Shown here in pieces: positions 1 to 64,000 of a stretch of 64,000 nt of DNA. Within the stretch, counting starts at the first letter, position 1, and each line of letters opens with the position of its first letter. The DNA comes from Antedon mediterranea (Eukaryota > Echinodermata > Crinoidea > Comatulida > Antedonidae), in NCBI RefSeq assembly GCF_964355755.1, contig NC_092671.1:6397001-6461000 (forward strand). Reading direction: 5' to 3'. A model generated the notes under the pieces. That model was not told the DNA's origin. It saw only the letters and a program-made list of their open reading frames with translations, and made no database searches. A program made the position numbers and the translations under genes.

Positions 1-31
1 ATTGACAAAATTACAAATACTAAAAACTTAC

Positions 32-3000
32 CAAGCTGAAAAGAACAGCTCCAAGCCAGGCATATACTGTGTACAAAATCTAATGACCAAATAATATTAT
101 ACATAGTAAATATTAAATCTAACATTCCTAGAAAGATTTGCTTAATCAAACTTTAGCATATTGCGAAGTCAATATATGTAGCTCCATTTTAACAAAACAG
201 TATTTATTATATGTAGACTGTGTAATGTTGTGCTGCCCATTTTTTTTCATATTTATTGATCATAATTGGAATCACTCATTGTCATATGTACAGTACATAA
301 ACATACGATGAAAAATATATTCAACAAATCTTCATCACATATAGCATTATAATTTATTAGTATTCCTGATATGGAATTACTGATACATATATAGCATATA
401 ATAATTTATCTCATCTGTTTTGAAAGTTCAAAACGGATGTGCAATGGGTGTGATTGATTGAAAATTGCCATATGTACTGTAAAACCTGCTTGTTAAATTG
501 GAAAAGCTGAATTCAACAATAAGAATGAGAATTTTCCATATAAAATCTGTCACTGCAATACTTGGTACAGTAAAGTATTTAAATCTGGTTTATTAAATGT
601 GGAAATGTAAGCTCATTTCCTAGACAGAAACTCATGATTTTGTAAAGGTTTTTATGACAGGTTAAATGTCAGAGTAAAATTATTTTAAATAGTGTCCAAT
701 ACAAAATTGTCTTCATCTTATCTATATTTCTTTCTACAAATTTGTAATGACTTATTGAACATTATGTCATGACTTTCCAGGGGTGGATCCAGAATTATAG
801 ATTAAAATAAAACCGATTCAGTTCGGTTGCAGAAAAATAAATATAGTCATTATTTTATTTAAAAAAAGACATTGCTGTTAAATTTTAGGGGGTGCTAAAG
901 CCTGTTTAGCCCCTGTCAAGATCAGTGCCTGCTTTTATGCCCTGGAAATATTTTAGTAAAATAGATTTTTCCAGGGTTGCAGTGAACTGTATGAACCCTG
1001 GAGTTGGCCTACATGTAAAACACAAAACTTCACATACATTAAACCTATGATCTTACCTCACTGTACGTAAAAATGGCAATGAATCCGAAGATGAAAAGAG
1101 AGAGACTGAACATGAATAGAAAGCCACCACAAAGGGTGAAGTCAAATTTGGTTTGCATTGAGAAGATGGTTACGCCAACAGTGATTCCCTACAAAATATC
1201 AAGAGAATAAAACAATACTATAACTTATTTATTTTTCAAATTGTAAATTAACTGATTGAAATACTGTAATTTAAAAGGTATACAGTCAACTCTCCCTTTA
1301 CCAGACACTATTGGGCTGACCTAAATGTCTGGCTTTCTGGAAAGTCTAGTATTCGGGATATGTTTCTAATGGTAAAAATGAATTTAGGACCTTTTGGACC
1401 TCACAAAAAGTCTGGTTTTGGGAGAGTTTCCGGTTTTCAGAGAGTCTGGTATTGGGAGAGTTGACTGTACTAAAACTGCATTGATAAATATAATCTGTAA
1501 AAGTAGAAACAAAAATCGCATATTCAAATTGAAAATGATATACATTACTTACACATGTGATTCCAAAGGCAATCAGGACAGAGCTTATGTCATAAAATCT
1601 ACAAGAAATATTCAAATGTTCAGGCACAATAAGTACATGTAACACATGTTTGGATGTTGTTTTATGTTGTACAGGTAAAAATTACCGTTAAAAAATACCC
1701 CCAGAATTGATCACCAGAATTGCAAACGGGATTGCAGCTTTATCACTACATTTACAATAACATGTACTATCACAGAAAATTGCCTTTTCTCGAATTCTGA
1801 TTTAAAATTAGCCACATTTTAGGGAGTAAGTTGGAAGTACTGTACATAAGTAAGTAAGTCGAGTCTCGACCGCAGTTTATTAGTCTGAGCCCTGATTAGT
1901 GACGAGGTCAGATACCTAATTACTTCAGTTTGGGTGCTCGCATTGACACCCGCTTTCTCCCTTTTCCTTGAACAACTTTCACTTGTTTTTCATAGTGCTT
2001 CAAACCTTTTTGCCTTTTTGCGTTTTTTAAACTCAAAACCCTTTAACCAATTAGGTTGATATGGAGAGAGAAGGAGCAATACCATTTTTATGAATAGAGG
2101 CTTTTAATGCAATCAATTCCATAAAATCTTTTTCAATTATTATAAAATTAAAAATTATACATACGTAGTAATCATTGCCACCATGTAGGAAAGCGCAAGT
2201 GTCTGAAAAAATGGTGTAAATTAATTAACAATTAATAGAAAGTTACATCAAGTTCATACCTCCATGATAAAGGGAGGAGTTGGCCAACAATAAGTAATGG
2301 GATTTTCGAAGCAAAGGCTTCGATGTGCCTATGTATGGACATGATGATGTCATAGCACTACCATATTTGTGCATAGTATTTCCATATTTGGGCTGGCACA
2401 TCACATATTTTTGTCACATAAAGCTTGATAGTGTAGACAGAGCTTTAAACTAAGCTAAATTTCACAATATGTTTCAAATTTGATCAAAATCTTTTTAGAA
2501 AAAAGAAGAGCTACTGTATGTTTTCATCTCTTTATTTAATATTAAACTGGAAAGAAACCCAAAAAAACAAGATAAAATATACAGAAAACAGCATCAATTA
2601 TATATAAAATAATAACTTACAAAAATAGAGAGGGCGATGATATTATGCGGGCTTTTGCGACGGACACTGCTACAGCAGACAAGTGCTATATAGGTTGAAA
2701 GAAATACCACGCTAAAATGAAAACATTGAACAATTTTTTATCATTTTATTTGGAAATCGTACATAAATATTTAGGTGCCTGGCTCTGAATTTTAAAAAGA
2801 TCGAATAAATAATAAAATAGATTTTTTCATTTTTATGTAATAATTAACAACTTACTATGACACATAGTACATCCATATTCCATCGTTTTGTACCCAATTT
2901 TTGACACCAGCACTACAAGAATAAAAAAAAATATTACCATATGTAAGTAAGAAATAAAAGAACTGAGGGGGTTTTTAATATAAATATAATAAATCATTTT

Positions 3001-6000
3001 TTGTTTGTTTCAGGTCAGAATAATAATTTTAAATATACACTTGACTTTATTATTTGATGTAGTAATATAGCCTTAGATTGCACCTATTGTACACAATTGT
3101 TACACAATGTGCATACATCAATAAAGACAAACAGTAAGCTTAAGTTAAGGCCAACTCAGACACCGCCGTACGACGAATCATCTCATCAGGAGAAAATAAA
3201 ACATGTTTAATGTTCTCACGACAACCTAAAAACTGTGCCCAGCGCTACAGTATCTCAAGACAACTCGTCTCGTCTGGATACAACTTAGACAGCACCAACA
3301 AGTCAAGACGTTTCATCGGGCCTCGCTGTACAATGCTGTCTGAGTTGACCTTTCGTTGGTTCCAGTCCCTGTACAGTATATAAGCAAGTCTAGTTTTGTT
3401 TAAAGAGAATTATGTTGAATATAGCAAAAAAAACCCCAGAAGGTATGTTAATATTCCAATAATAAACAAGCCATAAAAAACTTACGTAAAGTAGACCAAG
3501 GCAGTTATTCCAAATGTCACTAGCAACTGAATGCTAAGTGTTATATACACCTAAAAGAAATAGTATAGTATAATACTACAATAATAAGTAATATTCGTGA
3601 GGAAAGGCAAAGATGTTTACAGAATGCATTAAAATATTAATTATTTGTACAGTATTATTATTAGTGTAGTACTAGTACTGTCGAGGAGTTGGATAATCGA
3701 GTGGTTAGGACACTTGACTGTCATACAGATAGACCCGGGTTCAATTCCCGACTCCCGACAACTCCCAGTCCACACAGCTGTAAATGAGTACCTGGTTGAA
3801 AATACTAGGGAGAAAAAAGGCGGCGTGGAAAGGAACTGGCCACCCTACCACATAATGCCGAGGCTTAGTATTCCCTTACGTTCAGAATGAATACGGGACT
3901 CACCTTTACCTCTTTTTACTAGTACTGTAGTTCAGTACAGTAATAAGTACTAAATCCTACCATTAAGAAGGAATCATAGAAAAAGGATTAGTTGCAGGAC
4001 AAAAGAAAAGTGTCTTTATTTTAATAAGGTTTATCGCAAATAGCTTGATTTCGCGAGAAACGTCATTGTACAATGAATGACGGGAAGGGTTTGGGAGCAA
4101 TAGTGCCACCGTATAATAAAAACTTTATATACTGGTGGTGGCAGTACTGCTCCCCAAACCCTTCCCATAATGCAATACTAATGCTATTTGCGATAGACAT
4201 TATGAAGAATTACCTTCCGAATGAACAACCGCCTAACGGCCTTGTTGTCGAAGTTGCGACTGGTAAAACCACCAGTTTCTGCATCAGAAGAGGACACTGG
4301 GATGGGATGGATGTGGGTAGGTGGAGGGGCCTTTGTTGCTCCTATTCAGAAAAAAGTAAATTTCGTTATTATCTTTTTGTAATGGGTGGGTGTAATGAGT
4401 AAGGTTGTTGTTAGTTAGTCATGTTTAAAGCTCTGTCTACACTATCAAACTAGTTAGACAAAAAAGTGTGATGTGTCCAAACATGGTAGTGATATTCACA
4501 AATATGGTAGTGATATGACATCATCATGTCCATATATGGGTACAGTAAATGTACATCACATTTTTTTGTCACATAAAGTTTGATAGTGTAGACAGACAGT
4601 TAGTTATAAAAACTAATTCAATGCATCTAATGTACACTCAACATTAAAGTATAATAACAATAATAATCATTTAATTATTTCAATTGATAAATTACAAATG
4701 ATAGAGTAAAAACATTAAGTAACAATTAACAAAAAGTGGTTTAAAAACATTTCACAGAACAAAATATTGAAAACAATTTTGTTTGTGATTGACGGCAAAT
4801 CATTCATGGAGCGATGAGAAAGTGGATAGCGTGCATGAATATCTACAGTACAACTACAACATTTTTCGGAAAGTACAGTATGTCACATTACAAACAAAAA
4901 TGTTGTTTTAATCCATCATTTTGTCAAAAAACGAAAACCATGGAACTACTGTATGCGGTAACAACTGGAACTGCATCAATTATTTGTTTGCTGATATGTG
5001 TATGTCTTTGTACATTGTGTGCTTTATTTATATATTACTGTAGTATGCAATTATATTTGACGGTGTTGGCCTTTCATACTAGATTGCAAATGGCCTCATT
5101 TTACTGGTTGTACCTTCCTAACAGAATGCGCAATATCTGATTTTTCCAGTGATTAATAGCCGAAGGCTGGATGGCAATCTTTTAATGTTATCGCAGTTCA
5201 AAAGCGATTCTCCATGGAAAGGGAACCAACAAGATGGCGGCTGCAATCGACCAATCAGATATGCCCTACGCAGTACGCCTGTGTTGAGCCTATCTGCGTA
5301 AGAACGAAACGCAACGCAGCGCGTTAAGCGTATAAGCGCGAACGCATTCTATATGATCATCGTATACAAAAAATGCTAGATTACCAAGAAATTATTCATT
5401 TTATTGCGATTAACAATAATTATATTTAAGTTTATAAAACCTTCACTGTGCTTTGACAAGAATATGTGTTGTAATTTATGTGGTCTTAATGTATTATATT
5501 AGATTATCATTTTTTATATTAAATAATGTTTTTGAACACATTTACGGCCGCCATCTTGTTGGTTCCCCTCCTGTTGGAATCACTTTTCAGTCTGGAGTGC
5601 GCCCTCTAGCCTTCGACTTAATATCGTGATGGATTTTTCCTAACAAAAGCATGTTTATTTTTCAATTGTATCTCATTACAACTTAGAGTACAACACGGGT
5701 AATGAAAATTAATGTAATGCAAAATATGAGTAAAACATGGTTGTCTCTCAATTTATAAATCTGTTTCATACACTAAAAAATTAACGAATTAAGCAACACT
5801 AAGCGGATGACTCATGAATAATTCATGAGTCAAATACAAATGTGGATTAAATATAAATCAAGTCATTATAATTTGTCTGAAATAATGGAAATTGAAACAT
5901 CAATTAAAAAGTGAAACTTTATAATATTTTTTGTTTCATCTATTTCGCATTTATTTTTATTGTATATTGTAAGAAATCATATTTTTAATGTTTATAAATG

Positions 6001-8517
6001 AAGGAAAAAAATGTTATTTTGATTGATTTAAATAAAGTTTTTGATACTTTACTATCGGTACAAAACGTACATGAATTTAACTTAGCATGTAAAGCTTGTG
6101 TAAATGTCTGAAAAATATTCATGAAAATTCAATAGTTAAAAAAGGAGTGTAACCGACTAAACCACTGACAAACTTTGCCAGTCTACAGCTCTGTGCAAAA
6201 TAGCATCAACTTTGTTTTACACTAAAATGATTAATGATAAATACAGTAGAACCCGTATTTTGGGAATACCTAATTAAGGGGAAACTTTCCCATGAAACAA
6301 TATGGCCAAATCCCATTCAGGGGACATCCTATAAAAGGACACATTGTTGGGTCCTGAAAGTGTCCCTTAATTAGAGGTACCATGTACTTGAATCTTTTCT
6401 TGTTAGTATGTGAACATCTAACAATGGTAGCAGCAATATTATCATTTAGATGATAAAAAGGAATAGATAATTATTTTAGCCAGTAGTACAGGTACAGCAT
6501 GAAAAATAACCCCAAAACAGCTGTTAGCCCCTGTGGTACAGTAGCAATGCTGTGGGGCTACAGTAATTGGTGTAACTCTTGCAATATTCCTTGCAGAGAG
6601 AGCTGTTGAACATTGAAACGTAGTCATGTGTTTTCCATATGAAGTTCTGTTTATTTATAGGTTATACTATTTTTACATTCATGAAATTTATGAATACTTT
6701 ATAGGTTGAATTGAAATCTTAAAATCCGTAAATTATAAAATGTCTATTTAAACTGTGGTTACCTGTAGTCTAATGGTTTATGAGTGTGTTTAGTGAAAAA
6801 TTGTACAAAACAAGTTAATATTAGGGAGGTTTCGCAATCTTACGAATACGATAACGAAAACGGATACGTCACGCACACGTATTCGTTTTCGTAAGCCATA
6901 AAAAAATCTGTTTCGCATGGCAACGAAATATTGAGGCGCATCCAAAATATGACTGCGGTAAATTTTAGCGAAGCGCAGGTACGTGTTGCTTGGTGCTTGG
7001 CTGCCTAGGCCTAGCGTAACATCAAAGCGAGTGAGGACTGCTATTTATCAAAATTGACTTGGCATTTTAGTAAATTACTTTAGTAAATTACTTTCAATAA
7101 ATCTTTTTATATTTTAATCATGAATCATTCCTGATTCAAATGCAAAATGTGCAAATAGATCAAAAACTATACTCGTTTTGTAGTTATGAATATGACTGGT
7201 GATATTCGTCAACACGAATACGCTTTACGAATATGAAATGGGGATCAGCTCAAAAGTTTCACAAATGTATGACGTATCCGTTTTCGTTATCGTAAGGTTG
7301 CGAAACCTCCCTATTACCAATACCCTACCTTGTTGATTAATGTAGTTAATTGCCAATCATAAAATCAGATGCTAATAAAAGGACAGACAATAATAGAGTA
7401 ACTAAAAAGTGCAAGCACTAATTTATTTATGTTAAGGTCGTAGTAGTTCTTACCTTGAGCTACAGGGGGGTAGGCAGGATCACCTTGTGGGTTACAGTAG
7501 GAAAGGAGATAAGAAATACAGTATGTAACACACAAATATTATTTTATTCCATATGGTTAATAAGGCATAAACAAGATGTTGCCAAAGCTACAGTACTGTA
7601 GCTAATCTTTTTATTTTTCCATGATCGAAATCAAAATATATGGTTTGCATATTTTTTAGGCTGCCTGTAAACTCAAATGAGTATACAATGATTTTGGGTC
7701 TTTTCCAAAATGTTTAACTATTCACAATAGTTGGTGTTGCGTCATCAAATTTAAAATTGATGTACAGACAGTTACTATACTACTGTATAATGGAGCTTAT
7801 GACGTCAGGTACTGTACTAATTTGGTTTTTCTTTTCTGCATATGATGTGCAATTGAATCTCTTTTTTGGTGTTTGTGCATAAAAAAAATGTGTACAGAGC
7901 TGGATGACGACTTACAGTAATGCATTATTTACTGTTTTAGGTAATAGTAAATCAAAAGCTCCATATTGTGAAGAAACAAATAACTTTCTATAGTAATATA
8001 ATTTGTACTGTATGTTTACAAAACAAATATTAACTGTTTATGGTTCAAATTATACATCTTATTCTCTTTTGGGTTATAATATGCACATATGCCCTTCAGT
8101 ATAAATATTTGTATGATGACTAATAATACAATTTCATTTCTGTACAATTTAATGTACTGTAGCTAGACCTATGCAAGTACTAATCAAAATTGAAGTCAAA
8201 TCAGGATTAAAAAGAGAAAAACAAGTTGCCTTACGTATACCACCAGAACATTTATAAATTAATGAAAGGAAAATAATGTTAGAAATGTATTAGAAAAATA
8301 GAAATGTCAAGAACACAAAATTTAAACAGTAAAATCTTTCAAACCTACCATATCCTTGTGGAGTATAAGGTGTGTCAGAGTAGGCAGTGGGTGGATATGC
8401 GGCATTTGGTGGATATGCAGGATCAGAATACCCGGCCGGAGGATATGGCGCACTTGGGTAGGTTGGGCCGTAACCTTCCTGTGACTGCTCATAACTCGGA
8501 GGCTTTGGTTCAGTCAT
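32..8517 (-). CDS. Lifeguard/TMBIM (GRINA/FAIM2-like) membrane protein, gene 1, 3' end missing
   Basis: Bax-inhibitor-1 family protein of the proline-rich N-terminus type (LFG1-3); the family sits in ER/Golgi/plasma membranes and modulates calcium and apoptosis. Exons on the minus strand: 8349-8517, 7454-7483, 4214-4296, 3486-3550, 2856-2912, 2621-2711, 2165-2202, 1553-1598, 1057-1188, 32-79. All junctions are GT/AG and phases match, giving 253 codons so far; the last exon lies left of the window. Residues 1-66 are rich in YPP/YSDP repeats, then the family-type motif RRLFIRK leads into hydrophobic segments, with VKNWVQNDGIWMYYVSY between the first two. The start is the ATG opening MTEPKPPSYEQ; a 3' splice site just upstream (8525) implies a non-coding first exon. 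It is the paralogue of the plus-strand gene at 42.4 kb. Family call is firm; which vertebrate member it matches is not. Confidence 0.93.
1283..1467. mobile_element. MITE with TA target duplication, pogo/Tigger-like ends
   Basis: Perfect 14-bp terminal inverted repeats (cagtcaactctccc at 1283-1296 and its reverse complement at 1454-1467) are flanked on both sides by TA. The 185-bp length, no coding capacity and TA duplication fit a non-autonomous Tc1/mariner/pogo element. It sits in an intron of lifeguard gene 1. Confidence 0.8.
2327..2447. mobile_element. MITE family A copy (5' truncated)
   Basis: Ends in the family's terminal word, tttgatagtgtagacagagc with one change, preceded by the typical tcacatttttttgtcac and catatttgggc words. 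Other copies lie at 4427-4597, 25143-25304, 33721-33846 and 34672-34820, and fragments at 44016-44070, 48585-48625 and 62778-62840. Confidence 0.7.
3147..3352. mobile_element. Short TIR element (MITE), ~206 bp
   Basis: Terminal inverted repeats aaggccaactcagaca (3147-3162) and tgtctgagttgacctt (3337-3352) pair with one mismatch, and similarity continues inward. No coding capacity. Located in an intron of lifeguard gene 1. Confidence 0.7.
3682..3916 (+). mobile_element. tRNA-derived SINE with perfect target-site duplication
   Basis: The head resembles a tRNA with A box (gagtggttagg) and B box (gggttcaattcccg), followed by a body containing the word agctgtaaatgagtacctgg. The insertion is bounded by a perfect 12-bp duplication, tactagtactgt, at 3670-3681 and 3917-3928. 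It lies antisense in an intron of lifeguard gene 1. Confidence 0.85.
4033..4194. mobile_element. Foldback MITE next to a splice donor
   Basis: Nested inverted repeats: atcgcaaatagc (4033-4044) with gctatttgcgat (4183-4194), and gggaagggtttggg (4082-4095) with cccaaacccttccc (4153-4166). Nearly the whole 162 bp can fold on itself. It ends 19 bp from the donor of the lifeguard gene 1 exon at 4214-4296. Confidence 0.75.
4427..4597. mobile_element. MITE family A, near full-length copy
   Basis: Begins aaagctctgtctacactatc and ends with its inverted partner gatagtgtagacagac. The interior carries gtgatgtgtcc, repeated atggtagtgatat and catgtccatatatggg. About 170 bp, with no open frame of note. Confidence 0.8.
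5150..5640. mobile_element. TIR element ~490 bp
   Basis: A perfect 20-bp inverted pair, gggaaccaacaagatggcgg (5221-5240) and its complement (5548-5567), lies inside longer imperfect arms: the gaaggctggatgg side near 5163 pairs with the tagccttcgac side near 5605. Interior AT-rich, no coding capacity. Outer boundaries are approximate. Confidence 0.7.
5808..5832. repeat. Perfect 25-bp palindrome with AP-1-like half sites
   Basis: tgactcatgaat, one A, then its exact reverse complement. Each end carries TGACTCA, the consensus AP-1 site. It lies in an intron, so function is only a possibility. Confidence 0.6.
6824..7311. mobile_element. TIR element 488 bp with TATTA flanks
   Basis: Ends are gggaggtttcgcaa (6824-6837) and ttgcgaaacctccc (7298-7311), a perfect inverted pair. 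Similarity continues through an acgataacgaaaacggatac-like stretch. TATTA occurs directly outside both ends (6819-6823, 7312-7316), a likely target duplication. The interior repeats words such as tacgaata and has no gene. Confidence 0.85.
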
Positions 8518-9499
8518 GGCTGACCTTTGAAAGAAAAACATACGGTAATTAAAAATGTAATTATATTTTAAAAGTAAACCTTTAAATAATAAGCTTGATT
8601 CAAATTAGAATGCATGTAGGCCTAAGTGAAGCGACAATGCAAGTAATTTGACCAGTCATGATTAAATTGAATTAAATTGTGCAATTCGGAAACGAAATGG
8701 AGCCAATTTAAAATACTGTTTTGTTACAGATGAAATCTGTGAGAATATATATTGTGAATTTGAGGCCTGACCTAATAATCAGTATGTGATAGATCTTATT
8801 AAATGTACTAGTGTCATCTTTATTAAATGTACTACTGTGTTATCGTTAGGTAAATTATATTTTTTATTTGTAACTGGAATAAAAACTTTCTTTATATACT
8901 TTCTGTATCTATAAATCTGTAAAAATTATATAGAAATAAAGAGCCATAATATACTGCATTAACTTGAAAACTAAAATTAATTCTACAGCATGCACGGCGT
9001 AGTTGTTTTCCCTTTTTGTTGCTGAAACACAATGCACTAAACAAGAACAAGAAAAGCAGCAGTATTGTAACACATTAACACACTCAATTAATAAATCCCC
9101 TGATCCGAGGCCTAATCTACCTACTACTTCATCATTCTCAAGGCCCTACGTCTGATCAGGCTAGCTTATCCATCCAGACCTAGGTCTACGTCCAGATAGC
9201 CCTCTGTATACGTAATAATTGATAAGCCGGTGTAAGATTGAAATGTGTCCATCATTCAAAAGTGTCCGGGTGGACACTTTTCAGCATTGGATAGTGTCCA
9301 ATTGCATGTTTCAACGGGTTCGCGGGCGTTTTCCAACAATTTAATGCTGTCCGGCGCGTTTAATAATGTCTGACCCTTGGATTGAATACCGTCCGTGGTT
9401 GAGATTTGAGATTCAGGTTTTGATCGTGATTGCGCATGCACTTGTCTTTTTTTAACGACCACTATTTGTTAATAATGCCAAACTAGTTTTTATTTTTCA
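8518..9499. other. Upstream region of lifeguard gene 1
   Basis: Contains a 3' splice site for the gene (coding exon begins at 8524 in the minus direction), so a non-coding first exon and promoter should lie here or slightly further right. I could not fix the promoter. A diverged repeat end at 9222-9296 carries gccggtgtaagatt and the internal palindrome gtgtccgggtggacac. Confidence 0.4.
9222..9296 (+). repeat. Repeat end related, inverted, to 24781-24856
   Basis: Starts gccggtgtaagatt and shares roughly three quarters of its bases with the reverse complement of the 24.8-kb segment, including ttttcagcattg. Probably two diverged ends of one transposon family. No matching target duplication was seen. 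Confidence 0.55.
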
Positions 9500-12400
9500 A
9501 AGATTACTTGGCTTAAAACACCTCCAATTAGCGACCATTATATTATTTGGTATGAATAAAGACAAGAAGAATAAATAACAATATAATAATAATCATGTAA
9601 TAAAAACAAGTAATTATACTGGTCCTCTTCCAATTAAAGAACACTTTAGTTTAGACACTTCCAATTAGCGACCATTTTTATTGTTTTGTATGAGTAAAGA
9701 CAAGAGTAATAATAGTTTTTAATCATGTGACAAAAAACAAGTAATTGTACTGGTCCTCTTCCAATTAAAGATCACTTAAAATTAAACACTTCCAATTAGC
9801 GACCGTTTTATTATTTTGTATGAGTAAAGACAAGAATAATAAATAGTTTATAATCATGTGATAAAAAACAAGTAATTGTACTGGTCCTCTTCCAATTAAA
9901 GATCACTTAAATTTAAACACTTCCAATTAGCGACCGTTATTATTGTTTTGTATGAATAGAAACAAGAAGAATAAATAGATTTTAATCATGTGATAAAAAA
10001 CAAGTAATTGTACTGGTCCTCTTCCAATTAAAGATCACTTTAATTTAAACACTTCCAATTAGCGACCGTTATATTATTTTGTATGAATAAAGGCAAGAAT
10101 AATAAATAGATTTTAATCATATGACAAAAAAACAAGTAATTGTACTGGTCCTCTTTCAATTAAAGATCACTTTACTTTAAGACACTTCCAATTAGCGACC
10201 GTTATATTGTTTTGTATGAGTACAGACAAGAAGAATAAATAGATTTTAATCATGTGATAAAAAACAAGTAATTGTACTGGTCCTCTTCCAATTAAAGGTC
10301 ACTTTACTGTAAGACACTTCCAATTAGCGACCGTTATATTATTTTGTATGAGTACAGACAAGAAGAATAAATAGATTTTAATCATGTGATAAAAAACAAG
10401 TAATTGTACTGGTCCTCTTCCAATGAAAGATCACTTTACTTTAAGACACTTCCAATTAGCGACCGTTATATTATTTTTTATGAATAAAAACATGAAGCAT
10501 AAATAGTTTATAATCATGTGATATAAAATAAGTAATTGTACTGGTCTTCTTCCAATTAAAGATCACTTTACTTTAAGACACTTCCAATTAGCGACCGTTA
10601 TATTATTTTGTATGAGTACAGACAATTAGAAGAATAAATAGATTTTAATCATGTGATAAAAAACAAGTAATTGTACTGGTCCTCTTCCAATGAAAGATCA
10701 CTTTACTTTAAGACACTTCCATTTAGCGACCGTTATATTATTTTGTATGAGTACAGACAAGAAGAATAAATAGATTTTAATCATGTGATAAAAAACAAGT
10801 AATTGTACTGGTCCTTTTTCAATTAAAGATCACTTTACTTTAAGACACTTCCAATTAGCGACCGTTATATTGTTTTGTATGAGTACAGACAAGAAGAATA
10901 AATAGATTTTAATCATGTGATAAAAAACAAGTAATTGTACTGGTCCTCTTCCAATTAAAGGTCACTTTACTGTAAGACACTTCCAATTAGCGACCGTTAT
11001 ATTATTTTGTATGAGTACAGACAAGAAGAATAAATAGATTTTAATCATGTGATAAAAAACAAGTAATTGTACTGGTCCTCTTCCAATGAAAGATCACTTT
11101 ACTTTAAGACACTTCCAATTAGCGACCGTTATATTATTTTTTATGAATAAAAACATGAAGCATAAATAGTTTATAATCATGTGATATAAAATAAGTAATT
11201 GTACTGGTCTTCTTCCAATTAAAGATCACTTTACTTTAAGACACTTCCAATTAGCGACCGTTATATTATTTTGTATGAGTACAGACAATTAGAAGAATAA
11301 ATAGATTTTAATCATGTGATAAAAAACAAGTAATTGTACTGGTCCTCTTCCAATGAAAGATCACTTTACTTTAAGACACTTCCATTTAGCGACCGTTATA
11401 TTATTTTGTATGAGTACAGACAAGAAGAATAAATAGATTTTAATCATGTGATAAAAAACAAGTAATTGTACTGGTCCTCTTCCAATTAAAGATTACTTTA
11501 CTTTAAGACACTTCCAATTAGCGACCGTTATATTATTTTGTATGAGTACAGACAAGAAGAATAAATAGATTTTAATCATGTGATAAAAAACAAGTAATTG
11601 TACTGGTCCTCTTCCAATTAAAGATCACTTTAATTTAAACACTTCCAATTAGCGACCGTTATATTATTTTGTATGAATAAAGGCAAGAATAATAAATAGA
11701 TTTTAATCATATGACAAAAAACAAGTAATTGTACTGGTCCTCTTTCAATTAAAGATCACTTTACTTTAAGACACTTCCAATTAGCGACCGTTATATTGTT
11801 TTGTATGAGTACAGACAAGAAGAATAAATAGATTTTAATCATGTGATAAAAAACAAGTAATTGTACTGGTCCTCTTCCAATTAAAGGTCACTTTACTGTA
11901 AGACACTTCCAATTAGCGACCGTTATATTATTTTGTATGAGTACAGACAAGAAGAATAAATAGATTTTAATCATGTGATAAAAAACAAGTAATTGTACTG
12001 GTCCTCTTCCAATGAAAGATCACTTTACTTTAAGACACTTCCAATTAGCGACCGTTATATTATTTTTTATGAATAAAAACATGAAGCATAAATAGTTTAT
12101 AATCATGTGATATAAAATAAGTAATTGTACTGGTCTTCTTCCAATTAAAGATCACTTTACTTTAAGACACTTCCAATTAGCGACCGTTATATTATTTTGT
12201 ATGAGTACAGACAATTAGAAGAATAAATAGATTTTAATCATGTGATAAAAAACAAGTAATTGTACTGGTCCTCTTCCAATGAAAGATCACTTTACTTTAA
12301 GACACTTCCATTTAGCGACCGTTATATTATTTTGTATGAGTACAGACAAGAAGAATAAATAGATTTTAATCATGTGATAAAAAACAAGTAATTGTACTGG

Positions 12401-12785
12401 TCCTCTTCCTATTAAAGATCACTTTACTTTAAGACACTTCCAATTAGCGACCGTTATATTATTTTGTATGAGTACAGACAAGAAGAATAAATAGATTTTA
12501 ATCATGTGATAAAAAATAAGTAATTGTACTGGTCCTCTTCCAATTAAAGGTCACTTTACTTTAAGACACTTCCATTTAGCGACCGTTATATTATTTTGTA
12601 TGAATAAAGACAAGAAGAATAAATACTAGTTAAGACAAGAAGAATAAATAGTTTATAATCATGTGATAAAAAACAAGTAATTGTACGGGTCCTCTTCCAA
12701 TTATAGATCACTTTAGTTTAAACACTTCCAATTAGCGACCGTTTTATTATTTTGTACGAGTAAAGACAAGAAGAATAAATAGTTT
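9500..12785. repeat. ~132-bp satellite array, about 25 monomers, with higher-order units
   Basis: Monomers contain cttccaattagcgaccgtta, gagtacagacaagaagaata, aatcatgtgataaaaaacaa and aattgtactggtcctcttcc. Spacing of the gcgacc word is about 132 bp. Left monomers (9.5-10.1 kb) are more diverged; the rest are nearly identical. A five-monomer block of ~663 bp recurs at 10201, 10864 and 11790, marked by a tttttatgaataaaaacatg variant, a 4-bp longer acaattagaag monomer and a catttagcg monomer. Both edges degrade. No coding. Confidence 0.95.
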
Positions 12786-13530
12786 ACTTGTTTAATCCCC
12801 AATCAATTAAAAGTTGCACCTTTTTATAATCAACACGATATAGCTGATCTCTTGAAAAAACATAATCAGTTTTACTGAAGTATTATGTTAATTGGTACAT
12901 TGATCGTCGCATCGAGAATATGGTAGGGGTGTCACACTATGTGCGTCTAGGGTGAATGCAAAGATAATGACATCGATATAGCGCCACATCAACACGTTTT
13001 TATGCACCTTTGGTGTAAGTATTTATTTTAGTATTTTGTCCTTAAATCAGAATTTATATTCAAAGAAAAAATGACTTGTTATGTAAAAAAACAACAATTC
13101 GGTATCTGGAATCTTAAAATTAATGTATCTATAAAAATAATTAATATGGGATAGGCCTGAGACCTCATACATTTGTTAATAGGGCTACTTTATTGAACCT
13201 TCATTTTATCGGATGTTATAAGAACGCTTGCTTCAACCGATTCTTTTTTTGAACAGCATTTTGTTTAAAGGCGATTGTGTTATTTTCAATGTTTAATAAA
13301 CTTCTGGAATTTCAGAGAAACCCATTTTAATAAACAAAAGCTTCTTATAAAATGTGCTTACTGGATAATGTTTCATACATGTTTGGCTGGTTCAAATTTA
13401 CTTTACTTTTGCTTTTCCGCTACTCCCCTGTTATACTATATATTTGTTGTTATGTAGAAAGATTGAAAATAAATTCATTCATTCATTCTTCTTTTATTTC
13501 GGAAAAAAAAAATTCTCCATAGTTCAGTAA
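12786..13530. other. Intergenic, with a LINE-type 3' tail near 13380-13497
   Basis: No gene seen. The segment ending in attgaaaataaattcattca plus ATTC repeats resembles the 3' end of a CR1-type LINE on the plus strand. Confidence 0.4.
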
Positions 13531-13562
13531 CAAGTGTACATTATTGTAAATATAACAAATAC

Positions 13563-13568
<6 letters not shown>

Positions 13569-13643
<75 letters not shown>

Positions 13644-13656
13644 AAATATAACAAAT

Positions 13657-13738
<82 letters not shown>
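13569..13738. repeat. (TA)n microsatellite in two blocks
   Basis: Two long TA runs (about 13569-13640 and 13660-13738) separated by tgtaaatataacaaatacac. The unit just before the first run, tgtaaatataacaaatacat, is the same spacer, so the block looks locally duplicated. Confidence 0.97.
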
Positions 13739-13741
<3 letters not shown>

Positions 13742-13812
13742 GTTCCAACCGTACCACGCCGAGAATGTTAAAGGGTCGTTATCCGGTCGAGTTAAAGAAC
13801 AATACCATGAAA

Positions 13813-13884
13813 GCCCTAGTGGTCTAATGGTTAGGGCAACTGCATATCAAGCCGACGGTCCGAGTTCGAGCCTCGGTTGGGGCG
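13813..13884 (+). tRNA. tRNA-like unit, copy 1 (probably pseudogene or SINE head)
   Basis: Same fold as the second copy (A and B box, cloverleaf-sized), but the acceptor stem has a mismatch and the anticodon stem ACTGC/GCCGA pairs poorly. A T5 run follows shortly. Flanking sequence (cgtaccacgccgagaatgtt before, accgggcggttt after) matches copy 2, so the two form a ~270-bp tandem duplication. Confidence 0.5.
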
Positions 13885-14083
13885 ACTTTTTCTCATTCTC
13901 TCAGATTTCCTCATCTTTATCGTTTCAAAAATTAATTAAATCATTTTCAGTGTATCACCGGGCGGTTTGGAATTTATTTCTATGCCTGTTGTGTTTACAA
14001 CTGAGGACTAGTGCTGTTCCGCCGTACCACGCCGAGAATGTTAAAGAGTCGCTATCCAATCGAGTTCGAACAATACCGTGAAA

Positions 14084-14155
14084 GCCCCAGTGGTCTAACG
14101 GTTAGGACATCTGCATATCAAGCAGGCGGTCCGAGTTCGAGTCTCGGTTGGGGCG
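14084..14155 (+). tRNA. tRNA-like unit, copy 2, anticodon read as ATC
   Basis: Acceptor GCCCCAG pairs with TTGGGGC; the D arm has tggtctaacgg (A box); anticodon stem TCTGC/GCAGG encloses ATATCAA, giving ATC at positions 34-36 (Asp, GAU); the T stem CCGAG/CTCGG encloses TTCGAGT (B box). All stems are paired. The ATC anticodon is unusual, as eukaryotic tRNA-Asp normally has GTC, and the D arm looks tRNA-Glu-like, so this may be a tRNA-derived repeat rather than a decoding tRNA. No T-run terminator immediately follows. Confidence 0.5.
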
Positions 14156-14239
14156 ACTTTAACTCATTCTCACAGATTTCCTCATCTTTATCGTTTCAAA
14201 TTAATTAATTAAATTTCAGTATATTACCGGGCGGTTTAG

Positions 14240-15294
14240 AATTAATGTTCTATGCTACATAGTCACGTGGTTAGAACAATAGCTTCATCCATCTACTATG
14301 TAGATTGGATGAAGGAAAAGCAAATTCATGAATACATTACAAATAAATGTATGAATTGTGAATTACAAAAATATTAAATGTTGTTGTCTTGTCAGAATGA
14401 GTTGTAAATATGAACGAGTTTTGTAAACATAAATTATATATCATTGATCATTACTTATATTAACAGGATAAAATAATAATAGTGTAATGATAATGAACAA
14501 TAGTTACAGAAAAATATTTATTTATTTATTTATTTATTGCTATTAAAACTTGTTTCAGTAAGTGTGTTTGTATTTATTTTACTTTGTTATTGATCATCAT
14601 TGGTCTGGCTACCAATACATTGGAAGCACGCAAGCCTCGCTACCACGTCAAGGTTGATGATCATAGCGAGGGTAGGTTGCACGTTTGTATGTGCCCCTTT
14701 GACCAAAGAAAACATATTATAGAAGAAAATTGCATAACATTATGAAACAGAATCATATGAGTTGTAAATATGAAAAAGTTTTTTAAACATAAAAATACAA
14801 TAAAAATAAACACTATTTACAATCTAATTCACGTACTTTTACCTTACCGGACCTTTAGTCGCGTTATTCTTTTATACAATCTGCTTTTTAATTAATTTTT
14901 TAATCCTTGTAGCGATCAAAGCAGGGCGCATGACACATCATTGCATGTTTACACTGGACACACTGTATTTGATCTGTTGTTATCTGCCATTAGACCCCTT
15001 GAGCCTTTGACGTACTTATGCTCAGATATTCGTCTTCTGTTGATTCAATGAAAGATGGTGACGCTTTAATTAGCCGCTGTGGTGAATCTATGTTCTTCTT
15101 TCTGGTCCGACAAATGCAATTGGTATTTCTTCGTCGATGAGTTTCAGACAAAGCCGACAATCTCCTCTTGACGGAAGCACCTGTAAAAAATCAAAGCATT
15201 AACGAAACTTACCTCTATAAGGTAAACAAATACCCTTTTCACCATTTAATGCTTCTGTGTATGTTGAGATTACCGGTCATAGGTAGGCCTACAG
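14240..15294. other. Intergenic, AT-rich
   Basis: Holds a short (TTTA)n run near 14517-14537 and a 40-bp segment with gagttgtaaatatgaa present twice (14399 and 14759). No gene or clear TIR recognised; it should contain the 3' UTR of the integrase-OTU gene. Confidence 0.4.
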
Positions 15295-18200
15295 TTAAAG
15301 AGTGACGTTGTATGAATCAACATATAATTGTCCAGGTACTTCATTGTTGCTCTGATGAATCCTTTCCGGGAAATGTTCCATGTCACAAAGCAAATTGAAT
15401 ATATTTGGATCGATATCATCTTTTAGATGGTTGACTGCTTCAATGTCATAATGTGTGTCCGTGAATTCAGATACGTATATAACGTCCATAATGCCTTCGG
15501 AACGCATTACCGCTTCATCTTCGTAATTATCTACCAGAGCAGCATTGAGGGTCACATCGGATACAATATCCCAGTATTTCCGTGCAAGGTGGTTTTTGAT
15601 TGGTGCGTATGGTGTACGAGTGTATTTTAATTCAGCATCATAAGCTTTCTTGTCTACATCCAGGACAGGCTCAAAGTGTGCACATACGTTTGATAGGTAG
15701 ATGTTTCTTTCAGATACTAAATCACCAAACTGATTACTTATTGGTGCATATTTCAACCATTCATAATGTGGAAGCCCTTTCCTTCTTCCATATTTACTGT
15801 AAACATAAACATTCGTATTTGACATGGTCGCAAATGCCATGATTTCGATGTCCGAACCCCATGTCCCATATTCCCCCATTCTCGTGTCTTCCACGTATCG
15901 TTCAAATGATCTGGATTCAATTTTTTCAAATAGGTTTTTGTTCATGGACATATAGTTTAGTATGTAATCCCGTACAACTACATGGTAGTTCTGGACACCA
16001 AAGAGAATATAACTCAAAGCCCTAAAAAGACAGTTGCCGTCCCCTCTCATATTAACAACTTTAGTAGGCCTGGCTGCCTTGTCCATTTCACATTTTAAGT
16101 GAGTTTTGTGAAAATTTTTGACATTGATACCAAATGGTGCTGCCTTTTCAAGCTGCCAATTGGCATCGACAGGAAAGAATAACTTTCTTGAAGTTTTCGT
16201 GTTGAGGTATACCACATCACTATCAGATACAGGCCTACTGTTGTCATGGTCATCATCCGGTGCGACATTATCATTGTCTAATGTAGGTATGTTATCGTGA
16301 TTATCCAGTGTGATATCATCGTTCTTGGATGTAGGTATGTTAATGTGATCATCCGGTGTGATATCATAATTTTTGGATGTAGGTCTGTTATCGTTATCAT
16401 CAACATTCTTGGATGTAGGTATGTTAATAATGTGATCATCCGGTGTGATATCACCATTCTTGGATGTAGGTATGTTATCATGGTGCGTTACTTCAGGTGG
16501 GATGTCTGGCGTTCGCTTTCGTTTCTTTGGAGGGAGATGCTTATCATTGGTATTACATTTCTGTTTAGTGCTTGATGATGGACAGTTCAAAGAGGTTGTT
16601 TTATCGGACTTGTAATGTCTGATCTTGTTTCCGTTAACAATAGCCCTTCTTCCTTTTAGTCGATATGTATTGTGAGTGAGGACTTTTTCTATAATATATG
16701 GACCAGTCCATCGAGCATTAAGTTTGCCTCCCTTTCTTGACAAATTTCTGGAATTCTGCAAGAGCACTTGATCTCCTGCATAGTACGTGTTGCTTTTAAC
16801 ACCAGCATCATGATAATGTTTTTGCTTTTTCTGTGCTTTTTTGATATTTTCTGATGCCTTTCTCCTTGAATCTTTGAGTTTCAAAAAAGCGTCCACTCTT
16901 ATTTTTAAAGGAACAGTTCCGGATATGTCATCTTTATTAGACGAAACGATGGGAATACGTAATTCTACAGGCAACACAGCCTTTCTACCGTAAACTAATG
17001 AGAATGGGTCACATTTCGTAGACTTGTGCTCGGATGTTCTGTAGGCAAACAACACGTATGGGAGTTGTATATCCCAGTCATTTTGGTCTGCGTTGGTCAA
17101 CGTCATAAGCATTGTGCAAAGTGTTCTGTTAAAGCGCTCCGTTTGCCCGCCTGTTTGAGGATGGTATGGTGAGGCAACTCTGTGGTCTACCCCAATCAGC
17201 TTACAGAAGCTGTCATTCAGCTCATTACAAAACTCTCTACCCTGGTCTGTAATCAATATAGAAGGTGTTCCATGTCTGCAGACAAAATCAATAAAAGATC
17301 TCAGCACTGTTTTAGCAGATTTATCTGGAATTGCATCAGCTTCCACCCATTTGGTAAGATACTCCGTAAATACAAGTAAGTACCGATTACCTGAAACACA
17401 GCAAATAGTAATATAATAAGCCGTAATAATAGTAGTGTCAAAATGTCATGATGAGATGTACAACACCCGAACTGTACGAATGAAATAACAATAATAATAA
17501 CAATATTAATATCAATAAATATAATAAGAACAAGAACAATAATAATATCGTGGATTTACATAGCGCCTAATGTTGTAAAACCTCTATGCGCTGAACAGTA
17601 TTACCCCAGTCATGGTTTGGATCAAATTAAAACAGGCAGAAATAAAGATTATTACAGTATAGCCATAATCGATGTAAATCCGGTGACAATAATAAGAGCA
17701 TCTGATTCTTGGTAAATCTAGTTTTTGTTGACAGTGTAAAAAAGAGAACTGTCATAATTTTAGTTTAGTTAACAATTTCAAGAAACCTCACAGAAATTGC
17801 GCTTGTGCCTTTACAATAATAAATTTAAGTTCAGCCCTATTACAATAAAGGCCGAACAGAACTAATTATTAACTGTAATTTTAGGCCCTGAAGAATGAAT
17901 TACAAAGTTTTCTGAACGTATTTCATTCATGTCTTCTTGCTTTTTACTTTTACGTTTTGATTTAGCTTTTTTATCCAGTCACAGCATTTTTGTTTTTCAG
18001 TAATTTGTCATGAGATACCTTACCATTTTCTGTCTTTACCAAAGGCCCAACAATATCCATACCGATCTGTCTGAAAGCAGTATCTGTTACGGGTATAGGT
18101 TGAAGTGGCACTTTTGCTTTTTTTAAAACTTCTTTCCGTTGGCACTGATCACAGGCGGCTATAAAATTACGAACACCATCAAATGACCCCTTCCAATAAT

Positions 18201-21115
18201 ACCTTTCGCGTATCTTTTTCCAACTGTTAAAAAAAAAAAAAAGTGTTTATTGTATTGATGATATTCAATCTCTTTGTAGGTTTACTATTGACCTTAAAAC
18301 TGTATTATGGATTCTTTAAATATTTTAATTTTATTTTGTTTTTTAATATTATTTATTATTTATTACCGCAGTTCACATCACCATTCTCATCAATGCATTA
18401 TAATAACATTACAGTTTGGCGTTCCATATATTTTAACTTTTCGTTTAAGGCAAGCACTGGGCACAACTGATTAATTAACTTTTAATATTTATCTATGTTT
18501 CTAGTTTTTTTATTTGACAATGATAAATGAATATTGAAAAGGGAAAAGATACCTTCTATGAAAAATGTCCATCAGTCCGTGATGATTCCGTGTCACATTG
18601 TACCAGGGAGATTTACATCTCCCTGATTGTACCGTGTTTACATTCTAAATACCCCCATATAAACTTCAAATTGAGTGCAGCCTCCCATACAAAATAACTA
18701 CGCCCTCAATCTGGTAATAATTCACTCAGGCAATAAAAAACTAACTTGAAAAGTATAAATAATTAATTGTCCTACTAGAATTATTGTGTACGCTTGGTGA
18801 ATGTGCGACAGAGTAGATATAAAAATCGCCACTTTTTTAAAAAAATAAACAAGGGGAAATATATACGTTTTAACACTACATACTGGTTAAATTTATTTAT
18901 TTTTAAAATGTAGAGGACACCCTATTAAGGAAACCGGGTACTTTTTAGTGAGCCACAATGGTAGATTGCGAGAGGTAGTGGTCCTTTAAAATAGGTGGTC
19001 ACTTACGAAAGATGTGGTCGATAAGGGAGGTGGTCGCTTACGATATGTGATCGATTATGAGAAGCGGTCTCCTAACAGAGAGGTCGTTTATTAGAAGTGG
19101 TCACTTAAGAGAGGTGATTTATACAAGAGTTGGTATATTATGAGAAGCGGTCCATTTAGAGATATGGTGGTCTTCTAAAAGAGATCATCACTTACGAGAG
19201 GCGGTCGAAAATAAAAAGCGGTCGCTTACGAGAGTTGTGGTTGTTAAGAGAGGTGGTCGCTTACTACGAGAGGTGGTCGATTATGAGAAGCGGTCCATAA
19301 TGAGAGGATGTGATCACTTACAATAGTTGGTCGATTATGGGAAGCGATCCCTTAACAGAGACGATGGCCGTTTAATAGAGGTGGTCACCCAAAAAAGTTG
19401 TCGTTACGAGAGAGGAAGTCGATTATGAGAAACGGTCCCTTAAAAGAGTTGGTTGCTTACGATGTGTGGTCGTTTTAGAAAGTTGGTCGGTTACGAGACG
19501 TGGATAGATGGATAGCTAAGTAAACAGATGCATTTGCACATGATTTAGACATTTAGGTTTGTAAAATATATATTTTCTACATTAGCTGGCGATAGTCCTA
19601 CATTAGCTGGGATGCAATTTTCGTTCCTACATTCGTTGTTGATCGTTCTACATGGTGTTAATTTTTTTCATTACATAAGCTGCAGGTGGTTTTACTCCAT
19701 TACCGGGGGATTGGAAACTAGTTTTGTTATTGAAAATGCGTTTTTTTTAAAGAAGTATTCCCTAAAAAAAATGTAATAATCCACTTTAAAGTTACATAAT
19801 AAAAGTCTTCTTCCTTACCTTTTTTTTTGTCAAATTGTGTTTTCTTTCATAAGTATACATTTTAAATGAACGAAAGTTAATACTGATATGGCTTTTTGCA
19901 TTATGAATGAGCAACTAATATTGAACATATTTATTATACCAAGACCTGAATAAGTTTTCATTCGGGAAGTATTTGTATCACTATTTAAAACTAAGATATC
20001 TCTCATGAGGGATATCTCTATATTACTTACTTACCAAGATATTTAGAATGGAAGATTCTTGTCCCATTCGGAATATCACAAGTGGATTTTTTTCTGTGTT
20101 AGTTATGCAGTGGGCACGTGTAGAGTACCGTATATGAACTGTTATAAAACTAAAACATTACTATTATAGATAGAGCTAGTTGTACTGTATTCTTCTTGGT
20201 TTTTCGAGGTGTAATAAGCCTACAAAAAAATATCTATTAACATAGATATTTCTTTTAAAAAGTAAGACATCTTAGTTTTCAATTGAAATAATCTATCTTT
20301 ATTAAAAGAGATATCTTAATTTTGAACTAAAGATATATGCGTTGTGTAGCACTGTGTAAATTATATAATAATAATCTGTCAAATTATTGAAACAGTGCTC
20401 ATATTCGGAACATTTTTGATTAATTATTGAATGCCAATATATGTTTTGTATTTTTTACATGTGATATTTTATGTTCAACTTCAATATATTTATACAATTA
20501 ATTGCGATAATATATTGAGTAGAAATTATTATCGACTTAACATATTTTTCATTCATGGAGGTATAAAAATATGTTTGAATCTATATATAAAATACTAACT
20601 TCATAATGTACACGGTCATTATACATTTTTCAATTGATAAGTATTAGTTATTATTCATTTAATTCATTCATTTAATCATTTGTTTCGAATTCTGTGGTCC
20701 ACAGAAAGTAAAATTACGTATAAAATCATTTAAAAACAATGCTGTACTAATTACTAATACTCATCTCAGGATGGCATTCCACCTGGCCAAACATATAAAC
20801 AGTTTTAAAGTCACCCAGAAACTTATCGAAGCTTAAATATTATTTAATTGACAAACTTTAAACTTACGTTTTGTTGACACCCAAGTGACCACCATGTGCC
20901 TGCTTATGGATACTGTTTAACACTTCGTTTTTTTCTTTCGGTAACAATACACGCAACAATCTACCAGAATGTTGTTTGTAATACAAGATATCACGAAGAA
21001 TTGTAAAGTTCTTGGCTTTCCGTCGCAAACTTCGTTTTAATATTTCAGAATAATTTACAGGATAAACGTTGTTTTGTAGATAGTTTCTCAAGGCATCAAA
21101 CTCATGATCGGCCAT
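15295..21115 (-). CDS. Integrase-type transposase fused to OTU protease domain (Ginger-like)
   Basis: Three minus-strand exons, 20868-21115, 18024-18223 and 15295-17390, join in phase across GT/AG introns to 847 aa. In order: HHCC zinc module (His70/74/77, CxxC at 107/110); integrase core with Asp139, Asp198 (ITDQGREF) and Glu234 (GGQTERFNRT), spacing D-58-D-35-E; GPY module near 379-381 (ARWTGPYIIE); an NLS-like PPKKRKR near 436-442; degenerate Asp/Asn-rich repeats with IPTSKN about 455-530; OTU domain about 594-730 with Asp600 and Cys603 (GDGNCLFRAL) and a candidate His721 (CAHFEPV). No reverse transcriptase, RNase H or LTR is visible, and there are introns, so a Ginger1-type cut-and-paste transposase fits better than a Gypsy polyprotein; some Ginger elements are, as I recall, known to carry OTU domains. 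The reading frame is uninterrupted. Activity and element ends are unknown. Confidence 0.85.
17525..17700 (-). repeat. SINE tail fragment in the integrase gene intron
   Basis: Words ataataatatc, catagcgcctaatgttg and gcgctgaacagtattacccc match the 3' part of the SINE at 43293-43590. Probably a truncated copy on the minus strand. Confidence 0.5.
18940..19690 (+). repeat. GGTGGTC minisatellite plus tail: one arm of the foldback family
   Basis: Loose ~20-25-bp tandem units built on gagaggtggtcgcttacgag and gattatgagaagcggtcc, followed by tggatagatggatagctaag and acattagctgg words. The same succession forms both arms of the foldback at 22660-23640. It lies in the first intron of the integrase-OTU gene. 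Confidence 0.75.
19975..20335. repeat. Imperfect inverted repeats built on aagatatctc
   Basis: actaagatatctctcatgag near 19992 and agagatatcttaattttgaa near 20308 are imperfect inverted copies, with further copies between. Likely a degenerate MITE. Confidence 0.4.
20640..20790 (-). repeat. LINE-type 3' end, copy 1
   Basis: Reverse complement contains caggtggaatgccatcctga and an AT-rich tail ending in (GAAT)-like repeats. The same sequence recurs in the opposite orientation at 60655-60785. The parent element is not in the window. Confidence 0.5.
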
Positions 21116-22655
21116 AATGATAATAAGTAAAAATAGAAAGAAGGCAGATTGTAACGAACAACACCGTGATTGGAACTTTGCAAGCAAAGTGAATGATTTT
21201 TTAAATGTAGGAGGTTTTGAACAAACATTGAGCCAATCAGCTTCTTGCTACATTTGTTTTAACCAATTGCCGATTAGAAGAAAGAGCAAACAGTTTTGTC
21301 AGGTGTAGGCCTATAATTTAAACTTTGTGCCTTAAGTGGATGTCACGAACTCCTTTTACGTATGTTTCCGAGCGGTTGAAAATACTTTAGAAACTCCCTT
21401 GTGACATAAAAGTATACACACCAAATTCACAAAGTTGTAAAATAACTCAAAAACAAATCTTTAATTTCAATCAACTTCAACTTTCAACAACCCAGTAAGC
21501 ATTTTAAACAACAGCTTCACAATAACTTTTACAATCTAATATCCAACCTCTAATATCCAACAACATGACAATAGTTTTACATCCCTTTATATACAAGATG
21601 TTCCTATCCTTCTATATCATTCTTTATACTTCTTATTCTATTTGATTACAGTTTCTATTAATAGCATACTGGAATGTTCCTGATTGTTATTATATTAATT
21701 ATACATGATGTCTTAAATGTAAACATCTTATTCTAGAATGTTCATGGTTAGGGAATGGTAATTTATTACAGTGGCAAGTACACAAAAAATGAGAGAAAAA
21801 AACTATTGGAGGGAAATGCCATTTATTAAATTAAATTTCGAAGATACTCTTATTGGTAAACGCTTCAGTCGTTCTATTACACAATAAATAGCACATTCAG
21901 ATAGGAGTATAAAATATAATCATATAGTTATTCTTTATTACATATTATACGTTCATCTCAAATTATATTATAATATTAATTGAAATTGTATTTAAATTTG
22001 TATCCGTTTTTGTCGACAGGACCACAATGCAAAACAAGTATATTTCTACTTGATTGTGTATAATCCTGTATAAATATGTTGTTAAATAAATAAAATAATA
22101 TTAAATAGTAATCTACGTAAAATAATATTATAGTACATAAGTTCGTATTAAAACCGTTCAGGCTATGAGGCAACCCCCGCTCCCTGTATATTAAATAGAA
22201 ACATTTTTTATAATACTTATACTAGAATCATATACTAATTTATTTAGTTATTTTTTAAAATAAGAGAATTAAATTACGTAACATACTGTGGTATATAATT
22301 CTTGTAATGAAATCATATTCATGGTAAGCGTAATCTTAATTTGAGATATGGCAAGTTCGCACCCCTTCTCCTGACAAATAACAGATGACAGTTAACACGA
22401 CTACCGGTAATTAATATCTCCCGAGAGCCGCTGTTTTGAGGTTGACCTGACAATTGTGGCCTGAGTTATGGGACATTACCCTTGCTGGACATCTGGTAAA
22501 AATAAATACTGATTATGCTGCCACTTTAGTACACAAAACAATAAATAAAAAAAAATAAAAAAACACAACTTGTGGCATTTCCTTTACACTAGTCCCTGTT
22601 CAAAACCGCTAGTGTAGAAAACGGCAGCAAATGTCGTCGAAACTGTCAAATCCAC
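21116..22655. other. Upstream flank of the integrase-OTU gene; no gene seen
   Basis: AT-rich and should hold that gene's promoter and one transposon end. I found no inverted partner for 14.2-15.3 kb by eye. Confidence 0.35.
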
Positions 22656-22659
22656 CCAT

Positions 22660-23640
22660 GTAGTAAAACCTAGAACTAGCTAATGTAGAAACACCAACAG
22701 TTATTTATTAAATAAAAATCAACATTAGCTAATATACAACTTAACAGGTAATGAAGTAACGAAAATTGCCTCACAGCTGATGTAGTTAATATCGCCAGCT
22801 AATAAAATAATAATTATATATTTTACAAACCTAAATGTCTAAATCATGTGCAAATGTATTTCTCTACTTAGTTTAGCTGTCAGTCTATCCACCTCTCGTA
22901 AGTGATCGGCTTTCAAAACGTAGCACTCTGATCGTAAGCAACTACCCTTGTTAGCGACCACCTTTAATATTTAAAAGGGACTACCTCTGTTAAAGGACCG
23001 CTTCTCACAATGGACAACTTCCTGAAGGGGTAACCTCCTCTCATAAGGGACTGCTTTTCATAAACTACCACCGCTCGTAGACGACCACTTCTTTTACCGA
23101 CTACACCTCCCGTAAGTGACCACCTCAATAGAGGTGGTAATTTGCGAAAGGTGGTCGTTACGGATGGTAGTCGATTATGAGAAGTGGTCCCAGTGGAGAG
23201 GTGGACGTTTTTTTTTTATAGAGAGGTCGACACTTTAGGCGTGGTCGTTAAGAGAGGTAGTCCGTCATGAGGTTGATTATGAGAAGCCGAGGTGGTGGTC
23301 CTTTAAAATAGCTCGTCCTTGACGAGTGGTGTGGTCGTTAAGAGATGGTGGGCGATTATCAGAGACGGTGGTCGTTCAATAGAGGTGGTTACTTACTAGA
23401 AGTGGTTGTTGGTTGGTCACTTACGAGACGTGGATAGATGGATAGCTACCGGTAAGTAAAGAAATGCATTTTCACATGATGTAGACAGGTTTTTAAATTA
23501 TACAATATTTTCAACATTAGCTGTGAGGCAATTTTCGTTACTACATTATCTGCTGACCGTTCTAAATTAGCTGGTGTTGATTTTAAAAATTGATACATAA
23601 GCTGTTGGTATTTCTGGTATTAGCTGGTGGTTTCTATGTT
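22660..23640. mobile_element. Foldback element with ~480-bp arms
   Basis: The left half reads, in reverse complement, as GGTGGTC minisatellite then the gatagatgg/acattagct tail; the right half is the same succession forward. The centre is at about 23129 (ccacctcaatagaggtgg). Outer ends are near aaacctagaactagctaat (about 22667) and attagctggtggttt (about 23620). No coding. The single arm at 18940-19690 is the same family. Confidence 0.75.
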
Positions 23641-24285
23641 TATATGTCCATATAAAACAAAAATACAACCGCGATTTTTTAAACTCAGCTGCATGTACAG
23701 ACATTGTGGCAAAGACGTTTTAAACGCTTCATTTCAATATAAGCCATTATTCTATGAATTTGATGTATAACGGTATTGGACTGTTTGTATTGGGAACGAA
23801 ATACCCTAATATTCGAAAAAAACAAAAAACCGAAATACCCTTGAGTGAACGAATAATTATGATGCGCAATTAAGGTGTTTATTTTGCCATATAAAATATA
23901 AAAAACAAATATTTTTTGGTAATATGCATCAACAATATTTTTCAAATGTATTTTAGATAAATAAATAAATAATGTAAAGTCTCTAGAAACAAAGCAAATA
24001 TTGTGACTAACCAATTCAATGTTTTATTAAATAAAAACAAAAATCAGGCATCTGTGAAAAAAATATAATGAAAAAGAACTGACTTTAACAATGACGAACT
24101 TACTTGTTTAAAGAACTTTTGTTATCAGTTGATATTATTAAATTAGTAGCAGTATTATGGATATTACAAAATAATATTTTGAGAACTGAAAAATATTTTG
24201 AGGGAACGAATATATTTAGGGAGAACAAAATAAGATTTCAAGAACTGAATAATATAAAAAACGAATTACTACTTCGAGACAAGGA

Positions 24286-24355
24286 ATGATGATGATGATG
24301 ATGATGATGATCGAGAGAACGAAATAATTTCGAGGGAAATTATTTCGTTCTCTCG
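24286..24355. repeat. (ATG)n run and perfect 20-bp-arm hairpin
   Basis: (ATG)n spans about 24287-24310. Directly after it, cgagagaacgaaataatttc (24312-24331) and its exact reverse complement (24336-24355) enclose a 4-base loop. A wider inverted pair, cgaattactacttcgaga and tctcgcgaagtagtaattcg, surrounds both. Confidence 0.9.
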
Positions 24356-24780
24356 CGAAGTAGTAATTCGAATTTCGAATGAAATAATATTTCGAGATAA
24401 CGAAATAGGTAGGCCCTATGCCTATATGATTTAGTGATATTCATTCCCTCGAAATAATAATACAGTAGGCTATATATTTTTCAAGTTGTCGATTTACTTC
24501 AAATTGACAACAGGTTGTATATACTCAATCAAAAACAAACAATTTAATTTGATTAGACTATATGTCTCCAGATATAATAATAGTAATATTTATTTCAATC
24601 CACTTGATATTTTGCGATTCAAGTTGGTATTCTAAGGAATTATAATTACCCTAACGGGAGTTGGTGAACGTCCAGTGCCCTAGTTTTTACGGGGTTAATA
24701 TGATGTCGATGTCTCGATGGTCCTACTTTTTTATCGATGAAAGCTGCCCGGGTGGTTGCGGCCATTTTCAACAGCTAGTA

Positions 24781-24856
24781 TTACAATATTCAATGCTGAA
24801 AATTGTCCAGTGGACACTTTCAAACACCGGACAGATTTAAATCTTACACCGGCCTA
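24781..24856 (-). repeat. Repeat end related, inverted, to 9222-9296
   Basis: In reverse complement it begins gccggtgtaagattt and shares ttttcagcattg and gtgtcc words with the 9.2-kb copy. Likely the end of an old transposon. Confidence 0.55.
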
Positions 24857-25142
24857 GCCTTTATTGTTTGTTGGCCTACGTTAGTAGTGTTTCTGGCATA
24901 AATATGATAGAATATAACATACATTATAAACAGAATAATTAAATAAATTTTCCTACTTTGTTTTCAGATCCGTTTTCAACTAAAATAAGGTGTTTTTTAC
25001 GATTGGACTGCGAAACGTTTTCTGGAAGGAAAAAAATACACGGGTCGGCGGCTGTGAATATTTGGTTTGGCCGAGGCCGCGCCCTCACACGTCAAAAAGG
25101 TAAATTGGTATATCATTATGGCGCGCCGAAAGTGTCGTCTGT

Positions 25143-25304
25143 AAAGCTCTGTCTACACTATCAAACTTTATGTGACAAAAAAATGTGATGTGCCCATATA
25201 TGGACATGATGATGTCATATCACTACCATACTTGGGCATATCACTACCATATTTGGGCACATCACACTTTTTTGTCAAACTAGTTTGATAGTGCAGACCA
25301 GGTA
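25143..25304. mobile_element. MITE family A, near full-length copy
   Basis: Begins aaagctctgtctacactatc, contains gtgatgtgccc, catatatggacatgatgatg and two atcactaccatattgggc-like words, and ends gtttgatagtgcagacc. Confidence 0.8.
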
Positions 25305-26352
25305 GATACAGAGCATAGAGCATGATTTACTAATAATTATTTATTTGGATCTACACCTTTATATCGGTTTGACAGGGCAGACTATAGTACAAAGGTGTAT
25401 CCTTCAAAATAAACAATACAACATTTAAAAAAATTAACAGAAGTAATGGCAAAAAGCAAGATAAAGAATACAATAAAAAAAACACATAAACATATTATTA
25501 CACATTATAATTAAAACAACTAACCCACTCAACCCTGCCTGATCCAACCCCATTCATTTTAGTACTTTTTACAAATATATAATTTACACAAAAATTGTTC
25601 ACACAAATTTCCATGCTCGTTTTTTAAGTACAAAAACTATTTAACAATTCCCACTCTTTATCAATAAAAGATCTGAGCATCACAAAATATATTTTTCATT
25701 TTCATAAGATGTATACAATGTATCAAACAGCTCTTTGTTACCACTTTGATATGACGATGTATAAATAAATAATTCTGCATTACTACAGTATAATACAATT
25801 GAGGACGAAATGACAAACAGGCAATAGAAGCGTCCCATACTAGCTGTACGACAAAAAGAAGAGCTAACTGGAGAGGGCGGAGCAACATGCAATTGCTTCC
25901 TTCTTGAAATTTCAATTTGTAAACAGGGCGAGTGACGTGAACGTGCACGTGTATACAATAATTGGTAAACCATTTTAACTGGTTATTTTGGTAGTGTAAA
26001 TAAATTATGTTTAAAAAAAATCAATTTGGACATGTATATATAGGCCTAGTTAAATCCTAGATAGCAAGGGTAGCACCTACTAGTAGTAGGCCTAGGTTTA
26101 TTAGGATTATTGATAGACAGACGATCGGGGCGGCAAGCCAGGACCGGACGTGGGGTCTAGGCCTACTAGGCCTAGTCTAGGGCCTAACTAATAATATCTA
26201 TCTAGACCTAGCCTACTTACTTCTACTATAGCCTAGTAGAACAAGAATATGCCCAGTAACTAGCTAGGGCCTACTACACAAACTACACTAAACAACTTGA
26301 TCAATGTCCTTATATTTTTTTTATAGGTGTGTGTGACCATTTTCAGAATATA
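25305..26352. other. Upstream region of the RRM gene, probable promoter
   Basis: The part from about 25870 carries gggcggagc and a ggcgagtgacgtgaacgtgc stretch with CRE/E-box-like words, then TAGGCCTA-rich sequence. Splice-acceptor-like tracts (ttttttatag, ccattttcag) stand just before the ATG, so the first exon may be non-coding. A minus-strand open frame of 97 codons (25680-25973) resembles nothing I know. Confidence 0.4.
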
Positions 26353-27664
26353 ATGACTGAACAAACTGAGAAGAATTCAGCTCCCATGCCAAGTCGAGCA
26401 GAACGCCGACAACAGTGAGTTCTGGATGACTGAAGACTGAGCAATTATCAAATGTTCTTGCCTATTTATTAATGATTAAGTTGACGTGTCACCAGTGATG
26501 TACATTAATCCATTTGCTAATGACATTTGTTAAAAGTAGAATTGAATTTCTAAATATCATTTCCTATTTATTTTTTTTTTGCTATTATTAGATGGTGGTC
26601 TGCAAAGAAAAAAGAGAATGCAGATGGAGAGGAATCAACAACACATACGGAGATTGAATCAAAAGTTGAAAGTAATTAAATATTCTGCATATTCTGTCAT
26701 ACTAGACTGATTCTGATATGAATTTAAATGGAAAGACTTTAAATGAATTTAGTGCGATTAACATAAGTAAAAATGCAGTGTGTGATATCCGATTAACAAC
26801 AAATTCCAGTACAAAATTAATATTTATTTCATTTTTGCTTTTAGATAACAAGAAAGTGAAACATGAAGGTATGGTGAAGAAAAGTCATAAACATTATTGC
26901 CTCTTTATTGGTAATTTACCATATGGTGTAACGAAAGAAGAAATAGAAAATCATTTTGAAACAGCTGGTAAGATTCTTAATAACAATATTTAGTTTATAC
27001 TACAAAATGTATGACATGTTTCCATTACGGTATTTAAACCAGGATTTTGAAAGGGCCTAAAAGTAGTGAAATGAAGTCCTGAAATTAATTTGTAGGGCCC
27101 CCCCCCCCCCCCGATTGGTACAGTATATTGTGAATTTTGTTCCAAAAAAGATTGGTTAATAGGAAATGTTTGTTCTGAATCAATGTAGGGGAATAACATT
27201 TAAAAAGTAACCGATTGAATATATATATTTCAAAATCTTAGGAACCGTCATAGCTGTAAGGCTAGCTACAGAGAAGGCAACGGAGAAGCCTAGAGGATTT
27301 GGTTACATAGAGTTCAAGACATCATCTGAATTTATGGTAAGTGATCAGTCTTAGTGTTGATGGATTTGATCAAAAAAACAGGAGTGTTATGGGGGGAAAT
27401 AAACAAATAAAGGTTCTGTTCGTACTAGTTATTTACAAATACAGTATAACTTTGTACCTACCCAGCAAATGTTGTTTCTTTCAACAGAATGCTCTCAGTT
27501 TACACCACACAGTATTAAAAGGAAGGAAGATAAATGTGGAAATGACAATGCCTGGAAAGGGAACAAGTCAAATGAGAAAGGAAAGGCTAAAGTGGAAAAA
27601 TAAATCAATGGATAGATTTAGGAGAAAAAGAACACATGGCAATCAAGGTGGTGGTCCGAATTGA
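26353..27664 (+). CDS. RRM protein resembling fungal Nop6 (predicted nucleolar RNA-binding)
   Basis: Five exons: 26353-26414, 26592-26671, 26845-26967, 27242-27336, 27488-27664, all GT/AG and in phase, giving 178 aa. Residues 1-60 are charged. One RRM follows at about 65-140 with RNP2 CLFIGNL (66-72) and RNP1 RGFGYIEF (106-113). The C-terminal tail is basic: LKGRKINVEMT, then MRKERLKWKNKSMDRFRRKR. The RRM followed by a GRKINVE motif and a lysine-rich tail resembles yeast/fungal Nop6, a small-subunit ribosome biogenesis factor, so a nucleolar rRNA role is inferred from that alone. The start is the first ATG after a splice acceptor. An AATAAA lies ~100 bp past the stop. A poly-C run interrupts intron 3. 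Confidence 0.85.
27106..27122 (+). repeat. Poly-C run
   Basis: About 15 consecutive C in the intron between RRM gene exons 3 and 4. Confidence 0.9.
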
Positions 27665-27761
27665 GCAAAGATTCAGAAAAGATGACAGTGGTAGCATTTA
27701 TTTGATAAACTATAGTCTGTATAGTTACAATTCATACAGAATTGATTAACTACTGAAGTGA

Positions 27762-27767
27762 AATAAA
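27762..27767 (+). terminator. Polyadenylation signal AATAAA of the RRM gene
   Basis: AATAAA about 98 bp after the stop codon, in an AT-rich 3' UTR. Confidence 0.65.
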
Positions 27768-27920
27768 TGAAAACAGATTTATTTAAGAATTAATGGTGAT
27801 GTCAAATTTTAAAAAATGAGCAGCTTTGTCATTCTAGATACTGTTACTGTATATCTGAAAGTTTGTCAGTCAACCAAAATGGTAACAGTTTCTGGTTGCT
27901 TGAACCTAAAAGCGATTCGA

Positions 27921-28785
27921 ATAGAGAGAAATAGCGAACCGCGACGACGTCACTCAAATTTCACCGAGTGGGTAGATTGTAAACAAACCATTTTGCCACA
28001 TGTTTTTGTATGGGAAATTCCGATGGGTTGAGTTAAAAAGGAAGGTAGAAAAGAACGTTTGAAACACACATATAATAGCAGTATCTTTTTTTTGCAACAC
28101 CCTTAACAATTTTAATGTTATATGGGCAAAATCTTAACATATTTTATTTTAATTTGGATTGAATTAAGACCAGTTTTTGTTATATACTGTACCCAGCTCT
28201 AGGCCCTAGATAGTTGGCCTGTATGCTGTAGTACCTCGAGCCTAGCACGGATTATCGGTTATTATAATAGTAATAATAATAAGTTATTGCATACTGTACT
28301 ACTACTACTACTACTTTAGCTAGGGTGCTGCTAGGCCTCTCCTAGCTAGGTAGTAAGACTAAATAGAGCATCTCTAGTAGATTTAGGCCTAGCATTAGTT
28401 TCAGCTTGACAACTGCCATTTTGTTATGTGGCTAGTGATGCTTCCTGCAAGGGGGGGGGGGGGGGGGGGGCTACCGCCAGTAATGAATACTTGATAATTA
28501 ACACCATTCTACTATAATACTATAGGCCTAGTCTAATGTAGACCTACAGATATGAGATATTTTTAGGAATATGATTGTGAATGATGGATGACTTTTATAC
28601 ATATTTCATTGTTTTATTGTGTAAATACACAAATACAACAAGAATTATGAGCGTTACAGCAACAACATTGGTTAGACGACGCCATGATTCACGTGTATAA
28701 ACATAGGAAATGTGTCGCCCTCAATGGTTTGTTATGATTTTATACCCACTCGGATTTTAGACGTCGGTTCGCCATTTCTCTCTAT
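27921..28785. mobile_element. TIR element ~865 bp
   Basis: atagagagaaatagcgaacc (27921-27940) is inverted at 28766-28785 with one mismatch. Pairing continues through cgagtgggta/tacccactcgg and caaaccatt/aatggtttg with small indels, arms ~70 bp. The interior has (TAC)n at about 28298-28315, a G run of about 20 at 28451-28470, and TAGGCCTA words. No gene; outer ends approximate. Confidence 0.7.
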
Positions 28786-29648
28786 TATGTCATTTAATTT
28801 AGCAGCATTAAAGTTCAAACTACTCATGAGGACAAATTATGTGATCTGCTAAAACCACAAAAATGAAAGAAATCAGTACTGCAGATTCTGCAACAGGCCG
28901 GTCACATTATTAATGAGTATATTTTGGGAAAATGTCAATGATTGTGTACGTGCTAAAATTAAAAAACAAAATATATTCACTTCATAATTTATTTGATTGT
29001 TATCAAAGACATGGAATAAGATTTGGAATGGCTAGTATATCAGTGGGCATATTGGTTTGTAGCAACAAGGTCACTTCCACACAGATTTACTACTGTACAA
29101 TAATAAATTGTCCATTTTACAATCAAGTTGTAAGCTTGTTTATTCTATTATTTGTTTGGCTGCGACAAAGTAAAAAGATAATAATTCTACAAAAGTGTAT
29201 ATTGGCAGTAAATTTTATGTTTTATTCTACATTGATATCTGTCTAACATACTGCACACCTTACTGCAAATCTAAACAGGCCAAAAGTAAGCTACAGTATT
29301 AATTTTGTGAAGTTCATTAACAAATAATGGTCATGTTTCCTTTTAGTGTATAACAAACTCCATGTTTTCTCATATATGGATTGATAAATGTCATTAATAA
29401 ATACTGTATCCCCCAAGACTGTTCAAAGTCTACAAACACTGTATGCTTAGACTATATATATTGTGTGCTAAGTTGTACTGTATAAAATTAATAAACATCG
29501 GCATATAAAAATGAGGAAAGAAATGGGTGTTTTTTTGCCCTTTACAATTGTTATACATTATTATGTCTGCATGCTAGCCAAGCTTCTACAGTTGTCTTGT
29601 TTTGAGTTTTTTTAATTCGTTTTACCATTCTTCGTTAACTACTCGTTA
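28786..29648. other. Intergenic between the RRM gene and the NACA 3' end
   Basis: AT-rich, no convincing gene. RC of tttaat near 29608 could serve NACA as an ATTAAA polyadenylation signal. Confidence 0.35.
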
Positions 29649-35398
<5,750 letters not shown>

Positions 35399-35709
35399 TG
35401 TTTATGTTTATTGTTTTATCTGAAGAAAATAAGATGGTCACCATATAATAACATAAATTACAAATTTAAGTAGTACGGTTTTTAAGAAAATGTGTCACAG
35501 GTCACATTCTCTACAAGACATGTTTTACATTGATATGTTTAAAATTGAAGTAGGCCTAGAAAGTGAAAGGTTTTATTAACAATTATATGAATATGATGAT
35601 ATAGCCTACCAACATACTTTAGTAGGTCTAGCTAGGCCTACATCAGTACAAATTTCAATACAGATAGGCCTTGTAAAATAATAAAACTGTGCGGTACTAT
35701 TAGGTCTAC

Positions 35710-35947
35710 GGCGCTAATGCAGTTTCGTACCCACCCCTTAAATTTACTTTAAATTGCTTTAATAGTCCATCCAACATACTCACGAGCCGCATATATCACT
35801 CTAGAAGCAGAAAATGCACAAAAAACGATGTTGTTTTTATTCTTAATATTTTAATTAATTAATCTTTGAGCACCCACACAACTTCATCGCTAGACTAGTT
35901 TTGTGAGAATCATCGCTAGTGGCCTGCCGATAAAAGTACGGAAGCCT
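35710..35947. repeat. Left arm of ~240-bp inverted duplication (contains NACA promoter)
   Basis: Pairs inverted with 39156-39404. Over the first ~210 bp I count about four mismatches (~98% identity); the inner ~30 bp diverge, then agtacggaagcct matches again. Confidence 0.92.
35784..35947 (-). promoter_or_regulatory. NACA: Probable NACA promoter and non-coding exon 1
   Basis: On the minus strand, the pyrimidine-rich ttttctgcttctag is followed by agtgatatatgcggctc and a strong donor, gtgagtatg (35775-35783). The coding exon has a matching 5' UTR acceptor at 35420. A C/T-rich start is typical of TOP genes such as NACA. The exact start site (about 35805-35812) is inferred. Confidence 0.55.
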
Positions 35948-36785
35948 CACAGGACATAGTGAACAACTTTTGTATATAGAGGGCGCGGTTACTATGTTTA
36001 ATAACTACAGTAATATAATGGCTCTGATTTTAAGCATGCACTTTACTAGTAATGATTTTAATGTATTCCCCGAGAAGTCCGAGAACATATTTTTAAGAAT
36101 TGTATTCATCTCTATTTCATGTTATTGTTAGGCCTATATTTTAATTACTTGTTTTATGTTAATAGTAGAACTTCACATCAGGAAAGAAGAAAAACAGGAA
36201 GAAGAAATGAAATTATACAGGATACTTTGCTGAATCCCGTGTCCGTACTGAAAACAAGCAGCACTAAGTCTGCTGACTACATTGTGTAATAAAATAATCA
36301 TGCAGAGAATGGCTGTAATATTATTTCCTAAAGTTGAAATGAACCGTCCATCGCCACCGTAATTAAAATTAAGTACATTGCACTTTAATTAAGCAAATAA
36401 AACCAATAATTAAGAATCAATGAATAATTTTATTTAATCAATTACGAGCCATATAGTATTATACTACTGTATTAAAAATAACACAAGTAATAACAAGTAT
36501 GTCATCAAGCCAGGGAAGACTTAAATTCCCTCTTCCCTGATCAAGCATTATATAATTATTATATCTGTTATTTACAAAAAACCCCTGATAATAACGTGTA
36601 AAATAACTCAAAATCGGTTTCAATAGGGGAAAAAGATAATATGGAAAATACTCATTATTCAAATATCTCAATTGGTTTCTCAACAATTGGTGAGTTAAAG
36701 GTGTTGAATTGAATTACATAAAAATAAAATGTTAGCAAAGATAGAAAGCGGAAATGTAAGACTGCCTTGTCGGTTAACATAATAC
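35948..36785. other. Region 3' of the Merlin-like transposase
   Basis: AT-rich, no gene. The transposon's own terminal repeats are expected here but I did not find a convincing pair. Confidence 0.35.
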
Positions 36786-37751
36786 TTAATTAACAACATA
36801 AATGTCATTGGCTATCTGGTGCCACAGATTGTAAAACGGCGAGACGCCAAATCTCTCCGACCACATATATTCTGCAAGATACTCGGGGATCAATTCTGGA
36901 TTAGTTGGCCCTTGTTGCGCTTTCATTTGAGCCTTGGCTCTAGACCACATCGACTCTACTCGATTTGTGCAGACGCCTGTCGCTGGATCAACAAAATGTC
37001 TTTGGTGATTCACTGTTCCATGATCGAATCCTCGATTTTGGATTTGATTATATGCAGCCCATCTGTCCGTCCAAATTGTTGTTCCTGGAGCAACCCACTG
37101 ATGAATGATTGGCAATAATGTTGCAGCATCACGCCGCTCAACTTCTACCAGAAACCCTTTTTTACGTCCTTGTTCATATCCACCAAAAACCCATCTTTCG
37201 GGTCTCACTCTTCCCACGTTGTTTTTTCTCCTAGAAAATAACGATTCGTCCAATTCGACAATTACTCCAGGTCCTCCAATCAGTTCCGGATGGTTGATAA
37301 AATATTGTACACAAATGTCTCTGCAAAACTGCTTCCAGTCTACAACTGTATGCTCCGACATGCACAACTCTTTCATGATTAAATTTTGTGATAAGCTCCT
37401 CGCTTTTCCTGCACCAGTGGACCATATATAGGTCAGACCTATGATCTGCCATAGCTGCAAATGAGAGCCAGAAAAGAATGATCCATGTCTTATATTGATC
37501 ACTTTTCTGCAGTTTCTTTCCGGACATCGCCAGCAAACTCTGTCTATGGAACTATCTCTCGGCTGTTGTTGGCAAATAGCATTACAACGTGGACAGCTCA
37601 TGCTAAATGCTAGCAACCCATACCGGCGGCACCACGCTATTGTGGCATCTACGTCGTATTTGAACCTGTGGCCTATTTCAATTAAACTTATTGAATTGAA
37701 CTCATCTAATTCTGGTAGAATAGGAATCTGCGGTATTGGAATAGCAGCCAT
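36786..37751 (-). CDS. Merlin-superfamily / ISXO2-like DDE transposase (single exon)
   Basis: Intact 321-aa frame from ATG to stop. An N-terminal zinc ribbon shows CPRC (53-56) and CWRC (73-76) plus Cys81. The ISXO2-like (IS1595-type) catalytic core follows: Asp168 (VIVELDESLF), Asp229 (TIWTDRWAAY) and Glu266 in the signature NRVESMWSRAK. The RPERWVFGGYEQGRKKGF block is typical of the family. Merlin elements are the eukaryotic relatives of IS1016/IS1595. The gene lies inside the ~3.2-kb spacer of the NACA-promoter inverted duplication. An intact triad suggests recent activity, or retention as a host gene. Confidence 0.92.
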   Translation of the reverse strand: MAAIPIPQIPILPELDEFNSISLIEIGHRFKYDVDATIAWCRRYGLLAFSMSCPRCNAICQQQPRDSSIDRVCWRCPERNCRKVINIRHGSFFSGSHLQLWQIIGLTYIWSTGAGKARSLSQNLIMKELCMSEHTVVDWKQFCRDICVQYFINHPELIGGPGVIVELDESLFSRRKNNVGRVRPERWVFGGYEQGRKKGFLVEVERRDAATLLPIIHQWVAPGTTIWTDRWAAYNQIQNRGFDHGTVNHQRHFVDPATGVCTNRVESMWSRAKAQMKAQQGPTNPELIPEYLAEYMWSERFGVSPFYNLWHQIANDIYVVN

Positions 37752-38391
37752 TTCAGAACAATTTTAAAAAGCGTGTGATGAAGACAAGTTGCCAAATATC
37801 ACTGTTTTGTATTTCTGAATTGAAATGTAATTTTCCATAACATTTGTTTGCATGAAAACTGACGTCGTAGAATTATTTTGACGGAAACTCAAACAAGAGA
37901 GAACAGGGGACCAATAGGAGCCTTACGCGCTTTTCACAACAGGACTGCTAAAGAAAATCCCATGTGATGTATGCGCCGCGTACCGACCGGAAATCTGCGT
38001 TATCAACATGCACCGCAAACAAAACATTCCTTGCGATATGTATGCCGTGTATCCCACCGACAATGATAACTCTGTCAAACATTTTGGTAAAACAACCCTT
38101 ATTACGGCAAAACATCAAAGCATTTGTTTAAAAATACATGAATATGTTTTACTTCCAAGAGGAAGGACATTTTTGATAGAGGGAACGGCGGGAGAAGGTG
38201 AATACTCGTAATTAACCTCTATATAGGCCTACTTTTCTTCCTTTTTGTATTTATTCCTCCTGTTGTTAACTAACACGACCCATGGTAAATGATGCACACA
38301 GGACTCTTCATTATACTGTATTTTATTTATTCAAAGTGATAATTGCCAATATATTCTACTACTGTCAAATATGGTACGTATGCTTTTCAAA
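37752..38391. other. 5' flank of the Merlin-like transposase
   Basis: A moderately GC-rich stretch (37900-38220) encodes a 67-codon plus-strand frame with no recognisable similarity. Possible promoter; no TIR seen. Confidence 0.35.
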
Positions 38392-38725
38392 GCATGGTTC
38401 CCACTTGCGACGCAACGTAACGCAACCTACAGAACGTAGGAAAATGCCCTTCTAATAATTGTGTTTGTCCCCGCCTGCCTGAAATCAATACAGCACTTTG
38501 AGTCGATAGGTCGCTGCGTTGCGTTCTAGTGGAAACTACGCTTTAATGTTAAGCGTGGTTCTCACTAGAACGCAATGAAAAGTTATTGCGTAATCACAAG
38601 TGGGAACCGACGACGCAATAGTTCTGCAAACATAGCAGGTTTGAATACCACGCAGGCGGGGGAAAACACAGAAGGGCATTTGCTTACGTTGCGTAGATTG
38701 CGTTGCGTCGGTAGTGAGAACCAAG
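38392..38725. mobile_element. Palindromic MITE, ~334 bp
   Basis: The two halves are inverted copies: gcatggttcccac...gacgcaacg at the left, cgttgcgtcggtagtgagaa at the right. Matching internal words include aatgcccttct/agaagggcatt, ccccgcctgc/gcaggcggg and gttctagtgg/ttctcactagaac around the centre. Arms ~150 bp. A relative lies at 62468-62630. Confidence 0.8.
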
Positions 38726-39155
38726 CTGTACATAGGCCTCAATAAAATTAAAGATTAAAATTTAACACGAAATGGCAAGGATGCATGCATGATGACTACT
38801 CTTCATTGTTCATTTTTAAACTGATTTACGGTTTTTGTGTTACCGTTTCTAAGTTTAAATAAATGACAATTTTGGTTTCAATGGAAGACATTTCTTGACA
38901 TTGAAGAAGCCTCGCCTACTAATTACTATAATAAATATTACAATTATTAGTTCTAAGCACACACTCGAATGAACAATAAAAGAAATAACCGTATAACATG
39001 AATTACGGAAATGATGAATACAACTCTTCAATATTAATCTTTATTAAAAAGGAAATTCATGTGCAGTCACAGACTCGGGAATACATCACAATACATAACA
39101 TAACAGAGTACTTATAGTTATTGAGGGCGCTGTACAGCTATGGCCTGACATGTTT

Positions 39156-39404
39156 AGGCTTCCGTACTTTGTAATCTGATCGTCTACTCCGAGCCTAGCG
39201 ATGATTCTCACAAAACTAGCCTAGCGATGAAGTTGTGTGGGTGCTCAAAGATTAATTAATTAAAATATTAAGAATAAAAACAACATCGTTTTTTGTGGAT
39301 TTTCTGCTTCCAGAGTGATATATGCGGCTCGTGAGTATGTTGGATGGACTATTAAAACAATTTAAAGTAAATTTAAGGGGTGGGTACGAAACTGCATTAG
39401 CGCC
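39156..39404. repeat. Right arm of the inverted duplication (NACA promoter copy facing right)
   Basis: Near-identical inverted copy of 35710-35947. On the plus strand it preserves ttttctgcttccag, the agtgatatatgcggctc exon end and the donor gtgagtatg (39330-39338), so it could act as a rightward promoter with a spliceable first exon. Confidence 0.92.
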
Positions 39405-40372
39405 ATTTCTTCTTTCACACACACCCACTCCCATTGAAGTGACTGTCCTGACTAATCAGATGACTGGACTGCCAAGTCTTTTTTATTATAATATAAAAAT
39501 TAAAAAGAGATTATTATACTAGAGAATGTATTATTAATATTATGATGTGTGTAGGCCATACAACCACAATTAAAAAAAACGTAGGCCTAGGCCTAGGTCC
39601 ACTACAGTGTCGGCGTAGGAGTAAGGGTGTAGTAAAAGTAGTCTGTCTAGTACTAGTAGGCTAGGCCTCGGCTACCGCACTCAGGTTTTTACACCACGAC
39701 CAAGTCCATCATCAGCAGCGGCCATGCTAACCATTATGCAAGAACGGTGATGGGATTATATTTTTATTTTAACAAGAAATTATAAATACATTAAGTTACA
39801 AACAAATAACTATTATTTCAATGTGTATTTCTTTAAAGTTTTATACGTAGATTATACTTACGAATACGTGATATAAAGTAGATTTTAATCAACAATTTAA
39901 AACGAACCACAACCTTGTTTTCGTTAAAGTTTAAAGGTTATCTCAGCAACAATAGTCTTTACAATCCAGCCAGCTAAACGAACTGTTTAAAGTGGTGACG
40001 GCTGTTCCAATCGTCTACCATTAGTTATACTGTGGTACTCTGTATATTGCCGTTTAAAATAAAGTAATATAAAATAATACTGTGGGCCTACAACAATATT
40101 TATAATAATACTATTGACAAATAATTAAATTATTCTAGTCATAATAAATAATCATTCATCCGAATTGGAGGCGCCAAGTAGGCCTATAATTAAATTAATA
40201 TTCAGTTCACTGGTCCAAGTTCACTGGACCTTGACTGGCTTTCATTTTCGGACAGAGTTTCATTTAAAAGAACTGTCCTTGTATTTAAATGTATAAATAA
40301 AATGACTCTCTAATATATGACTGATATAATTACACCCTTATCCCAGTCACATGTAACGAGGCAGGTCCTTTT
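39405..40372. other. Intergenic, AT-rich with TAGGCCTA words
   Basis: No gene recognised. Lies between the promoter copy and the LINE fragment. Confidence 0.35.
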
Positions 40373-40519
40373 GCGAGAAAAGAATGTTTTTCCACAAGTT
40401 TTAGTGTTGTTGGTGCAACCCTGAATAGCGTCGAAGAGGAGTTAAGAACCATAACATCCCTATGGTTATTTAAATCAGAACTTCATAGGAACTATATTCA
40501 GCAAAATGCTATTATGTAA
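40373..40519 (+). pseudogene. LINE reverse-transcriptase C-terminal fragment
   Basis: An open frame reads FSTSFSVVGATLNSVEEELR, then TITSLWLFKSELHRNYIQ and a stop at 40517. It matches the general C-terminal pattern of LINE polyproteins (AT-WNSLPEELR, then LFKSEL). Truncated remnant. Confidence 0.55.
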
Positions 40520-42373
40520 ACTGCTTGGGCTTACCTTGGGTAAACAAAGCAATACTAATAATAAAAAGTTCTACAATAAACGTATAGGCCCTACCAGTTC
40601 CTATCAAAATGACTTAAGAAACTTATAGGCCTAATTGATGCATTCATTTTCTATTATCTATAAATAACTAGCAGTTACATACTTTGCATGTGTAATAAAA
40701 GCGCACTCTAATAAAAGTAGGCCTACTTTGACAAATAAAAAAAAAATTGTATCAAGAATAAAATTCGGAACTATTTTATGGTCATTGATTTGGTTATAGA
40801 CTATCCCTTCACTTTAAAATATATGTAAGCTAAAATGCATTTTACTCACTGGCTCAAACCGTGATTTACAAAATACATTCTGTTCATAGGAAAGGATGTA
40901 ACGTTGTTGCAGCTGAAATAGTGAACTAACAAAACTCGAGTGTGCATTTAGCTGAAACTTTTCTCACTTGCATCAATTATTATCAATTATTGTATCTTAG
41001 GCCTGTAACGCGCATCCATATTAATAAAATAATTGGTATTAAAATGTAACAATTTTTATTATCTTAAACATGTATTGTCCACCTGAAAAAAATTTTTATT
41101 TTTTTTTGTTGAATATGACATTTTAATGTTACATAATAGTTATTTAATTCAAAAATTGAATCGAAAAAAAATATATATACCTTACAAAAACAAAAATTTA
41201 AAGCAAAACATAGTCAAATTGGTTGCCAATTGTTTTTTGGTTAAATTTAACCGTTTAATTTAATTTGTGAAAACATTTGTTTGTTTTTTTTTCTACGGAG
41301 AAGTGATTAACGATATTAAAGCTGAAAATGGACTATTCAAATTCTGATTTTATTAATCTTAATTTTTTTATGATTTTATGGGACAATACATCTTTTATTT
41401 AATATCATTTTCACATTATTCTACAATGAGAGCCATTCTGACAAAACCGTCGCTTATGATACTTTTCCGAAGAAATATTATTCCTCGCATCTTTGGCTTA
41501 CGTCAGAATATCCAAGGAAACATTGTGCTACATATGATTATGTTTGCTATAAATAAGCATGATAATTATCATATAATATAGGGGTTTTGAGTCTTAGGTA
41601 CACAATTAGTTAAATTTTAACCAGGTTTCAACCGGACTAAATAAGTCACATGACAGGCGGTTTCAAAGTTCAGTCCTTCAACAACCAAATTTACTTAGGG
41701 ATTAGCAGAAGAATATACATCTAAAAAAGGTAAGAATATTGTAAAATAATTGAAGAAATATTCAATATTGAAATAATAATAATTTCGTAATTGTGTGTTG
41801 ACCATGTTTTTTGTTATGGTCCGACTGGAGATACTGTACTAAAAATGTCTGCCCACTAATTACACACTTTACACATGCGAAGTCCCTTTGCATTATGAAT
41901 GGATAAGATATTCATTTGCTTAAAAAGTACAACGTCCATTTCAACAAAATTGATGAAGCAAACCGATTCTTCAGTCTAAACTGTATAAAGGTTACGGAAC
42001 TTCAATGTGCCTAAATGTATCGGCAAGGCTGATATCATTATTAAGAAATTTGTCTTTATCAATATTAAGTTATTTTGTCTAAAATAAATCATACAGTCAG
42101 TCGTTAATGATCATATTTATCATTAAAATAACCATGTGCACGCTAAGATTTGTAAGTTGGTTGCTACACCCCCGAAGTTAGCGATAACTGTATCCGCCTT
42201 TTATCCAAGTAAATAACTGAGCCTCGGGCCCCAAAATGGTTATATCAATGACAACACGTTATTATAAACATTTGTTACGGTACCGGTATGGGCTACCAAT
42301 ATTAATAAAATGATCATTAAAATACAATAATATTATATATAATGTAACTTTAGTTAATTTTATATTTGTTTAG
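40520..42373. other. Upstream region of lifeguard gene 2 with a candidate 5' UTR exon
   Basis: The coding exon begins exactly at a splice acceptor (tttatatttgtttag), so a non-coding first exon must exist. A candidate ends at 41729 with donor gtaagaat after agaatatacatctaaaaaag. The alternative is the promoter copy at 39.3 kb. Nothing else recognised. Confidence 0.4.
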
Positions 42374-45300
42374 ATGGCTGATCCAAACACTGGATATCCT
42401 CCCCAACCAGCTTACGGTCAGCAACCTCCACCTTATTCAGAGGGGTATGCTCCTCAACCAGCCTACAATCAGCCACCACCCCAACAATACGGTCAACCTC
42501 TTCAACAATACGGTCAACCACAACAACAATACGGTCAACCACAGCAACAATATGTCCACCAATATGGAGCACCAAACCAAACCGTGGTGTCCGTATCAGG
42601 AGGTAAATGGTTTAGGTTTAATATTGAGAATAAAGGTTTAAGCAATGTAGTATTTTAATGGAATGCCAATATTTTTTTTTACCATATTAAATGAGGGGGA
42701 TCCATCCAGCAATTGCTGATCATTAGGGACCCCCAGAGGTTCACAAGACAAACATATACACAAGATGCTCGACATAAACAAAGTCTTATTACAAGTCTTT
42801 GGGAGTGGAGTTGTAATTTTTTCCTTCAAAAAAATCCTGACATGACGGGACTTGAACCCAGGAGCCTTGGAGTGGTAGCCAATCATCATAACCACCAGGC
42901 CACAACTCAACAAGGGAGAGCTCCAATTAAGAAGTCACGGGCTTCCAATTCATTGTACATGAGGACACTGTCTACCCTTGAATTGTTCATTAGGGGTTGT
43001 TCGATATATTGAATATGAAATATTTGCATGTCTTAATAAATAAATGAGATTAAGGTTTCACTCCCAGTTTCACTTATGTAAAAATAGACACGGTTATTAT
43101 AATTTAGGTACTACTAGTTCACCGTCAGCGCACGATGATGAAGAGGAGGGTGGATTTTCTACTAATTTTAATGACAGTAACACCAGACGAATGTTCATAA
43201 GAAAGGTTAGTTTAAACTATTAGGCCCAGTAATATTTTATCTTGTATTTTAAAATGCATTCTAAATATGCAAACAGTTCAAAGGCATTTAATAATAATAA
43301 TAATAATATCCTGTATTTATATAACGCCTAATGTTGTGAAACTTCAAAGCGCTGAACATTATTACCCTGGTAATTTTTGCATCAAACATGTATGAAAACA
43401 TACTCCCATAATGCAGCTAGTAATCAGCGCAAAGTTGTGTCTTGATCTAACCAGGTACCCAGACCTGGGTGGAGAGAGGCAAACGTAAGTAAAGTATCTT
43501 GCTTCAGGATACAAACAATGCGGCAGAGTTGGATTCGAACCGCGATCTCACGATCAGTAGTCCAACGTCCAAGACACCACACACCCTAACCTGTATAAAT
43601 TTTGACGTTCGAAATTTTCTTTACATTTCACCAATTCGGTACAAAAGTATCATTAAAACATATATGTAAACTTGTTTTGGTGAAGGGATGTGAAAATGGA
43701 ACTGAACATTGAATTGAAAATTTGACATTTGATCATTTTTTCTTTTCTTTTCTTTTTTATAAGGTATACATTACTCTGTCTGTCCAACTTCTTTTTACCT
43801 TCGGTATTGTGGCACTGTTTACCTACGTGTAAGTATTTGTAATTATAAATTTTGTGATATGGGTAGTTGGTGTTTCTGTTTTCTTTTATTTCTATCTTTA
43901 CTTGTTAATACTTTTGTTATTTCTTTGTTAATTTCTTACAAAATTTTGAAATAAATATGCCTACACAGAACTTTCGATTTGCTTACTATACGTGTATATG
44001 TATTGTATTTGCTAAAGCTCTCTCTACACGATCAAACTTTATTTGACAACAAAACGTGATGTGCCCAAATCTAAAGCTAACTTAAAGATACCTTTTACCG
44101 TAGTACTGGTACTAATACTATGGACCATAACATTAGATATCATGTCCATGCTAAATAATATACTAACTAATAGCCTAATATTTATCTTTTTATATGTATA
44201 ATACTAGTTTGCTTTATCTTGTTTAGGCAAGACATTGCCGATTGGGTTCAAGCTAACCCAGCAGCATATTATACTTCATAGTAAGTACAGTATCAAGTTA
44301 ATTTTGAAGTATCATTTTACTACGGGGCGCCATTTAGAGCCTACATTTACATAGGATCATCATTCTTCCAAAAACAGTAATGTTGTAAAACGGTCGGTAT
44401 GTTGGAAGACCAGTAATTGTAATAGAAAACCCATAAAGCATATTATTAGGCTTTCGAACGTCGAAATTTATACAGGTTGGGGTATAACGATATTTTGAGG
44501 TGGTGATGGTGTTGGGGAAGGGGAGGAGGTCCTATTTTCTTTTTGCCATGATGATAAGACAATAATGTTGAAGATATTGGAATATTTTCCTGTTTATTCA
44601 GGCAAATAATGGAAGGACGATGGCACCAGATTAAAAGATCGTGATTAGTATAGTCACATAATGTAGAAATCAATTACATAAACAAACTTAAGAGGTATTG
44701 TAAGCTTATAATATATGTTTATTTTGTTTGTTTATTTATGATAGTTTTGTCTTCTTGTTTGCCTTCATTGCGCTGGCATGTGGACGAGAGCTTGCAAGAA
44801 AGTCCCCAATCAACTACATCGCTCTCACGGTTTTGGTAAGTACAAGATGGGAAAAACTGGAAAACAACAAGGAAACCTAGACCCAAATTCGCATTCTATC
44901 ATTAACATCAGAAAGCATGGCAACTCGTGCAATTGATAATACATTTTCTTTTTATTTAGACGTTAAGTTTGACGTACATGACTGCTACCATTGCCAGGTA
45001 AGTTACTTCGTTCCAGAGTCCCTCATCGTGTTTATCTTGCTACAATGTTTTTTTCAAGTAGTCTAAATAGCTTTTGCTGCACAGCAACCATTTTCTTTGA
45101 ATGATCAAACTAACAACTGTACTTATAATAGTGATATTATTTATTCTTAGCTTTTATGAAACGAAAACCGTCTTCATCGCCATGGGAACTACATTGGTAA
45201 TACTGTTATTTGCTTCTTGTGAACTTTATTTAATCAATTGTGAATGCATAATAATAACAATAATAACTGGTGTTGTTATACCGGTCTTATTTTGTTAATT

Positions 45301-46258
45301 ACGAAGATTTCTACAAAATGTCAATAGGCCTAATTTTCGAAATTGGTGGTTAATTATTATTTTCATAGTGTTAAAACATATCCTTTAATTTAGCTAAAAA
45401 AGAAAAGAATTTAATATCAAAAAAATCTTTTTTTTTCCTCAGGGTATAACAATTGCAATAACACTGTTCACAATACAGACCAAGATCGATTTGGAAAAAA
45501 TGGCGATGTTCATTTGTATATTCGCTATGTCTTTGTTCATGTTCGGCTTCTTTTGCATCTTCTACTACAGTGATGTACGAAATGTTTAATTTATTATTTA
45601 TTTCTACATGACCATTATTAAATATCGATACGGAATAATGTTGTTTGTGCTATTAAAAGCTAAGCTGATTTTTAGAATAGTAAATACTATTGTTCTGGTA
45701 AGATTCAGAAAATAAAAGTAATTCAATCTGTAGATCATTTATTACGATTATTAAATTATAAACAATATTGTTTGTACAATTAAAATCTAAGCTAAAATAT
45801 TAGAATAAAAGGTAAAATATTTCCATACTGTTTTAACAATAGCAACATGGTGCATCAATGACCAATAATTCTACTGTTTACCTTCTACCTTTTGTATAGG
45901 TCATGTATGCTGTCTACGGCTGGCTTATTGCTCTTCTCTTTGGAATGGTAGGCCTTAATATTACATTTTGTTTTGTAGTTTGAATTGCAAAATATGCTAA
46001 ACATACAACATTGTAAAAATATCGTATGCAGTTCACCTCTGTTTTATATGTAAATAATGTAATGACAGCTTCATTAATCCATAATTAATTCAATCAATCA
46101 TTCTGTTTGAACAGTACCTGATGTTTGACACTCAACTGATAATGGGAGGGAAGAAATACCAGCTAAGCGAAGAAGAATACGTGTTTGCTTCTCTCATACT
46201 GTACATTGACATCATCTACCTGTTCCTCATCCTGCTCAGGTTGTTCGGCAAGAACTAG
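42374..46258 (+). CDS. Lifeguard/TMBIM (GRINA/FAIM2-like) membrane protein, gene 2, complete
   Basis: Ten coding exons: 42374-42602, 43108-43205, 43764-43828, 44227-44280, 44745-44835, 44960-44997, 45151-45196, 45443-45574, 45900-45947, 46115-46258; all GT/AG and in phase, 314 aa. The N-terminus is a Pro/Gln/Tyr-rich tail with repeated QYGQPQQ units (residues 1-75), then DDEEEGG and the family motif NTRRMFIRK. Seven hydrophobic segments follow, e.g. VYITLSVQLLFTFGIVALF, FYETKTVFIAMG, and a YLMFDTQLIMGGKKYQLSEE loop before the last helix, which carries the conserved acidic residues of Bax-inhibitor-1 proteins. The family acts in ER/Golgi/plasma-membrane calcium and death control. Exon lengths match gene 1 almost exactly, but the 30-nt proline exon is absent. 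Introns hold two SINEs and a MITE fragment. Confidence 0.96.
42780..42915 (-). mobile_element. tRNA-derived SINE in lifeguard gene 2 intron 1
   Basis: In reverse complement: A box tggcctggtgg, B box gggttcaagtccc, 30 bases apart, as in a tRNA head, followed by a short body. The word acataaacaaagtcttatta at its tail also occurs at 33679. Confidence 0.65.
43293..43590 (-). mobile_element. tRNA-derived SINE with (ATT)n tail
   Basis: In reverse complement: a tRNA-like head with B box cggttcgaatcc, a body with gtctgggtacctggtt and agcgctttgaag, and a tail gcgttatataaatacagg followed by ATT repeats. The tail resembles that of LINE-mobilised SINEs. A related tail lies at 17525-17700. Confidence 0.75.
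44016..44070. mobile_element. MITE family A fragment
   Basis: aaagctctctctacacgatc, then caaactttatttgacaac and gtgatgtgcccaaat; then it breaks off. In intron 3 of lifeguard gene 2. Confidence 0.65.
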
Positions 46259-46347
46259 GATAAGTAGGCCTAGGCATCTAGACACTATAGAGAGGATTAT
46301 GTATGGTCAGATAACGACAATTTCAGTAAAGCCCCTCCGTGCGTATC

Positions 46348-46353
46348 AATAAA
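46348..46353 (+). terminator. Polyadenylation signal AATAAA of lifeguard gene 2
   Basis: AATAAA 90 bp after the stop codon; a second AATAAA follows within ~20 bp. Confidence 0.6.
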
Positions 46354-46359
46354 TACCAC

Positions 46360-47514
46360 ATTAAATAAAACAATGTTTAACTAGGTAGAATATTTCCTTT
46401 CGTATATACATATTGTAAGAACAACAATTGTCAATACAAGTACTTTAAGATTGATAAAATGATTTAGTTTAAAAAAAAGTTTAAAAAAGGCCTAATGATA
46501 AAGATTGCAGAATAAAAATGTAAGCTTACCAAAGGTTGCACGACCAGTCAGTCAACGTTACCTGGCTAACGAATGCAAATAGCTTTTACTCAAGTAATGA
46601 CTAGTAGCACAATCACAATTAGCATACCGTAACAGGTGAATGCGAAACCAACAACAAACAGTGTTGTCTGTTGAACTACACTGTATGTATATTTTTGAAG
46701 TTTTATGCCGCCTAATCGAAAACATCCCTAATTAATTATTGCTTCAACAATTATTGAGGAGAATTATGTGTGGATTAGGCTTAATTAGTTTATGTTGTAA
46801 ATGTTTTATGAAAGTTTTTGCACAGTTGATTTGTAGCCTAAAATGAAATATTTTGGTTCAGCAGGAGTCAGAGTTATCAAAAGCAAAGAAATAACCTTGT
46901 TTCAGACTTTATTATTGATTCTGCTTAAGTCATTCTTTAAAATAAAGTATTATAAGATAACGAAATCGATTCCTAAGTTTCACTTAAGTACTTCTAACTA
47001 CCTTCTTAAGTTAAGCAAACAGATCATTACCAGGAAAGTGAATCGAACAAATTATCACCAATTCGACAGTGAAGAAGAAAAAAAGTTTTATGTTCATTCT
47101 TGTTCATCATCATCAGTGTAGGCCTATAGCACTTGAGTGTAAAATAATTATGTAAATCGATAGTGAAGTTGTTAGGATAGACTTGTTAGTACACGCTGAT
47201 AAGTTCTGTTTTTGCTAAAATATATTAGGAACAGTTGTATTTGTCAATCATCTCAAATAATAGTTTTGTTATCTTTTTTAAAACTTTGTTTAACTTTAGG
47301 CCTGTTGTTATAGTTATAGTAACCAACTTATGTAATTATCACTTTGTCTTATAATGAATATGAATGATTAACTGTAACTATGTTAATTAAATGATTGTCT
47401 CTATTAGGCATATGGAATTTATGTTGAATTATGAATTGAAACAAATACATTAAAAGGTTAAAAATACGCATAAAATTAGACACTTCTTCGCAAAGTGTCA
47501 TTATAACAGTAGGG
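46360..47514. other. Intergenic, AT-rich
   Basis: One 92-codon plus-strand frame (46843-47121) is lysine/serine-rich and resembles no family I know. Nothing else seen. Confidence 0.35.
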
Positions 47515-47815
47515 ACTTTACGAAACAGGACGGCAAGCCACAGGACGGTCTCATGAATAATTATGCATGAACTTTAACAAAGTGGGCGGAGCTTAGCGTG
47601 AAATTCTATCGTCTTAACTTTTTGAGGACGATAAAGTTGGCATTTTCCCGTTTACGGAGAACGACTAGAAATAACACACAATATACAGTGGGACTGTCGT
47701 CGTCGTCGTCTTCGCACTGGGGTGTATAACTAATAAAACGGCTATGTCGATTGTATATTATTCAGCAAACACAGGATGTCTGTCGTCCTCCCCTAACCGT
47801 CCTGTTTCGTAAAGT
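47515..47815. mobile_element. MITE with perfect 19-bp TIRs, ~301 bp
   Basis: actttacgaaacaggacgg at 47515-47533 and its exact reverse complement at 47797-47815. The interior has a (GTC)n run near 47697 and no gene. No clear target duplication. Confidence 0.85.
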
Positions 47816-50031
47816 TTCTAATTTAACAAAACAAGACGACTGATTATATACATTTAAAAAAACGGAGATTAACATTTCACAATATATTGCACACTTTATT
47901 CTGGTCCTTTCACAACCTCCCTTCATAATGTAACGTATACAACAGTTCACTTTTCTATGCGCATTGATTCGGTTACCGCACAATAACAATCAAAATTAGG
48001 AAATGACAATTTTTAAACATAATTATACAATTGAGGAAATATTTGTATCTTTTATATTTTTTTTACACAAACTACGATTCGGAAACATATTCTGAAAAAA
48101 CATTCTTACTTAATAAAGAAACATGAATGTTGCTAATGACCCGATAGTTTGAGGTGACTCGACCATCATTCTTTCAAAAAACATGAAAAATGAAGTTTAG
48201 CAAAATCGAAGTTTGAATAGCCCTTTTTGTAATTTCAATAAAGTTAATCACTTCTGATTGACATATTCAGCCAACAAATTTGTAAGAATTATTTTGTCAT
48301 GGGGACAATGCATCTTTAAGTAAAGTAAATAAGATATTCTGATAATAGTACCCCTGCCAATACTAAACATTCAGGAGTGTCACCCTCCCTTACTGAAAAC
48401 AAAGCGAACCCTAGATAACATGATCTGCCATTCTAAAGCTTGAAATATAATTTGGAGAACCCGTCAGGATCAACAAACGAACAATTTATAAATATTTTAT
48501 TGTCTGTGATGAAAAGTAGCGAATTGTTATATATCGTCTAAATAATATTATCACCATCGTTGCAGTGTACAGCTTCTTTTCTGTTAAGCTCTGTCTACAC
48601 TATCAAACTAGTTTGACAAAAAAGCAGTGCATTAATATAGCACTTAATGACGAATAGACTATTAAATTAAGTAACAAAAACAAATTAAGTAAAAAGAAAA
48701 ACAAATTGCAATATAAGTTTCCCTAGTAATCATATAAAATAGAATATTATGAAAATACATTATTTTCTTTACAAATCATATTTTGTACACATATACTATT
48801 TATACATTTTATACACATCGCCATCTACAGTATGTTTTTTACATGAATTAGTTTTATACCAGGGAAGAGTAAAATTAAGTGTAATTTCACTATTCCCTTG
48901 TAATTACCATATCTTAATATACGATCAATCTCCTTATTTGTATACAATGTTATCAAGCACCTTATAACAACAACCTGTGCCGGCATAGCGGAAACAAAAC
49001 TATCGTGATGCAAGCTAATACCTGTTGACAATAGTCCAGCATAGGTCTAGTGAATACAACCCACAAAGTACTGTATGCTAACTAAAGTGTCGCATTAAAT
49101 ACGCTTTCAGTTTGTTTTCTGACTACAAACACATCTAACATTCTTCCAAAAAAGGCTTATATATTCGAAATAATACCGATAGGCACTGAAGCACAACATT
49201 TAATGCAAGGGAGAAATCACATTTTTAATTAAGATATCTTGAAACCTTTTTTCCTCGACATAATTTTGAATAAAAGATTGGAAATTTTGCAGTATTAAGG
49301 AATGTTAATATTCAAAGCTGCTATGGGCAAATAAAAGCAGTTTCTTGATTATTTTATCAGCCATAATATCGCCCTCTAGTATTAAAACTAGTAGTAAGTA
49401 AAGGTTGAATTAGAAAAGTAACCATTTTCAAATTGGTTACCAAAAGGACCTCTCAGACAGATAATAGTATTTGGAACTAAAAAGTTGTTATGCAGAACCA
49501 ACCTTGAGCTAGTGGTGCCAATACAATTAAGTCAACATCACTTTTTCATGTGAAAACTAATGGTCAATAGGGAAGTGACCAGTCCTTACACTCTAGAGGT
49601 GTAGCTCTGGTTAACACAGAAATCAACTCCTATTTCAATCTAAACAACTATATTAGTTACATTCGAGCAAATGAACACTGAAGAGAACTGAAAACGCTCA
49701 GGTCGATGTGGAACTGATTTACTAAACTCACAAGTCTTGTATTACTAATATCAAGGTTTATCATTATGGTTAATTCTATACAAAAGTTACGTTATGAAAG
49801 AACATGAAATGTATGAAAATACAGAATTGGAAAATATGAAAGTCAACAATTTAGGAATGAGATAAAATACTATAAAGGAACAGTTATTTTACTATAAACA
49901 TAAACAAAAGGATTGTATTGTATAATCATAGGAATACTGTATGAAATAAGGAAGTATAAACAGGCTTTAAGACAGTCGCTTGTAACCTGTTTATTTTTAA
50001 GCCCAACTCCCTCCAAAAAAGAATCTATTTA
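47816..50031. other. Intergenic region 3' of KLHL18
   Basis: AT-rich with a MITE family A end at 48585-48625 (aagctctgtctacactatca). It should include the KLHL18 3' UTR; tttatt at 49990-49995 is a possible minus-strand AATAAA. No gene recognised. Confidence 0.4.
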
Positions 50032-53000
50032 TTATTGCGTTAATGGAATAACAGCAACGCCAACTCCTCCTTCATGTACAGTCATCGGAGCTACGTACTC
50101 CCAAACATTTGTAACCGGATCATACGTCTCCATTGTACTAAGATTTGAAAGTCCATCGTAACCCCCGACCGCATATAACCGTCCTCCATTCGACACAAGA
50201 GCTACACGACTCCGACGGCTTTGCATCGATGCAACATATTCCCATGTGTTTGATACCGGGTCGTACACTTCAACCGAGTCCAAGAATCGTGAGCCATCGT
50301 ATCCACCACAAACATACAGTTTACCCTTAAAGGCTACAACACCTAGGCGGCAACGTTTTGTCTGCATTGGTGCAACTAATGTCCAACGTCCCGTGAAATG
50401 ATTATAGCATTCAACCTTGAAAAATGAAAACAAAATAAATAAAATATCAGCTTTAGTGTAAAGACAAGTCTATGGACTGACCTAATAACAATTTACTTAA
50501 TTTCCAGTTAAACTAGGAACAACCAACTGTTTTCTCCAAAAGGTTTTAATTGTTTGGAAAATTTTAAAATGAAGTAGAAAATTACGACAGATAGTACAAC
50601 ATGAAATAAAGTGGGTTGCCCCCACGAAAGAGAAAATTATTTTTCAACTTACTGAACTAAATATTGAAAGACCATCATGTCCACCAACAGCATACAGCTC
50701 TCCATTTAAAACTGTTACTCCAGCTGCACTACGAGATTTGGACATGTCTGAAACTATTTGCCATCTAATACAAATGAAATTGTGATTATAGTAAAACATA
50801 TGCGCAATTTTAATTATGGTTTATGACAACAAGTTTACCTTCAATATTATTCATGAAATAGAAGAGCTTCTTTTAATTAAATTTTTTATCTTTTTTATTG
50901 TTGAGATAAATATAACAGTATTACCTTTTTGGAATTAATAATTAAATAACAAATACCAACCTGTTTAGTTTTGGGTCATAACATTCTACAGAACTGAGAG
51001 ACGATATACCATCATAGCCACCGCAAGCGTAGACACGACCATCTAAAGACGCAACTCCAAGAGCACTACGCCTACTATTCATTTTCGATACATCCCACCA
51101 TTCACCACTCAGCGAATCAAACACCTCCACCGTATCTAAACGAACACTGCCATCGTAACCACCAACTGCGTACATCTGACCGGATAACACTGTGACACCA
51201 ACACGACTTCTTGGCGTTGACATAGACTTGCCTAAATGCCATGTGTTTGAAATCGGTTCAAAGAATTCAACAGTACGTAGTGACTCGCCTGTAAGGAAGG
51301 GGTCTGATAAAAAAACACATTTTGCGTCAACTTTAAGAAATACAAGAGAATTGCTTACCTCAACGAAGAAAACAGTGAAGATTTCATGCAACAAGACACA
51401 GCCATAAACAAGTACAAAAACACAGTACAGTAATATTATAGCTAAACACCTATAAACAACTACAGACAGCAAACAGAAATAGAAATAGTACAGTAGTATG
51501 GAAGGTACTGTATATAATCAGGTCATTCTAGTTAAGAATAGTGACACTAGTGATTTACAAGAAGAGAACAGGCATCAACCAAGCCCTGATTTTTCGGGTA
51601 AATAAGCGTATGAATGTACAATTTTGCAGTATGCATATGCAAAGTTTAACACACCGAGTCGATTGACTGGCTGGTTGCCATAATGAAGTGATTCGGGAGC
51701 TGGGGTTCGATTCTTGGATGCCTCCGTTTTTGTTTTAGGATCGGCATTACTACCCAATTCCCTTTTATGTTAGTGTCAAAACCAATCATGGTTGATGCCT
51801 ATTCTCTAAAGGCAAGGACGGACTAGGCTGTTAGGTCTCTTTCTTATTGTTGATTAACATCTTTAGTCTGTGCTGCATGACCCTTACATAGATCAGGTCG
51901 TGTTTTGTTGTACCAAACTATGTCTAGAAACACATCAAATTTGATTAATGCAAGTACCGAATCGTGAAATCAAAGTCATTACTAGTTAACTCATTATGGG
52001 TATTTTGTTAAAGTTATAAAGTAAAACGTTTTCGTATTAATGTTAAGTCAATGCTTTAGGCTTTCAATGCATGTACTGCAGTAGGGCAAACATTCAGAAT
52101 GTACTAACACGTAGGAAGATGATTAATCTGAAAAACAGTGTTGAGTTCAACTAATATTGAACATTAATGAAAACCAGTTCTACCAATTTGAAAATTACAA
52201 AATGATTGACATACTGTAATTACTTACCGTCTAATCATATATAAAGCATACATACATTTGCATTGATGTCATGTACAGGTCTGCCAACCATCACACGTAA
52301 TACGTGAAGACATATTAAGGTTCATTTTATACATGTTTTATCTCCCTGTCATTCCACCACCACATGCATGGCATAAAACGTTAGAAATTTGAAATGCTCT
52401 TTTTAAATTTTACAATTTTTTCATTATTAATATTTAATAATCAATTTGTACATATTTAAAATTCTTGTTGTTTATTGCTGTTTTCATTGTATGTCTACTG
52501 TTTATTGTTAATCATTTTGTAATATCAATTTTATTTGAGCACATTTTTTTAAATATTAACAGTTTTAGCAAACAGAATATGTTTATCATCAAATCTTGTT
52601 TTAATCATTCTGAATCTATATTTTTTATATAATTACATCTTACAAAGAAATAAATAAAAAAAAAAAAAAAAATAAATGAAATTGTTTAAAGACACTATAA
52701 ATAAAAAAATGTTTTGAATAATAGTGCTGCAAATTAGTAAACATTACCTGCTTTTGTCAAGCCTCCAACAGCATAGATGACACCAGCAATGTCATTGCAA
52801 CATCGAGGCTTGGTTCGTGGACCTTGTAGCAAGGTACGACGTTCAGGCATTAGGTGGTAGTCTTTGGCTTCATCAACTAAATCTCTATGTGAACAAAAAT
52901 GAGTACCAGTACAATAACTATTTAAATTAATAATAGCTCTCCTATTCTCAATGTTATATAAATCAAAAGTTAAAATTATAATAACATGGTACAGTATAAA

Positions 53001-53833
53001 CTTAGTACACCAGCAGTGAAGTCAATGACGGCCATATGTCATCAGAAGAAGACAGCTACAAGAACATTAAGAAAGAAGTCTGTAACTCTACATTTCAACA
53101 TGGACTGTAACATTTTTTATATGTTTTTATGTTTACATTGCTTACCTACAACGATGGCAAGATTTCACTAGGTCTTCTGTTGAAATTTTATCAGTTAGCA
53201 CTTGAGGTCGTATGAGAGGTAGACGAACGGTAGCTAGTAAATGTGGCATTAGAAGTCTTCTTTCTTCTAAACTATAACGAACCCAGTGTATTAAGGCATC
53301 AAAAACCTGCAAAAGACCAAGTTAATTCTTTTCAATTAGGCACATGGTTAAACTCTAAACACATTCCTATCTGGATCAACAAAGACAAATTTTATAAAAA
53401 CTACCAATAGTTTTAAAAACATTTCTCATAATCAAAGTTTTAACATTGTATATGTAATACGTAGTATAGAAATAAACTTAAAAGTTTCTTATTTCCACCT
53501 ATATATGTACATGGAAGATGAATATTTCAAGATCTGTGCTATGCAGCACATAGCTCTTCAAGCTATATGTATCCTATTGACAATAAAAAAATCTGGAATA
53601 TATAATTAAGTAAATTCTCAACTTAATAACTGACCTGTTCTTCTCCAGTAACATTTAATTCATCACTGGTTAAGATCTCTTGTACTTCTTCCTGTGTTAA
53701 ACTCAAAAACTCTTCTGACCTGTACACGTCTGTAAAACGCTTTTGGATGTAACTACTGGCAGCGTTGAACAAATTACTACAAACCATTGTATCTGCAAAT
53801 CGCTTGATACCTAAACAATTATTTGGATGCAAC
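50032..53833 (-). CDS. KLHL18: Kelch-like protein 18, 3' part (BACK and Kelch domains)
   Basis: Substrate adaptor of CUL3 ubiquitin ligases. Six minus-strand exons: 53635-53833, 53146-53306, 52748-52884, 50961-51303, 50653-50764, 50032-50415; all junctions in phase, 444 aa plus stop. The first exon opens in mid-BACK domain ([20 protein letters not shown]); the BTB exons are off the right edge. The linker [13 protein letters not shown] and [21 protein letters not shown] are diagnostic of KLHL18. Six Kelch blades follow, with GG doublets in [36 protein letters not shown] and LYAVGGYDG; blade loops such as [10 protein letters not shown] match KLHL18 as well. It ends [14 protein letters not shown]. 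Confidence 0.95.
51565..51810. repeat. Possible TIR element in a KLHL18 intron
   Basis: agagaacaggcatcaaccaa (about 51563) and its near-inverted copy tggttgatgcctattctct (about 51791) bound ~245 bp. Inside is a B-box-like ggggttcgattcttgg, so a SINE component is possible. Confidence 0.45.
52400..52677 (+). repeat. LINE- or SINE-type 3' end with poly-A
   Basis: AT-rich tail ending aaagaaataaataaaaaaaa, within the KLHL18 intron. No coding remnant seen. Confidence 0.35.
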
Positions 53834-53937
53834 CTGTATAAGAATAAACAAAAACATGATCTGTAAAATGAATGTAATAAAAAGTATGTGGAAGAGAACA
53901 TTTCAAATGATTCTAAATTGATTTTTCTTTGGTGACA

Positions 53938-54755
53938 ACAAGAAAACCTCTTTGTCATTTCTTATTCTTTTGTAACATTAACAAGAAAACCTTTTTGCCA
54001 TTTCTCATACCTTTTCAACATTAACAAGAAAACCTCTTTACCATTTCTCATACTTTTGCAACATTAACAAATGAACATTTTTTTCCATTTCTTATTTTTT
54101 TGTAAAATTAACAAAAAAACTACTTTGCCATTTCTTATTCTTTTGTAACATTAACAAGAAAACCTCTTTGCCATTTCTTATTCATTTGTAACATTAACAA
54201 GAAAACCTCTTTGCAATTTCTTATTCTTTTGTAACATTAACAAGAAAAACTCTTTGCCATTTCTTATTCTTTGTAACATTAACAAGAAAAACTCTATGCC
54301 ATTTCTCATACTGTACTTTTGCAACATTAACAAGAACATTTTTTCCCATTTCTTATTTTTTTGTAAAATTAACAAGAAAACTACTTTGCCATTTCTTATT
54401 CCTTTATAACATTAACAAGAAAACCTCTTTGCCATTTCTTATTCCTTTATAACATTAACAAGAAAAACTCTCTGCCATTTCTTATTTTTTGTAACATATT
54501 AACAAAAAAATCTCTCTGCTATTTCTATTCTTTTGTAACATTAACAAGAAAACCTCTTTGCCATTTCTTATTCTTTTATAACATTAACAAGAAAAACTCT
54601 CTGCCATTTCTTATTTTTTGTTACATATTAACAAAAAAACCTTTCTGTTATTTCTATTCTTTTGTAACATTAACAAGAAAACCTCTTTGCCATTTCTTAT
54701 TCATTTGTAACATTAACAAGAAAACCTCTTTTCCATTTCTTATTCTTTTGTGGCA
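53938..54755. repeat. ~42-bp minisatellite, about 19 units
   Basis: Units read aacattaacaagaaaacctc then tttgccatttcttattcttttgt with point changes and occasional indels. In the KLHL18 intron just upstream of the BACK exon. The open frame it creates on the minus strand is a by-product. Confidence 0.93.
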
Positions 54756-57700
54756 TGAAAACCTCCCTGAGACACCAGAACATAAGAAAAACCAAAACTA
54801 ATCATTCTTCTCTGAAACCAACATTGTGGACATTGTTTCTAGACCAAGGATTATCTACATTACTTACTCCTTGCAAGATTGATCTAGATATGCCAAATAA
54901 CTATTTTTGAAGAACTGGATTCAATCAAGTTATTATGTGTAACTTTCTCTAATTGCGACATCAATGAGTTGCCATTTGTAGTTGTTACATTTCTTAATAT
55001 ATGAGGACTTCCATGTCAAGTCCTAGCCTGTAGGTCAACTACGATTGAAATTCCTTTTCTCAGAGGTAAGTAATAATGTAAATGGTAGCCATTTAATTTC
55101 AAAATTTAGGTTAATTAAGATGTTATATATAGACATGTGTCTTTCTACACTTGAACTGTAACTTCAGAAACAATATGACAACGTATTGTATATAAATTTG
55201 TTAAAATTATCTAGTAAGGTGGACAGTATAGTTTTGTATGGACAAAATAACTTGAGGTTAAAATTGGAAAGAATGATGAACAATGCAAATTTATATTTAT
55301 ATTTCTAATCTCTTCATAATTAATTGTTCATGTTGCAAAGAGGAAGAAATAAAGCCAGAATTAGAAATAACTGTTTTGATTCAATCCAGCTTTAAAATAA
55401 AAAATTCCAAAACTCTTTCATGTTCTGAAAAACAGAAAGTGAACTATAGATCTTTCAACTGATATAGGCCTACAGTAAGCTTCACTAGTCCGTCATAAAT
55501 AGTTCATGGACAAATGCTACAAACAACATACAGTAATATAAATAAAATAACATGATTATTTCAATACTTTAAACCTTTCATCCTCCATCATAGCTTTCAG
55601 ATTTAAATTTAATACCTAGGTATATATTAAAACGTCTCTAAAGGATATTCTAAAATGAGTCATTTTTAATTATAATATAATTAACTATTAACGTATAAAT
55701 TGTAATGACATCTGCCAGCAATGCAATAATACCTCTTGAGTATTTGTGAACACCAAATTACAAATATAGTTTTGATTAAAAACTCCCTTTGCAACTTGAA
55801 ATTAGAAGCTATATACAGTATAGAATATAAAACTTAGTGGAACGGTTTAAAGGTAAATGGAAGAAAAGTGGAAAAAGTGGAAGATATTGCAAGCATTAGC
55901 AAGAAGCAACGTACAGTACAGCTGCATTAAAGTTAAAAAAAGCGTTTAAACAGCGTTGAACACATCCTGGTTGATTGACCACCATTCGAGGGATATATTT
56001 AAAATCTAAAATCTGCAACAGTCTAACTATAAATCAGCAGACAGAACTAGTATGAGGAGATAAACCTGACCTCGTTTTATTTTCATACTAATAAAAAAAC
56101 TTTAAACCAAATCCAGGTCACCGTAGCAATTCAACAACGCACCAAGGACCGAAAAGCATCAACTTCATACCTTTTATTATAGAATACATTAATAAAGATC
56201 ATTTAGTTTGCACTTCAATCAGTTACATATTTAAATTCATCATTTCGTATCCTCCATTGGGAGTCTGCAATGTGACTTCTAATTTAGAATGTTTTGATTT
56301 GAACTCATCTTTAATTCTCAAATAGTCTTTTAAAAAAAGAAGTATAATTAAACAACAACACAGGGGATTGTATTATACTATCTTATTATCAATCATCCAC
56401 AAATAGAAAATAATAATTATTTCTTTAAATAAAAAATATTCATAGAAACAGTTTGATTGCTAAAGTAAGGTTTGGGATTCGCCGCGTATGTTTTCAACTT
56501 TTCAAATATTTTAAAATTAATACATTATTTCAATATAATTATATTGAAATAATAAGGGAAAAACATTTCAGCAAAAAAAGTGGGATAGATTATCAGTAAT
56601 AAAAAGATTGCTATGAGCAAAATACAGTGAAATACCAAAGACAAATTCTTAGTTGTGTTTGTATCTAGACTATAAACTGCCCATTATAATATCGCTCACT
56701 GATAATTTCAGGTGGAAAATATCAAAGTACTATATCGATACCTATTTAAAACAAAATGCTACTGCTGTGTTGGTGTAACAAGCACCCAGAAAAGAAGATA
56801 GGTGTTTTTATTTCTATATATTAGGATAGGGTTTGCAAACATAACATTGTGTTGGCTGAAGATTTAAAAAACCTGTTAAAATGTTTTTTATGTAACAACA
56901 AAGAAATTCATCATTTTGGAAATGTCAAAAAAAAAAAAAAGCAAAAATTTGTTTTTAAAGGGAAGGAAAAATGTATTCAGAGCATGGGGAATTACATTTT
57001 TTTCTTGATGACCTTTCATTTTACAGGTTTGAAGCATGTCTGGAAAAGATTATACTCTGATATTACTGTATGTTTTGATACTGAAAATGACACCTTTATA
57101 AACCAAAGTTACTTGATTATTTCCTATGAACAGTCACTATTGAACAAGTACAGTAAACAAACAAAAATATATAATAAAAAAAACACAAAATCGTTCTTCT
57201 TTCTAATTATGGTGGAAAAGACCAAAGTGGAATTTCACATCTTTTTAGATAAAAAAAAACCTACAAAAAAGTGTACAGTATTTTGATAACAGGGCTCCAA
57301 TAAAATTAGGTATCTACAGTATTATTGAATTACTTGTTCAGTTTAAAACTTTTAAATTGAGAGTGTGTTGTTTCTGTTTTTTCAGTCACAATTACCATGC
57401 TCATACATTAGACCATGTTCTGGTGAAACTTTTGATCAGAGGAAATAATTGAATTTTACACAACAATTTAACTACAAAACATTGGAGCATTATTACTGTA
57501 GCAGTGGATATAAAACAACCAATATAAATAATGGCATTTTGGCAGTGACAGTTGTTACACGTACAAGTTCTAACTATTACAAATTCAATTGAATTTACAG
57601 AGAGAAAACATAAACAATTGTTAAATGTAATGATACCTCAGAGGGCTGTTAACAAATAAATTAGAGTAAAAACAAATGGGATGAGGATAACAAAACTGTA

Positions 57701-60654
57701 ATAAATTCTGATTTGAAGTGATCTAATCACAAAAGGCATGAACCAGAAATATTTTATTGATGTTTGTTAACCGAGATAGATTGAAATGAAACAAATATCA
57801 TGGACAAAATTTTTTTATATAGATGTCTGTATGTTCAACCAAGATAAATAGGAATGAAGCAAATTGTCTATTGACCTTTTAGATGTAAATGAAAAAATAG
57901 TCTAATCAAGAGACAAAATGGAAACCTGGGAAACACTATAAAAAATGCTTTGCTGAAAAATTTGTTTTCTCTACACACACACTAGTGGTCACTAATTGGA
58001 AGGATATAGCAGTAAATGTCTTTAATTAGTGGCAAAACAAGGTGGAACTTTTTCAGAATGCAGAATTAGTATAAAAAACTTTTACCTCCTTATTCCAACA
58101 AAGCATTCACTCAAAGAAATCACTCAATAAACTTTGATTTTGGTATTTTAACTTAATCAAACTTTAAAACCATGTATTTGACATGAATAAACAATGAATG
58201 TATGAAAACCTATGCATTGTCTTTGCAAAAGAGCAACATTGTCAACGCTGTGCAACTTCTATACTTGGTTTTAAATACACACGTTTCAATTAATATTGTA
58301 CAAAAAGCAGTTTCTGTAAGCGTAACAATTTAAACTTGGTGAATGTAGTTTGTTCAAACAGGCACGTTTGCAATCAACGTCTACGTAGTGACATACATAT
58401 TAAGATTTGCCATCATTAACCTTTCTTTGATGTGCCAATGTACAAAAACACTATTAATTTTAGTTAAATTGCTCAATCTTCCGGCTGTAATCTGTACATT
58501 AATTTATTGGCATGTACCTTGTTCTCTACTTTATTTTGTTGTGATGTTGTATTGTATGTATGTACCTTTGATGGCGTAACCTTGCGTTTCATTTGGAAAA
58601 ATCAATAATAAAAACATGACAGCATTTTACAGTCCATGTTGGTGACTGACAATTATCAAATCATCTATATCTCAAATAATATTTCATGGAAAAGTACAGT
58701 ACATCTCAACAAAACTGTACCTATTAAATACTAAACATTTTTAAAATAAAAAATATTCAAATTTAGTAAATTAATAAATACAAACTTATACTGTAATAAG
58801 CAACAACAACATTTTTGTCTCTCAATTCTCAACACAGACTAATTTTATTTTAAAACTTTTTAAATAGATACAGTATTTTTGTTAAAAGAAGGTCTCAGCA
58901 ACAGAAGGTTGACTAACGCTATAAATACTGAATAGCATGTCCGGCTCGGAGCTCCGGTTGTCTCGTTCATTACCGGTTATCCACTTTACCTCGTAACCTA
59001 TATTGAAAACTTTGCAATGAAACTCAGGAATTCATAGTCATAAAAGCTACAACTGGTGACAACTTACTTACATCGTTTACATTGTAAATTTGTTTTTCCA
59101 ATAAATGTGAAAACGAAGAAATTGAATATTTAAGATGGAGATGGAGTAACCTGTTTTTAAGATTAATTAATAATAATGTCACTACAGTAGATTCAATAAT
59201 TTGATAAAGAAATAGGGTGGTTAAATCCTTTACAATGAACACACTCAGATCATCTGATTGATCTTGCCGACAGATAAAATCTTTGAATTTCTTACAACTT
59301 TGTGGCTCTGGCGCGGAGCGCAAAATAGTTTCCCCAAATTTGTTTTACTTGATTCATAAATATTATTATCTAAACTTTAGATTGATGACTTTTTTATTTT
59401 ACAAAAATTCGTCGCACATGAAAAAAAAACCGTTTGTTTTTACCCTACTTTTTAAGAGTTTTATATATGCTAATTAGTAATTAATTAGTCAAAATCTTAA
59501 AATTTCATCAAATTTTTTGAAACTTTACTAAATTATTGTCAAGATGCTAGTTAACGTAAGTGTAAAATATTAAAACGCTAGGTTGCTACGTTTGGCTTCC
59601 AGAGGCTGTTAAACTCAATGTAAATTATACACCAAAAAGTAACAAAATTGGCCGAAAATCGTTATTTTTCGATTTTCTCGAAAACTAAGCGATATTTTAC
59701 CAAACAATCTACACATCAGGTTTACTTACATCAAGGTCTACCAATGTGCAAAATATGAGCCAATTCGAAATTTTGACCCTTGCCACCTAATGTTTGATTT
59801 TTAGTGACTGGCTCTCTTAAATACTCTTTCAAAAGATGCATAGGTTCTTTTAAAGTGCACACAAGGCACCCCTGGACATTTTAAAGTTCTTATCCGAGAT
59901 AAGTTTTCTTACCAACAGAGGAGCGCCTTCAATGATATTATGACTATAGTTGCAGTGCCCTGTCTTTGATGACTACAGGAAATGTACTTCTAAATAAGAA
60001 CAATCGGTTTAAACTAAAATGTTTAATGGCCAACTGAGACAAGTTTTACTTCTAGGTTGGTCCCCATTTTATGCTTTGTATTATTTGTATGGCATTTGAT
60101 GAAATAATTTGAATTTGAATTTGAAAAAGTTTTCAAATTAATCTGATCAAGGTTAAGGTGAACTTAAAAAATACCATATATCCCAACTTTTGGTAACAAG
60201 ATACTGTTGATATTTGAATATCTACTGTAGAAAAATAAAAATGTTTTTTTTCTGTTGTTAAAGAACTTTGAAATGAGAGAGATGTTGTCGAATAAAAACA
60301 TGATATGCTAGCTAAAATATCAATTTTAACTACTGTGGATAATGTTACAGTAATGACTTCTTAATATCTGATTACTACCACATAAATGTTGAAATGGCAA
60401 GAGGAAATGATGAGGAATCAAAAACTACTGTACGATAATTATCAACATAACATTACAAGGCCTATAATCTTGCTTTATATTGTTTTTTTTTCAGGTGTTT
60501 AGTAGTGTTGATATGTCTGCCTTGAGTGAAAATACTGATCTGGTTTGTTAGATTCAAATGTAAAAAAACAAAACGGTTTGTTTTAATATAATAATTACAT
60601 AATATATTATGTTTTACGATTATAGGCAACATCTTATAAGAGAAAGATGCTCTC
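54756..60654. other. Large gene-free stretch, probably a KLHL18 5' intron
   Basis: AT-rich. At 57987-58002, ggtcactaattggaag is a one-off inverted relative of the satellite word cttccaattagcgacc. A LINE-like tail with ATTTGA repeats ends near 60124. The 145-codon frame at 56849-57286 is lysine-rich, interrupted by A-runs, and unlike any family I know. No BTB exon found. Confidence 0.45.
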
Positions 60655-60785
60655 CAGGTGGAATGCCATCCTGAGATGAGTAGTAGTAATTAGTACAGTA
60701 TTATTTATTTTTAATTAATTTATATGTAATTTTACTTTTTATGGACCAGATACAGTATTACGAAATAAAAGACTGAATGAATTAT
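60655..60785 (+). repeat. LINE-type 3' end, copy 2
   Basis: caggtggaatgccatcctga followed by an AT-rich tail ending aaataaaagactgaatgaat; it matches the reverse complement of 20640-20790. Confidence 0.5.
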
Positions 60786-60898
60786 TATAATTCTATTTTG
60801 CCAATTGTTCATGATTTCATAAATAATTTCCCGAATTCTTAATCAGCACCAACCGCTGTGACCGTTGTTATTACTAAAATGATTTGCATAAAAATTAT

Positions 60899-61086
60899 AC
60901 AAAATTATTGTATAAACATATTTTGTGCCCTGTTTTCTAAAAATTTGGCTACACAACATACAGCACATCCAAATGTGTGTCAGAAAAACAAGACAAAATT
61001 ATTGTATAAAACATATTTTGTGCCCTGTTTTCTAAAAGTTTGGCTACACAACATACAGCACATCCAAATGTATGTCAGACAAACAG
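60899..61086. repeat. Tandem duplication, two 94-bp units
   Basis: acaaaattattgtataaaca through ccaaatgtgtgtcag occurs twice (60899 and 60993) with only a few differences. Confidence 0.9.
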
Positions 61087-62467
61087 AGGGACCATAAAAT
61101 GTTGTAAAGTCAAAGCAGAAAAGCTATCAATATTTTGCTATCTATATTAAAGCGTGTCAGTATAGCCTCTAGACAATACATTGATACTAGCTTACTATAC
61201 GACTTGTATTAATTGCAACAACTACCTACACTTTGAGGTATGTTCAGATAAAATGTAAACAGAACGACTTGACTGGCAACAGATGTTGCTTTTAAACGCA
61301 GTTGTTTCGAGAAAATGACTTTTATACAGGGGATGTTATTTAAAACATTCCACTTAAGCGCATAATTGTACAAACTTAACGTTTGCAATCAATTTTATTG
61401 TTTTGATTATTTTAATTGTAAATATTATTTCTTTAAAATTTAAATGTACAAATGGGTATTGCATGCTATTGAAAATAAATAAGTGTCAAATCTAGTGAGA
61501 GATTTTGTTTTATGAAATTATAAAAATTGTACAATTCTGTGTGATATTGAGAGAGCAGCGAGTCACTACCTGCTACCGGATGGAATGGATTAACGATACA
61601 CACACTATAAACGAAAAGGATATTTTTGTATGTGAATGTTTCAATGTCATATCTGGATACACTAATCATCATGCTCCATCAACAATTATTTATTCCACAT
61701 GGATAATGAAAATCAGTATTAACCATGTGAGCGGAATAATATGGGAATAACAACCTACAATCCTCTCCCTCTTTTTTTTTTATTGGCGATACTAGACGTA
61801 CCATTTATTTTGTATCACCAGAATATACAGTATTTCTTTTACAAGAATATTTCTATAAGTTTAATCTAAATCATAATGAACGGAAAACATGGTATTTGAT
61901 ACAAAATGGGTTATGCAACGAGTTGCATTGGTCTTTTAAGATAAAAAACCACAGTACATAAAAAAATGTTATTTGGAGCCAGTTTTATACTGTTATTTAA
62001 ATATAATCAGTGCATCTATTGGTTTTTATAAAAAAATGTATTTAATCGTCTTCGTCTGGTTAGTCCCTCAAAGGACCCACAGTAGCCATCAGGGCAGGGC
62101 CTACCCTGATGAGAAACATATCCCCTAACCTTTTTGAATAGTACCAAGTTCTTGTGCAGTGTATGATTTAGAAGTTATAAATTAGGTCAAACTTATGATC
62201 ATTATGCACAACATGATCTGGAGCAAGCAGAGGCGTCAATGTTTTTATCATATTCCTACAGGTGACTGTAATAAACAGGAAACTCAGTTCATACAGTACA
62301 TATCACTTTCAATTTTAATAACTTGTTTAATGTTGAACACAATAATATTTATACACAACTACAGTAATACGTTTATAAAGTTATAAAATAAATTTAATAA
62401 AAAGAGTTTAATTTGATACTATGTAGAATACTTTCATTTATTTAATTGACATTTATATGAATTTAGC
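61087..62467. other. Gene-free AT-rich stretch
   Basis: Nothing recognised on either strand. Confidence 0.35.
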
Positions 62468-62630
62468 TTGGTTTTCACTTGGACGCAACGCAAGGACGTA
62501 ATTGCACCGCAAGTAATTTGACCAATCATGACGCGATGAATCACCCAACAGTCACTTTAAGCTTGACCGACATGGACATAATGCAACGACGGACGTAGGT
62601 GTACCGTAAGCGTTGAAGTGGAACCCAATC
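62468..62630. mobile_element. Short relative of the 38.4-kb palindromic MITE
   Basis: Begins ttggttttcacttggacgca and ends aagcgttgaagtggaaccca, an inverted pair with the GACGCAACG core. About 163 bp. Confidence 0.6.
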
Positions 62631-62777
62631 TTTATAAACAGTTTTAAGTTCCTCCTAATGATTACTTTTTGAGATGCTTATTTGGATTTTTTAACAACAA
62701 AAGATTTCCAACAAAAACAAGTCTGACATATGTATCCAATGCTGATCAACTGAATTTGAATAAAATTGATCTCATCT

Positions 62778-62840
62778 AAAGCTCTGTCCCACTGTACACT
62801 ATTTAACTTGGCAAAAAAAATGTGATGTACCCAAATATGG
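62778..62840. mobile_element. MITE family A fragment
   Basis: taaagctctgtcccactgta, then gtgatgtacccaaatatggt; the 3' half is missing. Confidence 0.6.
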
Positions 62841-62929
62841 TATAGTAGAGCAGTTAATGACATGAGCTGTGCATTTTATTACCAAAGCATGAAACTTGGC
62901 ACAAAGTTTCTTTGATGTATATAGATTCA

Positions 62930-63310
62930 AAATATCAGGGGGTGCCAAGTGTCCAACGTCCGGTATGGCGGCCATCTTGATTTCAAAATGGCCACCATAA
63001 AAACAAAAAATGTTCATATCTTGGCAACTATACACATTAGAGACTTAATTCTGGTCTCAAATTGTTCACAAACTATATATTTCTATTTGCTCTAATGAAA
63101 AGTTTCGTCCAAAAATGACCGGAAATGACATTTCTTACAGTTTGACCTTTGACCTCGTATTTGTATATCTCTGTAAACTACTGGTCATTTTCAATCGATT
63201 GTGGTGTCATTTTGTTGAGAATAAATACATTTATATTTGTAGTAATGAAACATTTTCACATAAAATGACCGGAAATACAATTTATGACCTTTGACATCAA
63301 TTTATTGATT
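62930..63310. repeat. Two loose ~150-bp direct repeats
   Basis: aaaatgaccggaaat and tgacctttgac occur twice (about 63113-63154 and 63260-63297) in the same order, preceded by a ggcggccatcttgatt word. Confidence 0.5.
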
Positions 63311-63754
63311 TTTAATTATGTGAATATACTGTAGGTGGTTTTTGTTGGTCTAAAGTGCACCTAATTTTGAACTTTAACCTGATAGGCGTAATTATATTAA
63401 ATGATTAATGGACTTAAATTGTATATAGTACATAAAATTGGTAAACATTGTGCTTGGTGGTACCATTAGTTCAATGATGTTGGCACCTTCTGATTCGCTA
63501 AAAGTTTTAATAGTTTGACAGAGGAAATAACATACATGTTATTGAATACCGTAAAACCTCGAAAAGGTGATATATGAGCTTCTTTTCGAGACAGACTGTA
63601 TTTGATTGTCAAATGAATAGTATGATGATCGTGTTTATATCAATATATTATTAATGACCTTACAAAGAACCCTTTCTATTTCAACAATTAAGCCACAGTT
63701 ATTCTACAATTTATTGTTTTCCAAGTGGTAGGCCTATTTTGATTGCATCTTATT

Positions 63755-64000
63755 TTTGTATGCTTCCTCGGTTAATATGGTCCTAACCCTCCTTCTTTGT
63801 CTGTAGATGGTATACCCCATTCTTTGTCTGTGGATGGTCTTATACCCGCTTCTGTGTCTGTTGATGGTATTATTACACCCCTTTCTTTATGTGTGGATGG
63901 TCTTACACCCATTTCTTTGTCTGTAGATGGTCTTACACCCCTTTGTCTGTGTATGGTCCTACACTCCCTTCTTTGTCTGTGGATGGTCCTACACCCCCTT
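63755..64000. repeat. ~30-bp minisatellite running off the right edge
   Basis: Units ttctttgtctgtggatggtc then ttacaccc, about eight copies with length variation; continues past the window end. Confidence 0.9.

Follow-up and report, generated by a model that had tools for sequence, protein, structure and literature searches.

An integrase–OTU fusion gene of the crinoid Antedon mediterranea as the very probable transposase of an outsized Ginger1 transposon with an OTU-deleted lineage that has spread

The stretch of Antedon mediterranea DNA analysed here (64,000 nucleotides, referred to as the window) contains an intact gene that fuses an integrase to an OTU cysteine-protease domain, and a first-pass annotation of the sequence had proposed that it is either part of a full Ginger element or a domesticated gene. 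The locus thus raises the question of what the gene belongs to, and what an integrase might gain from a protease of this type. On the first point, we concluded that it very probably encodes the transposase of a Ginger1 DNA transposon that is complete, has been mobile recently and spans positions 9231-24848; this high confidence concerns identity alone.

Joining the minus-strand segments 21115-20868, 18223-18024 and 17390-15295 afforded an 847-aa frame without a stop codon, in which both introns are GT-AG and lie in phases 2 and 1. Exon 1 (20868..21115) comprises the start ATG, a YPYY-like stretch and the first half of the zinc finger, exon 2 (18024..18223) the end of the zinc finger and the first D of the DDE triad, and exon 3 (15295..17390) the remaining DDE core, the GPY motif, a KKRK patch, PTSKN repeats, the OTU domain and a post-OTU extension. 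Intron 1 (18224..20867) measures 2,644 bp and carries degenerate repeats inverted relative to 22675-23125, and intron 2 (17391..18023) measures 633 bp. Pfam analysis of the product returned Integrase_H2C2 (5e-17), rve (3e-11), OTU (1.5e-10) and zf-H2C2 (1e-6), all above cut-off. The three-exon integrase–OTU frame of the first-pass annotation was thereby borne out, and every motif that it had named could be located in the 847-aa product: the HHCC residues of the H2C2 finger (H70, H74 or H77, then C107 and C110), the catalytic spacing D139-58-D198-35-E234, GPY at 379-381 (by direct reading of the protein), the NLS-like PPKKRKR patch at 436, four PTSKN repeats at 456-501, which are underlain by a DNA repeat of period 48 at 16252-16479, and C603 within GDGNC together with the candidate H721. 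For the YPYY comparison, in which the published alignment is a figure, Y18-P19, F37 and YY45-46 were found upstream of the zinc finger at the expected place. The extent proposed for the unit, 15295..21115, stands for the gene, whereas the element itself is larger.

A protein search revealed an A. mediterranea protein of 863 aa (P0001), encoded by another copy, with 100% identity over 98% of the query, the model of which adds a fourth exon behind another intron of 159 bp. The same splice sites are present in the window, with exon 3 ending at 15340 and exon 4 at 15180-15088, and this four-exon version likewise yields 863 aa with three residue differences from P0001. Judged from the sequence, the window gene may have four exons instead of three, the possible fourth (15088..15180, minus strand) adding 30 codons and a stop as in the public model of the sister copy. 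Among the copies compared, the H514L change of P0001 was found in L012 alone, so that P0001 probably derives from this copy. A Cys-rich stretch past the stop (~14.9-15.2 kb), which we took to resemble a piggyBac tail, was rejected as such, as Pfam was blank for its three pieces and one of them is the possible exon 4.

Comparison of positions 8000-15294 with the reverse strand of 21116-30000 revealed one match that was by far the best, 9226-9297 against 24853-24783 (72 columns, 81%, E 2e-9), followed by A/T-rich runs at E 0.04. Its score of 54.7 bits compares with a maximum of 36.2 in shuffles of the right side, of which 198 out of 200 produced some match, and the match extends exactly into CCGG at either end. 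It delimits a complete Ginger1 DNA transposon of 15,618 bp with the ends TGTAA...TTACA, and a terminal inverted repeat (TIR) of ~67 bp starting with TGTAA fits the Ginger1 criteria (TIR ~40-270 bp, TGTNR ends). The left TIR (9231..9297, plus strand, TGTAAGATTGAAATGTGTCC...) lies on the gene's 3' side and the right TIR (24783..24848, minus strand, ...GGACAGATTTAAATCTTACA) on its 5' side; they are flanked by CCGG target-site duplications at 9227..9230, the position of which relative to TGTAAGATT is the same in other copies, and at 24849..24852. The ends had been expected within 14.2-15.3 and 21.1-22.6 kb, where no significant TIR was detected; the true ends lie ~5-6 kb (left) and 2-4 kb (right) outside these stretches. 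The long inverted repeats at 18993-19682 and 22675-23125 enclose exon 1 but consist of degenerate minisatellite-like DNA, and were rejected as ends; positions 22750-22942 also match, in the opposite orientation, intron 1 of other copies.

Between the left TIR and the gene lie a 132-bp tandem (satellite) array of ~24 units (9499..12782, plus strand), which is present in other copies too, an (AT)n run (13559..13738) and two tRNA-like units on the plus strand, at 13741..13985 (tRNA-like gene 13813-13884) and 14015..14255 (tRNA-like gene 14084-14155). These units stand in tandem at 13741-14255, measure ~245 bp each and contain one intact tRNA-like gene apiece (40 and 56 bits) with the predicted anticodon ATC. 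Array and tRNA-like units were seen in several other copies (for example L009, L010, L011, L022, L024 and L025), in a comparison that covered different parts at different loci, and some of these parts are missing from L023 and L017. Beyond the element, the window contains an open frame of 1028 aa that encodes the endonuclease and reverse transcriptase domains of a non-LTR retrotransposon (30437-33523, plus strand), a stretch with a NAC domain of the nascent polypeptide-associated complex type (34257-34622, minus strand), an open frame of 325 aa with a transposase domain of the ISXO2-like (IS1595) type (36786-37763, minus strand), and stretches encoding Kelch repeats and a BACK domain (50032-53961, minus strand) that are probably exons of one host gene.

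Further copies were located by end searches and by the OTU codon pattern, for which 100 of its 139 places, reaching as far as contig C7, were listed; the resulting numbers are lower bounds. All 17 listed places outside the window with its exact OTU codon string turned out to be copies of the element, 16 of them with 99.4-99.9% identity to the window across 4.9 kb and one, L023, with 97% across 2.9 kb. The left end was found at at least 41 places (40 of 141 candidates scored). In 30 left ends cut out, including that of the window (L038), TGTAA is preceded by CCGG 29 times and by ACGG once, a count biased toward CCGG because the query itself contained CCGG; the printed left flanks are mutually different, save two with a common short CCGGCATGGTGCCGG stretch. 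Right-end positions were forecast from the body of 16 copies, a set that excludes L023, and the end was present in all 16, giving element lengths of 13,027-17,244 bp. As these ends lie within a few bases of the forecast, the copies' counterpart of 21.1-24.5 kb has nearly the same length as in the window, and length differences of the 132-bp array may account for part of the 13-17 kb size range. Matching 4-bp duplications flank 15 of the 16 copies on both sides (14 CCGG, 1 ACGG), L020 being the one without a match. In addition, a 531-bp derivative (L047) retains both ends and CCGG on either side. With TIRs, CCGG duplications and many copies in differing flanks, the full Ginger element suggested at first pass is confirmed, and Ginger1 elements that exceed 13 kb and enclose a satellite array have evidently moved.

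The genome also holds related sequences. At G000:C3:16362791-16387032, two elements lie almost end to end, a copy of the type with a 97%-like left end stopping 15 bp before copy L018. A related subfamily has ends 97% alike and is mostly shorter (~3.6-5.2 kb by paired end positions, e.g. G000:C4:33182380-33187614). Furthermore, L002, L003, L004, L006 and L008 carry another OTU codon string, GGTGATGGTAATTGT, which is frequent among the listed pattern matches; these places match the window's OTU region at only 28-32%, indicating a second multi-copy OTU-coding family in the animal's own genome.

Reading the 17 other copies revealed a broken or shortened frame in nine. Exon 3 retains the full frame (847 aa) in eight (L010, L012, L014, L015, L021, L022, L024 and L025), and its first stop otherwise lies at 643 in six copies, at 648 in L017, at 773 in L023 and at 159 in L016. 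Exon 2 is stop-free in 16 of the 17, with one stop in L017, and exon 1 was covered only in part for most copies. Among the copies, L023 left out, exon 3 showed 5 synonymous and 9 non-synonymous changes at a site ratio of 1 to 3.75, and comparison with L023 gave 12 synonymous and 14 non-synonymous codons. These counts suggest constraint but are small, so that selection is weakly tested by them.

The intact frame with its introns and the weak purifying signal against the diverged L023 are features that a domesticated host gene would also display, that is, a gene like Gin-1, Gin-2 or Imagin through which the animal uses the integrase–OTU protein for its own purposes. This alternative from the first-pass annotation is nevertheless contradicted for the family by the TIR and CCGG duplication on either side of the gene and by the many near-identical copies at different sites, every one of the 17 further loci listed for the window's OTU codon string being such a copy, and we consider it very improbable. 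A remnant of a Gypsy LTR retrotransposon that has lost its reverse transcriptase (RT) would in turn explain why the integrase is close to that of Ty3/Gypsy, the best matches to solved structures being the integrase part of Ty3 Gag-Pol (1.7e-26) and PFV integrase. However, neither RT nor RNase H was found by Pfam above cut-off in the gene product and ten chosen open stretches of the element; one of the ten gave DUF2768 at E 5e-4, below its cut-off, and the longest open stretches besides the exons encode an AT repeat in one case and 112 aa in the other. Long direct terminal repeats were likewise not found around the element, and neither RT nor LTRs were seen in the parts read of the 17 loci, so that the annotated lack of both holds as far as searched.

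The relationships of the protein point in the same direction. Among the best 120 of 400 relatives found, Pfam detected an OTU domain in 19, of which 18 lack an RT domain and one, P0031 from a lancelet, has one, a combination that speaks for a Gypsy origin. A tree of the integrase part was built from the window and 114 of the 120 proteins, labelled by their Pfam domains; the six rows dropped for short overlap (P0004, P0006-P0009 and P0017) are all OTU proteins. The window falls into a clade of 25 rows with an SH-aLRT value of 100, which unites all 13 OTU rows of the tree, the sole Ulp1 row, nine unlabelled rows and two RT rows on long branches, and 68 of the 70 RT rows, P0031 among them, lie outside. 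The gene thus clusters with Ginger1 stand-ins (OTU and Ulp1 proteins rather than Repbase Ginger1 sequences) and apart from Gypsy. This position, together with the 4-bp duplications at the TIR ends of other copies, leaves the Gypsy remnant a very improbable explanation. As a separate observation, P0031 (Branchiostoma lanceolatum) is named GIN1 and combines RT, integrase and OTU domains; a Gypsy-type polyprotein can thus carry an OTU as well, and its name misleads.

Turning to the protease, the solved structures closest in sequence to the protein's tail are OTUD5 (1.8e-9), OTUD3 and OTUD1, and an AlphaFold model of aa 540-847 built with 18 homologues (mean pLDDT 86.5) has DUBA/OTUD5, OTUD1, OTUD3 and viral OTU proteases as its best PDB matches. 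The catalytic Cys and His of OTU deubiquitinases are present in the predicted fold as C603 and H721. Among 18 aligned OTU proteins, a set that includes P0001 from the same family and excludes P0014 (no OTU domain by Pfam), all 18 retain C603 and 17 retain H721, while the remaining one has no letters at the latter position. This conservation would reflect long-term selection for catalysis, and the OTU domain is probably a working deubiquitinase. An LPxKKRK-like, NLS-like patch occurs in 9 of 19 alignment rows, and the post-OTU extension of ~110 aa in 10 of the 18 OTU proteins (P0001-P0009 and P0017, P0001 being of the same family).

Six sister copies (L009, L011, L013, L018, L019 and L020) nevertheless share one common deletion of 15391-15913 (minus strand), 523 bp that encode the second half of the OTU domain including H721. 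In the predicted product of 643 aa, H721 is lost, whereas the integrase, the KKRK patch and C603 remain. Exon 2 is stop-free in all six, and their exon 3 stays open up to codon 643. The gap was rejected as a removed intron, since its junction is not GT-AG. A whole-genome search for exact matches returned the junction at exactly six sites, the same six copies, which differ by 0-3 substitutions over 4.9 kb. A tree of this neighbouring 4.9 kb, a region without the deletion, groups them as one clade (97/96); the program itself rates its bootstrap values as rough, and 94% of 200 bootstrap trees retained the group. The sequences flanking the six are different, and CCGG duplications match on both sides in five of them. 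The simplest account of these sequences would be a single deletion event, after which the broken copy inserted at least five times. A second, independent deletion of half the OTU (14157-15929) was found in L017.

As an OTU-broken copy has moved repeatedly, OTU catalysis is not required from the copy that moves, and the continued spread despite OTU loss weakens an essential role. The first-pass annotation had proposed that the integrase could use its own deubiquitinase to remove ubiquitin from itself or from chromatin during transposition; the general form of the idea had already been put forward by Bao et al. (2010). For the integrase part (H2C2, DDE, GPY), we infer as its most likely function the binding of the TGTAA... 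inverted ends and their joining to CCGG sites, and strand transfer would, following from the family, be of the integrase type with a 4-bp stagger at CCGG. With regard to the OTU, we lean slightly towards a function in trans, in which it would remove ubiquitin from the transposase, chromatin or repair proteins and act as a good shared among copies.

A different reading, which concerns the role of the OTU and not the identity of the element, is that the domain is no longer active in transposition here and is being lost, the truncated 643-aa transposase moving itself. The single origin of the six closely similar deletion copies, their duplications, their open exons and the independent loss in L017 would all agree with this. 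On the other hand, intact copies are present and could provide the full transposase in trans, the catalytic residues are conserved in distant relatives, and L017 is uninformative on self-movement due to its stop in exon 2; we regard self-movement of the truncated protein as possible, though rather unlikely. The corresponding wider view, that Ginger1 is here shedding its deubiquitinase and that the OTU serves as an accessory in host conflict or damage control without belonging to the transposition machinery, is similarly tentative. Compared with these readings, provision in trans is the one we prefer. Six near-identical deletion copies beside intact ones constitute a ready-made natural experiment: as intact and OTU-broken versions coexist in one genome, nearly identical and recently mobile, the role of the OTU becomes testable with matched natural proteins.

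The architecture itself is already known. Ginger1 transposases with H2C2, DDE and GPY/F modules, OTU or Ulp1 C-termini and 0-4 introns were described by Bao, Kapitonov and Jurka in 2010 (PMC2836005), with Ginger1-1_AC and Ginger1-1, -2, -3 and -11_HM as OTU-bearing members. Their text suggests a function of the protease domains in transposition or repair, but leaves open for what reason proteases that cleave ubiquitin or SUMO are attached to some DNA transposases. Titles and abstract openings under open licence, which include a review of giant transposons (PMC6431247) and a report on Troyka (PMC12440569), contained no earlier report of the present element or of an OTU test; a prior Repbase listing is possible.

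In comparison with known systems, the OTU domain shares the GDGNC...H motif and the predicted fold with OTUD5/DUBA, OTUD3 and OTUD1, but is fused to an integrase and followed by the ~110-aa extension. Gypsy/Ty3 integrases resemble the protein in H2C2, DDE and the following region, which align to Ty3 Gag-Pol, and differ in that the present element has TIRs, with RT, RNase H and LTRs not found in it. Gin-1 and Gin-2 (PMC2836005) and Imagin (PMC12863088) are Ginger1-derived integrase genes with introns as well, but are described in these sources as host genes, in contrast to a mobile multi-copy element with ends and duplications. The closest likeness is to the OTU-bearing Ginger1 elements of PMC2836005: a single transposase with H2C2, DDE, GPY/F and a C-terminal OTU, introns that are nearly all GT-AG (two in Ginger1-1_AC), a TIR of ~40-270 bp with TGTNR ends, and 4-bp duplications of CCGG or CCGT/ACGG. 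Table 1 of that paper lists Ginger1 lengths of ~2.6-7.1 kb, so that the element described here (15.6 kb, copies 13.0-17.2 kb) is about twice as long as the longest, the listed range being typical of the group rather than defining. Besides its crinoid host, it is this outsized length, the internal 132-bp satellite with the tRNA-like units, and the spread of a lineage with a 523-bp deletion in its OTU that set the element apart as new.
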